From: Prevotella sp.
GTDB lineage: Bacteria > Bacteroidota > Bacteroidia > Bacteroidales > Bacteroidaceae
Reading direction: 5' to 3'
Length of the DNA: 37,761 nt
Assembly (NCBI GenBank): GCA_017548605.1
Contig: JAFYZT010000050.1
Coordinates: 1-37,761 of the forward strand
A program made the translations under genes and the position numbers. Below, in pieces: positions 1 through 37,761 of the stretch. The number at the start of each line of letters is the position of its first letter. Within the stretch, counting starts at the first letter, position 1. Under the pieces are notes generated by a model. It ran no database searches and had not been told where the DNA came from. It saw only the letters and a list, made by a program, of their open reading frames with translations.

Positions 1-113
<113 letters not shown>

Positions 114-372
114 AAAATAATTATAATGTATAACCCCCGAAAGAAAGGGGGATGTTCCGTAAGATCTCGTCCCTTGATGAACCATATATCCCGAAGTATA
201 GGGCCGTAAGCAAACACCTGTCTTTTATCGTCTAATTAACGATTGACGGTTCTTTAACTTCACCACTGACCATGCACAAAACATGGTCGGCTTCCTGTAC
301 TACTTCTCTGTCTTCATGTAAATTTCTCAAAGAACACTTTCTTTAAAAATTCACCCATTTTTTGGGCGAAAG
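114..372 (-). other. rRNA operon leader RNA (boxA-like site and processing hairpins)
   Basis: This is the transcribed spacer between the rRNA promoter and mature 16S. On the minus strand it holds GTTCTTTGAGAAATT at about 336-322, resembling the boxA antitermination site of Bacteroidota rRNA leaders. It also holds two clear hairpins: GACCATG/CATGGTC at 268-288 and a CCCCC/GGGGG stem at 134-151. These are plausible RNase III processing or leader structures. No coding sequence is seen here. Confidence 0.6.
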
Positions 373-378
373 CGGATG

Positions 379-410
379 CAAAGTTATAACATAGTTTTTG
401 TTCCTGCAAA
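379..410 (-). promoter_or_regulatory. rRNA operon promoter
   Basis: On the minus strand a TTTG (410-407) lies 20 bases before TAACTTTG (386-379), a perfect match to the Bacteroidota sigma-70 pattern TTG-N19/20-TAnnTTTG. Transcription would start near base 373 and read leftward into the 16S gene. The stretch from 411 to 590 between this and the divergent promoter is AT-rich and shows only short inverted repeats. Confidence 0.8.
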
Positions 411-590
411 TTTTTGAGGGATTTTTTTTGTTAAAGATAATAAAAATCAGAATTATTGACAAAAGGGCTGTTATAAGTAAGACGGGATAGGTGTCAATTA
501 TTAAATATATCAGATGGGCCATTCAGTATAGAGCATGATCTTGTAATACTACAAGTGCGGTTCGGAAGGAAAAATAAGTCGTCTTTTATT

Positions 591-620
591 TTGTATTTTG
601 CTCACCTTACACTATCTTTG
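591..620 (+). promoter_or_regulatory. promoter for the rightward gene cluster at 663
   Basis: TTG at 591-593 is followed after 19 bases by TATCTTTG at 613-620, matching the Bacteroidota promoter pattern. The predicted start near 626 gives a leader of about 37 bases that contains a strong AAAGGAGG ribosome binding site (642-649), unusual in this phylum. Confidence 0.75.
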
Positions 621-662
621 CAAGATATATTGAAAGGATAAAAAGGAGGTTTCCAAAGTGTC

Positions 663-1283
663 ATGAGTATGATTATCAACATAGGGCGTCAGTTAGGTTC
701 AGGCGGTCGTGTTATCGGCGAGTTGTTAGCCAAGGAATTCGGTTGTTCATTTTATGACCGTGAGATTTTGAATCTTGCAGCCAAGGAAAGCGGTTTCGAT
801 GAGCGCTTTTTTGAACAGATGGACGAGCACAAGGGATTTTTCCGTTCGCTTTTCCATCTTCATGCCAGCCATGTTGGTGACAACAATTTCTATCCGAACA
901 AATTTTCTGACGAGGGATTGTTTCAGTTTCAAAGTGACGCCATCCGTAAGGCCGCCGCAAAAGGTAATTGCGTGTTTGTGGGTCGTTGTGCTGACTATGT
1001 GTTGCGTGACATGCCAAACGTATTGAACTTGTTCATCACCGCCCCTATGGACTTCCGATCCCATCATGTGATGGAACGCGAGGGAGTAGACCGACAGACA
1101 GCAGAAAAGATAATAAATGATAAGGAACATGCCCGTGCCACCTATTATAATTATTATACAGGCAAGCGTTGGGGTGATAGTTCATCGTACGACCTTTGTA
1201 TAGACTCCTCCATTCTCGGTGTAGAAGGAACGGCACAATTTATTGCCGACTTTATCAAGCGGACAAAGTTTGTATCATCATAA
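663..1283 (+). CDS. cytidylate kinase-like family protein
   Basis: A 206-residue protein of the cytidylate kinase-like family common in Bacteroidota. The N-terminus (INIGRQLGSGGRVIG, residues 6-19) is a P-loop-type nucleotide-binding motif, FVGRCADYVLRD near residue 103 is the typical second signature, and the YYNYYTGKRWGD region near 160 matches the lid/substrate part of the family. Its substrate is not established; family members are distinct from the essential Cmk. A strong AAAGGAGG lies 13 bases before the chosen ATG, and a second ATG two codons on (669) is possible. It is the first gene after the promoter at 591-620. Confidence 0.85.
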   Translation: MSMIINIGRQLGSGGRVIGELLAKEFGCSFYDREILNLAAKESGFDERFFEQMDEHKGFFRSLFHLHASHVGDNNFYPNKFSDEGLFQFQSDAIRKAAAKGNCVFVGRCADYVLRDMPNVLNLFITAPMDFRSHHVMEREGVDRQTAEKIINDKEHARATYYNYYTGKRWGDSSSYDLCIDSSILGVEGTAQFIADFIKRTKFVSS

Positions 1284-1296
1284 AGACATCCATGGT

Positions 1297-1359
1297 ATGC
1301 TTCAAAAGATGCAGGCCTACAAGCGTGAGCATAAGAAGAACAAGCTATACGGAGAATGA
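1297..1359 (+). CDS. possible 20-residue leader or coupling peptide
   Basis: In the 72-base gap between two genes a short frame encodes a very basic, Lys-rich peptide (MLQKMQAYKREHKKNKLYGE). Its TGA stop overlaps the ATG of the next gene as ATGA, the geometry of translational coupling. It has no clear ribosome binding site and could be chance. No family is recognised. Confidence 0.25.
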   Translation: MLQKMQAYKREHKKNKLYGE

Positions 1360-1865
1360 AACGTATCGGTATTATCAGCGACACCCATTCCTATTGGGAC
1401 GACAAATATGCGCATTATTTTGAGGGATGTGACGAAATTTGGCATGCCGGTGACATCGGTTCCCTGGAAATAGTCGACCGTTTGTCGTCGATATGTCCGT
1501 TGCGTGCCGTATGCGGTAACATTGACGGTGGCGACATCCGTCGGCTTTATCCTGAACTGTTACGTTTCAAGTGCGAGGAAATAGACGTACTGATGAAACA
1601 TATCGGCGGCTATCCCGGTCATTATGATACCAGTATCCGCCATCGTATTTACTCTTCCCCTCCGAAGTTGTTTATCAGCGGGCATTCACATATTTTGAAA
1701 GTACAATACGACAAATCGCTTCATCTTCTTCATATCAACCCTGGTGCAGCCGGCATTCAAGGTTGGCAGAAAGAGCGTACGCTGGTACGCCTGACCATTG
1801 ACGGCATTCAGATGAGAGATTGCGAAGTAGTCACTTTACTTCCTCGTTATGCCTCTATTGATTAA
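1356..1865 (+). CDS. YfcE/MJ0936-type metallophosphoesterase
   Basis: A 169-residue calcineurin-like phosphodiesterase of the small YfcE/MJ0936 class. The metal-binding motifs appear in order: D9-T-H11, G32-D33, G54-N55-x-D57, H82 in MKHIGGYPG, and G109-H-S-H112. The protein is full length for the family, cytoplasmic, and probably acts on phosphodiesters or phosphomonoesters; the physiological substrate is unknown. The start overlaps the stop of a possible 20-codon frame (ATGA), and the stop lies 10 bases before the likely start of the following membrane protein, so the genes look co-transcribed. Confidence 0.88.
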   Translation: MKRIGIISDTHSYWDDKYAHYFEGCDEIWHAGDIGSLEIVDRLSSICPLRAVCGNIDGGDIRRLYPELLRFKCEEIDVLMKHIGGYPGHYDTSIRHRIYSSPPKLFISGHSHILKVQYDKSLHLLHINPGAAGIQGWQKERTLVRLTIDGIQMRDCEVVTLLPRYASID

Positions 1866-1875
1866 AAACAATATT

Positions 1876-3357
1876 ATGAGTAGAGAAGATGTGAAACCTT
1901 TATTATTAGTATCGCTCCTAGCTTTGGCGATATTGTTTTGCGTCTCTCCCGACTCATATACCCACCATTTGAACGGCCATGGTGATTCGTCGTGGTTTTA
2001 CATGTGCGGCAAGGCTTGGATGAACGGCATGACCCCCTATGTGGACTTTTCCGACTCGAAGGGTCCCCTATTATGGCTTATCTACGGTATCGGTTATCTA
2101 TTAAGCCCCACCAATTATCACGGTGTTTTCTGGCTTAGTTGGATAGCTTATACCATTACTTTTTTCCTTACTTGGAAAACCGCCCATATATGGTTAAGTG
2201 AGTGCTCTTCATATATGGCAACGGTATTGATGTCGCTGGCCTATTTCAACCCCCTACTCCACTATGAGATTCGTTGCGAGGATTTTTGCCTTCCATTCAT
2301 TCTTCTATCTCTTTATCTAACCTGTCGGGCATTATACGCTTCACCTGACCATAAGCGCACAAGTGCCACATCCTTTATTCTTGGGTTTGCTTTTGGCTGT
2401 TTGCTACTCTTGAAGTACAATCTTGCTGCCATGCAATCCATTTTTCCCCTTATCATCCTTTTATGGTCTTTCAAAGAGAAACGCCAGCCATGGCGCCAAT
2501 TCTTCTTCATTACAGCAGGATTTCTAACCATTACCCTTCCATTCTTGTTATGGTTTGCCTTGCATGGAAACCTTGGAGCCATGGTGCAAGAATATTTTGT
2601 CCTTACGTATAAGACCACCTCTCATAATTCTGACACCTCGAACTTCGTTCTCGGTTTCCTATCCCCTTTGACGTTAAACATCGCCCTTGCCATGCTGGCG
2701 TTGGGCATTATCGGCATCTTGTTGGTGACCTATCGTCTGTCACGCTGGCGTTGGGCTCCGCTCATTGCCTTTCTTTTCTTTATTATTATCATCGTTCAGA
2801 ATGCCACATGTAATTATTATTATACCATTGGCACGCCCTTCTTGTTGTTTCTGGCTATAGGGTTTTGCATGCACCTTCCAAGCCATTGGCAGATGTGGAT
2901 GGAACGACATGTATCTTGGTTGTCAGGATTGACCGTGTTATTATGTGTCTATTTTAACATTGAAATGAACGACAAGATAGGTAACCTATTTTATCAAGAT
3001 AGTCCCCAGTTCCGTTCTTACAGCGAGATATCCTCCGCCATGTCGGTAAAAGAGCACCCAACGGTGGTATATTTAGGTTTCATGAACGGCTATGATGTTC
3101 CCCCGAAAGCCTTACCCGGTTGCAAGTATTATGCCCGCCAGGATGGCGAGCTACCATTCATGTTGAATGAAGCCCTGACGGCCTGTGCCGGACAAAAGGC
3201 CGACTTCGTGATTGTTGACATCGATTCCACAGCCTATCGTCGTCATGTAGAACTCTCTGGTTACCATCCAATGATAGTCGATAGCGTTACGAGCCGACAG
3301 GTATTGTATGGACTCCTATCCCAGCCCTCTCAAAGAGAGAATAAGGACGAACGGTGA
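1876..3357 (+). CDS. GT-C-fold membrane glycosyltransferase (ArnT/PMT-like)
   Basis: A 493-residue polytopic membrane protein with about ten hydrophobic segments. The first loop contains GDSSWFYMCGKAWMNG followed by TPYVDFSDSKGPLLW, the acidic loop and KGP motif characteristic of GT-C glycosyltransferases that use polyprenyl-phosphate sugars, such as dolichyl-phosphate mannosyltransferase-like and ArnT-like enzymes. A soluble C-terminal part (about residues 380-490) lies after the last helix. The start at 1876 is preferred because an upstream ATG at 1849 would overlap the preceding gene by 17 bases. With the following ketoisomerase and acyltransferase it suggests modification of a surface glycan or lipid A; the substrate is unknown. 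Confidence 0.75.
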   Translation: MSREDVKPLLLVSLLALAILFCVSPDSYTHHLNGHGDSSWFYMCGKAWMNGMTPYVDFSDSKGPLLWLIYGIGYLLSPTNYHGVFWLSWIAYTITFFLTWKTAHIWLSECSSYMATVLMSLAYFNPLLHYEIRCEDFCLPFILLSLYLTCRALYASPDHKRTSATSFILGFAFGCLLLLKYNLAAMQSIFPLIILLWSFKEKRQPWRQFFFITAGFLTITLPFLLWFALHGNLGAMVQEYFVLTYKTTSHNSDTSNFVLGFLSPLTLNIALAMLALGIIGILLVTYRLSRWRWAPLIAFLFFIIIIVQNATCNYYYTIGTPFLLFLAIGFCMHLPSHWQMWMERHVSWLSGLTVLLCVYFNIEMNDKIGNLFYQDSPQFRSYSEISSAMSVKEHPTVVYLGFMNGYDVPPKALPGCKYYARQDGELPFMLNEALTACAGQKADFVIVDIDSTAYRRHVELSGYHPMIVDSVTSRQVLYGLLSQPSQRENKDER

Positions 3358-3450
3358 CAAGTAATTACCATGTTGAAAGAGAAGAAATCTGGTGGGAATA
3401 ATGAGAGAATGAAGCAAGCAATAATCAAGAATAAGAATCGTTATATAAAT

Positions 3451-3864
3451 ATGAACAAGAAAATTGGACGAATTATCAACTTGAAAAAGATTGTCGACCC
3501 CAGGGGCAACCTCACGGTTATTGAAGGCGAGACAGACGTGCCTTTTGCCATTCAACGTGTATATTGGGTGTATGATGTTCCCGCCGGTGAATACCGGGGC
3601 GGTCATGCCCATAAGAATTGTCGTGAGTTGTTGGTGGCCCTGAGCGGCAGTTTCCAAGTGACAATAGACAATGGTACTGAGAAAGAAACCTATCTTCTGA
3701 ACCATCCTTATCAAGGCCTCCTTATCGAGGCTGGTCTTTGGCGTACCCTTGACGATTTCTCATCAGGAGCTGTCTGCATGGTATTGGCTTCCGATCCTTT
3801 TGAAGAAGAAGACTATATACGAGAATACGAAAAGTTTATCAAGGGTAAAAAAGTAAAAGGGTAA
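3451..3864 (+). CDS. FdtA/QdtA-type dTDP-4-oxo-6-deoxyhexose isomerase (cupin)
   Basis: A 137-residue single-domain cupin. INLKKIVDPRGNLTVIE at the N-terminus, RVYWVYDVPAGEYRGGHAHK with its histidine pair, and LIEAGLWRTLDDFS are hallmarks of the FdtA/QdtA/WxcM sugar 3,4-ketoisomerases, which convert dTDP-4-keto-6-deoxyglucose to the 3-keto form for amino-sugar synthesis. I start at 3451, where the family normally begins; an in-frame ATG at 3370 would add 27 lysine- and asparagine-rich residues not typical of the family. The last residues (KGKKVKG) are encoded by an AAAGGGTAAA-type tandem repeat that also contains the stop. The partner aminotransferase (FdtB) is not next to it. Confidence 0.82.
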   Translation: MNKKIGRIINLKKIVDPRGNLTVIEGETDVPFAIQRVYWVYDVPAGEYRGGHAHKNCRELLVALSGSFQVTIDNGTEKETYLLNHPYQGLLIEAGLWRTLDDFSSGAVCMVLASDPFEEEDYIREYEKFIKGKKVKG

Positions 3865-3881
3865 AAGGGTAAAAAGGTTTA
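3840..3881 (+). repeat. short tandem repeat (GGGTAAAA units) across a stop codon
   Basis: Four degenerate copies of an 8- to 10-base GGGTAAAA unit run from the end of the ketoisomerase gene through its stop codon and nearly to the next start. Unit slippage here would change the C-terminal tail or the distance to the next gene. Confidence 0.7.
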
Positions 3882-3889
3882 AGAGGTAT

Positions 3890-4834
3890 ATGGACATAAT
3901 TAGATACAACGCTACTTATTTAAAAGAATGGAACGTTTTTGTCGCCCATTCTAAAAACGGCACGTTTTTGTCAGACCGCCGTTATATGGACTACCATAGT
4001 GACCGTTTCCATGACCATTCACTGATGTTCTTTGACGGTGACGATCTGTTGGCCGTTCTTCCCGCAAATGAGTGCGATGGTGTGCTATGGTCGCACCAAG
4101 GTTTGACTTATGGCGGATTGTTGATGAACGAGCGTTGCACCACACAGCGTGTATTAACCATATTTGAAGAATTGTGCCATTACCTTTCAAAACGAAGCAT
4201 CCACCATGTGGTTTACAAGGCCATTCCCCACATTTACCACCGTCTGCCCTCCGAAGAAGATCTTTACGCTCTGACCACTGTATGCAAGGCCCGTCTTGTA
4301 CATCGCGACATTTCTTCCGCCCTATGCCCATCATCTCCTGTCAAGTGGCGTCGAGACCGCCATTACGGAGCCAACAAAGCACGAACCGACGGTATTACCG
4401 TAGAACTCAGTAATGATTTCACCACTTTCTGGAGGATACTCACAGACAACCTCCAGCAAACCTACGGAGTGAATCCCGTACACAGTTTAAAAGAGATAGA
4501 ATTATTGAAGTCCCATTTTCCTGACGCAATCCAACTCTATCTCGCCCGCAAATCCGACGGCAGCGCTATAGGTGGCACTGTTCTCTATGTCACACCAAAA
4601 GTAGTTCATGCCCAATATATCAGTGCTACAGCCGAAGGCAAGCACCTACACGCCGTTGATGCCCTTTATGAGCGTATTATCCGCCACGACTACGTTGATT
4701 ATCCGTATATAGACTTTGGCAAATCGACAGAAGGCGACGGCACGGAACTCAACGAATCGCTCATTTATCAAAAAGAAGGATTCGGAGCCCGTGCCGTGTG
4801 TTACGACTGGTGGGAATGGTCGGTTACTCGATAA
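3890..4834 (+). CDS. FemAB/GNAT-type acyltransferase
   Basis: A 314-residue soluble protein that reads as a GNAT-fold acyltransferase of the FemAB-like/Acetyltransf_6 type: N-terminal WNVFVAHSKNGTFLSDRRYMDYH is the typical opening of these proteins, a middle Arg-rich region (WRRDRHYGANKAR) precedes the second half, and GTVLYVTPKVVHAQYISA with YIDFGKSTEGDGTELNESLIYQKEGFGA closes with the family pattern. Next to a sugar ketoisomerase it may N-acylate a nucleotide amino sugar or a surface glycan; this is inference. Its last 11 bases overlap the 3' end of the convergent lutC gene. Confidence 0.72.
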   Translation: MDIIRYNATYLKEWNVFVAHSKNGTFLSDRRYMDYHSDRFHDHSLMFFDGDDLLAVLPANECDGVLWSHQGLTYGGLLMNERCTTQRVLTIFEELCHYLSKRSIHHVVYKAIPHIYHRLPSEEDLYALTTVCKARLVHRDISSALCPSSPVKWRRDRHYGANKARTDGITVELSNDFTTFWRILTDNLQQTYGVNPVHSLKEIELLKSHFPDAIQLYLARKSDGSAIGGTVLYVTPKVVHAQYISATAEGKHLHAVDALYERIIRHDYVDYPYIDFGKSTEGDGTELNESLIYQKEGFGARAVCYDWWEWSVTR

Positions 4835-5402
4835 TCAGCACCGTCACGCCTCTTGCCGCCTGTGCACCCATGACGAGAGCCTGTTCAATGTCGGCCGTTT
4901 TCGACGGTCCGCTTATCCAGCATCCGTAACCCAATGCCGGGACTTCTATTTTTTTGTATCCCTCATGCATATTGTCGACGATATTTTTCTTGTCGAGCAG
5001 GATGACCAGTTCCTCTGAGATGAAGCAAATTGCCTTTTCCTTCATGGTTTGAGGAACCCATATACAACCGTTTTCAGCCACTCCCAGCTCTCCTTGTAAG
5101 ATACCCACATCCGTGCCATTAAGTTCGTTAGCCTCTTCAACGGTATCAGGGTTCTTCTGAGCAATGGTTATTCCCGGAACGTTGGATGCGAACACCTTGG
5201 CTTCGGGATAGAGTTCTTTGATGATTGTATTGACATCATCTGATTTTTTGATACATTTCACCTTTCCTCCCACAGTCTTACTCATCTCTATGAACTGCTT
5301 CACCGTATCAGGATACTTAATTGCATTGATGGTGAGGTCGGGCATATCAAACTGTTCGCGTGTGTTTTTGCGCAGTTTGTCAAATAAATCTTCCTTTTTC
5401 AT
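4824..5402 (-). CDS. lutC: lactate utilization protein C (LUD domain)
   Basis: A 192-residue LutC/YkgG family protein with one LUD domain: LNGTDVGILQGELGVAENGCIW in the middle and the C-terminal GYGCWISGPSKTADIEQALVMGAQ are diagnostic. It is the third subunit of the LutABC complex, which oxidises L-lactate to pyruvate with iron-sulfur proteins. It follows lutA and lutB on the same strand; a 73-base repeat-rich gap separates it from lutB. Its 3' end overlaps a convergent acyltransferase gene by 11 bases. Confidence 0.92.
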   Translation of the reverse strand: MKKEDLFDKLRKNTREQFDMPDLTINAIKYPDTVKQFIEMSKTVGGKVKCIKKSDDVNTIIKELYPEAKVFASNVPGITIAQKNPDTVEEANELNGTDVGILQGELGVAENGCIWVPQTMKEKAICFISEELVILLDKKNIVDNMHEGYKKIEVPALGYGCWISGPSKTADIEQALVMGAQAARGVTVLIIE

Positions 5403-5403
5403 A

Positions 5404-5442
5404 TATGAGTTTTTGAGTTTTTAAGTTTATGAGTTTTTTGTT
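5404..5442 (-). repeat. short tandem repeat between lutB and lutC
   Basis: Degenerate copies of GAGTTTTT/AAGTTTAT-type units (plus-strand sense) fill the junction just upstream of lutC. No coding or promoter signal is evident in it. Confidence 0.6.
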
Positions 5443-5475
5443 CAACTTATGTAGTTGTTCTTCTCTTTTCACTCA

Positions 5476-6846
5476 TTACTTTACTTTTCCATTTTTCCAG
5501 AGCACATGGAACGGTTTCTTTGGGAATCGCATCATCTCATGTCCTTTTCCCCAACCGTTGAGTCCGTTATAGATAAGAAATCTCGGCATGTGGTTGAGAA
5601 CCGGTGACCACCACAAAGCAGAATTGTATATCCACTTATTGTTGAACACCATACTCATGCCCCTTGACATCCATTTCTTTTCTGAAGAGGCATGTCCTAA
5701 TTCTTTCAACTGCTGCCTCCATCGATACACCTGTTCACCGAGATCTACCTTAGCAGGGCACACGTTGGAACACGATAAGCATAGCGAACAAGCCGACACA
5801 TTATCGTAATATTTGTCAACATTCTTGAGCATTCCCAAATTAACGCCGATGGGGCCGGGAATGAAATATGTATAGCTATATCCAGTACTTCTACGATAAA
5901 CCGGACACGTGTTCATACATGCCCCGCAGCGTATACATTTCAGCGTGAGCCAATGTTGTTCATTTGCAATAATATCGCTTCGTCCGTTGTCAACAAGCAC
6001 CACATGCATCTCCGCTCCTGGTCTTGCTTTTTCAAAGTGTGCCGTAAAGGTTGTTGTAGGCTGTCCCGTTCCGCTTCTACATAACAGTCGGTGGAATACA
6101 GCGAGACAGTCGTAGTTAGGAACTATCTTTTCCAATCCCATCGCTACGATATGCAGTTTCGGCATCGACGTGCTCATGTCGGCATTTCCCTCATTGGTAC
6201 AAACCACCACATCTCCCGTTTCCGCCACACCGAAGTTACATCCTGTCATTCCTGCCTCTGCGAGCATGAATTCATCGCGGAGGTGATACCTTGCACATCT
6301 TGTAAGATATGTGGGGTCGTGGTTGCCTATCTCCTTGCTGATTCCCCGTCTTTCGAATTCCTCGCCTATGGCATCACGTGAAATATGCAGAGCCGGCATA
6401 ACGATATGAGATGGTTTTTGATCCATTAACTGTATAATACGCTCACCGAGGTCTGTTTCCACCACATCGATGCCGTGTTTTTCGAGATATGGGTTCATCT
6501 CACATTCTTCGGTCAGCATACTCTTGCTTTTGACCATTTTCTTGACATCGTGATCCTTCAGAATTTTAAGAACTATCTCGTTGAATTCTTCGGCATCCTT
6601 GGCCCAATGCACATGCACTCCCCTTTTTTCGAGGTTTTTCGAGAACATGTCGAGGTAGTCTGCAAGGTGTGTCACCGTATGCATCTTTATCTGGCTAGCC
6701 AATTCGCGCAGGTCTTCCCATTCAGGCAGGCCCTGTGCCATAATATCCCTTTTTTCACGCACGCCCCAAAATGTCTTGTCGTGCCGGGTAATTTTTTCCA
6801 CGTTCTTCAAATATTCGTGGCTTCTTTTTGCATGTACTGTACTCAT
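5476..6846 (-). CDS. lutB: lactate utilization iron-sulfur protein B
   Basis: A 456-residue LutB/YkgF protein. An N-terminal LUD-like domain is followed by two [4Fe-4S] ferredoxin-type motifs, CIRCGACMNTCPVYR and CSLCLSCSNVCPAKV, and a C-terminal region ending in the conserved PKKPFHVLWKNGK. It passes electrons in LutABC lactate oxidation. The start at 6846 overlaps the lutA stop as ATGA; a longer in-frame start at 6933 would lie inside lutA and adds residues not matching the family, so it was not used. Confidence 0.93.
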   Translation of the reverse strand: MSTVHAKRSHEYLKNVEKITRHDKTFWGVREKRDIMAQGLPEWEDLRELASQIKMHTVTHLADYLDMFSKNLEKRGVHVHWAKDAEEFNEIVLKILKDHDVKKMVKSKSMLTEECEMNPYLEKHGIDVVETDLGERIIQLMDQKPSHIVMPALHISRDAIGEEFERRGISKEIGNHDPTYLTRCARYHLRDEFMLAEAGMTGCNFGVAETGDVVVCTNEGNADMSTSMPKLHIVAMGLEKIVPNYDCLAVFHRLLCRSGTGQPTTTFTAHFEKARPGAEMHVVLVDNGRSDIIANEQHWLTLKCIRCGACMNTCPVYRRSTGYSYTYFIPGPIGVNLGMLKNVDKYYDNVSACSLCLSCSNVCPAKVDLGEQVYRWRQQLKELGHASSEKKWMSRGMSMVFNNKWIYNSALWWSPVLNHMPRFLIYNGLNGWGKGHEMMRFPKKPFHVLWKNGKVK

Positions 6847-7580
6847 AGTCCTGCTGCTAAGATTTCTACTACGTGAATGAATTTGATAGGCATCTCCTGA
6901 CGTTTGGCTATTCCAGCCATGTGCATCAGGCACGAGCTGTCGGGTCCTGTTACATATTCCGCCCCGGTGTCGATGTGTCTGTTTACTTTATCGATACCCA
7001 TTCGTGTTGAGACATCCGTTTCCTCGATGGAGAACAACCCACCGAATCCACAGCATTCATCTTTTCTCTCCGGTTCATGGATTTCGATACCTCCGACGAG
7101 TTTGAGCAGGTCGATGATTTTGTTGAAAGGAGGCACATTTCTTTCAGAAGGAGCAGACAGTCCCAGTTCCCTCACCCCATGGCATGAGTTGTGCACACTC
7201 ACCTTATGAGGGAATTTCCCCGGCACCTCTTTTACTTTAAGTACATCATGTAGGAATTCCACGACATCCATGGTCTTTTTTGCAGTAGTGCACTCCATCT
7301 TCCCTTTCATGATTTCCGGGTGAAAACATCTGACGAACGCTGCACACGATGCTGACGGAGCTACGACATAGTCGTACTTTTTGAACATGTTTTCATATTT
7401 CTCAATCAGAGGTTCCGACATATATTGGAATCCTCCATTTGCTTGCGGCTGTCCACAGCAGGTTTGTTTAATGGGGTATTCCAAGTCAACGTCATAATGC
7501 TTCAACAGTTTGTAAGTTGCGACGGCCACCTCGGGATAGACGGCGTCGACATAGCAAGGAATAAATAAGCCGATTTTCAT
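6843..7580 (-). CDS. lutA: lactate utilization protein A (cysteine-rich CCG domains)
   Basis: A 245-residue LutA/YkgE protein with the two cysteine-rich CCG domains: CYVDAVYPEV...TCCGQPQANGG in the first half and NSCHGVRELG...DECCGFGGLFS in the second. These domains coordinate an unusual iron-sulfur centre and relate to heterodisulfide reductase subunits. It is the first gene of lutABC, with its own promoter 43-73 bases upstream. Length and motifs are complete. Confidence 0.93.
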   Translation of the reverse strand: MKIGLFIPCYVDAVYPEVAVATYKLLKHYDVDLEYPIKQTCCGQPQANGGFQYMSEPLIEKYENMFKKYDYVVAPSASCAAFVRCFHPEIMKGKMECTTAKKTMDVVEFLHDVLKVKEVPGKFPHKVSVHNSCHGVRELGLSAPSERNVPPFNKIIDLLKLVGGIEIHEPERKDECCGFGGLFSIEETDVSTRMGIDKVNRHIDTGAEYVTGPDSSCLMHMAGIAKRQEMPIKFIHVVEILAAGL

Positions 7581-7622
7581 GTATTAAATGGTTAGTTGCT
7601 AATAGATATTAGGTATTTTCTG

Positions 7623-7653
7623 CAAATATACAATTTATTCTTTGAAAGAACAA
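7623..7653 (-). promoter_or_regulatory. lutABC promoter
   Basis: On the minus strand TTG (7653-7651), 20 bases, then TATATTTG (7630-7623), a full match to the Bacteroidota promoter pattern. The TTCTTTCAAAGAA inverted repeat lies inside the spacer (about 7638-7650) and could be a repressor site. Confidence 0.78.
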
Positions 7654-7748
7654 GTTAATTTGTTGTTTTAACAAAAACAATCTATCATCATCTATACCAT
7701 CATTTCCTTCACCACAATTTCCCTTAATGGGGGCACCATCAAGCGCTT

Positions 7749-8402
7749 TTACTTATGGGCACCAATATCATCCTCAGTCTTCCTTTCCATCATCTTACGT
7801 TTGTTGATTGCTGGCATGATTTCGTTTTCAAAGATATCCCATCGGACGATTCTATAATGAGGGCGGTAGGCATCACGGTATTCGGGAGAGTGGCTGATAG
7901 CATATTTACCGGCTGCAAGAATTCTATCAATAAAGAGTTTATCCTCCTGATAAAAAGGCAGAGAGAGATTCATTTGGTCTATTTTGCTCATCATCCTTTG
8001 CCACTCATCCCTCCATTGCTCAACGGAGGGTCGTTCACACTCGGTAACACTACGCACAAAAGCATCGATTAACTGGTCCTCCGTGATAACACCTTCTTTG
8101 ATGAGCCTTAGGCTGACGCGGTAGTAGTTGCCGTTTATGCCACATGGTTCATAATCCCATGGCAAAAGATTTTCGAGAGTTACCGTTGAAAGTTCCTCGT
8201 CCAAATAAGCCTTTACGCTTTCTCTGTTAGAAACGAGGTGTTCTGCTCCCATATAATCCTGAAAACATGACTTGTAGATGTCAAACAACCGGGATTCGGG
8301 ATATGTCCCCATCTGTCTGCTTATAAAGTCTTCGAAATCTTGTGCCGAAATGGAAACCGAAAATGCCATGAGAATCATCCAAACTATCCTACGCATATAC
8401 AT
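7749..8402 (-). CDS. secreted protein of unknown function
   Basis: A 217-residue protein beginning with a signal peptide (MRRIVWMILMAFSVSISAQ) and ending at a probable signal peptidase I site after SAQ. The mature part is rich in charged and aromatic residues, with PWDYEPCGINGNYYRVSLRL and VEQWRDEWQRM as the most distinctive parts. I do not recognise the family. The chosen start at 8402 is one base beyond the preceding stop; 8396 is equally possible. It is probably co-transcribed with the deoxyribosyltransferase-like gene upstream and is exported to the periplasm or outer membrane. Confidence 0.65.
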   Translation of the reverse strand: MYMRRIVWMILMAFSVSISAQDFEDFISRQMGTYPESRLFDIYKSCFQDYMGAEHLVSNRESVKAYLDEELSTVTLENLLPWDYEPCGINGNYYRVSLRLIKEGVITEDQLIDAFVRSVTECERPSVEQWRDEWQRMMSKIDQMNLSLPFYQEDKLFIDRILAAGKYAISHSPEYRDAYRPHYRIVRWDIFENEIMPAINKRKMMERKTEDDIGAHK

Positions 8403-8403
8403 C

Positions 8404-8736
8404 TTATATATCACTGTCACTTAACAGCTCGACCAAATAATGGATTTTTATGCCCTTCTTTTTTGCATACGCAATTTCCCTGCGTGTACTTTCACCGATA
8501 TAGCCATCCACGTTAACGACAAAGATCTCATCGGCCATATCAATCTTCCTTAAGTGCATGTCGTCAAGCATTTCCTTCACTCCGGGTTTCCACACCTCTT
8601 CATCGCCCGAATGACCGAACATTCCGACCGAGATGACGATGTATCCTTCCAGCGTCAATCGTTTCTGCACTTCCATAAATTGCTCCTTAAACCGAGTACT
8701 CCCGCAGAGCGTAACAACCTTATATGTTTGCTTCAT
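8404..8736 (-). CDS. nucleoside 2-deoxyribosyltransferase-like protein
   Basis: A 110-residue protein of the nucleoside 2-deoxyribosyltransferase-like/SLOG-related fold. TLCGSTRF at the N-terminus is the nucleotide/ribose-binding loop, and DMADEIFVVNVDGYIGESTRREIAYAKKKG holds the conserved aspartate and the G-E-S-T-x-x-E-I-x-Y-A active-site pattern. It probably cleaves or transfers base from a nucleoside-type substrate; the substrate cannot be told. Its stop nearly abuts the following secreted protein gene. A possible TATTTTTG element lies at 8779-8772 without a clear TTG partner. Confidence 0.75.
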   Translation of the reverse strand: MKQTYKVVTLCGSTRFKEQFMEVQKRLTLEGYIVISVGMFGHSGDEEVWKPGVKEMLDDMHLRKIDMADEIFVVNVDGYIGESTRREIAYAKKKGIKIHYLVELLSDSDI

Positions 8737-8918
8737 ATTAATACTTCTTCAAACAAAACTAATTATCAATGCAAAAATAACTAAAATTTGTCATTCTCGA
8801 GTTTATTTGTATGTATTTTAGTTATATATGGAAATGGATTCGTATGAATAATCGCTCAGCTAAACCTACAATGCGAATAAGAGAGTCATTGAGGAAAAGA
8901 AAAAAGGAGAGAAAAATT

Positions 8919-8948
8919 TTGTCAGTTCAAAAAAAAGGATTACTTTTG
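8919..8948 (+). promoter_or_regulatory. tRNA-Val promoter
   Basis: TTG at 8919-8921, 19 bases, then TACTTTTG at 8941-8948, matching the Bacteroidota promoter. The predicted start lies about ten bases before the tRNA. The rest of the gap from 8780 to 8918 shows no gene. Confidence 0.72.
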
Positions 8949-8963
8949 CAGGCGATTTATGAC

Positions 8964-9038
8964 AGGAGCGTAGCTCAGTTGGTTTAGAGCGCTGCAGTCA
9001 CATTGCAGAGGTCATCGGTTCGAGCCCGATCGTTCCTA
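8964..9038 (+). tRNA. tRNA-Val (anticodon CAC)
   Basis: A 75-base cloverleaf: acceptor AGGAGCG/CGTTCCT, D arm GCTC/GAGC, anticodon arm CTGCA/TGCAG with loop GTCACAT (U33, anticodon CAC reading GUG), and T arm ATCGG/CCGAT with loop TTCGAGC. The discriminator base is A73 and CCA is not encoded. The first acceptor pair is A1-U72 and one pair is G-U. A rho-independent terminator follows. Confidence 0.95.
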
Positions 9039-9040
9039 CA

Positions 9041-9071
9041 AAAAATGCCGCATTTCTGCGGCATTTTTTTG
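9041..9071. terminator. bidirectional terminator between tRNA-Val and the LytTR regulator
   Basis: ATGCCGCA (9045-9052), loop TTTC, TGCGGCAT (9057-9064), flanked by a run of A on the left and of T on the right. It can stop both the rightward tRNA transcript and the leftward regulator transcript. Confidence 0.9.
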
Positions 9072-9075
9072 TGTT

Positions 9076-9828
9076 TTATTTTCCGGGCATTCTACTGTTG
9101 AGGAAACTTTCAAAAGCTGGTTTGTACTGGTCGGTGACGCGGATGATTTCATCACCAATATAAAGGCATAGGTTACGGTCGACGGTTCTTATTTTATCGA
9201 GTGCCACAACGAACGACCTGTTTACCCTCATGAAAGACTGGTTGGGCAGCGACTGCTCCACCGCTTTCATCGTAAGGTGAGTGACAACCGGCCTTCGTTC
9301 TCCCTCTAGATGGAACATCACATAATCTTTCATGCCTTCAACGAAAAGAATTTTATCGAACTCCACCTTTCTCCATTCCCCATCAACACGCAGGAACATG
9401 CTATCCGCGTTATTGGTATTCTCAGCGACATTCTGGGGAGTAATTGTTTCCACATTACTATTCTGTGCATCAAACCATGCCTTCGCCCTTTCCACCGCTT
9501 GGAGGAACTTGGCATAACGAATGGGTTTAAGCAGATAATCGATAGCCGCGAATTCGTAGCTGTCGAATGCAAACTCCTTGAAAGCTGTGGTAAAAATGAT
9601 TTTTGTTTGTCCTTTTAAGGAACGTGCCAATTCCAATCCGTTGACATCAGGCATCTGTATGTCGAGGAAGAGCAGGTCGACCTTATTTTGTGCCAGAAAA
9701 GCAGAAGCCTCGATAGGGTCAGTGAATGCTTTCTGGTAATCGAGGAATTCTGTGCGTTTAACAAATGTTTCCAACAATTGTACCGCCAACGGTTCATCGT
9801 CGACGATAACACAAGAAAGTTTTTTCAT
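9076..9828 (-). CDS. LytTR-family response regulator
   Basis: A 250-residue response regulator of the LytR/AlgR type. The receiver domain shows D10-D11, the phosphoacceptor D56 in LLFLDIQMPD, the TT pair in IIFTTAF and the conserved lysine in LLKPI. From about residue 140 a LytTR DNA-binding domain follows (FLRVDGEWRKVEFDKILFVEG, then SFMRVNRSFVVALDKI). It is the partner of the adjacent histidine kinase, whose stop overlaps this start as ATGA. The target genes are not evident from the sequence. Confidence 0.93.
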   Translation of the reverse strand: MKKLSCVIVDDEPLAVQLLETFVKRTEFLDYQKAFTDPIEASAFLAQNKVDLLFLDIQMPDVNGLELARSLKGQTKIIFTTAFKEFAFDSYEFAAIDYLLKPIRYAKFLQAVERAKAWFDAQNSNVETITPQNVAENTNNADSMFLRVDGEWRKVEFDKILFVEGMKDYVMFHLEGERRPVVTHLTMKAVEQSLPNQSFMRVNRSFVVALDKIRTVDRNLCLYIGDEIIRVTDQYKPAFESFLNSRMPGK

Positions 9829-10844
9829 AGCGTAAGTGATATTTTCACGTGGTAAACATCATTCTCTGTCGATTGTTCCCATTCATGACGTTTTGGATAG
9901 AGCAGTTGCAACCGACGTCGGGTATTCTCCACCCCTATTCCCGAGCCACTTCTGTCATGATCGTCTTTCGGGAAGTTTGAATTATCGCTTTCAAAGACCA
10001 CCGTTTTCTCATCGGCCTTCAGTGTCAGATGGACGAATGATTCTTTTCCGCTTGCCACACCATGTTTAAACGCATTCTCCACAAGTGCCACGAAGAGCAA
10101 CGGAGCCACCATCGGATGTCCTTCGATTTTGAAGTCAGTCTTTATATCGACAAGTTTTGAGCATCGCAGTTGCATGAGCGACACGTAGTTTTCCAAAAAT
10201 CCCACCTCATCCTCAAGTGGTACGAGGTCCTTGTCGGAATCATACATGGCATACCTGAGTAAGTCGCTGAGTTGTGCAATGCTATCCTGTGCCTTGTCAG
10301 GGTCTATCTGTGTAAGACTTGATATGTTGTTTAGTGTATTAAACAGGAAGTGCGGGTTCAATTGGTTTTTAAGCCATGCCAGTTCTGCCTCTTTATTCTG
10401 TCGTTGTTTTTCCTCCATTTCCAGCCTCAGTGAGTGGGTGCGTATCACATACCTAACCGCCACGGCAGCGAATGCCACCAGCACATCAAATAACATAATG
10501 ATAGACCAATTTGCATAAGAGAACTGTTTGAAAGGAGTGGGAACACGGGACATATCCGCTGTGAACATCCAGAAATTGACAATCAAGATAAGAAACGCAT
10601 TTGCCAAGAAGAACAGCCAATATCTTTTTCTGAAAAACAGGAAAGGAGTGAGCAGGTAGTAGTTGATAAAGTAGATGACGCCAAGTGGCACAAACCATCC
10701 CAGGCTGATACGAAGAATGATGGCCGAGTTGGAGCTTCCTTTGCTCATCAGGGTTACAAACAACAGCGGCATGACGATGATCAGGCCTACAACGAACAAT
10801 TGTACGAGGAACAACAAGCCCCCTCTTTTAGTCATTTTCTTCAT
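9825..10844 (-). CDS. LytS/YehU-type sensor histidine kinase
   Basis: A 339-residue membrane kinase with four hydrophobic segments (about residues 10-32, 43-71, 76-95 and 113-134), a coiled-coil linker, then the His_kinase domain with H165 in LNPHFLFNTLNNIS and a short HATPase_c domain with ALVENAFKHGV (N box) and GSGIGVENTRRRLQLLY (G box). It lacks a dedicated periplasmic sensor domain, so it probably senses through its membrane helices. It forms an operon with the LytTR regulator. A TATTTTTG element ends four bases before the ATG, predicting a leaderless transcript. Confidence 0.92.
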   Translation of the reverse strand: MKKMTKRGGLLFLVQLFVVGLIIVMPLLFVTLMSKGSSNSAIILRISLGWFVPLGVIYFINYYLLTPFLFFRKRYWLFFLANAFLILIVNFWMFTADMSRVPTPFKQFSYANWSIIMLFDVLVAFAAVAVRYVIRTHSLRLEMEEKQRQNKEAELAWLKNQLNPHFLFNTLNNISSLTQIDPDKAQDSIAQLSDLLRYAMYDSDKDLVPLEDEVGFLENYVSLMQLRCSKLVDIKTDFKIEGHPMVAPLLFVALVENAFKHGVASGKESFVHLTLKADEKTVVFESDNSNFPKDDHDRSGSGIGVENTRRRLQLLYPKRHEWEQSTENDVYHVKISLTL

Positions 10845-10848
10845 GTTG

Positions 10849-10856
10849 CAAAAATA
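10849..10856 (-). promoter_or_regulatory. kinase promoter element placed for a leaderless mRNA
   Basis: TATTTTTG (minus strand, 10856-10849), then CAAC, then the kinase ATG. Because transcription in this phylum begins a few bases after this element, the mRNA would start at or next to the start codon. No good TTG is seen 20 bases upstream. Confidence 0.5.
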
Positions 10857-10933
10857 ATATATTTTATTTAATTGTGAGATATATTGGTAGTAAAGTTTGA
10901 GGCTTAAAGCACTGTGGACACAGACTGGCTATG

Positions 10934-10974
10934 TAACTTTGCAACCCAGTTGCATGTATACATCAGTATCTTTG
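10934..10974 (+). promoter_or_regulatory. metal ATPase promoter region with operator-like inverted repeat
   Basis: Two perfect TAnnTTTG elements occur in tandem, TAACTTTG at 10934-10941 and TATCTTTG at 10967-10974. Between them are the inverted repeat TGCAAC-CCA-GTTGCA (10940-10954) and the palindrome ATGTATACAT (10954-10963). Neither element has a good TTG at the usual distance, suggesting regulated expression, for example by a metal-sensing Fur/Zur- or MerR-like protein. The regulator is not identified. Confidence 0.5.
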
Positions 10975-11002
10975 CACCCAGAAACGGAAATAACTGAGTA
11001 TT

Positions 11003-12988
11003 ATGTCACACCATCATCACCATCATCACGATGAACAATCACACGAATGCCATTGCAACGAGCATGTTCACGAGAGTCATCATCATGAGCACGAGCACGG
11101 CAGTTTGAAGAAGCAGATTCTAATTATCGCCCTCACCGTTATTTTGCTCATCGGTGCTGTTCTTATCGAGAAGTATTGTCATCTTTCCACTTGGCAGTTG
11201 CTATTGGTTTATCTCGTTCCTTACTTACTTATAGGGCAGGGCACATTGAAGGAAGCATTAGAAGGTCTCGTTCACGGAGAAGCGTTTAACGAACATTTCC
11301 TTATGTCGGTGGCCACCCTAGGTGCTCTGAGCATCGGTTTTCTCCCCGGTGCTAACACCCAGTTTCCTGAGGCCGTATTCGTCATGTTATTTTTTCAAGT
11401 AGGCGAACTATTTGAAGGATATGCTGAAGGCAAGAGTCGAGCCAGTATTTCCCACCTGATGGACATCCGTCCCGACGTGGCTCTTGTGGAACGTTCAGGA
11501 GCAACTGTCAGCATCTCGCCCTCCGATGTCACCATTGGAGAGACGGTCGTTGTCAAGCCAGGCGAGAAGGTACCCCTTGACGGTATTGTCATTGAAGGTC
11601 GCAGTGCCTTGAACACGGTAGCCCTGACAGGTGAGAGTGTCCCACGTGAAGTGGTGGAAGGCGACGAGGTCATCTCCGGCTGTATCAACCTGTCGGGAGT
11701 TCTCAAGTTACGCACAACGAAAAGTTTTGGTGAAAGCACCGTATCGAAGATTCTCGAATTGGTGGAACATGCCACCGAGAACAAGTCAAAGAGCGAGAGT
11801 TTCATCACCCGTTTTGCAAGATATTACACCCCCATTGTCGTTTTCGCCGCCATCGCAGTAGCCTTCATTCCTCCGTTGTTGTCGGGTTCTTTCAGCAGTA
11901 CTTTCCCCACTTGGCTCTATCGTGCCCTGATGTTCCTCATCGTATCCTGTCCCTGCGCGTTGGTCATCAGCGTTCCCCTCACCTTTTTCGGCGGTATTGG
12001 CGGTGCATCACGTCAAGGCATTCTCATCAAAGGCTCCAGCTATATGGACATTCTATCAAAGGTTGGAACTGTCGTATTTGACAAGACCGGAACTTTGACA
12101 CACGGCCAGTTTGTTGTCGAAGCTGTCCATCCCGAGCGTTTTGACGAGCGTCATCTTCTTCATTTAGCCGCCCATGTAGAGCAATTCTCCACGCATCCTA
12201 TCGCCATAGCCCTTCGAGATGCTTTTCCCGAGGCTTCTACCGACAGCTGTTCAGTAAGCGATGTTGAAGAAATCTCCGGTCATGGTATCCGTGCCCTTGT
12301 TGACGGCAGACAGGTTTGTGTAGGCAATACGAAGCTGATGGAATCAGTAGGAGCTGTCTGGCATGACTGTCATCTTCCCGGCACCATCATTCACATGTCA
12401 ATTGACGGTGTTTACGCAGGTCATATCGTCATTAATGATGCTATCAAGACTGACAGCAATTCTGCCATTGAGCAATTGAAGTTACAGGGAACAGACCACG
12501 TGGTGATGCTTACCGGTGACCGTGAAGATGTGGCTGCTCATGTAGCCCGCCAGCTACATATCGATGATTATAATTCCGAATTATTGCCTACCGACAAGGC
12601 CTTGCATGTGGAGCGGCTTCTTGCCGAATGCCATGCCAACAATCGATCATTAGCCTTTGTAGGTGACGGCATCAACGATGCTCCCGTGTTGGCCCTTTCC
12701 GATGTGGGTATCGCGATGGGCGGTTTAGGCAGTGATGCAGCCATTGAAGCCTCAGACATTGTCATTATGGATGACTGTCCTACGAAAGTGGCGTTAGCTA
12801 TGAAGATAGCGCGTCGAACGCTCGGTATTGCCTGGGAGAACGTCCTTTTTGCCATTGGTGTTAAGGTTGCCGTTCTTCTGTTAGCCGTCTTTGGCCTTGG
12901 CACATTGTGGATGGCCGTTTTCGCCGATGTCGGCGTCACTGTTTTGGCTGTACTGAATGCCATGCGCGCTTTAAAGATTTCGCACTAA
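11003..12988 (+). CDS. Zn/Cd/Pb-type P1B ATPase with His-rich N-terminus
   Basis: A 661-residue heavy-metal efflux P-type ATPase. Residues 2-33 are extremely His-rich (seven histidines in a row, then HxH and CxC elements) and replace the usual HMA metal-binding domain. Then come membrane helices, the actuator TGES (LTGESVPRE), the intramembrane metal site SCPCALVIS near residue 315, the phosphorylation motif DKTGT at about 360, the HP motif in STHPIAIA near 397, and GDGINDAPVLALSDVGIAMG from about 554. The CPC motif, together with an aspartate in the last helix (FADVGVTVLAVLNAMR), points to Zn2+/Cd2+/Pb2+ export like ZntA/CadA. It stands alone, divergent from the LytTR system. Confidence 0.92.
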   Translation: MSHHHHHHHDEQSHECHCNEHVHESHHHEHEHGSLKKQILIIALTVILLIGAVLIEKYCHLSTWQLLLVYLVPYLLIGQGTLKEALEGLVHGEAFNEHFLMSVATLGALSIGFLPGANTQFPEAVFVMLFFQVGELFEGYAEGKSRASISHLMDIRPDVALVERSGATVSISPSDVTIGETVVVKPGEKVPLDGIVIEGRSALNTVALTGESVPREVVEGDEVISGCINLSGVLKLRTTKSFGESTVSKILELVEHATENKSKSESFITRFARYYTPIVVFAAIAVAFIPPLLSGSFSSTFPTWLYRALMFLIVSCPCALVISVPLTFFGGIGGASRQGILIKGSSYMDILSKVGTVVFDKTGTLTHGQFVVEAVHPERFDERHLLHLAAHVEQFSTHPIAIALRDAFPEASTDSCSVSDVEEISGHGIRALVDGRQVCVGNTKLMESVGAVWHDCHLPGTIIHMSIDGVYAGHIVINDAIKTDSNSAIEQLKLQGTDHVVMLTGDREDVAAHVARQLHIDDYNSELLPTDKALHVERLLAECHANNRSLAFVGDGINDAPVLALSDVGIAMGGLGSDAAIEASDIVIMDDCPTKVALAMKIARRTLGIAWENVLFAIGVKVAVLLLAVFGLGTLWMAVFADVGVTVLAVLNAMRALKISH

Positions 12989-13003
12989 ATTCTTTTAACG
13001 ATT

Positions 13004-13035
13004 GAGGGGGAAAGGACCGCTGTCCTGTCCCCCTC
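13004..13035. terminator. hairpin after the metal ATPase gene
   Basis: GAGGGGGA (13004-13011) pairs with TCCCCCTC (13028-13035), with an inner AGGAC/GTCCT stem. On the plus strand it is followed by a moderately T-rich stretch and probably ends the ATPase transcript. On the minus strand it would lie near the end of any transcript from the promoter at 13076-13106. Confidence 0.6.
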
Positions 13036-13075
13036 ATCTTTACTGAAAAATGAATTCTTTTTGTTGGAAACGTTG

Positions 13076-13106
13076 CAAAGATACACTGTTTTATTGGTGT
13101 TGTCAA
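13076..13106 (-). promoter_or_regulatory. strong leftward promoter without an obvious gene
   Basis: On the minus strand TTG (13106-13104), 20 bases, TATCTTTG (13083-13076): a full Bacteroidota promoter match. The transcript would start near 13070 and run through the hairpin at 13004-13035 into the 3' end of the metal ATPase gene in antisense. Only a 34-codon frame starting at 13037 is available. A small RNA is possible. Confidence 0.45.
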
Positions 13107-13111
13107 GTGAT

Positions 13112-13144
13112 TTTCGACGAAACGGTGGATATGTTTCGACGAAA
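13112..13144. repeat. paired operator-like dyads TTTCGACGAAA
   Basis: Two identical copies of TTTCGACGAAA, at 13112-13122 and 13134-13144. Each is a perfect inverted repeat (TTTCG/CGAAA around one base) and the copies are 22 bases apart, two helical turns, so they lie on the same DNA face. They sit directly upstream of the leftward promoter and about 150 bases before the rightward gene. The remaining bases to 13291 are AT-rich with no other clear feature. Confidence 0.55.
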
Positions 13145-13291
13145 TAGTGTTTCTGTGAAGAAGAAGCGTTTGTAAGAATACTTTTCCACCTTGCCAACAC
13201 ATTTTAAGTTAACTAAATCGTAGTGCTGCAAAAAAAGACAAAAAAACGCGTTAACGAGTGCAAAATAGCCGCGTATTAATATGTGGAAAGC

Positions 13292-13299
13292 TATTTTTG
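13292..13299 (+). promoter_or_regulatory. promoter element placed for a leaderless mRNA
   Basis: TATTTTTG at 13292-13299 is followed by CATC and then the ATG at 13304, the same four-base spacing as in front of the kinase and ABC-F genes. No clear TTG lies 19-20 bases upstream. Confidence 0.45.
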
Positions 13300-13303
13300 C
13301 ATC

Positions 13304-13897
13304 ATGTTCATGCAGATAAGGCGTACATATTGGTTGATTCAATTGTTGTTAGTGGCGCTAACAGCAACAGCTCAACAAGACAGCCTAGAGGTGACGCGCC
13401 CTACGATGGCCATGGTATCCGACACCGTTGTTGTCATAGACTTGGAGACTGGTCTTCCATTGCGCGACGTGAAATTTTTCACGAATACCGGTGAGATGCG
13501 GCAGACCGACTATCGCGGCCGTTTTGTGCTCCCCGACAGCACGTTTCAGAGTGCCACGCTGACTCATGGCAAATACCTGAACAGGGTGTTGGAACGTTAT
13601 GAAATAACCGACACATTGGAGATGTTGCCATCAGCCAGTAGTTTAGGCGACGTGGTGGTATGGGGCAAGGACCGCAGGCTCATCCTCTCGATGGTTGCCT
13701 CTGCCACAGAAAACCTGGCAGCATACGCCCCGCCCAAAGCCATGGTTAATTTTGACTTTTTCAAGTTGTTTGAGAAGAAGCCCCTGAACAAGAAAGCTCG
13801 TCGCGGCAACAAGGAGCTATTAGAGCATTGGGACGAGGTGTATGGAGAACCCACCCCATCCCTCCCAAAGGGAGGGAGCCATGAGGGGCGTGAATAG
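13304..13897 (+). CDS. secreted protein with carboxypeptidase-regulatory-like domain
   Basis: A 197-residue protein with an N-terminal signal peptide (IQLLLVALTATAQ). Residues about 38-100 (VVVIDLETGLPLRDVKFFTNTGEMRQTDYRGRF and onward) resemble the beta-sandwich carboxypeptidase-D regulatory-like fold common in Bacteroidota envelope proteins; GDVVVWGKDRR then resembles the start of a TonB plug, but no barrel follows. Start 13304 is preferred over 13283 because the promoter element lies between them and the upstream residues do not suit a signal peptide. The last residues (PSLPKGGSHEGRE) come from a palindromic repeat that has replaced the natural end. Function unknown. Confidence 0.6.
   Translation: MFMQIRRTYWLIQLLLVALTATAQQDSLEVTRPTMAMVSDTVVVIDLETGLPLRDVKFFTNTGEMRQTDYRGRFVLPDSTFQSATLTHGKYLNRVLERYEITDTLEMLPSASSLGDVVVWGKDRRLILSMVASATENLAAYAPPKAMVNFDFFKLFEKKPLNKKARRGNKELLEHWDEVYGEPTPSLPKGGSHEGRE
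13859..13877. repeat. palindromic element TCCCTCCC-AAA-GGGAGGGA
   Basis: An 8-base perfect stem with AAA loop, lying inside the 3' end of the preceding coding sequence. Related copies occur at 14403-14421 and 24518-24534. Confidence 0.75.
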
Positions 13898-13960
13898 TTA
13901 TTATTGTTGAGATGAGAATTGGTATTTTCGACAAAAAAAACAAAAAGTGTCAAATATATT

Positions 13961-13990
13961 TTGAATTGTGTGCACTTTGCTCTATATTTG
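13961..13990 (+). promoter_or_regulatory. promoter of the small lipoprotein gene
   Basis: TTG at 13961-13963, 19 bases, TATATTTG at 13983-13990, a full match. The leader is about 30 bases. Confidence 0.78.
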
Positions 13991-14024
13991 CAGTAAGAAC
14001 AGTAATAACTAAAAATCAATTGAT

Positions 14025-14231
14025 ATGAAGAAGAGAAACCTTTTCCATTTGTTGGTTGCAGTTTGCGGCTTGTTTATTGCCACATCCTGTGGTTCGTCTA
14101 AGGGTGCAAGCACCGACAATTCTGGTTACAACCCACCCCAGCCCCCGAAGCCTACCACCATCCATGTGCCGTCGGGTTCATCGTCAACAGATGCTCCTGC
14201 AGACAATCCTGGATTCCATATTGGGAATTGA
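14025..14231 (+). CDS. small proline/serine-rich lipoprotein
   Basis: A 68-residue protein with a lipoprotein signal peptide and lipobox ATSC (IATSCGSSKG), so it should be lipid-anchored in the envelope. The mature part is only about 47 residues, low in complexity and rich in Pro, Ser, Thr and Gly (NPPQPPKPTT). No enzyme motif is present. It has its own promoter and is followed at once by a tandem repeat. Role unknown; it could be a short envelope spacer or an abundant surface lipoprotein. Confidence 0.65.
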   Translation: MKKRNLFHLLVAVCGLFIATSCGSSKGASTDNSGYNPPQPPKPTTIHVPSGSSSTDAPADNPGFHIGN

Positions 14232-14265
14232 AACGTTGAACGTTGAACATGGAACGTTGAACATT
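14231..14265 (+). repeat. tandem repeat of GAACGTTGAAC(AT) units
   Basis: Three degenerate copies of AACGTTGAAC-like units begin right after the lipoprotein stop. Nothing else recognisable is present to 14378. Confidence 0.7.
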
Positions 14266-14378
14266 TAAAGAGGTTGGGACCGTTTTTATACAAACCACCC
14301 CCGACTTGAAGATTTTGTCCGCTTAAGGACTAAATCGCCTTTGGAAAAGGAGGGGAAAAGTTAGTGTACAATGTAAAA

Positions 14379-14421
14379 GGAGGGGAAAAAACCTCCCCCT
14401 TACCCCCTCCCAAGGAGGGGG
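14379..14421. repeat. C-rich/G-rich palindromes, probable terminator
   Basis: CCCCCTCC-CAA-GGAGGGGG (14403-14421) is preceded by a further GGAGGGG/CCTCCCC inverted pair around AAAAAA (about 14379-14399). On the minus strand the hairpin is followed by GGGGGAGG and a run of six T, so it may terminate the cytoskeletal-like operon. It belongs to the same palindrome class as at 13859 and 24518. Confidence 0.6.
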
Positions 14422-14444
14422 ATAAGAACGGTTGGGGAATGAAA

Positions 14445-15035
14445 TTATTGGTATTCGATGATGGCCTTTTGGGTAATAACCCAGAGGCCATTTTTCAAGA
14501 CTGCTTTTCCGGGTTGACAAGTGTAATGAGAAGATTTTGCCGTTGAGAAAGTGCAGGCTCTTTCGATGTATTTTTTTGAACTGTTATTAGCTTTTGACAG
14601 TTGCGTCTCGCTGATGGTTTTAAAACGGAACTCCGCCTCTGTTGGTGAGGTAAGGTGGAATTCATAATATGTATTTTCCGTTGCCACTGGTTCACGTTCC
14701 GCATCATCAAAAGCACCTTCTTCATTAGGCCATTTGAAGAAGAACACATCCTTTTTCGTTACCGGTTGTATTTGTTCGACGGGTGCCTTTGGTTTTGTAT
14801 CGTTTGAGAAAAACAACCTCTGTTCGATGGAAGCGATGCGGTCGTTGATTGTTTGCAAATCAAGCTCCCGTTGTTTAGCTGTTTTTCCGACATAATCTTT
14901 CATTTCTTTCTTAGTAGCGAAATAGCTGTCTGCATGTTTGTCCGCCTCGTCATTGGAACGGTTAACAGATTTGAGTCGCCACTCTACATAAGCGATGGCA
15001 GCTGCAAACAGGACAAGAGATATTACGATAGACAT
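14445..15035 (-). CDS. membrane-anchored coiled-coil protein, last gene of the cytoskeletal-like operon
   Basis: A 196-residue protein with one N-terminal membrane helix (SIVISLVLFAAAIAYVEWRL), then a charged coiled-coil region (about residues 30-75, with heptad-like IDQ/IASIEQRL spacing), and a C-terminal globular part of about 100 residues with predominantly beta-like sequence (YYEFHLTSPTEAEFRFKTIS). No known family is recognised. It is encoded 55 bases after the large actin-like ATPase gene on the same strand, so it may link the cytoplasmic proteins to the membrane. The gap before it is a simple AT repeat. Confidence 0.6.
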   Translation of the reverse strand: MSIVISLVLFAAAIAYVEWRLKSVNRSNDEADKHADSYFATKKEMKDYVGKTAKQRELDLQTINDRIASIEQRLFFSNDTKPKAPVEQIQPVTKKDVFFFKWPNEEGAFDDAEREPVATENTYYEFHLTSPTEAEFRFKTISETQLSKANNSSKKYIERACTFSTAKSSHYTCQPGKAVLKNGLWVITQKAIIEYQ

Positions 15036-15040
15036 AAAGA

Positions 15041-15087
15041 AAGATTGAAAGATTAAAAAATTTAAAGATTATAAAATTAAAAAATTA
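15041..15087 (-). repeat. AT-rich degenerate tandem repeat
   Basis: Repeated AAAGATTAAA/AAAATTAAAA-type units (plus-strand sense) fill the space between the actin-like and coiled-coil genes. Confidence 0.55.
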
Positions 15088-15090
15088 TAT

Positions 15091-18000
15091 CTATGACAAG
15101 TTATTCGTAGAAATATGGTATGCCAATCGTGCAATGCCACCTGTGAGGGGAATGAAGAACAGCGAGTCGTTTATTTCGGGGTTTTCCTCGTTTGCCATCA
15201 TTTCCTTTCTCTGCGCCACCACTTTATTGAAATCTTGTTCTGCCTTATCGGTGAGTACCGTTTTGAACTCATTGAATTCCCTTTCATTGTTCACTCCGAA
15301 GTACTTGGCAAAGCTGTATTTGCCGTTAAGAGAGAAGAAATAGTCAATGAACTTGCTATACTCTTCCATCACCTCATCCCGTACTTTCGGACTGATATCG
15401 GCATATCTTGGATTATTCACCTTGTCAAGCATTGGGGAGCCGGTTCTGAATATCGTGATGCCCTCAACATCATCAACGACAAAGCGCTGTCGCATGTTCA
15501 GTCCACCCTTGCAAGTTATCTCCTTCGGATTATCCACCAGCTTCAGTTCTACCTTTCCCTCATCGCCAAGAATATCGTTGAAAATAATTCTTGCCATGTT
15601 TTGGAGCACATCGATGCCTCCAATGAGTGTCAACACCTTGGAACCAGTACCACTCACCGTCACATAAGCCGGAGAGGACAGTTTTTTCTCTTTGAGCAGA
15701 TGCGCCGCATAGTTTATCTCTGCGGCATAGAACAACAGGAGTACTACTTTCATGGACTGGTTTGCGCGCAGTTCATCGCTAAACGACGCCCCTCTTCCTA
15801 TCATTCTCGGGTTTGAGTCAAGTGAATAGAGGAAAGACACAAATTCCGCGCTTGACCGTTTCGCTTTCGTGTAAACATCGTTCACACCCGGTATATCGCG
15901 CAACAGCTTATCGAACAGCGGAGCGAATGCTCTCATGAAGCCATTGTATTCCGTACTTCTTCCCATGAAATCGCCGTAAATGCTGTTTCCGGCAAACCTT
16001 ACCGACGAGATAGCCACTGCCGCATTACCTTGGTGGTAAACAACGAAGTCCGTGGTTCCTCCACCGATATCAAGTGACACCACCGGACGCGACTCTGCGT
16101 CAACATCCTCATTCATGGTGTAATAATAATACGGAGCCAGCGATTCCGGCACTTTCATCAGCCTGCATCCCTGCTGAGCGACCAGTTTCTTTGTCAACTT
16201 GCTCCATGCCCCTTCGAGCGATGCTATCTGATAAGGCTGCATACATACAGGATAGAACCAAGTGATGCCTGTACGCGCCAGGTTTCCCCCATTCATAAGC
16301 ACCTTGTTGCGTATCAGGAGCAACAACTCCTCGAAATACGCCTCAACGAGCAAATTATCGTTTTTAGTATCCGCCCATTTAAGGTCAGTGCGTGTAGTGT
16401 TATAGTCGTATGTATCCTCTTTTTCATAGTGGAATCCCACATTATAATCCGCCAGAGTCAGCGCATCACGTCCCTCCACGTTATGCCCCTCTCTGAAACA
16501 CAGGTTTGTTCGCATGGGGAAGTGAGCCACCTCACCTTGTGCGATGACCAATGGCAAGAACTCCTGCATGAATGCCTGTGCCGGTCCCCCATAGAACGAC
16601 TCCAATCCCTGCTCATCCATGCGTTTGACGGTTTGTTCGGAGAGAGAGTTCAGCGCGAGCACTTGTGTTTGCTCATATTCAACAGTAAGCGGTTTCGTCT
16701 GTTCGTCATCATCCGTCCTGTATTCCACATGCGTATTTGTCGTACCGAAGTCGACAGCGAAGTCGAACACCTTATTTCCTTGTTTTATCTCCCGGAACCT
16801 TGGTATGAGCACACCTTGGTCATTCCCATTACTTACTACCAGGTAGTCATATTCCTGGTCGAGACAGAAATAACGTGAAGCGAGGAAATGTTCCGTCTTG
16901 TCAGCCCTCTCGACCCTTGTTGTGTCGAGCGGAGCATCGTTCAGGTGTTTATATGGATATGCTGAATATTGGTATTGTTCTTTTCTGAACCCTTCTGTAT
17001 CCTCATCGACAAGATATATACGTTGGGGCGATGGCAGTTCATCATCGATGATATGGAACGACGGGAAGAGGAACAAATCGATTCTCGCCTCCACGACGGG
17101 GAACAGTCCTTGGTTAGCGTAGGATGCCGTGGACAATGGTGTATAGTCCCTTCGTAGTGTGATGTATCTACCTTTTTGCACAGGGATTCTTACTATTGCC
17201 CTCACCGTACCATCCGCCATGTTGTTGAGTTCGCATACAGGTTCAGCACTATTTCCCGCATAACCCATCACCGTTTGCACTTTGAGGTATTTGAATATCA
17301 GCGGTCTTAGGGGGAGAAGATACTGGCATTCATCATTCATCGTCCTACCCTCCCGATACAGTGCGTTTACGAAGGCCTTATCATTGATGGGGAACGGCAC
17401 TTTTATCAGTGAAGGTTGGAAGACGTCGTCAGCCGTAATATACGGATAAGGAGAACTATCGAAAGGCAGCGTCCGTTCCTCCAAAGGCCGTTTATCCTCA
17501 TTGGGAGCCGTCAACCGTGGCATCCACTCCACCGTAGTGTATTTCATCTGTTTTTCGAAATACGGTTCTTCCGGCAGTATGAGAGGCATTCGCTCGTTAT
17601 TCACCGTTTGTCTGTCGGCGAGAATACGGAAATCACTTTCTTCCGCTATGCGGTTTCCTTTTGCCGTCATCAGCGGCCATCCCCCAGGCAACAGAATTTG
17701 CGAAGCCCCTACCGCCAGTGGTTGGTAAAGCGACTGGTACATTGCCGGTGGCATGGCATTGACTTGGTTTTTGAAATCCGTGTCGTTGTCCAGCCTGAAG
17801 CACTCGTCGACATAAGCATAGAAATCATTAAACAATGCGTTGAATCCCTGTTGTTTAGCCATGAGGTACACAAACAGTTTGAATTCCCTGTCTCTGTCGC
17901 ACAATGCCCTGAACGTTCCATCCTCATCTTGTTGGAAAGCCTCGTGGTAATTACCCAACCAAATATTCTTCACATAAGAAAGGTCGTTTGGAGAAGCCAC

Positions 18001-18522
18001 AGTTACCGATGTCGGTGACGTAGCCCCCACAATATTCAATTGTCCGACGGCTCCATGTCCCACGAAATTGAGCATGTATATTTGTTGCATCTCATCGAAG
18101 TGAAATGCCTTTTCATCTTGCGAGAGGAACAGTTGCAACGTCTCCGCCACCGCCTTGTGTTCTGGAGTACCGTCAGCAGCCAGTTGTTGTAGCGAGTTGT
18201 TTTTATCCCACGCCACTATTTGGAAATACTTCTCGTACTTTGTTTTGTACCCAAAGAAAATCTCGAGTATGTCAAGCGCATTTGCCACCAATTTGTGGTA
18301 AATGGTGCTACCATGAGCATTTCCTCTTTGGGCACAATAAGCGAATGCTGTTTTTGTTAGTTCAAGTCCTGCGAAGGGCGTAGGAATGGAAGTGATAGGC
18401 AGGGAAGCCTTTGCCCCGTTAGGATCGTCGATTGCCTCAATGTCCTTTGCGCCCACTTGCGCTGTTTCCTGCCACCCGTCGATGGTATCTGCCCCTTTAT
18501 GGAATCTGAAGACGTAAGCCAT
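15091..18522 (-). CDS. large protein with actin/Hsp70-fold ATPase core
   Basis: A 1143-residue cytoplasmic protein with no signal or membrane helix. Its C-terminal half has the three nucleotide-binding motifs of the actin/Hsp70/sugar-kinase superfamily: phosphate-1 VDFGTTNTH (about residues 590-598), phosphate-2 LDIGGGTTDFVVY (about 817-829) and the adenosine motif VSGTGSKVL (about 956-964). The N-terminal 580 residues have no recognisable domain. Large size and layout recall the SrfB-like group of actin-fold proteins, but I cannot confirm homology. The start is 7 bases after the tubulin-like gene stop, so the two are probably made together. An ATP-dependent filament, chaperone or switch role is inferred. 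Confidence 0.8.
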   Translation of the reverse strand: MAYVFRFHKGADTIDGWQETAQVGAKDIEAIDDPNGAKASLPITSIPTPFAGLELTKTAFAYCAQRGNAHGSTIYHKLVANALDILEIFFGYKTKYEKYFQIVAWDKNNSLQQLAADGTPEHKAVAETLQLFLSQDEKAFHFDEMQQIYMLNFVGHGAVGQLNIVGATSPTSVTVASPNDLSYVKNIWLGNYHEAFQQDEDGTFRALCDRDREFKLFVYLMAKQQGFNALFNDFYAYVDECFRLDNDTDFKNQVNAMPPAMYQSLYQPLAVGASQILLPGGWPLMTAKGNRIAEESDFRILADRQTVNNERMPLILPEEPYFEKQMKYTTVEWMPRLTAPNEDKRPLEERTLPFDSSPYPYITADDVFQPSLIKVPFPINDKAFVNALYREGRTMNDECQYLLPLRPLIFKYLKVQTVMGYAGNSAEPVCELNNMADGTVRAIVRIPVQKGRYITLRRDYTPLSTASYANQGLFPVVEARIDLFLFPSFHIIDDELPSPQRIYLVDEDTEGFRKEQYQYSAYPYKHLNDAPLDTTRVERADKTEHFLASRYFCLDQEYDYLVVSNGNDQGVLIPRFREIKQGNKVFDFAVDFGTTNTHVEYRTDDDEQTKPLTVEYEQTQVLALNSLSEQTVKRMDEQGLESFYGGPAQAFMQEFLPLVIAQGEVAHFPMRTNLCFREGHNVEGRDALTLADYNVGFHYEKEDTYDYNTTRTDLKWADTKNDNLLVEAYFEELLLLIRNKVLMNGGNLARTGITWFYPVCMQPYQIASLEGAWSKLTKKLVAQQGCRLMKVPESLAPYYYYTMNEDVDAESRPVVSLDIGGGTTDFVVYHQGNAAVAISSVRFAGNSIYGDFMGRSTEYNGFMRAFAPLFDKLLRDIPGVNDVYTKAKRSSAEFVSFLYSLDSNPRMIGRGASFSDELRANQSMKVVLLLFYAAEINYAAHLLKEKKLSSPAYVTVSGTGSKVLTLIGGIDVLQNMARIIFNDILGDEGKVELKLVDNPKEITCKGGLNMRQRFVVDDVEGITIFRTGSPMLDKVNNPRYADISPKVRDEVMEEYSKFIDYFFSLNGKYSFAKYFGVNNEREFNEFKTVLTDKAEQDFNKVVAQRKEMMANEENPEINDSLFFIPLTGGIARLAYHISTNNLS

Positions 18523-18529
18523 ATTCTGT

Positions 18530-19987
18530 TCAGAAGTTGAATTTTCGTTTTATCACGTTGTTAATGGCCGTTTCATGAACGGTGATGAAAAAGTTGTATG
18601 CGTCGAGTCCTTTGATTTTTTTCATCGACACATCCGATATCTCCGAGTCAACGGCTGGGAATCCCTGCAAGTTTTTCCCCAGCCACTTATCAATCTTCGA
18701 AGTTTTCTTCGGGTGTATATGGTTGATAGTGTCGAAGATGTCCGCCTCTGCAGGGTATAGTTCGAAGGGTTGGAAAGAGCGTTGGTTGTCCGACATTTCC
18801 TTTAGCCAATGCGCCCGGTATTCATCGAGGAACTGTCCTAAATCGATGAAGAAAGGATCGGAGAAAGACACCCCCTTCATCTGTTGGGTCTTAGTCCACG
18901 CATATTTTTTAGTCTCTTGGAAATGTTCGAGATAGAACCTAGCAAACACGAAGAAGCTTACCATTTCCTTTCCCATCACAGAGAAAGTAGCCGGTCCGAG
19001 GTCAGGCAATGTTATCGGGTTCAGGTCTTCGCGCACTGCGAATTCGCGGAACGAGGTGCCTCCGTTCTTTTTATGTCTGATGTCAGCCTTGGCGAAGTCG
19101 ACAATACCCAGAGCAGCCGCCATTTCCACGAAATGAGCGTTGTTTTTCTGCTCCGTAGCCCCTTCCACGTTGTTATACCTGTTTTTGATGACATCGCACA
19201 TATAGTAGAGCGCATCGACATCAAGGTTTCCGATATAGTATTTCAGAGCCGCCTTCGTTTTCGACATGAACGTTTCCATTTTTATCTGGCTCTCCTTGTC
19301 GTCTTTTAGTCCAAAATACGGCAATACCGTGACGGCTCCTATTGGAGCGTTTGCTATTGCCGCTGAGTTGGGAATGTCAAGCGATTCCGCTTCACGCATT
19401 GTTTTTTGCAGCAATGGAAATCCTGCCGCCCCCGTACCACCGAAAATACTGGAAATAATAAATATGCGGTCGCCCGTTTGGAAATGCTGCATAAGTTCAA
19501 TGAGCGACTTCGTGTTCTGGGGATCGTTAAGCACTATTGAGCCCATGTTCGGATTTCCCTTGAACCCCACGTCGAGTGGTGTCTGTAGGTTTTGGTCAGA
19601 GAACAGCAGCGAGAGCAGTGCCTGATTGGGGTCGGGTTGTCCTTCCGTCGTGAATCTGTTGAAAGCGATGTAGTCGGAGAACTTCATGTTCGCCACATTA
19701 TTGAGGTGCAGTCGGAAGTTTGTGTCCATATCGTCAATATCGACATGGAAATAACCGTTTTTCTCCGCTCTGTTGTCGAACTTCAGGTGTTGTCGTATTT
19801 TCCTATACAATTGCATGATGCCGATGGTTCGACTCAGGTCACCGTTTGAGCTATCCGGGTCGATGATGACCGGTACCACGGTATCAATATCTGGTCCCAG
19901 TGAGACTCCAGAAGCGAGCAGCATGGTGAGGGAACGCAATACTCTTGCACCTGTTCCTCCAATGCCATATATATACAGTTTGCTCAT
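18530..19987 (-). CDS. tubulin/FtsZ-like GTPase candidate
   Basis: A 485-residue protein starting with a strand and GIGGTGAR loop (residues 8-15), equivalent to the T1 nucleotide loop. An acidic loop IIDPDSSNGD (41-50) follows, and IISSIFGGTGAAGFP (about 178-191) matches the tubulin signature (G)GGTG[SA]G. This is the pattern of the bacterial tubulin-like family annotated as tubulin-like domain proteins. About 290 residues follow the signature; no clear catalytic T7 loop could be identified by eye, so GTPase activity and polymerisation are inference. It is the third gene of a five-gene operon, followed after 7 bases by the actin-like protein. Confidence 0.78.
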   Translation of the reverse strand: MSKLYIYGIGGTGARVLRSLTMLLASGVSLGPDIDTVVPVIIDPDSSNGDLSRTIGIMQLYRKIRQHLKFDNRAEKNGYFHVDIDDMDTNFRLHLNNVANMKFSDYIAFNRFTTEGQPDPNQALLSLLFSDQNLQTPLDVGFKGNPNMGSIVLNDPQNTKSLIELMQHFQTGDRIFIISSIFGGTGAAGFPLLQKTMREAESLDIPNSAAIANAPIGAVTVLPYFGLKDDKESQIKMETFMSKTKAALKYYIGNLDVDALYYMCDVIKNRYNNVEGATEQKNNAHFVEMAAALGIVDFAKADIRHKKNGGTSFREFAVREDLNPITLPDLGPATFSVMGKEMVSFFVFARFYLEHFQETKKYAWTKTQQMKGVSFSDPFFIDLGQFLDEYRAHWLKEMSDNQRSFQPFELYPAEADIFDTINHIHPKKTSKIDKWLGKNLQGFPAVDSEISDVSMKKIKGLDAYNFFITVHETAINNVIKRKFNF

Positions 19988-20041
19988 TCTTTTATTTAGG
20001 GAAGCTATTAGGAAGTTAATGGAAAGTTAAAGTGGCAGTCC

Positions 20042-20458
20042 TCAGAAAGGGATGTTTCTACATCTGCTGCTGAATGATTTGAAAATGATGGAAAAGATGA
20101 CGAAGAACAATGCCGCCCAAGCGAATACGATGACACCAAAAGTAGTATAGTCTTCAACTCCGATATCGGCATTGTGAATGTTTTGCATGAAGAGATATCC
20201 ATGCAGCTTCGTTCTTGCTATAAGCAGAGAGATGACCGTGCAGGCCACTGCCGTTATTCCTCCGATCATCGCCCATTTGCTGTTTCTGGCCAGAAGAATA
20301 TGGTCGAGGATAATGTAATATACGAATGCTACAGCCACAGGCAGCAGCAGTGTGACGTAAAACACGGAGCCATAGACATCGGCTTGGTACATATATTTAG
20401 AGAAATCGCCAAGGTAGGCACCTCCAAATAATTCAAATATATCTGTTGTAAATTCCAT
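20042..20458 (-). CDS. small three-helix membrane protein
   Basis: A 138-residue integral membrane protein with three hydrophobic segments: about residues 28-50 (YGSVFYVTLLLPVAVAFVYY), 62-80 (WAMIGGITAVACTVISLLIA) and 106-128 (VIVFAWAALFFVIFSIIF), plus a short basic C-terminal tail. Start 20458 (MEFTTDIFELFGG) is chosen over an upstream ATG at 20500 that adds a Cys/His-rich, family-untypical stretch. It lies between the vWA-like and tubulin-like genes and is a candidate membrane anchor. No family is recognised. Confidence 0.65.
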   Translation of the reverse strand: MEFTTDIFELFGGAYLGDFSKYMYQADVYGSVFYVTLLLPVAVAFVYYIILDHILLARNSKWAMIGGITAVACTVISLLIARTKLHGYLFMQNIHNADIGVEDYTTFGVIVFAWAALFFVIFSIIFKSFSSRCRNIPF

Positions 20459-20528
20459 CTGTTTGATAGTTATTGATGAGCCGCAACGATGTTGCGGCAA
20501 AGGATACTCTAGTATTGTTCAGTTCGAA

Positions 20529-21830
20529 TCAGTCGTAGTGGGCAACGCGGATTTTGAGTCGGAATATATCTTTGTCGTTACCACCTTTTACGTTGTGGAA
20601 TGCCCCGAATATTCCTTCCACCATTTCATATAGTGCATAGGATTTATGGGGTGCCGGGTATCCCATGAGATGTTTATTGTAGCTGCACTCGCTCACCCAT
20701 TTCGGTATGCGGTTTTTGAGCACCAGTGTTATCTCCGGTGCATAGCTATCGTTGCCTGTTCCTATTTGCACACATATTGGCCTTTGGAAGAAGTCACATT
20801 CCGTGAATTTTGACTTATCGTTGATATCGAGGAGTCGGTATTGGGCAGGCAACACCTCATAGTTGGCCGAGTCAAGCACATATTCACGATCGGCGAATAG
20901 TTGTTCTATGCCCAATCCCACAGCGAATTTCAACGAATTAGCATCCTGATCTGTTGTGAAGTTATGAATATTCAATCCGTCATGTTCGGGTTGTATTCGC
21001 AATGCGTTTGTGAACCCAGAGGTGAACACACGGGCCGTTTGGTTGTCAAGGTCCCAAGTCTTCTCAGAAGAGAGCATATATTTATGTTTCAACCCCGGCA
21101 TTCCCGTTGGTGTATTTTCCAGTTCAAGGTGAGCATTCAAATCAGCCAGTCTGTCCTTATCTCCCATGAATATAAAGAAATAAGGTCGTTTTCCATAGTA
21201 CGGCATACCCACATTTCCCTCATAATGAGTACCTTGGAACATCGACTCCATTTGCAGGATAATAACTCCGAATTCTCGTTTATTATCCTGAGCCCGTTTT
21301 ATCGCTTTCATGAATGTTCCCGTTGTAGCGCTTGAAGCTCCGGACAGCAGATTTCCCACATTGTCAACATCGTAGACACAATCGCTCACGAGCACACTAA
21401 CCGTATCGCCATTGGTACGGTCGAGAAGGAGTTTGAAAATCTTGTTGAGGTCCGTATTCCCTGTATGTCCCACTTTCATACTGGTGGTGTTCAGGCGCAG
21501 CACGAAATTGTTGAGATCCTGGCAAATTGGTGCGTCGTACACATCGTCGTTCACGAATAACAGTTTTGTGTCGTCGTAGTATCCGTCGGCTTTTGCCAAG
21601 AGGTGCCCGAGTGCGTTTTTGAACTGCGTATTAAGAGTTACAAATCCATCCATGGAACCTGAGTTTTCCATGTAAATACGCACAACAGGTTTTCCTGCCA
21701 CCATTTGAGCGGTGTCAGGAGGAAGGAAATGTCCATCGGTATTTCTTCTGTCAGACTTGTGTCCAATGAGATACAATGTTAATCCCACGACAGCTATCAA
21801 GAGCAGAAGAGCCCAAGACTTACGTTGCAT
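20529..21830 (-). CDS. membrane-anchored vWA-like protein
   Basis: A 433-residue protein with a single N-terminal membrane helix (residues 6-22) and the rest outside the cytoplasm or on the periplasmic side. A von Willebrand A-type domain begins at about residue 49: VVRIYMENSGSMDG carries a MIDAS-like motif in which the first Asp of DxSxS is Glu55 (E-N-S57-G-S59), T126-D127 in HTGNTDLNK supplies the second site, and D150 in SVLVSD the third. The C-terminal 250 residues have no known domain. It is the first gene of the operon, led by a full promoter, and probably binds partners in a metal-dependent way. Confidence 0.75.
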   Translation of the reverse strand: MQRKSWALLLLIAVVGLTLYLIGHKSDRRNTDGHFLPPDTAQMVAGKPVVRIYMENSGSMDGFVTLNTQFKNALGHLLAKADGYYDDTKLLFVNDDVYDAPICQDLNNFVLRLNTTSMKVGHTGNTDLNKIFKLLLDRTNGDTVSVLVSDCVYDVDNVGNLLSGASSATTGTFMKAIKRAQDNKREFGVIILQMESMFQGTHYEGNVGMPYYGKRPYFFIFMGDKDRLADLNAHLELENTPTGMPGLKHKYMLSSEKTWDLDNQTARVFTSGFTNALRIQPEHDGLNIHNFTTDQDANSLKFAVGLGIEQLFADREYVLDSANYEVLPAQYRLLDINDKSKFTECDFFQRPICVQIGTGNDSYAPEITLVLKNRIPKWVSECSYNKHLMGYPAPHKSYALYEMVEGIFGAFHNVKGGNDKDIFRLKIRVAHYD

Positions 21831-21855
21831 GTGTTAATAATTTGTTCGAACGGTG

Positions 21856-21886
21856 CAAATTTACGCAAAAAAAATGAATTGCCCAA
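21856..21886 (-). promoter_or_regulatory. promoter of the five-gene cytoskeletal-like operon
   Basis: On the minus strand TTG (21886-21884), 20 bases, TAAATTTG (21863-21856), a full Bacteroidota match, leaving a leader of about 20 bases. No further promoter of this form was noticed between the five genes, supporting one transcript. Confidence 0.78.
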
Positions 21887-21936
21887 AAAAGGAGGGAAGA
21901 AATGAGGGATGAGCGAAGGGTGACAAAAGAAGAAAA

Positions 21937-21955
21937 GCCACGGCGATGCCGTGGC
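21937..21955 (-). terminator. terminator of the TonB-dependent receptor gene
   Basis: GCCACGGC-GAT-GCCGTGGC stem (8 bp) followed on the minus strand by TTTTCTTCTTTT, a good rho-independent terminator. It separates the receptor gene from the vWA operon promoter. Confidence 0.85.
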
Positions 21956-22008
21956 CTATGAAGAAAAGAGGAGTGGGATAAGTGACAGAGATGATAAGGG
22001 ATAAGGGG

Positions 22009-24432
22009 TTAGAAATGGAGACGTACGTCAACACCCATCTGGAAAGGATTTCCTCTTTGGGTGAAGAAGTATTTTTCACTAGATGCCGCAGATGGCACAG
22101 CGAATGTGGCATAATGCGTATCGGTGATGTTTCGCGCCCACAAGCTCAAGTTCATTACTCCGAAGTCTGCATCGGCATGTGCGCCGAGCAGTGCGTAGAA
22201 TTTCTGTGAACAAGTATTTGCCTCATCCCAATATGTTTTTCCTTGCCCATTGACATTTGCTCCGATAGTCAGTGCTTTGAGGGCACCAGTCAGGAAAGGC
22301 CACGTATAGTCAGCAGCAGCACTTAGCGTATGCTCCGGAACGTAAGGCACCCGGTTGTCTTTGTAGTCAATGACCACCGTATTACCCTCTATTGTCTGTT
22401 CATCGTTGTATTCCTTGAACACAGCATGGGTATAGCCGTAATTCAGCGACCATGCCAGTCGGTCGTCGAAGGCGCTCCCTTGCAGAGAAGCCTCCACACC
22501 ACAGCTGTAGCTCTTTCCCGCATTGACCATTCGCCTTCCAAAGCCATAGTTACCTGCCATGACTGACAGCTGCTGGTTTCTCACCTGCATGTAATAAGCA
22601 CTGAGGTCAAGGTGCAGACTATTGTCGAAGAGGTTGAGGTGCGAACCCATTTCATAGTTCCAGCTCACTTCCGGTTTGTAAACGATGGTCTGTCGAATGC
22701 GGTCGTATGCTTCTTCATCATGTTCCACTGTATAGTCGCCCCTCATGGCATCCTGTCGGTGGGCATTCAGTTCCGTTTGGAGAATGTCGGAGAACATCTG
22801 AATATTGAACCCTCCAGCACGATATCCTTTGCTCACAGTAGCATAGATGTTACTCTGATGGTCGTCAATGCGGTAGGTAAGTCCAAATTTCGGCAACAAT
22901 TGGTTAAACGAGTCGTGTTCTTTATGTTGCAGCACCGACAACAGTGTGTATGTTGCCTCCGTACCCATGACATTTGCAGTCATAGCCATGGTCGCATTGG
23001 TATCGTAGTTGATATTCACGCGGTTGAAATCATATCTTAGTCCGATATTCGCCGTCAGTCTGTCCGTCAATTCGAATGTTGATTCATGGAACAGTCCGAA
23101 GTTGAACTGCGGTGTTCGGAACGTCCCTGGCACGAACATCGACACATCCATCGACACACCACCCGCTTTTTCTATGGCAGACTTCGCCACTGCCAGTGCA
23201 GCTGCTTCAGGCATGCCCTGCTGTATCATCCTTTGTGCCATGGAATTAACCATAGCATTATACATTGCCGATTGAATGCCATTGGCGATAGGTGCAGTCA
23301 TCGCCTCTCCGAAATAGACAGGTGCCCATGTCTTGAGCCACTGTTGTGACAAGAACAGGCCCGCTGTCCAATGATACATACCCTGTCGGTTTCCCTTAAA
23401 CACCAGTTCCTCTGAAAGTGCGTTTTGGAACTGCCGTTGTTCTAAGTGCATAAAATCCTCGGGCAGGTAATCCTGGTCCATGAGCATATAGTCTTTGAGG
23501 TATTGGTAGGATGTCGTGGAATAGATATCGAAGCCATTTCCTTGCCACATTAGATTCAGAGCATTATTGAAGATGTTTCTCCTGTAATTGCCCTGGTAAT
23601 TTGTGGAAGGACTTGCCACACGTCCGTTCTCTTCATTGAGGATACCATAGGGGAAACCGTTTTGCCGGACATACTGATAATCAGCAATGAAGTCGATGTT
23701 TAATCTGTTTGTCGGATTGTAAATCATTCTCAGTTTCGCACCGGCTTCATTTGTCTTGTCTGCCCTCTCGTCATTATATTGATTTCGGAAGAACCCGTTC
23801 TGTCCTTGATAGAACGCCCCGATGGAGAACGCCACCTTGTCGGAGAGTCGCGAATAATGTGCCACCTCCACATTTCTATAGAAACGTGAAGCCAATCCGA
23901 GATGTATGTCCGTCCCTTGGTATCTATATGGGTTTTTGGAGTATATACGCACCAGTCCACCCTCCGTATTCTGTCCATAGAGCGTCCCCTGCGGTCCACG
24001 CAGGACATCGACTCTTTCCACCTCATACAAATGGGTATTGAATGCTCCTTTCGAAAGCAGAGGCATGCCATCGACATAGATTCCCACGGCAGGGCTGTTG
24101 ACACGTGAGCCAATGCCACGGATATACATCGACGAAGTGAGCCTTGCTCCATATTGCGGCATGGTGAACGACGGAACGTAGGCAGACAGTTCCCTGAGGT
24201 CAGTCACCTGCAGTCGTTGCATATCAGTTTTTGAAAACATCGATGCGCTGAGCGCCTGTTTTCTAAGTTGATAGGTCTCTTTGGGCTGTGATATGACCAG
24301 CACCTCGTCAAGGTCATGAACCCTGGAGCTGTCGGTCATAATCTCATCATCAACGGGATTGTTTTCATCGATAGCCATCGATGTAGTAGCCATGGCAAGC
24401 AATGCCATAAAGAAGAAAACTCTTGTAAACAT
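22009..24432 (-). CDS. TonB-dependent outer membrane receptor
   Basis: An 807-residue outer-membrane beta-barrel receptor with signal peptide (FFFMALLAMATTSMA). A TonB-box-like stretch (LDEVLVISQ) precedes the plug domain, with RGIGSRVNSPAVGIYVDGMPL and VERVDVLRGPQGTLYGQNTEGG as its conserved motifs; the barrel follows and ends with the terminal-phenylalanine strand GVDVRLHF. There is no N-terminal carboxypeptidase-like domain and no SusD partner, so it resembles siderophore/cobalamin-type receptors rather than SusC. A helical Ala/Met-rich stretch of about 55 residues near residue 380-440 is an unusual extracellular-loop insertion. A full promoter lies upstream. Substrate unknown. Confidence 0.9.
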   Translation of the reverse strand: MFTRVFFFMALLAMATTSMAIDENNPVDDEIMTDSSRVHDLDEVLVISQPKETYQLRKQALSASMFSKTDMQRLQVTDLRELSAYVPSFTMPQYGARLTSSMYIRGIGSRVNSPAVGIYVDGMPLLSKGAFNTHLYEVERVDVLRGPQGTLYGQNTEGGLVRIYSKNPYRYQGTDIHLGLASRFYRNVEVAHYSRLSDKVAFSIGAFYQGQNGFFRNQYNDERADKTNEAGAKLRMIYNPTNRLNIDFIADYQYVRQNGFPYGILNEENGRVASPSTNYQGNYRRNIFNNALNLMWQGNGFDIYSTTSYQYLKDYMLMDQDYLPEDFMHLEQRQFQNALSEELVFKGNRQGMYHWTAGLFLSQQWLKTWAPVYFGEAMTAPIANGIQSAMYNAMVNSMAQRMIQQGMPEAAALAVAKSAIEKAGGVSMDVSMFVPGTFRTPQFNFGLFHESTFELTDRLTANIGLRYDFNRVNINYDTNATMAMTANVMGTEATYTLLSVLQHKEHDSFNQLLPKFGLTYRIDDHQSNIYATVSKGYRAGGFNIQMFSDILQTELNAHRQDAMRGDYTVEHDEEAYDRIRQTIVYKPEVSWNYEMGSHLNLFDNSLHLDLSAYYMQVRNQQLSVMAGNYGFGRRMVNAGKSYSCGVEASLQGSAFDDRLAWSLNYGYTHAVFKEYNDEQTIEGNTVVIDYKDNRVPYVPEHTLSAAADYTWPFLTGALKALTIGANVNGQGKTYWDEANTCSQKFYALLGAHADADFGVMNLSLWARNITDTHYATFAVPSAASSEKYFFTQRGNPFQMGVDVRLHF

Positions 24433-24451
24433 GTTTCGTAAAAAATTTTTG

Positions 24452-24482
24452 CAAAGGTACGAGAAAAGAGCCTGTCTTGCAA
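24452..24482 (-). promoter_or_regulatory. TonB-dependent receptor promoter
   Basis: On the minus strand TTG (24482-24480), 20 bases, TACCTTTG (24459-24452), a full match; leader of about 15-20 bases. Confidence 0.78.
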
Positions 24483-24517
24483 TCCTTATTTGTTAGGATT
24501 TAGGTACCCACCCTATG

Positions 24518-24534
24518 CCCTCCCAAAGGGAGGG
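24518..24534. repeat. palindromic element CCCTCCC-AAA-GGGAGGG
   Basis: A perfect 7-base stem with AAA loop between the receptor promoter and the next gene; the same core as at 13859-13877. It may act as a terminator for the gene ending at 24553. Confidence 0.75.
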
Positions 24535-24552
24535 TAAGAAGAAAAATGAGAG

Positions 24553-25551
24553 TTATATGTTTATGGTGCCACAGTGGGGGCATTGTCCTTTTTGGTGTAT
24601 CTGCATGCCACAATTACCACAGATATATTTGGAGCGAGTATGACGGATATACCGCCAGAAAGCAAAGGTGACATAAAGGACAAGCAGCGGATAGCCAATG
24701 TAATATAGCGTGCTCACCGAGAACACCACATAGTTAAGTGCACACATACCGAGCAGACCCAGCAGATAAAGCAATCCCTCCCCCACTGAGAGGTGACGGA
24801 AGGTATCATCGATAGCCGCTATCGCCACGATGACCATGAGCCACACTGAAGCAAGGAACACAGCCAATATCCAAGGTTGTGTAAACGGGTTGAGTGTAGG
24901 GTGGAAATAGAAATGTCGCCACATGTCGGGCGCAAACAACTGTATGGAAGAATAGAGAGTGGCAGATATGGCCACTATCAGTGCCAGTAGTGTTGGATAG
25001 AACGTGTCAATGTCGCGGAAATGGACGATATGAGCATTGTGTTTAATGAGCAGTCGCACCGTATATCCCACAAATATCAGGATGACGACTATGAGGAAAA
25101 TGAGCAAGTGTTCGTTTGAGAAGAACGATATGAATTGCGAAATTGGATCATCAGGATCTACATTTTGCAACAGTTCGCTTTCATGAACCCATCCGAAGTT
25201 TGCCTGGTCAACTGCCACTTGTATCCAAACAGAGTCCTCCGTATCGTTTGGCATGATTCTGATATCAGCCACCACCAGCCGTTGCTCGTGGCCTACCGAA
25301 AAAGAGTCAACGGCCAGTCCGTTGAGCAATTCTTCCGGCATCTGCCGTGTCAACGTCAATGAGTCGGACCTCACTACAAAGTTGAAATTCTCCGTGTAAT
25401 GATGCGTCATGAGGAATCTCAGCGAATCGATTTGCGTATCAGTATAATCCATCGCGGGCATCTGTCCGGAGGCATGCCTTTTATTGCTGTAGCACGCCGT
25501 CAAGCAGCATACTATCAATAAGAAGAATACTATTCTAATACTATTCCGCAT
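24553..25551 (-). CDS. lipoprotein-signal, multipass membrane protein with C-terminal zinc ribbon
   Basis: A 332-residue protein with an unusual domain order. It begins with a lipoprotein signal (IVFFLLIVCCLTAC), then an extracytoplasmic part of about 130 residues with an SH3-like ending (WIQVAVDQANFGWVHESELL), then five or so membrane helices (from about residue 145), and a C-terminal cytoplasmic zinc ribbon with two CxxC pairs (CGNCGMQIHQKGQCPHCG). Start 25551 is preferred because the signal begins there; 25557 is also possible. The 5' end overlaps the upstream U32 gene by about 11 bases, so the two are coupled. Function unknown. Confidence 0.7.
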   Translation of the reverse strand: MRNSIRIVFFLLIVCCLTACYSNKRHASGQMPAMDYTDTQIDSLRFLMTHHYTENFNFVVRSDSLTLTRQMPEELLNGLAVDSFSVGHEQRLVVADIRIMPNDTEDSVWIQVAVDQANFGWVHESELLQNVDPDDPISQFISFFSNEHLLIFLIVVILIFVGYTVRLLIKHNAHIVHFRDIDTFYPTLLALIVAISATLYSSIQLFAPDMWRHFYFHPTLNPFTQPWILAVFLASVWLMVIVAIAAIDDTFRHLSVGEGLLYLLGLLGMCALNYVVFSVSTLYYIGYPLLVLYVTFAFWRYIRHTRSKYICGNCGMQIHQKGQCPHCGTINI

Positions 25552-27400
25552 ACACATTCATTTGACAATTCTTACAATCGAAATCCAAGGTAAAGCGTCG
25601 CTTGTCAGGCAGCACGAGAGCGAGCGGCTCCCTCCAATTCGGCGAAGGTTGTCCCCTTCTGATGCAATGTCCCAATGCGAAGCGAAGACAATGTTTACAC
25701 TCCATGATACATGTTGGCCGAGACAATGTATTTTTTACCTCGATAGCATCGCTGATTTGTGAAGCACCTTGTTTCAAATAAAAATCACGAGCCAATTCGT
25801 TGGACACGTTTTTTATTGGGGGGTGAGGGGTAAGGGGTAAGGGGTGAGAGGTGTGAGGTGAGGGGTGAGAAGCGAGGGGTGAGGATAATAATGTCCTCAT
25901 TTCCTCGCAGGCTTTTCGTCGCATGTCAGCAAGTACCGACGAAGGGATAAACAAATGCATCACGTTGTCAAGGTTGATATTGTCAGCCACGAACGGTGTA
26001 TTTCCCAATTTCGTCAGTTGCTTGACCATCATCTCATGTTGCTGTTTGTCAGCCTTTTGCAACATGATTTGTCGTCTTACCGACACCTTTTCACCCGTTT
26101 CCGTCAGCATCATGTCTAAAGACAGTTGCTCCCCTACATAGTTCATTGTCCATTGCGTCTCCATCCTGCGTATTGCTGTACGCTGCTGAGACAACATCTG
26201 AACGAAATACTTGTCAAAATTTCTATACAGTGTCGTTCCCTTATTAATGTCTTTCGGCATTTTCAGTGGGAACAATTTATTATTCTCCACCTTATTCAGG
26301 CGAAATCCCACCAGTTGCCTTTTATTGTCGAAGAAGCACAATCCATCACCATTATTGAAAGATGTTGATCCAGCCACCGTTAACCACCTGTCGCCCAATG
26401 CTTTCACTACGCCCACCGGTTCCCCTATTGCTTTGGGTGAATCCATTGCAGCTATATCCGCTTTCCCTCCGTGTAGGAAATACTCGGTGAATCCCCTGTT
26501 GAACGACTTTCGCAAATTAGGCTCAAAGGAATACTCACATTTTCCCAATGATGCCCTCTTGTACTTGTCAGGATTCTTCCTAATGATATCATCGATTTGT
26601 TGGCTGTATGCCGCCACCACATTTTTCACATAATCGACATCTTTCAGCCTTCCTTCTATCTTGAATGAAGTGACCCCAGCCTCGAGCAGTTCGTAAAGAT
26701 GGTCGATGCGGCACATATCTTTCAACGAGAGGAAGTATTTGTCAAGCATCACCACCTTTCCATCGGCATCCACCAAAGAGAATTTCAGTCGGCAGAACTG
26801 CGCACATTCCCCTCTGTTGGCACTTCTTTGAAAACAATATTGCGATGCGTAGCAAGCCCCGGAATAGGACACGCACAATGCGCCGTGAACGAATGCTTCC
26901 AGTTCCACGTCGGGCACTTCCTGATGAATCTGTCTGATGTCCCTTACCGACAGTTCACGAGCCAGCACTACTCGGGAAAAGCCCTGTTGCGCCAGCCATG
27001 CCACCTGTGCAGCGTTGCGGTTGTCGGTTTGCGTCGAGGCGTGCATCTGGGGCATAGGAACGCCCTCCTCGCTCCATTTTCGTGCCATCTCCAACACCGC
27101 CATATCCTGAACGAGAATAGCATCCACCCCTACCTCTGCCAATCGCCGCAGCAAGTCTTTCGTCTCCAGCAACTCCTCATCATATATGATGGTGTTGACG
27201 GTGACATAGACTTTTGCTCTGAATAAATGTGCATACTCACATAACGCAGCGATATCAGCGACTGAGTTTCCCGCAGCCGCCCTTGCTCCGAACCGTTCCG
27301 CCCCGATGTATACGGCATCCGCCCCATGATCGACAGCCGCGATACCGCAGGCAAGTTCTTTGGCCGGTGCTAACAATTCAATCATTCGGGGTTCAGGCAT
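25541..27400 (-). CDS. peptidase U32 family protein (RlhA/TrhP-like RNA hydroxylation)
   Basis: A 619-residue long-form U32 family protein. The N-terminus (MIELLAPAKELACGIAAVDHGADAVYIG) and EAFVHGALCVSYSGACYASQY with its Cys-rich follow-on (RGECAQFCR) are the family signature; the later C-terminal domain and the terminal cysteines (CKHCLRFALGHC, CKNCQMN) fit the 23S rRNA C2501 hydroxylation protein RlhA and related TrhP. These probably act with an iron-sulfur cluster and prephenate. The start at 27400 avoids overlapping metA. At about residues 506-531 a low-complexity Ser/Pro/His insertion is encoded by a GGGGTGAG-type repeat, which is not part of the family. Confidence 0.85.
   Translation of the reverse strand: MPEPRMIELLAPAKELACGIAAVDHGADAVYIGAERFGARAAAGNSVADIAALCEYAHLFRAKVYVTVNTIIYDEELLETKDLLRRLAEVGVDAILVQDMAVLEMARKWSEEGVPMPQMHASTQTDNRNAAQVAWLAQQGFSRVVLARELSVRDIRQIHQEVPDVELEAFVHGALCVSYSGACYASQYCFQRSANRGECAQFCRLKFSLVDADGKVVMLDKYFLSLKDMCRIDHLYELLEAGVTSFKIEGRLKDVDYVKNVVAAYSQQIDDIIRKNPDKYKRASLGKCEYSFEPNLRKSFNRGFTEYFLHGGKADIAAMDSPKAIGEPVGVVKALGDRWLTVAGSTSFNNGDGLCFFDNKRQLVGFRLNKVENNKLFPLKMPKDINKGTTLYRNFDKYFVQMLSQQRTAIRRMETQWTMNYVGEQLSLDMMLTETGEKVSVRRQIMLQKADKQQHEMMVKQLTKLGNTPFVADNINLDNVMHLFIPSSVLADMRRKACEEMRTLLSSPLASHPSPHTSHPLPLTPHPPIKNVSNELARDFYLKQGASQISDAIEVKNTLSRPTCIMECKHCLRFALGHCIRRGQPSPNWREPLALVLPDKRRFTLDFDCKNCQMNVYAE
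25806..25886 (+). repeat. in-frame GGGGTGAGG-type tandem repeat inside the U32 gene
   Basis: About nine degenerate copies of a GGGGTGAG/GGGGTAAG unit (plus-strand sense). On the coding strand it gives a Ser-His-Pro-rich stretch (SPLASHPSPHTSHPLPLTP) and keeps the reading frame. Confidence 0.8.
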
Positions 27401-27408
27401 AATCGGTA

Positions 27409-28326
27409 CTATTTGATATCGTCGATATTGTACGGCGTCTCCTGATAGACATAATAGTTCACCCAATTGCTGTATAGCAGATTGGCATGAGCTCTCCAGA
27501 GAACATGTGGTTTCTTCTCCGGATCATTGTCGGGATAATAATTTACCGGCACCTCCACGTCGGGTCTTGTATCACGGTCGCGTTTAAATTCTTTGTCGAG
27601 CGTATCAGGAGCGTACTCAGGGTGTCCGGTGATATAGAACTCGCGCCCCTCCCGTGCCATGACCATCCCCACTCCACTGTCTTCTGATTCAGAGATGATG
27701 GTCAGTTCCGGTACTGCAAGAATATCCTCCTTTCGCACCTCGGCGTGCCGGCTATGTGGCATGAAGAAGACATCGTCGAATCCCCTGAATATCGGCAGTT
27801 GCGGGATGGCGCATGTCTGCGGGAAAATGCCGAACTTTTTCTTGGGGAGGTTGTATTTCTTGATGCCATAATGCAGGAACAGTCCCGCTTGTGCCGCCCA
27901 ACATATATATAGCGTGGAAGTGACATGTGTCCGTGCCCACTGGATGATTTCCTTCACCTCCGGCCAATAGCTCACCTGTTCAAAGTCGAGTTGCTCCACC
28001 GGTGCGCCCGTAATAATCATGCCGTCGAACCGTTGGTTTCTCATCGACTCGAAATCGCGGTAGAACATCATCATGTGTTCTATGGGTGTGTTCTTTGGTG
28101 TATGACTTTTCAGTTTCATGAATGAAATATCAAGTTGCAGCGGCGTATTGGAGAGCAGACGTATGAGGTCAGTCTCCGTTGTTATCTTCAACGGCATGAG
28201 GTTAAGAATAACGATACGTAGCGGTCGTATATCCTGCGCGTGAGCGCGCAGGTCATCCATGACAAAGATATTCTCCCTTTTCAGGATGTCGATGGCCGGC
28301 AGTTGGTTAGGTAATCTGAGAGGCAC
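27409..28326 (-). CDS. metA: homoserine O-acyltransferase MetA
   Basis: A 305-residue MetA protein for the first step of methionine synthesis, acylating homoserine. The sequence is complete: MPLRLPNQLPAIDILKRENI at the start, C142 as acyl-enzyme nucleophile in YICWAAQAGLF, and the His of ITGHPEY near residue 234 with its glutamate completing the triad. Residue 111 (in GAPVE) is Glu; in this family Glu at that place is associated with acetyl-CoA use and Gly with succinyl-CoA, so acetylation is predicted. Translation begins at GTG. It is followed after 8 bases by the U32 gene. Confidence 0.95.
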   Translation of the reverse strand: MPLRLPNQLPAIDILKRENIFVMDDLRAHAQDIRPLRIVILNLMPLKITTETDLIRLLSNTPLQLDISFMKLKSHTPKNTPIEHMMMFYRDFESMRNQRFDGMIITGAPVEQLDFEQVSYWPEVKEIIQWARTHVTSTLYICWAAQAGLFLHYGIKKYNLPKKKFGIFPQTCAIPQLPIFRGFDDVFFMPHSRHAEVRKEDILAVPELTIISESEDSGVGMVMAREGREFYITGHPEYAPDTLDKEFKRDRDTRPDVEVPVNYYPDNDPEKKPHVLWRAHANLLYSNWVNYYVYQETPYNIDDIK

Positions 28327-28331
28327 TTTTT

Positions 28332-28379
28332 AGTTATGAGTTATGAGTGACGAATTATGAGTTATGAATGACGAGTTAC
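28332..28379 (-). repeat. 21-base tandem repeat between metA and the M13 peptidase gene
   Basis: Two copies plus a partial third copy of a GAGTTATGAGTGACGAATTAT-like 21-base unit with two or three differences fill nearly the whole 57-base gap. Confidence 0.72.
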
Positions 28380-28383
28380 GGGT

Positions 28384-30414
28384 TTACCAGAGACTGAGTC
28401 GTTGTTCTTTGGGTAAGAACATCTTGTCGCCCTGCTTAACGTTGAAGGCATCGTACCACATATCCACATGGGGTACCGCACCGTTGACGCGCCATCTTCC
28501 AAGGGAGTGCGGGTCACTCTTTGTACGTTGTCGTATCTCCTCGTCGGTGATGTTTGCTGCCCACACTCCTGCATAAGCGATGAAGAAGCGCTGTTCCGGT
28601 GTGAAGCCGTCGATGACACCAAGCGGATTATCTTTAGTAGCGTTTTTAAAGGCATAGTATGCCACCTGCAGTCCACCATGATCGGCCAGGTTTTCTCCCA
28701 GGGTGAGGTGTCCATTGGCATTAAGGTCCGGCAGCACCTTGATGTTGTCAAAGAACTGCGCATAGCGTTCTGCCCTCTCGGTGAAGTGCGTCCCGTCGTC
28801 GGCCGTCCACCAGTCCACCATGTTACCCGTTTTGTCGTAGTGACGTCCCTGGTCATCAAATCCGTGAGTCATCTCATGTCCGATAACCACGCCTATTGCT
28901 CCGTAGTTGAAAGCATCGTCTGCCTCCATGTCGAAGAACGGTTTCTGCAAGATGCCCGCCGGGAAGCAAATCTCGTTGGTTGTCGGGTTATAGTATGCGT
29001 TCACTGTCTGTGGTGTCATGAACCACTCTTTGTTGTCGACTGGTTTTCCCGCTTTCTTTTCATTGGTAAACTTATCCCAGAAAATGCGACAGTTCTGTAC
29101 ATTTTCAAAATATGACTTTGTGGGGTCAATATTCAGTCCAGACATATCCTTCCACTCATCGGGATAGCCTATCTTCACAAAGAATGTTGCTAGTTTGTCG
29201 AGTGCATTTTTCTTCGTTGCCTCGCTCATCCAGTCCTGTGCCACGATACGTTCACCGAGCGCCACCCTGAGGTTTTCCACCAGTGTGCGCATGCGTTCTT
29301 TCGCAGCTGCCGGGAAATAACGCTCCACATAAATACGTCCGAGTGCTTCGCCCATCTGTCCCTCCACCTGTCCGGTAGCTCTTTTCCATCGTGGGTAGTT
29401 TTCTTTACGTCCCGACATAGTACGTCCGAAGAAGTCGAAGCTGGCCTCTGTCACCTCGTCGCTGAGGAATCCTGTTGACGAGCAGATGAGGTCCCATTCC
29501 ATATATGCCCTCAGTTCCTCGGGTTTGATGTCTGCCAGTATGCGGTCAGCACCTTTTACGAATGCCGGCTGTCCCACCACCAGTTCCTGGAATGTACGCT
29601 CGTTCACGCCATCGGCATTCATGAGTGCCGTCAGTCTGACATGTGGATATTGCTGTTCAAATTCAGCAAGCGTCATCTTGTTATAATTGGCCTCCACATC
29701 ACGCAGTTCCGTCCTAGATTTCGACACCTGCGCCAGTTGCGTCTCCACACTCATGATAGCGAGCATTTTTTCCCTGGCCACTTTCTCTTTAAAGCCGAAA
29801 AGTTTGAACATACGCACGATATGTTTTTTGTACGCTTCGCGAATAGCCGTTGTTGCCTCGTCGTTGTCAAGGTAGTATTCCTTTTGACCCAGCGTCAGTC
29901 CTCCCTGATAAACATTGAGGATGTTCATCGACGCATTTTTCTCATCTGCACCAAATCCTATTCCCATAGGCACACCATATGCAAAGGGAGCATATTTGAG
30001 TTGCAGTTGTTGCAAAGCATATTTTGTTTTTGCCTTCTCCATCTCCTTGATAAGGGGCATGACAGGCTCAACGCCCTCTTTGTTTCTCCTTACCGAGTCC
30101 ATTGCCAACCGGTAGAAATCGCCCAGTTTCTGTTCCACCGACCCTTGCGGGTATTTTTTGCTAATGAGATCACTGAGAATGGCATTGATTCGTTTGTCGT
30201 TGTCCTGTGCCAACCTTTCGAACGACCCAAAGCGCGAGTATGCCGCAGGCAGCGGATTATTTTTCATCCATCCCCCACAAGCAAACTGAAAGAAGTCCTC
30301 CGTCGGGTTTACTGTTTGGTCAAGGTTGTTGAGGTCGATGCCCGAGCTAAGCGTCTGGGCTTTGGCACCCATCGCCAGTGAAGCGATAGCCAAGATAGTA
30401 ATCATACGTTTCAT
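28384..30414 (-). CDS. M13 family zinc metallopeptidase (PepO/neprilysin-like)
   Basis: A 676-residue secreted zinc endopeptidase. It has a signal peptide (ITILAIASLAMGAKAQ), the N-terminal M13 domain starting with DFFQFACGGWMKNNPLP, the substrate-binding NAYYNPTTNEICFPAGILQ motif, the catalytic HEMTH (513-517) and downstream ENLADHGGL supplying the third zinc ligand (E574). The C-terminus WYDAFNVKQGDKMFLPKEQR is typical. The first ATG at 30546 would overlap the ABC-F gene by a long stretch; the start at 30414 overlaps the ABC-F stop as ATGA. It degrades peptides in the periplasm or at the surface. Confidence 0.94.
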   Translation of the reverse strand: MKRMITILAIASLAMGAKAQTLSSGIDLNNLDQTVNPTEDFFQFACGGWMKNNPLPAAYSRFGSFERLAQDNDKRINAILSDLISKKYPQGSVEQKLGDFYRLAMDSVRRNKEGVEPVMPLIKEMEKAKTKYALQQLQLKYAPFAYGVPMGIGFGADEKNASMNILNVYQGGLTLGQKEYYLDNDEATTAIREAYKKHIVRMFKLFGFKEKVAREKMLAIMSVETQLAQVSKSRTELRDVEANYNKMTLAEFEQQYPHVRLTALMNADGVNERTFQELVVGQPAFVKGADRILADIKPEELRAYMEWDLICSSTGFLSDEVTEASFDFFGRTMSGRKENYPRWKRATGQVEGQMGEALGRIYVERYFPAAAKERMRTLVENLRVALGERIVAQDWMSEATKKNALDKLATFFVKIGYPDEWKDMSGLNIDPTKSYFENVQNCRIFWDKFTNEKKAGKPVDNKEWFMTPQTVNAYYNPTTNEICFPAGILQKPFFDMEADDAFNYGAIGVVIGHEMTHGFDDQGRHYDKTGNMVDWWTADDGTHFTERAERYAQFFDNIKVLPDLNANGHLTLGENLADHGGLQVAYYAFKNATKDNPLGVIDGFTPEQRFFIAYAGVWAANITDEEIRQRTKSDPHSLGRWRVNGAVPHVDMWYDAFNVKQGDKMFLPKEQRLSLW

Positions 30415-32378
30415 GTTATTTGATTTTTTAGATTTTCCAGTTCTGTGGATATTTCTTCCCACCGTTCCACCTCCTGGTCGAGGAGTTTTTTGGTGGTAGT
30501 ATATTCTGTGATGAGCGTTACGTCGGCTGCCCCCTCCGGAGTACAAAGAATGCTATCGAGTTCTGCGAGTCTGTTTTCCATCCGCTCGATGTTCTTCTCA
30601 CATTCAGCCACCATTTTCTCCGCTTTTTTCACAAGTCGCTGTTGTTGTTTCCGTTCCTCGTAGGAGGTATTAGGCTTGTTCGTATTCTTTGGCGAGGGAA
30701 TACTGGTCTTATTGGTAGTATTGTCCTTATTAGATGAATCGGTGGTCTGTTGTCCCAATTGGTTAAGTGATTCGATGTGATGATGTTGCAGGAAGTCATA
30801 TATGCCACCTATATGCTCACGCACCTTTCCGCCTCCGAATTCGAACACCTTTGTCACGAGTCCATCAAGGAACTCCCTGTCGTGGCTGACGATGATGGCC
30901 GTACCGTCGAACGCTTTTATTGCTTCTTTGAGCACGTCCTTCGACAGCATGTCGAGATGGTTTGTCGGTTCGTCGAGAATGAGCAGGTTTACCGGTTCTA
31001 ACAGCAGTTGTATCATCGCCAATCGGCTTCTCTCTCCACCGCTGAGCACTTTCACCTTTTTGTCCGCCTCTTCCCCTCCAAACATGAATGCTCCGAGAAT
31101 ATCGTTGATACGCATTCTTATCTCTCCCCGCGCCACGCGGTCGATGGTGTCGTGTACCGAGAGTTGCTCATCGAGCAGTTGCGCCTGGTTCTGCGCGAAA
31201 TACCCTATTTGCACATTATGTCCTATCTTCAGCTGTCCTTCGTAAGGAATCTGCTGCATGATACATTTGACAAGCGTCGTCTTTCCCTCGCCATTTTTCC
31301 CCACAAACGCCACCTTCTCCCCTCTTTTTATCGTCATGTCAACTCCAGAGAAGACAACATGGTCGCCGTATGCTTTTTCCACGCCATCGCAGATGACCGG
31401 ATAGTCGCCGCTTCTGAGGCATGGTGGAAATTTCAGGTGCATGGTTGACCGGTCCACCTCATCGATTTCTATGGGCACTATTTTCGCCAGTTGTTTGATA
31501 CGGCTCTGCACCTGCACCGCCTTTGTCGGTTTATAACGGAACCTTTCGATGAAGTCCTTCATCTCCGCTATTTCCCGCTGTTGATTCTCGTATGCCCTGA
31601 GCTGCTGTTCCCGTCGTTCAGCACGCAGTGTTACGAACTCATCGTAGCGCACACGATAGTCGACGATTTGTCCACACGTAATCTCTATGGTCCGGTTGGT
31701 TACATTATTGATGAATGCGCGGTCGTGGCTTACCAAGATTACCGCTGAGGAAGATTGAGCGAGGAATTGTTCCAGCCACTGAATGCTTTCGATGTCGAGG
31801 TGGTTTGTCGGTTCGTCGAGTAGCAGTATATCCGGTCGTTGGAGCAATATCTTGGCCAGTTCTATACGCATACGCCACCCTCCGCTGAACTCCAGTGTTG
31901 GTCTTTCGAAATCTGTCCGTTCAAAACCCAGTCCAATAAGCGTACGCTCTATTTCCGCCTCATAGGTTTCAGCCCCCATCATCTGGTATCTGTCCTGTGC
32001 CGCCGTGAACCGTTCCACGAGTTCCATGTACTCATCGCTTTCATAGTCAGTTCTTTTCTCCAGCGCCATTTGCAGCGTCTTCACCTTCTCGCCGAGTGCC
32101 GTTGTGTTAGCGAACGCCTTTCGAGCCTCCTCGCGCACCGTTGTCTGATCCGTGATTTTCATCACTTGCGGCAGATAACCTATTGTGGTGTCAACGGGTA
32201 CACTTACCCTACCACCAGTAGGTTTTTGCAACCCCGCTATTATCTTCAGCAATGTTGACTTACCTGCACCATTTTTTCCCACGAGAGCTATGCGGTCTCG
32301 TCGGTTCACCACGAATGAAGCATTGTGAAAGAGTGGTTTTACACCAAATTCCACAATCAGATCGTCAACAGAAATCAT
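30411..32378 (-). CDS. ABC-F family ATP-binding protein
   Basis: A 655-residue soluble protein with two ABC ATPase domains and no membrane helices: Walker A GKNGAGKST (34-42) and GKNGEGKTT, signature motifs FSGGWRMR and LSGGERSR, and Walker B LLLDEPTNHLD twice. The interdomain linker is the ABC-F P-site tRNA-interaction motif region, and the C-terminal part forms a Lys/Glu-rich coiled coil. Such proteins act on the ribosome to relieve stalling, or as DNA-linked Uup-type proteins. It forms an operon with the M13 peptidase. The promoter element lies four bases before the ATG, predicting a leaderless mRNA. Confidence 0.93.
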   Translation of the reverse strand: MISVDDLIVEFGVKPLFHNASFVVNRRDRIALVGKNGAGKSTLLKIIAGLQKPTGGRVSVPVDTTIGYLPQVMKITDQTTVREEARKAFANTTALGEKVKTLQMALEKRTDYESDEYMELVERFTAAQDRYQMMGAETYEAEIERTLIGLGFERTDFERPTLEFSGGWRMRIELAKILLQRPDILLLDEPTNHLDIESIQWLEQFLAQSSSAVILVSHDRAFINNVTNRTIEITCGQIVDYRVRYDEFVTLRAERREQQLRAYENQQREIAEMKDFIERFRYKPTKAVQVQSRIKQLAKIVPIEIDEVDRSTMHLKFPPCLRSGDYPVICDGVEKAYGDHVVFSGVDMTIKRGEKVAFVGKNGEGKTTLVKCIMQQIPYEGQLKIGHNVQIGYFAQNQAQLLDEQLSVHDTIDRVARGEIRMRINDILGAFMFGGEEADKKVKVLSGGERSRLAMIQLLLEPVNLLILDEPTNHLDMLSKDVLKEAIKAFDGTAIIVSHDREFLDGLVTKVFEFGGGKVREHIGGIYDFLQHHHIESLNQLGQQTTDSSNKDNTTNKTSIPSPKNTNKPNTSYEERKQQQRLVKKAEKMVAECEKNIERMENRLAELDSILCTPEGAADVTLITEYTTTKKLLDQEVERWEEISTELENLKNQIT

Positions 32379-32382
32379 TCTG

Positions 32383-32390
32383 CAAAGGTA
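32383..32390 (-). promoter_or_regulatory. ABC-F promoter element placed for a leaderless mRNA
   Basis: TACCTTTG (32390-32383), then CAGA, then the ABC-F ATG at 32378. The position of the start codon is secure from the family N-terminus, so this is the strongest leaderless candidate of the window. A TTG partner is not clear. Confidence 0.55.
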
Positions 32391-32443
32391 TGTATTTTTT
32401 TTGAGATAGCCTTCATGAGCACCAAAAAGTTCATTTCAACGCA

Positions 32444-32471
32444 ACGGGGGCACCTTTTCAGATGCCCCCGT
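32444..32471 (-). terminator. terminator after the CotH-domain gene
   Basis: ACGGGGGCA (32444-32452) pairs with TGCCCCCGT (32463-32471), a nine-base stem. It lies 34 bases after the CotH stop and before the ABC-F promoter. Confidence 0.75.
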
Positions 32472-32504
32472 ATGCTTATTTACGATGTTTTTCCGTGGTA
32501 CGAG

Positions 32505-35500
32505 TTATTTCACTACCACTTTTTTACCGTTTTGGATATAAATGCCTTTTTGGGTAGGTATGCCTGTGAGCCTCCGTCCATCGACGGTATAGAAAGCCCT
32601 ATCCCCGTCCATATTTTCGGATGTCGCAATATAGCTTATATCCGTTGTCTGTTCATCGCCTTCACTTTCTTCATCAATGATGAACGCAATGTTCGCATAG
32701 TCATCACCAATGAATGTGGATGTGATGTACCAACGATACGCACCCAGTGTCTGACCAGCTGCATTCCATTTCAGATTACCATTGGTATTCAAACTGAACC
32801 ACTGTTCCGCTTCTGCAGTTGAATAAGAATCATAAACACCATAAAAATCGTAAGTGTTAGTTGTTGTTGAAACTTGTTTCAAGCTACTCGAATCCATGGC
32901 TTTAAGAGCAGTATTTTCGGCAACGAACTCGTATACACCTGCCGTTTTCGGCTTAATGATGTATGGTTTATTGGCTTTCAGGGTATATCCCTCGGTTACC
33001 TCAACGATTTTCATGACGACCTTATTCTCGTCTTGAACGACACCATCCTGGCCTGCTTCAGCGGAGAACATATGCATACGATAGAAGGAACTTCTATCGA
33101 GATCTTCAGCCGTTATGGTATAGTCGAAGGGCACGAACCAGCACTGGCGATGTCCTGCCGTCTTTGATGAGAACTCACGTTTGTAAGTTACCGACGACAC
33201 CTCAATATCTTCATCGATAGAATATGGTGTTTTTTCGGATAGCAAGTCTAGTAACATCACCCCTTCAGGCAAAGGATCATCAGCAACAAGAGATATGATG
33301 GGGTCAGGTGCGCCCTCGGCTTTGGTGATGAAAGCCATAGAACCGTTGACCTTTGCCGACGTGTCGTAATCATTCACTTTCACTGGTGCGCTTAGGGTTG
33401 TGCCATCCGCGCCGATAAGGAGTACCGACCCATCGACGGTGAGGTTTTCGGCGAGTGTCATACCCGTGAAGGAGTAGTCGCCATAGGTGACCGTCACATC
33501 GTTGAGCGCAGAGTAATTGATGATGGGGTTACGGAGCACCACCTCATTGAAGATAAGCGTAGAGGGCGCATTGGCTGACGGTTTAATGATATACGGTACA
33601 CCCGCCACCGGCAGTCGGTCTTCCACGGGCAAGAAGAGCATCGTTGTGCCATCCTCGGAGACACCCGTGAACTCACGTAGTTCATAGTCGTCGCCGAATG
33701 CAGTCTTCATTTGTTCGAGCGACGGCGCAAACGGCAGTGTGAGAGCGTTCCATGCGTCTTTGGTGAACGAGCGGTTGGTCATGGTCACGTTGACCAATTT
33801 GTTGGCTTTCGCACTCATGGCATCTGTCGATGACACCGTCACGTCGTAAGTAAAGTCGGTGGGTGTACATGCCTCCTCATATTTCTCGTTGATGAGTTGT
33901 TGCAGCGTGGCTATGCGCGCTGACATCCATGATTTCAGGTTGTTGGCATAGTCTTCCTGGTTTTGCCATTGGCAATATGCCTCCATGCCCTCTTGATGTG
34001 TCACATCCCATCGTGTGTAATTGAGTGCCCATGTCTGTGCTATCATCGCCGAAGTATTGTCGATGAAAGCATGCACCTTGCTTTCCAAGCCCTCGTCGAT
34101 CAAGCGGTCGAGCAGTTCCTTCATCTTCCTGATGAACATCGGGTCGGCATATAGTTTTCTCACGATACCCTGAAGAGTGGATCCATTGGGATTGTATGCC
34201 ACGAGGATGTCGGACGTATCCGACTGGAAATTGCTAAACGCCAGGTCCTTATCCCAGATAGGTCCGAGGAATAGTTTTCCGTCGGCCTCGCGGTATGCCT
34301 TGACGGTCATCAGACCATCCCAGTCGCCCGTCAGTTCGGTGAGCACCAGGAACTTCACCCACGTCTCCTCGTCGTTGTAGGCTCTCCATCCCGTTATGGG
34401 ATCAGTGAGATTAGCGTCGAAAGAAGGAATCCATACTGTGTTGAACCACTCTTTTATGGGGTTGATGATGGCGTTGCGCTGCGCCTCGTCGTTCTCGTCG
34501 GCGGGTTCCGGGTTTTTGATATTCATCAGCACGCCTTCCTCGAAGCACATTGGTTGGTCGAGCATGCCCGTGTTGCCTTGGAATTCCACATACCATCCTG
34601 TATCCTCATCAACATCGATGCGGTGGGATCCCACATCACAATGGTCCGTCACCTGGTAGGTGCCACGGTAGTCACCATTGATGATCATATCGACGTACAT
34701 AAATCCTGGTGTGAAGGACAACCCTACCAGTTCCGACATTTCATATGACAAAGCGTTTTGCAGCATCGAGTGGTCAAAGGTGTTGGCCAGCAGCACCCAG
34801 TTGCGTTCGGCATATCCCTTACCGGTGAGGTCGTGTTTTTTCGCCTTACCCGTTGACGATGTTTTCTTGCTGGCGAACTTCAGGCGGTAAGCCCTTTTCG
34901 ACGGGACTGCTGTGGCGTTGCCTCGCACCTTTATCTCCAAGTCTTGCGGGTTGGTCTCCTCGAACGATTCCAAATAGCATGGGCTGTCCGTTTCATCCGT
35001 AGCCACGACCTTAATGGTGGCGTGGTGATAATCCGCCTGTCCGGTGTTACGGTCTTTGGTGAGTTGCGTGTCCAAGTCGGTCACATCAGGTATATCGATA
35101 TATATAGCGGGCACGTTGGTGATTTGCAATCTATTGGCCATTTTCACGAACATCGGGTCGTCGTCTTGGAACACCAGTCCCTCGAAGGTTGTATTTTCCG
35201 GAGTGACTTTCGGAACCACCGATGCGTCGGATGAACAGATATAGGCCGCTGTAGCCTTGACATTGCCCCCGTAGCGCCATCCAATACTCTTCAACATCCC
35301 TTCCGTCATTTGATAATACCCATCATTGGCGAGATCCCAGTTATGCGAGAAGATAACCCCCTTTAGTGCCATGTTCTCAGTGCCTTGGAAAGTTGTTGGA
35401 TCGCTGTTGAGCGTGACCGTCACATTGTTGAACGTCGGGTTAGTGACCCTCGATTTTGTCCGCATGAGGTATGCTACCCCTGCTGTCAGCTGGGGCGTTT

Positions 35501-35804
35501 CCATTTTCAGAAAATGGAAATCCTTGCCGTCAACGAGTTCGCTGAACTGCTGTACCTCGTAATTATCTGCTCCGAAGGCGGCATCAAGAGTTGCTTTAGA
35601 GGCATCGAAAGGCAGACAAATGAATTCCCACACGCCTGGATAGAAGATGCGGTTCGTGAATGTGATGTTGTACGTCTGTCCAACGGTCAAGGGGTTACTA
35701 TAACTAGAGACGTTAGTTACATCAACCGTTACATTTGTTTGCGCCATCACCAAGTTTGAAAACAACATGGCAATGGATGTCAATAAAAGTTTAATGCTTT
35801 TCAT
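32505..35804 (-). CDS. very large secreted CotH-kinase-fold protein
   Basis: A 1099-residue protein with signal peptide (LLLTSIAMLFSNLVMAQ). It reads as: a beta-rich domain (about 22-160) with EFICLPFDASKATLDAAFG; a CotH kinase-like domain (about 260-660) with IKVRGNATAVPSKRAYRLKF, NWVLLANTFDHSMLQNALS, GDYRGTYQVTDH and GPIWDKDLAFSN; then a second beta-rich domain (about 665-770, ALTLPFAPSLEQMKTAFGDD) and a third (about 890-1000, CWFVPFDYTI). The end, YTVDGRRLTGIPTQKGIYI, is the short C-terminal module common in secreted Prevotella proteins. CotH domains are atypical kinases in spore-coat proteins; here the target is unknown. Promoter at 35851-35881. Confidence 0.82.
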   Translation of the reverse strand: MKSIKLLLTSIAMLFSNLVMAQTNVTVDVTNVSSYSNPLTVGQTYNITFTNRIFYPGVWEFICLPFDASKATLDAAFGADNYEVQQFSELVDGKDFHFLKMETPQLTAGVAYLMRTKSRVTNPTFNNVTVTLNSDPTTFQGTENMALKGVIFSHNWDLANDGYYQMTEGMLKSIGWRYGGNVKATAAYICSSDASVVPKVTPENTTFEGLVFQDDDPMFVKMANRLQITNVPAIYIDIPDVTDLDTQLTKDRNTGQADYHHATIKVVATDETDSPCYLESFEETNPQDLEIKVRGNATAVPSKRAYRLKFASKKTSSTGKAKKHDLTGKGYAERNWVLLANTFDHSMLQNALSYEMSELVGLSFTPGFMYVDMIINGDYRGTYQVTDHCDVGSHRIDVDEDTGWYVEFQGNTGMLDQPMCFEEGVLMNIKNPEPADENDEAQRNAIINPIKEWFNTVWIPSFDANLTDPITGWRAYNDEETWVKFLVLTELTGDWDGLMTVKAYREADGKLFLGPIWDKDLAFSNFQSDTSDILVAYNPNGSTLQGIVRKLYADPMFIRKMKELLDRLIDEGLESKVHAFIDNTSAMIAQTWALNYTRWDVTHQEGMEAYCQWQNQEDYANNLKSWMSARIATLQQLINEKYEEACTPTDFTYDVTVSSTDAMSAKANKLVNVTMTNRSFTKDAWNALTLPFAPSLEQMKTAFGDDYELREFTGVSEDGTTMLFLPVEDRLPVAGVPYIIKPSANAPSTLIFNEVVLRNPIINYSALNDVTVTYGDYSFTGMTLAENLTVDGSVLLIGADGTTLSAPVKVNDYDTSAKVNGSMAFITKAEGAPDPIISLVADDPLPEGVMLLDLLSEKTPYSIDEDIEVSSVTYKREFSSKTAGHRQCWFVPFDYTITAEDLDRSSFYRMHMFSAEAGQDGVVQDENKVVMKIVEVTEGYTLKANKPYIIKPKTAGVYEFVAENTALKAMDSSSLKQVSTTTNTYDFYGVYDSYSTAEAEQWFSLNTNGNLKWNAAGQTLGAYRWYITSTFIGDDYANIAFIIDEESEGDEQTTDISYIATSENMDGDRAFYTVDGRRLTGIPTQKGIYIQNGKKVVVK

Positions 35805-35850
35805 TTTTAGTAATAGGAATTGTTGTTTAGGTATTCTTGCATATTTTATG

Positions 35851-35881
35851 CAAAGATAATGTGAATTTTTGGATACAGCAA
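35851..35881 (-). promoter_or_regulatory. CotH-gene promoter
   Basis: On the minus strand TTG (35881-35879), 20 bases, TATCTTTG (35858-35851). A TTGCATA/TATGCAA inverted repeat follows at once in the leader (about 35837-35853) and may be an operator or stem. Confidence 0.78.
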
Positions 35882-35906
35882 GAAATAACGGCGAAATTTT
35901 GAATGC

Positions 35907-37130
35907 CTACCTAATAAGCCTGTACGATATCACGTCACGGCTCTTGACAATGATTTTACGTTCTGTCTTATTCTTTACAGAAGTTTTTCCTTCCTGTTTA
36001 TGGCTCCACAGATTATATACTTTATAAACTGTCGTATCGAAAGCCGTACTCAATCCGCTTACTTCCTCATCGGTGAGGTTGAAATCCTGCCAATTCAGGT
36101 TACATGTAATATCATGACGCGTAGGATTCAGGATGGTGAAAGCCCAGTCGCCACCAGTCAACGGTTTGAACCAGAACTGCAGCCCATCGCGGTCAGCATA
36201 ATGAAGTCCCTGAATGCCGAGCGGATCCTGGTCTATGGCTATCATATCCTTATTCATTATGATATTACGCGTGGCCTCACTCATCGAACGCAGGTCATTG
36301 CCGAGAATCAGCGGACTGGCCATCATACACCACATCGTGAAGTGGGCGCGGTCCTCATTCTCTGTCATGCCGTTGCCTACCTCCAGCATGTCGGGGTCAT
36401 TCCAATGGCCTTTGCCGGCATATTGACGTAAAGTATCATTAAACTGTATGCATTGCATCACGCCGAACTGGGTATATCCGGGGAACACACGCAGTGAGTC
36501 GAAATCACACCATATATCTGGGGTGGTACGCCAGGAGTGCCCTACTCCACCGGCCCATGTCCAAGGTCGGCTACTACCCCACTCACACATGCTGAGAAAT
36601 ATGGGACGTCCTGCAGCGCGGAGGGCATCACTGATAAGCTGGTAAGCCCCTTGCGGATTAATGTTCGTGGTATTATACCAGTCATATTTCAGATAGTCCA
36701 CGCCCCAGCGGGCATATTGCAAAGCATCCTGATACTCGTGACCCAACGAGCCGGGCATTCCACCACACGTTTCCGTACCTGCATCACTATAGATACCCAA
36801 CTTGAGTCCTTTGGCATGAATATAATCGGCGACGGCCTTCATGCCATTGGGGAACTTGACAGGGTCGACTTGAATAAAACCGTTTTCATCGCGCTGCCCA
36901 TGCCAGCAGTCATCGATATTGATATAGACATAACCGGCATCGCGCAGTCCACTCTCCACCATGGCATCGGCAATGCCTTTGATAATTTCTTCGGAGATAT
37001 TGCCCTGGAACTTATTCCAAGTGCTCCATCCCATCTGCGGTGTTTCAGCCAAACCTTCCCACTTCTGTGCGGTCATGGGCAAAGCCAACATCCAGACTGT
37101 CATAAACACCAATAATTGTTTTAATTTCAT
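35907..37130 (-). CDS. secreted alpha-galactosidase, GH27
   Basis: A 407-residue glycoside hydrolase family 27 enzyme with signal peptide (LLVFMTVWMLALPMTA). The TIM barrel has TPQMGWSTWNKF at its start, the nucleophile D150 in DYLKYDW, CEWG near 182, and the acid/base region HWNDPDMLEVG with D247 as the probable proton donor, followed by a C-terminal beta domain. It should remove terminal alpha-galactose from plant galactosides or galactomannans in the periplasm or outside. It stands next to no SusCD pair or other glycoside hydrolase in this window. Promoter element at 37153-37160. Confidence 0.94.
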   Translation of the reverse strand: MKLKQLLVFMTVWMLALPMTAQKWEGLAETPQMGWSTWNKFQGNISEEIIKGIADAMVESGLRDAGYVYINIDDCWHGQRDENGFIQVDPVKFPNGMKAVADYIHAKGLKLGIYSDAGTETCGGMPGSLGHEYQDALQYARWGVDYLKYDWYNTTNINPQGAYQLISDALRAAGRPIFLSMCEWGSSRPWTWAGGVGHSWRTTPDIWCDFDSLRVFPGYTQFGVMQCIQFNDTLRQYAGKGHWNDPDMLEVGNGMTENEDRAHFTMWCMMASPLILGNDLRSMSEATRNIIMNKDMIAIDQDPLGIQGLHYADRDGLQFWFKPLTGGDWAFTILNPTRHDITCNLNWQDFNLTDEEVSGLSTAFDTTVYKVYNLWSHKQEGKTSVKNKTERKIIVKSRDVISYRLIR

Positions 37131-37152
37131 AGTCAGTAGTTTTAATTAGGTA

Positions 37153-37160
37153 CAAAGATA
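37153..37160 (-). promoter_or_regulatory. GH27 promoter element
   Basis: TATCTTTG on the minus strand (37160-37153), about 22 bases before the GH27 start codon. The expected TTG is replaced by TTC at 20 bases. Confidence 0.5.
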
Positions 37161-37240
37161 TTATATATTTCCTAACATATGAAGTATTAAAGGAAAAAAG
37201 TGTAGAATGTGGAAAATAGTATGTATTGAGGGTAATAAAG

Positions 37241-37278
37241 TAGCAGCTATATGCTTCGGATGAAGGATATAGCTGCTA
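37241..37278 (-). terminator. terminator after the partial secreted-protein gene
   Basis: TAGCAGCTATAT (37241-37252) pairs with ATATAGCTGCTA (37267-37278), a perfect 12-base stem. It is followed on the minus strand by CTTTATTACC, a moderate T tract. Confidence 0.7.
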
Positions 37279-37331
37279 TTGGGAGTTGAGATTAATAAGC
37301 GCTTGTTGGTAATGAAGGGATTATTGTTTTT

Positions 37332-37761
37332 TTATTTCATCATGACCTTAACACTTCTGTTGCCAATTTTGATGACAGCAACGTTACCGGGTTGGAGGTT
37401 GGTGAAGATGTTGGCCTCGTTGTTCTTGATAGTAGCTGAGGCCAACTGCTGACCGGATACGTTATAGACATATATGAGTGTTCCCTCGTCAGCACCTGTG
37501 ATGTTAATGCGGCCATTCTCTGACTGGATAAGGACGGGCGTGGCCTTGATACTTGCCACGGCATCAGTGAAGCCTTCCTTTTGTGGTTCGACGTCTATCC
37601 AACAGAGGGTGGCAGTGGCAATCTCTGAATTGTCATAGCCTGGTTTGGTGGCATAAACGCTAATGTTGTAGGTGACACTTAGGTTGATGTTCTCCGTGAT
37701 ATACGTTTTGGCATCATCCACCGTGATGATGGTCACACATTGTGCGCCGTCTGTCTCACAG
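37332..37761 (-). CDS. C-terminal end of a secreted protein (partial)
   Basis: An open frame of 142 codons that continues beyond the right window edge; the true start is outside. The upstream part (YNISVYATKPGYDNSEIATATLCW) resembles a chitobiase-type/FN3-like Ig fold used as a surface-protein spacer. The last 80 residues (GTLIYVYNVSGQQLASA, then NLQPGNVAVIKIGNRSVKVM) match the C-terminal beta-sandwich typical of T9SS-like sorting modules in secreted Bacteroidota proteins. The catalytic or binding part is not visible, so its role cannot be given. Confidence 0.75.
   Translation of the reverse strand, partial: CETDGAQCVTIITVDDAKTYITENINLSVTYNISVYATKPGYDNSEIATATLCWIDVEPQKEGFTDAVASIKATPVLIQSENGRINITGADEGTLIYVYNVSGQQLASATIKNNEANIFTNLQPGNVAVIKIGNRSVKVMMK

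Follow-up and report, generated by a model that had tools for sequence, protein, structure and literature searches.

A conserved five-gene operon of Prevotella pairs predicted tubulin-fold and actin-fold proteins and has motor-bearing relatives

Tubulin-fold and actin-fold proteins have mostly been studied as separate systems; the best-known bacterial pair is FtsZ-FtsA, in which an actin-fold partner anchors a tubulin-fold filament protein of the division apparatus to the membrane. Operons of the FtsZ-like family FtsZl1 (PF13809, Tubulin_2) were described by Makarova and Koonin in 2010 (PMC2875224), who proposed membrane remodelling for them; a reviewer of that paper proposed transport or signalling, its figure 1 includes a Bacteroides caccae protein, and the parts of it considered here name neither a MotA-like protein nor an actin partner for FtsZl1. 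The GAP1-N2 GTPase-centric conflict systems were described by Kaur et al. in 2020 (PMC7159879, in part), and the word MotA is absent from the main text of that paper.

The window analyzed here is the whole 37,761-nt stretch of Prevotella sp. DNA (assembly GCA_017548605.1, contig JAFYZT010000050.1), and the operon lies within positions 14445..21886 (Table 1). Five minus-strand ORFs follow one another in the order vWA, TM3, TUB, ACT, CC with intergenic gaps of 70, 54, 7, and 55 nucleotides, exactly as the initial annotation had it. Its claim of one full promoter fared less well: the site matching TTGG-N19-TAAATTTG, which we take to be the Bacteroidota-type promoter consensus, was the sole such match in the window, but it is weak alone because 0.51 matches were expected and 36 of 100 shuffled sequences also contained one. 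A sigma-70 promoter scan yielded 9 sites versus 12.2 expected, and the terminator-like stems at the two ends of the operon belong to 13 found over the entire stretch versus 7.3 expected. The program-made ORF list begins TM3 at a TTG (20500); the ATG start gives 20458. In single-sequence scans none of the five window proteins reached a curated Pfam cut-off or exceeded an NCBIfam cut-off, and PADLOC matched none of them.

Table 1. Features of the operon, with coordinates in the window
Feature	Coordinates	Strand	Basis
Promoter-like site, Bacteroidota type	21856..21886	-	consensus match, 1 in window
Terminator-like stem, between upstream TonB-receptor gene and operon	21935..21957	-	stem scan
vWA-like protein, 433 aa, predicted N-terminal membrane anchor	20529..21830	-	ORF, hydropathy, MIDAS-type residues E55-N-S-G-S59, T126, D150
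TM3, three-helix membrane protein, 138 aa from ATG	20042..20458	-	ORF, hydropathy
TUB, tubulin/FtsZ-fold protein, 485 aa	18530..19987	-	AlphaFold2 and Foldseek
TUB T1-like loop, residues 8-15, GIGGTGAR	19943..19966	-	G10, G11, G13, R15 in 60/60
TUB T4-like GTP loop, residues 182-189, FGGTGAAG	19421..19444	-	F182-A187 and G189 in 60/60
ACT, 1143 aa	15091..18522	-	~585-aa N-terminal part of unassigned fold, then actin/Hsp70-superfamily domain
ACT actin/Hsp70-fold part, about residues 586-1143, boundary approximate	15091..16767	-	model and motif conservation
ACT phosphate-1 motif	16729-16752	-	conservation
ACT phosphate-2 motif	16048-16071	-	conservation
ACT adenosine loop	15640-15654	-	conservation
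CC, membrane-anchored coiled-coil protein, 196 aa	14445..15035	-	ORF, hydropathy; C-terminal domain common to family
Terminator-like stem, 3' of CC	14395..14418	-	stem scan

TUB, singled out by the initial annotation for its GGTGAAG tubulin signature, gave an AlphaFold2 model (pLDDT 87.8, pTM 0.91) for which Foldseek returned FtsZ, CetZ, TubZ, and tubulin entries (best E 4.2e-5, probability 1.00, TM by query only 0.21-0.28), and F182-A187 and G189 of the signature loop were invariant in all aligned sequences (alignment A4, 59 of 61 references plus the window protein; references for the alignments were thinned beforehand for near copies and length). Hydropathy revealed one weak peak, at residues 175-193, inside the fold core. 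FtsZ possesses a C-terminal sheet domain; the modeled C-terminal part of TUB is helical and has no such domain, nor is the extended coiled coil of the FtsZl1 C-terminal layout apparent. The only Pfam tubulin-family match over cut-off in the window genome is a different gene on another contig, and TUB was rejected as the division FtsZ; no division genes were recognized beside the operon, in agreement with the view that the system apparently does not serve cell division. Against PF13809, TUB scored 18.6 bits, below the cut-off of 27, and 12 of 12 members of alignment A1 matched that family at E <= 0.01 (best 1.2e-8). The predicted fold at the N terminus of TUB is the FtsZ-like nucleotide-binding one, complete with GGxGxG and GGTG loops, and TUB shares its operon with a vWA gene (by motif and profile); it is a distant relative of FtsZl1. 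Phage records contained no match to TUB, and plasmid matches comprised three records, one 1.77-Mb Prevotella replicon and two cyanobacterial, 26-27% identity.

The 1143-residue ACT had been credited with all three actin/Hsp70 nucleotide motifs, which we take to be phosphate-1, phosphate-2, and adenosine motifs, and residues D591, G593, T594, N596, D818, G820, G821, D825, S957, and G958 were kept in 58/58 sequences (A5, 57 of 58 references plus the window protein). The predicted fold agrees: the AlphaFold2 model (pLDDT 86.4, pTM 0.78) retrieved ParM, MreB, Hsp70-family, and BeeR entries (E 1e-9 to 5e-8, probability 1.00, TM by target 0.26-0.56), so that fold and motifs together place ACT in the actin/Hsp70 superfamily. 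It scored 19 bits against FtsA (PF14450), below the cut-off of 31.8, and its motifs at residues 591-961 of 1143 do not follow the Hsp70 layout of an N-terminal nucleotide domain and then a substrate-binding domain. No TM was predicted by hydropathy. Loci L015 and L036 encode identical ACT proteins and probably represent the same genome in two collections.

Membrane tethering, also proposed earlier, is consistent with the TMs predicted by hydropathy in the vWA-like protein (one, residues 5-23), in the three-helix protein TM3 (three), and in the coiled-coil protein CC (one, residues 1-19). Three TMs were predicted in 74 of 88 TM3-family ORFs, a lipobox-like signal in 45 of 88 vWA-family ORFs, and in locus L023 vWA and TM3 are fused as one ORF. 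While the anchor of the proposed vWA-like protein was upheld, its domain assignment was only partly so. The MIDAS motif is present (A11, 54 of 69 references plus the window protein), with S59 and D150 kept in 55/55, position 126 Ser or Thr in 55/55, and position 55, the first Asp of the motif, Glu in 53/55 and Asp in 2/55; a profile comparison of the family with 19 BatA-type vWA domains gave E 2.3e-4 (probability 45%) versus 0.023-0.72 for four control profiles. The window protein had no Pfam match and a best PDB sequence match of E 0.14, and the putative vWA assignment is the weakest of the five protein calls. The CC family was present in 9 of 13 loci, its short form being typical of motorless operons (A8, 42 of 53 references plus the window protein). 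Its profile gave 18 chance-like matches in the PDB, to membrane and helical proteins, of which the best (4e-8) was a receptor-cytochrome fusion; these were set aside.

In all 111 of the 111 fetched loci ACT came after TUB, with both genes on one strand and <=1.5 kb between them, and all five genes were in order in 89. Of the 111, 80 come from named genomes and are the best of at least 571 such loci, so the sample leans to near relatives. When genus genomes were sought with the ACT profile alone, ACT lay downstream of TUB in 88 of 88, a count that leaves out five TUB-only genomes and comes from a profile built from TUB-adjacent ACT proteins, which could favor TUB-adjacent copies. The unit is patchy: across the phylum 12 of 392 genomes have it, and within the genus 93 of 276 (window genome included), with carriers such as Leyella stercorea, Parabacteroides distasonis, and several Hymenobacter. 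Because the order recurs across the phylum, the arrangement is more than chance. The initial annotation had staked its tubulin-like/actin-like pair on structure prediction and on gene order in relatives, and the proposal came through both, the two folds being predicted and their genes standing together in every locus examined. Upstream gene sizes in the Hymenobacter loci looked alike by eye, which suggests vertical inheritance there.

Many relatives encode further proteins, in genes that are not visible in the window because they would lie outside it. A MotA-like protein, X, was found in 63 of the 111 loci, and a MotB/ZorB-like protein, Y, always with X, in 43 (both counts including the best 80 of at least 571; some fetched stretches end before Y). 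The X loci divide into 56 of the 80 from named genomes (again the best of at least 571) and 7 of the 31 others, many of the window's genus, and 30 of the 63 have a protease or nuclease (three families) within the fetched stretch; lipobox-like signals occur on proteases of relatives. PF01618 was over cut-off in two of three X proteins tested, and one of the three had no MotA_ExbB match; ZorA models matched X weakly, and one of four X proteins tested not at all. PDB matches to the X profile (A6, 37 of 41 references) were mainly to coiled coils, with weak MotA/ZorA matches, and were not used for assignment. For Y (A7, 28 of 28), the best solved relative was 8vvn_B, which PMC11890865, on Zorya, cites; it matched at E 1.2e-14, while no entry carrying only the MotB name did better than 4.5e-5. 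PADLOC ZorB1 matched 28 of 28 Y proteins, all of which have the proton-site Asp, and NCBIfam ZorB1 matched 26 of 28, with the member shown at 22.6 bits versus a cut-off of 400; no Y passed the OmpA or MotB_plug cut-offs. A comparison of X with Y by hhalign detected no relation, as expected, and no ZorC, ZorD, or ZorE was noticed among neighbors read by eye in motor-bearing relatives.

The X and Y profiles found nothing, and hence no ZorA or ZorB counterpart, in the window genome, which is 92% complete; each was strong in five other genomes plus one marginal. Of the 18 TUB-bearing genomes searched, just 5 gave strong X and Y matches. A motor acting in trans was considered and, on this 92% complete genome, rejected, the genome's two MotA_ExbB genes, on other contigs, being unmatched by the X profile. 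Across loci with enough sequence, the motor was absent in 31 of the 111 (including the best 80 of at least 571). The motor is lost in the window's clade, and all five genes are kept under purifying selection after its loss: dN/dS was 0.019-0.063 for the window versus L026 and, in as many as three other pairs of the clade, 0.015-0.214, with synonymous sites near saturation.

The operon architecture is well supported, and from it we infer, tentatively and at somewhat under even confidence, that these genes form the core of a surveillance machine that spans the envelope, is switched by nucleotides, and is probably directed against phages or damage to the envelope. A vWA domain in the periplasm, either anchored or a lipoprotein, would together with TM3 make up a sensor that crosses the inner membrane, a proposal made because of the L023 fusion and the predicted topology. 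Inside the cell, TUB, with its GTP-type site, and ACT, with an ATP-type site, may be obligate partners in an assembly that CC tethers; their gene pairing and, as models, their folds are shown by computation. In complete operons TUB and ACT would be coupled to the MotA/ZorA-like long-tail protein and to the MotB/ZorB-like subunit that binds the wall; the proton gradient would then power detection of envelope disturbance or a response to it, and presumably secreted proteases or nucleases would be the output. The window carries a derivative without the motor in which the proposed sensor and tubulin/actin switch are retained under selection, as the tree and dN/dS show. Points for this surveillance role are the invariant TUB-ACT pairing, the folds, the motor genes, the proton-site Asp, the protease or nuclease genes near X, the patchy spread, the vWA-TM3 fusion, and motor loss in the window's clade together with dN/dS. 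Points against it are the frequent absence of the motor, ordinary flanks, the vertical signal in Hymenobacter, the lack of a PADLOC match in the window, the weak X-ZorA matches, the X protein that MotA_ExbB did not match, Y scores below the OmpA and MotB_plug cut-offs, and the failure to notice ZorC/D/E. Defense in particular received no support from a weak, Pfam-only flank test, in which 184 flank and 333 control ORFs were reduced to 167 and 297 by dropping open-ended ones and those >700 aa, 130 were drawn at random from each set, and 15 operon-type proteins were removed from the flanks by hand, as were 15 controls, namely 3 lying at stretch starts and the final 12 listed. The resulting 115 flank proteins, from 20 genus loci, showed no defense-island sign (no integrase and one restriction enzyme among the matches listed, the best 25 of 85 families) and no enrichment over the 115 controls (the best 25 families listed on each side, out of 85 and 110). 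That the tubulin-fold protein, as a GTPase, and the actin-fold protein, as an ATPase, function solely together and, in complete operons, drive or read a ZorAB/MotAB-type proton motor through the wall, with a viable motorless form in the window, and so constitute an undescribed cytoskeleton-coupled rotary immune or envelope-surveillance class is conceivable but doubtful.

The same parts also fit remodeling or transport. Co-filaments of TUB and ACT, tethered by CC and TM3, could shape the inner membrane or envelope or form vesicles with no immune role, in line with the remodeling system that the initial annotation inferred; the joint presence of both folds with membrane partners, a vWA neighbor as in FtsZl1 operons, a separate FtsZ for division, the similar surroundings in Hymenobacter, the ordinary flanks, and the persistence of the five-gene form without a motor all suit such a cytoskeleton. 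We nevertheless consider it somewhat unlikely: TUB is predicted to end in helices without the FtsZ-type sheet domain, the unit occurs in so few phylum genomes, and the ZorB-like motor and proteases or nucleases of relatives are not needed for simple remodeling and shift the likeliest role toward an energized envelope-sensing machine. Distinctly less probable is energized transport or secretion, in which envelope proteins would be exported or processed by the motor and vWA/TM3, with processing done by the proteases, and TUB and ACT would serve as chaperone-like assembly factors. The Hsp70-family entries among the top structural matches of ACT, the lipobox-like signals of the proteases, and the reviewer's suggestion for FtsZl1 are compatible with it, but the motor and proteases are dispensable, the ACT nucleotide domain is C-terminal, unlike that of Hsp70, and no outer-membrane channel or cargo gene was recognized among the families followed, most other neighbors being unclassified. 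That the five genes are a decaying leftover of motor loss is highly improbable, since selection speaks against it and the window ORFs are whole with nucleotide motifs kept, even though the window clade has no motor genes, CC is short, and the vWA and ACT ORFs of L029 are split.

The surveillance machine thus remains our preferred reading. A compact operon with both folds in every locus examined makes co-assembly outside division directly testable, the ZorAB-like motor of many relatives provides a link to the open question of an ion-driven motor sensing phage or envelope damage, and natural motor loss offers a ready-made dissection of the motor's contribution.

Like FtsZ-FtsA, the operon pairs a tubulin-fold protein with an actin-fold partner; it differs in the size of ACT, with its large N-terminal part and sub-threshold FtsA score, and in having no recognized division genes adjacent. 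To our knowledge, tubulin, actin, and vWA genes are not parts of Zorya. The likeness to ZorA/ZorB is confined to relatives, which have a long-tailed MotA-like protein plus a MotB-like protein that binds the wall (compare PMC11890865, in part), with Y nearer ZorB than MotB in the PDB search; such genes are absent from the window operon and were not found in its genome. GAP1-N2 systems, in the portion of PMC7159879 considered, are likewise predicted membrane-near conflict systems with tubulin-domain and TM-anchored vWA proteins, or HSP70 proteins, but there tubulin and HSP70 are separate, non-overlapping themes, accompanied by TRAFAC GTPases and FNIII proteins, mainly in Firmicutes and Actinobacteria. 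FtsZl1, as presented in the parts of PMC2875224 considered, shares the divergent FtsZ/tubulin N-terminal domain with a GTP-loop motif, a C-terminal part that is helical (for TUB, in the model), the adjoining vWA gene, often with a membrane segment, and the separate FtsZ in the genome. TUB differs in falling below the PF13809 cut-off and in its constant partner, which is an actin-fold protein here, whereas those parts of PMC2875224 name a P-loop GTPase, kinases, and OmpA-family proteins.

Re-deriving the coordinates of the five minus-strand open reading frames described in the initial annotation gave the same figures, including intergenic gaps of 70, 54, 7 and 55 bases. The single promoter proposed ahead of the operon was also recovered: a match at 21886-21856, to what we take to be the Bacteroidota-type promoter consensus, was the sole one in the window (0.51 expected). 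Terminator-like stems bound the operon on either side. None of the five proteins scored at the curated cut-offs of Pfam and NCBIfam, and none matched PADLOC; sub-threshold leads connected TUB to Tubulin_2 (E 0.0012) and ACT to FtsA (E 0.0019).

Genes of the operon, in order of transcription
Gene	Product	Position	Strand	Length
vWA-like	vWA-like protein	20529-21830	-	433 aa
TM3	three-helix membrane protein	20042-20458	-	138 aa, counted from ATG
TUB	tubulin-like protein	18530-19987	-	485 aa
ACT	actin/Hsp70-fold protein	15091-18522	-	1143 aa
CC	membrane-anchored coiled-coil protein	14445-15035	-	196 aa

The tubulin fold first read from a sequence signature in the third gene was supported by structure modelling, in divergent form. 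The TUB model, built with 59 relatives, had a pLDDT of 87.8 and a pTM of 0.91, and all 50 Foldseek matches listed were FtsZ, CetZ, TubZ or tubulin-containing entries (best E 4.2e-5; 16 at E <=0.001; probability 0.98-1.00). TM-scores by query were low (0.21-0.28) and rmsd values high (5.7-15 Å), so the model points to a tubulin/FtsZ fold that is shared but divergent. FtsZ has a sheet domain at its C-terminus; the final third of the TUB model was helical, without a domain of this kind. By sequence, the TUB profile matched only CetZ in the PDB (0.046), and G10, G11, G13, R15 and F182-A187 were invariant in 60 sequences. The actin fold proposed for the 1143-residue protein likewise found support: with a model built with 57 relatives (pLDDT 86.4, pTM 0.78; residues 1-36 unreliable), all 50 Foldseek matches listed were ParM, MreB/Mbl, Hsp70-family or BeeR entries (E 1e-9 to 5e-8, probability 1.00; TM-score by target 0.26-0.56, rmsd 7-27 Å). 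The ACT profile matched MreB (1.4e-4) and Hsc70 (0.003) in the PDB, and D591, G593, T594, N596, D818, G820, G821, D825, S957 and G958 were invariant in 58 sequences. These nucleotide motifs place the predicted actin fold in the C-terminal half of ACT, beyond about the first 585 residues. The first gene's protein likely carries a vWA fold, a grade set by a profile probability of 45% (E 2.3e-4) against 19 BatA-type vWA domains, with which its motifs line up; four control profiles gave E values of 0.023 to 0.72. Among 55 sequences, S59 and D150 were invariant, position 55 was E in 53 and D in two, and position 126 was always S or T.

A TUB alignment scan of the genome collection returned at least 571 relatives, of which the best 80 were kept and joined by 31 further loci, many from the window's genus. 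At all 111 loci (80/80 and 31/31) ACT came after TUB, co-directional and no more than 1.5 kb away, and all five genes occurred in order at 89 (68/80 and 21/31), so the gene order sought in other Bacteroidota was indeed present. Of the remaining 22, some were cut by a contig end, some had no recognised CC, and six were divergent subtypes; at L023, vWA and TM3 were fused into one protein. Because these loci had been picked by TUB, ACT alone was searched in 276 genomes of the genus, each with a completeness of 90% or more. It was present in 88, all among the 93 with TUB, and in every one it shared TUB's strand and lay downstream of it (median match distance 42 bases; 300 or less in 82, with partial matches or longer gaps in the remaining six). 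In the five genomes where TUB alone matched, the match was weak and divergent, and ACT adjoined TUB in the two inspected (L116 and L125). A divergent subtype in the genus (L115 5095-14717; also L122 and L124) comprised a 470-511-aa upstream protein, a small membrane-type protein, TUB, ACT and an 874-1018-aa protein, which at L115 looked Hsp70-like with repeats by eye. An IMG/VR contig (L129 9995-20952) carried a distant TUB-ACT pair plus another protein with an Hsp70-like start, among genes that by eye looked phage-like or mobile.

In relatives, CC is often followed by a MotA-like protein, X, and a MotB/ZorB-like protein, Y. X was found at 63/111 loci (56/80 of the best relatives, 7/31 of the others) and Y at 43/111, always with X; at 31/111 no X turned up across at least 2.6 kb, and another 17/111 were unscored (window set aside). 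Strong X and Y matches occurred in 5/18 TUB-bearing genomes in a separate search, as against those 63 loci; the motor is thus frequent in the phylum sample, yet not in the window's genus. X was mostly 430-580 aa, with three or four predicted transmembrane helices in 55/61 ORFs, and Y mostly 205-240 aa, with one in 33/34. Two of three X tested passed the MotA_ExbB cut-off and the third had no such match; three of four matched PADLOC ZorA models weakly. Among three Y tested, OmpA matches were just under or under the cut-off (E 6.6e-6 and 0.0021) or, in the third, absent. PADLOC ZorB1 matched 28/28 Y and NCBIfam ZorB1 26/28, the score displayed for one member falling far short of the NCBIfam cut-off. 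The SDLMT motif retained its Asp, presumably the counterpart of the proton-site residue in MotB, in 28/28. Y was closer to 8vvn_B (1.2e-14), its closest solved structure and part of an entry cited in a Zorya paper (PMC11890865), than to entries named MotB alone (best 4.5e-5). Protease or nuclease ORFs (aspartyl, trypsin-like, Endonuclease_NS) were present in 30/63 X-locus stretches, not always directly downstream, and 16/27 of them had lipobox-like signals. Two loci (L101 16301-17230 and L021 13331-14428) encode a trypsin-like protease after a domain resembling, by eye, the staphylococcal-nuclease fold. A second X/Y (ZorAB-like) pair without TUB at L106 (G034 contig 27, 8651-10933), possibly a separate Zorya-type locus, lies near a canonical-looking FtsZ ORF (2460-3794) and, by eye, a macro-domain-like ORF (5631-6896).

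Profile searches for X and Y found nothing in the window's own genome; the same searches were strong in five other genomes, with one marginal match each in G075 (0.0066) and G045 (0.0047). In a quick ACT tree of 106 rows, which carried long-branch warnings, the window fell in a 15-row Prevotellaceae clade (12 motorless, three unscored) that joins motor-bearing Leyella stercorea and one unscored row at SH-aLRT 100; motor presence required at least seven changes. Median CC length, kinship ignored, was 200 aa without the motor (n=24) versus 391 aa with it (n=59), although five motorless loci nonetheless had a long CC. Ratios of dN/dS between the window and L026 were 0.028 (vWA), 0.043 (TM3), 0.019 (TUB), 0.056 (ACT) and 0.063 (CC); up to three additional pairs within this clade gave 0.015-0.214. 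The values are rough because synonymous sites are near saturation. Purifying selection acts on all five genes, and the window operon is therefore a working derivative after loss of the motor. Another motorless clade (L132-L140 and L142-L145; 13/20 genus loci) encodes a zinc-ribbon-like transmembrane protein of about 265-348 aa, directly after CC or behind an aspartyl protease; the one checked against Pfam had no match.

TUB was detected in 12/392 phylum genomes (two weakly), 93/276 genus genomes including the window's, four IMG/VR contigs (one distant) and no phage records. Among 115 proteins flanking 20 genus loci, the 25 of 85 Pfam families listed were household-like and included one restriction enzyme and no integrase; 115 control proteins resembled this set. 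Given these counts and flank families, the spread of the operon is patchy, without a defence-island sign in this weak flank test. By eye, upstream gene sizes recur between Hymenobacter species, and integrase-like proteins lie upstream at L064 and L048. The window also encodes a CotH kinase domain within a 1099-aa protein (32505-35804; CotH occurred in 3/115 flank proteins) and a protein that by eye resembles a heavy-metal P-type ATPase and has a His-rich N-terminus (11003-12988). A plus-strand ORF (13283-13897) has SLPKGG-type residues at its end, and a CCTCC/GGAGG repeat similar to that stretch is located close to the operon terminator (14381-14420), perhaps as a dispersed repeat.

The folds, the pairing, the predicted topology, the motor genes and the selection all come from computation. 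The reading we favour is an envelope-spanning surveillance switch, in which a periplasmic vWA with TM3 would act as sensor, TUB and ACT, held by CC, would pair into a nucleotide-driven assembly, and complete forms would add a ZorAB-like motor and secreted hydrolases; we infer the sensing, the co-assembly, the secretion and any role against phages. This reading does not require every operon to carry the motor. Membrane remodelling, part of the initial reading, is a serious rival to surveillance. A full-text search of open-access journal papers found none describing this operon, whose locus may be listed among the unnamed families in the supplements of Makarova and Koonin 2010 (PMC2875224). The FtsZl1 family of that paper, which includes a Bacteroides caccae member, has vWA, GTPase, kinase and OmpA-family neighbours, and in the passages shown "actin" appears solely in other contexts. 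TUB and FtsZl1 are related; as TUB scored below the cut-off, we do not assign it to that family. In Kaur et al. 2020 (PMC7159879), tubulin and HSP70 are separate themes of GTPase-centred conflict systems, whereas the window operon pairs a tubulin-like with an actin/Hsp70-fold protein.
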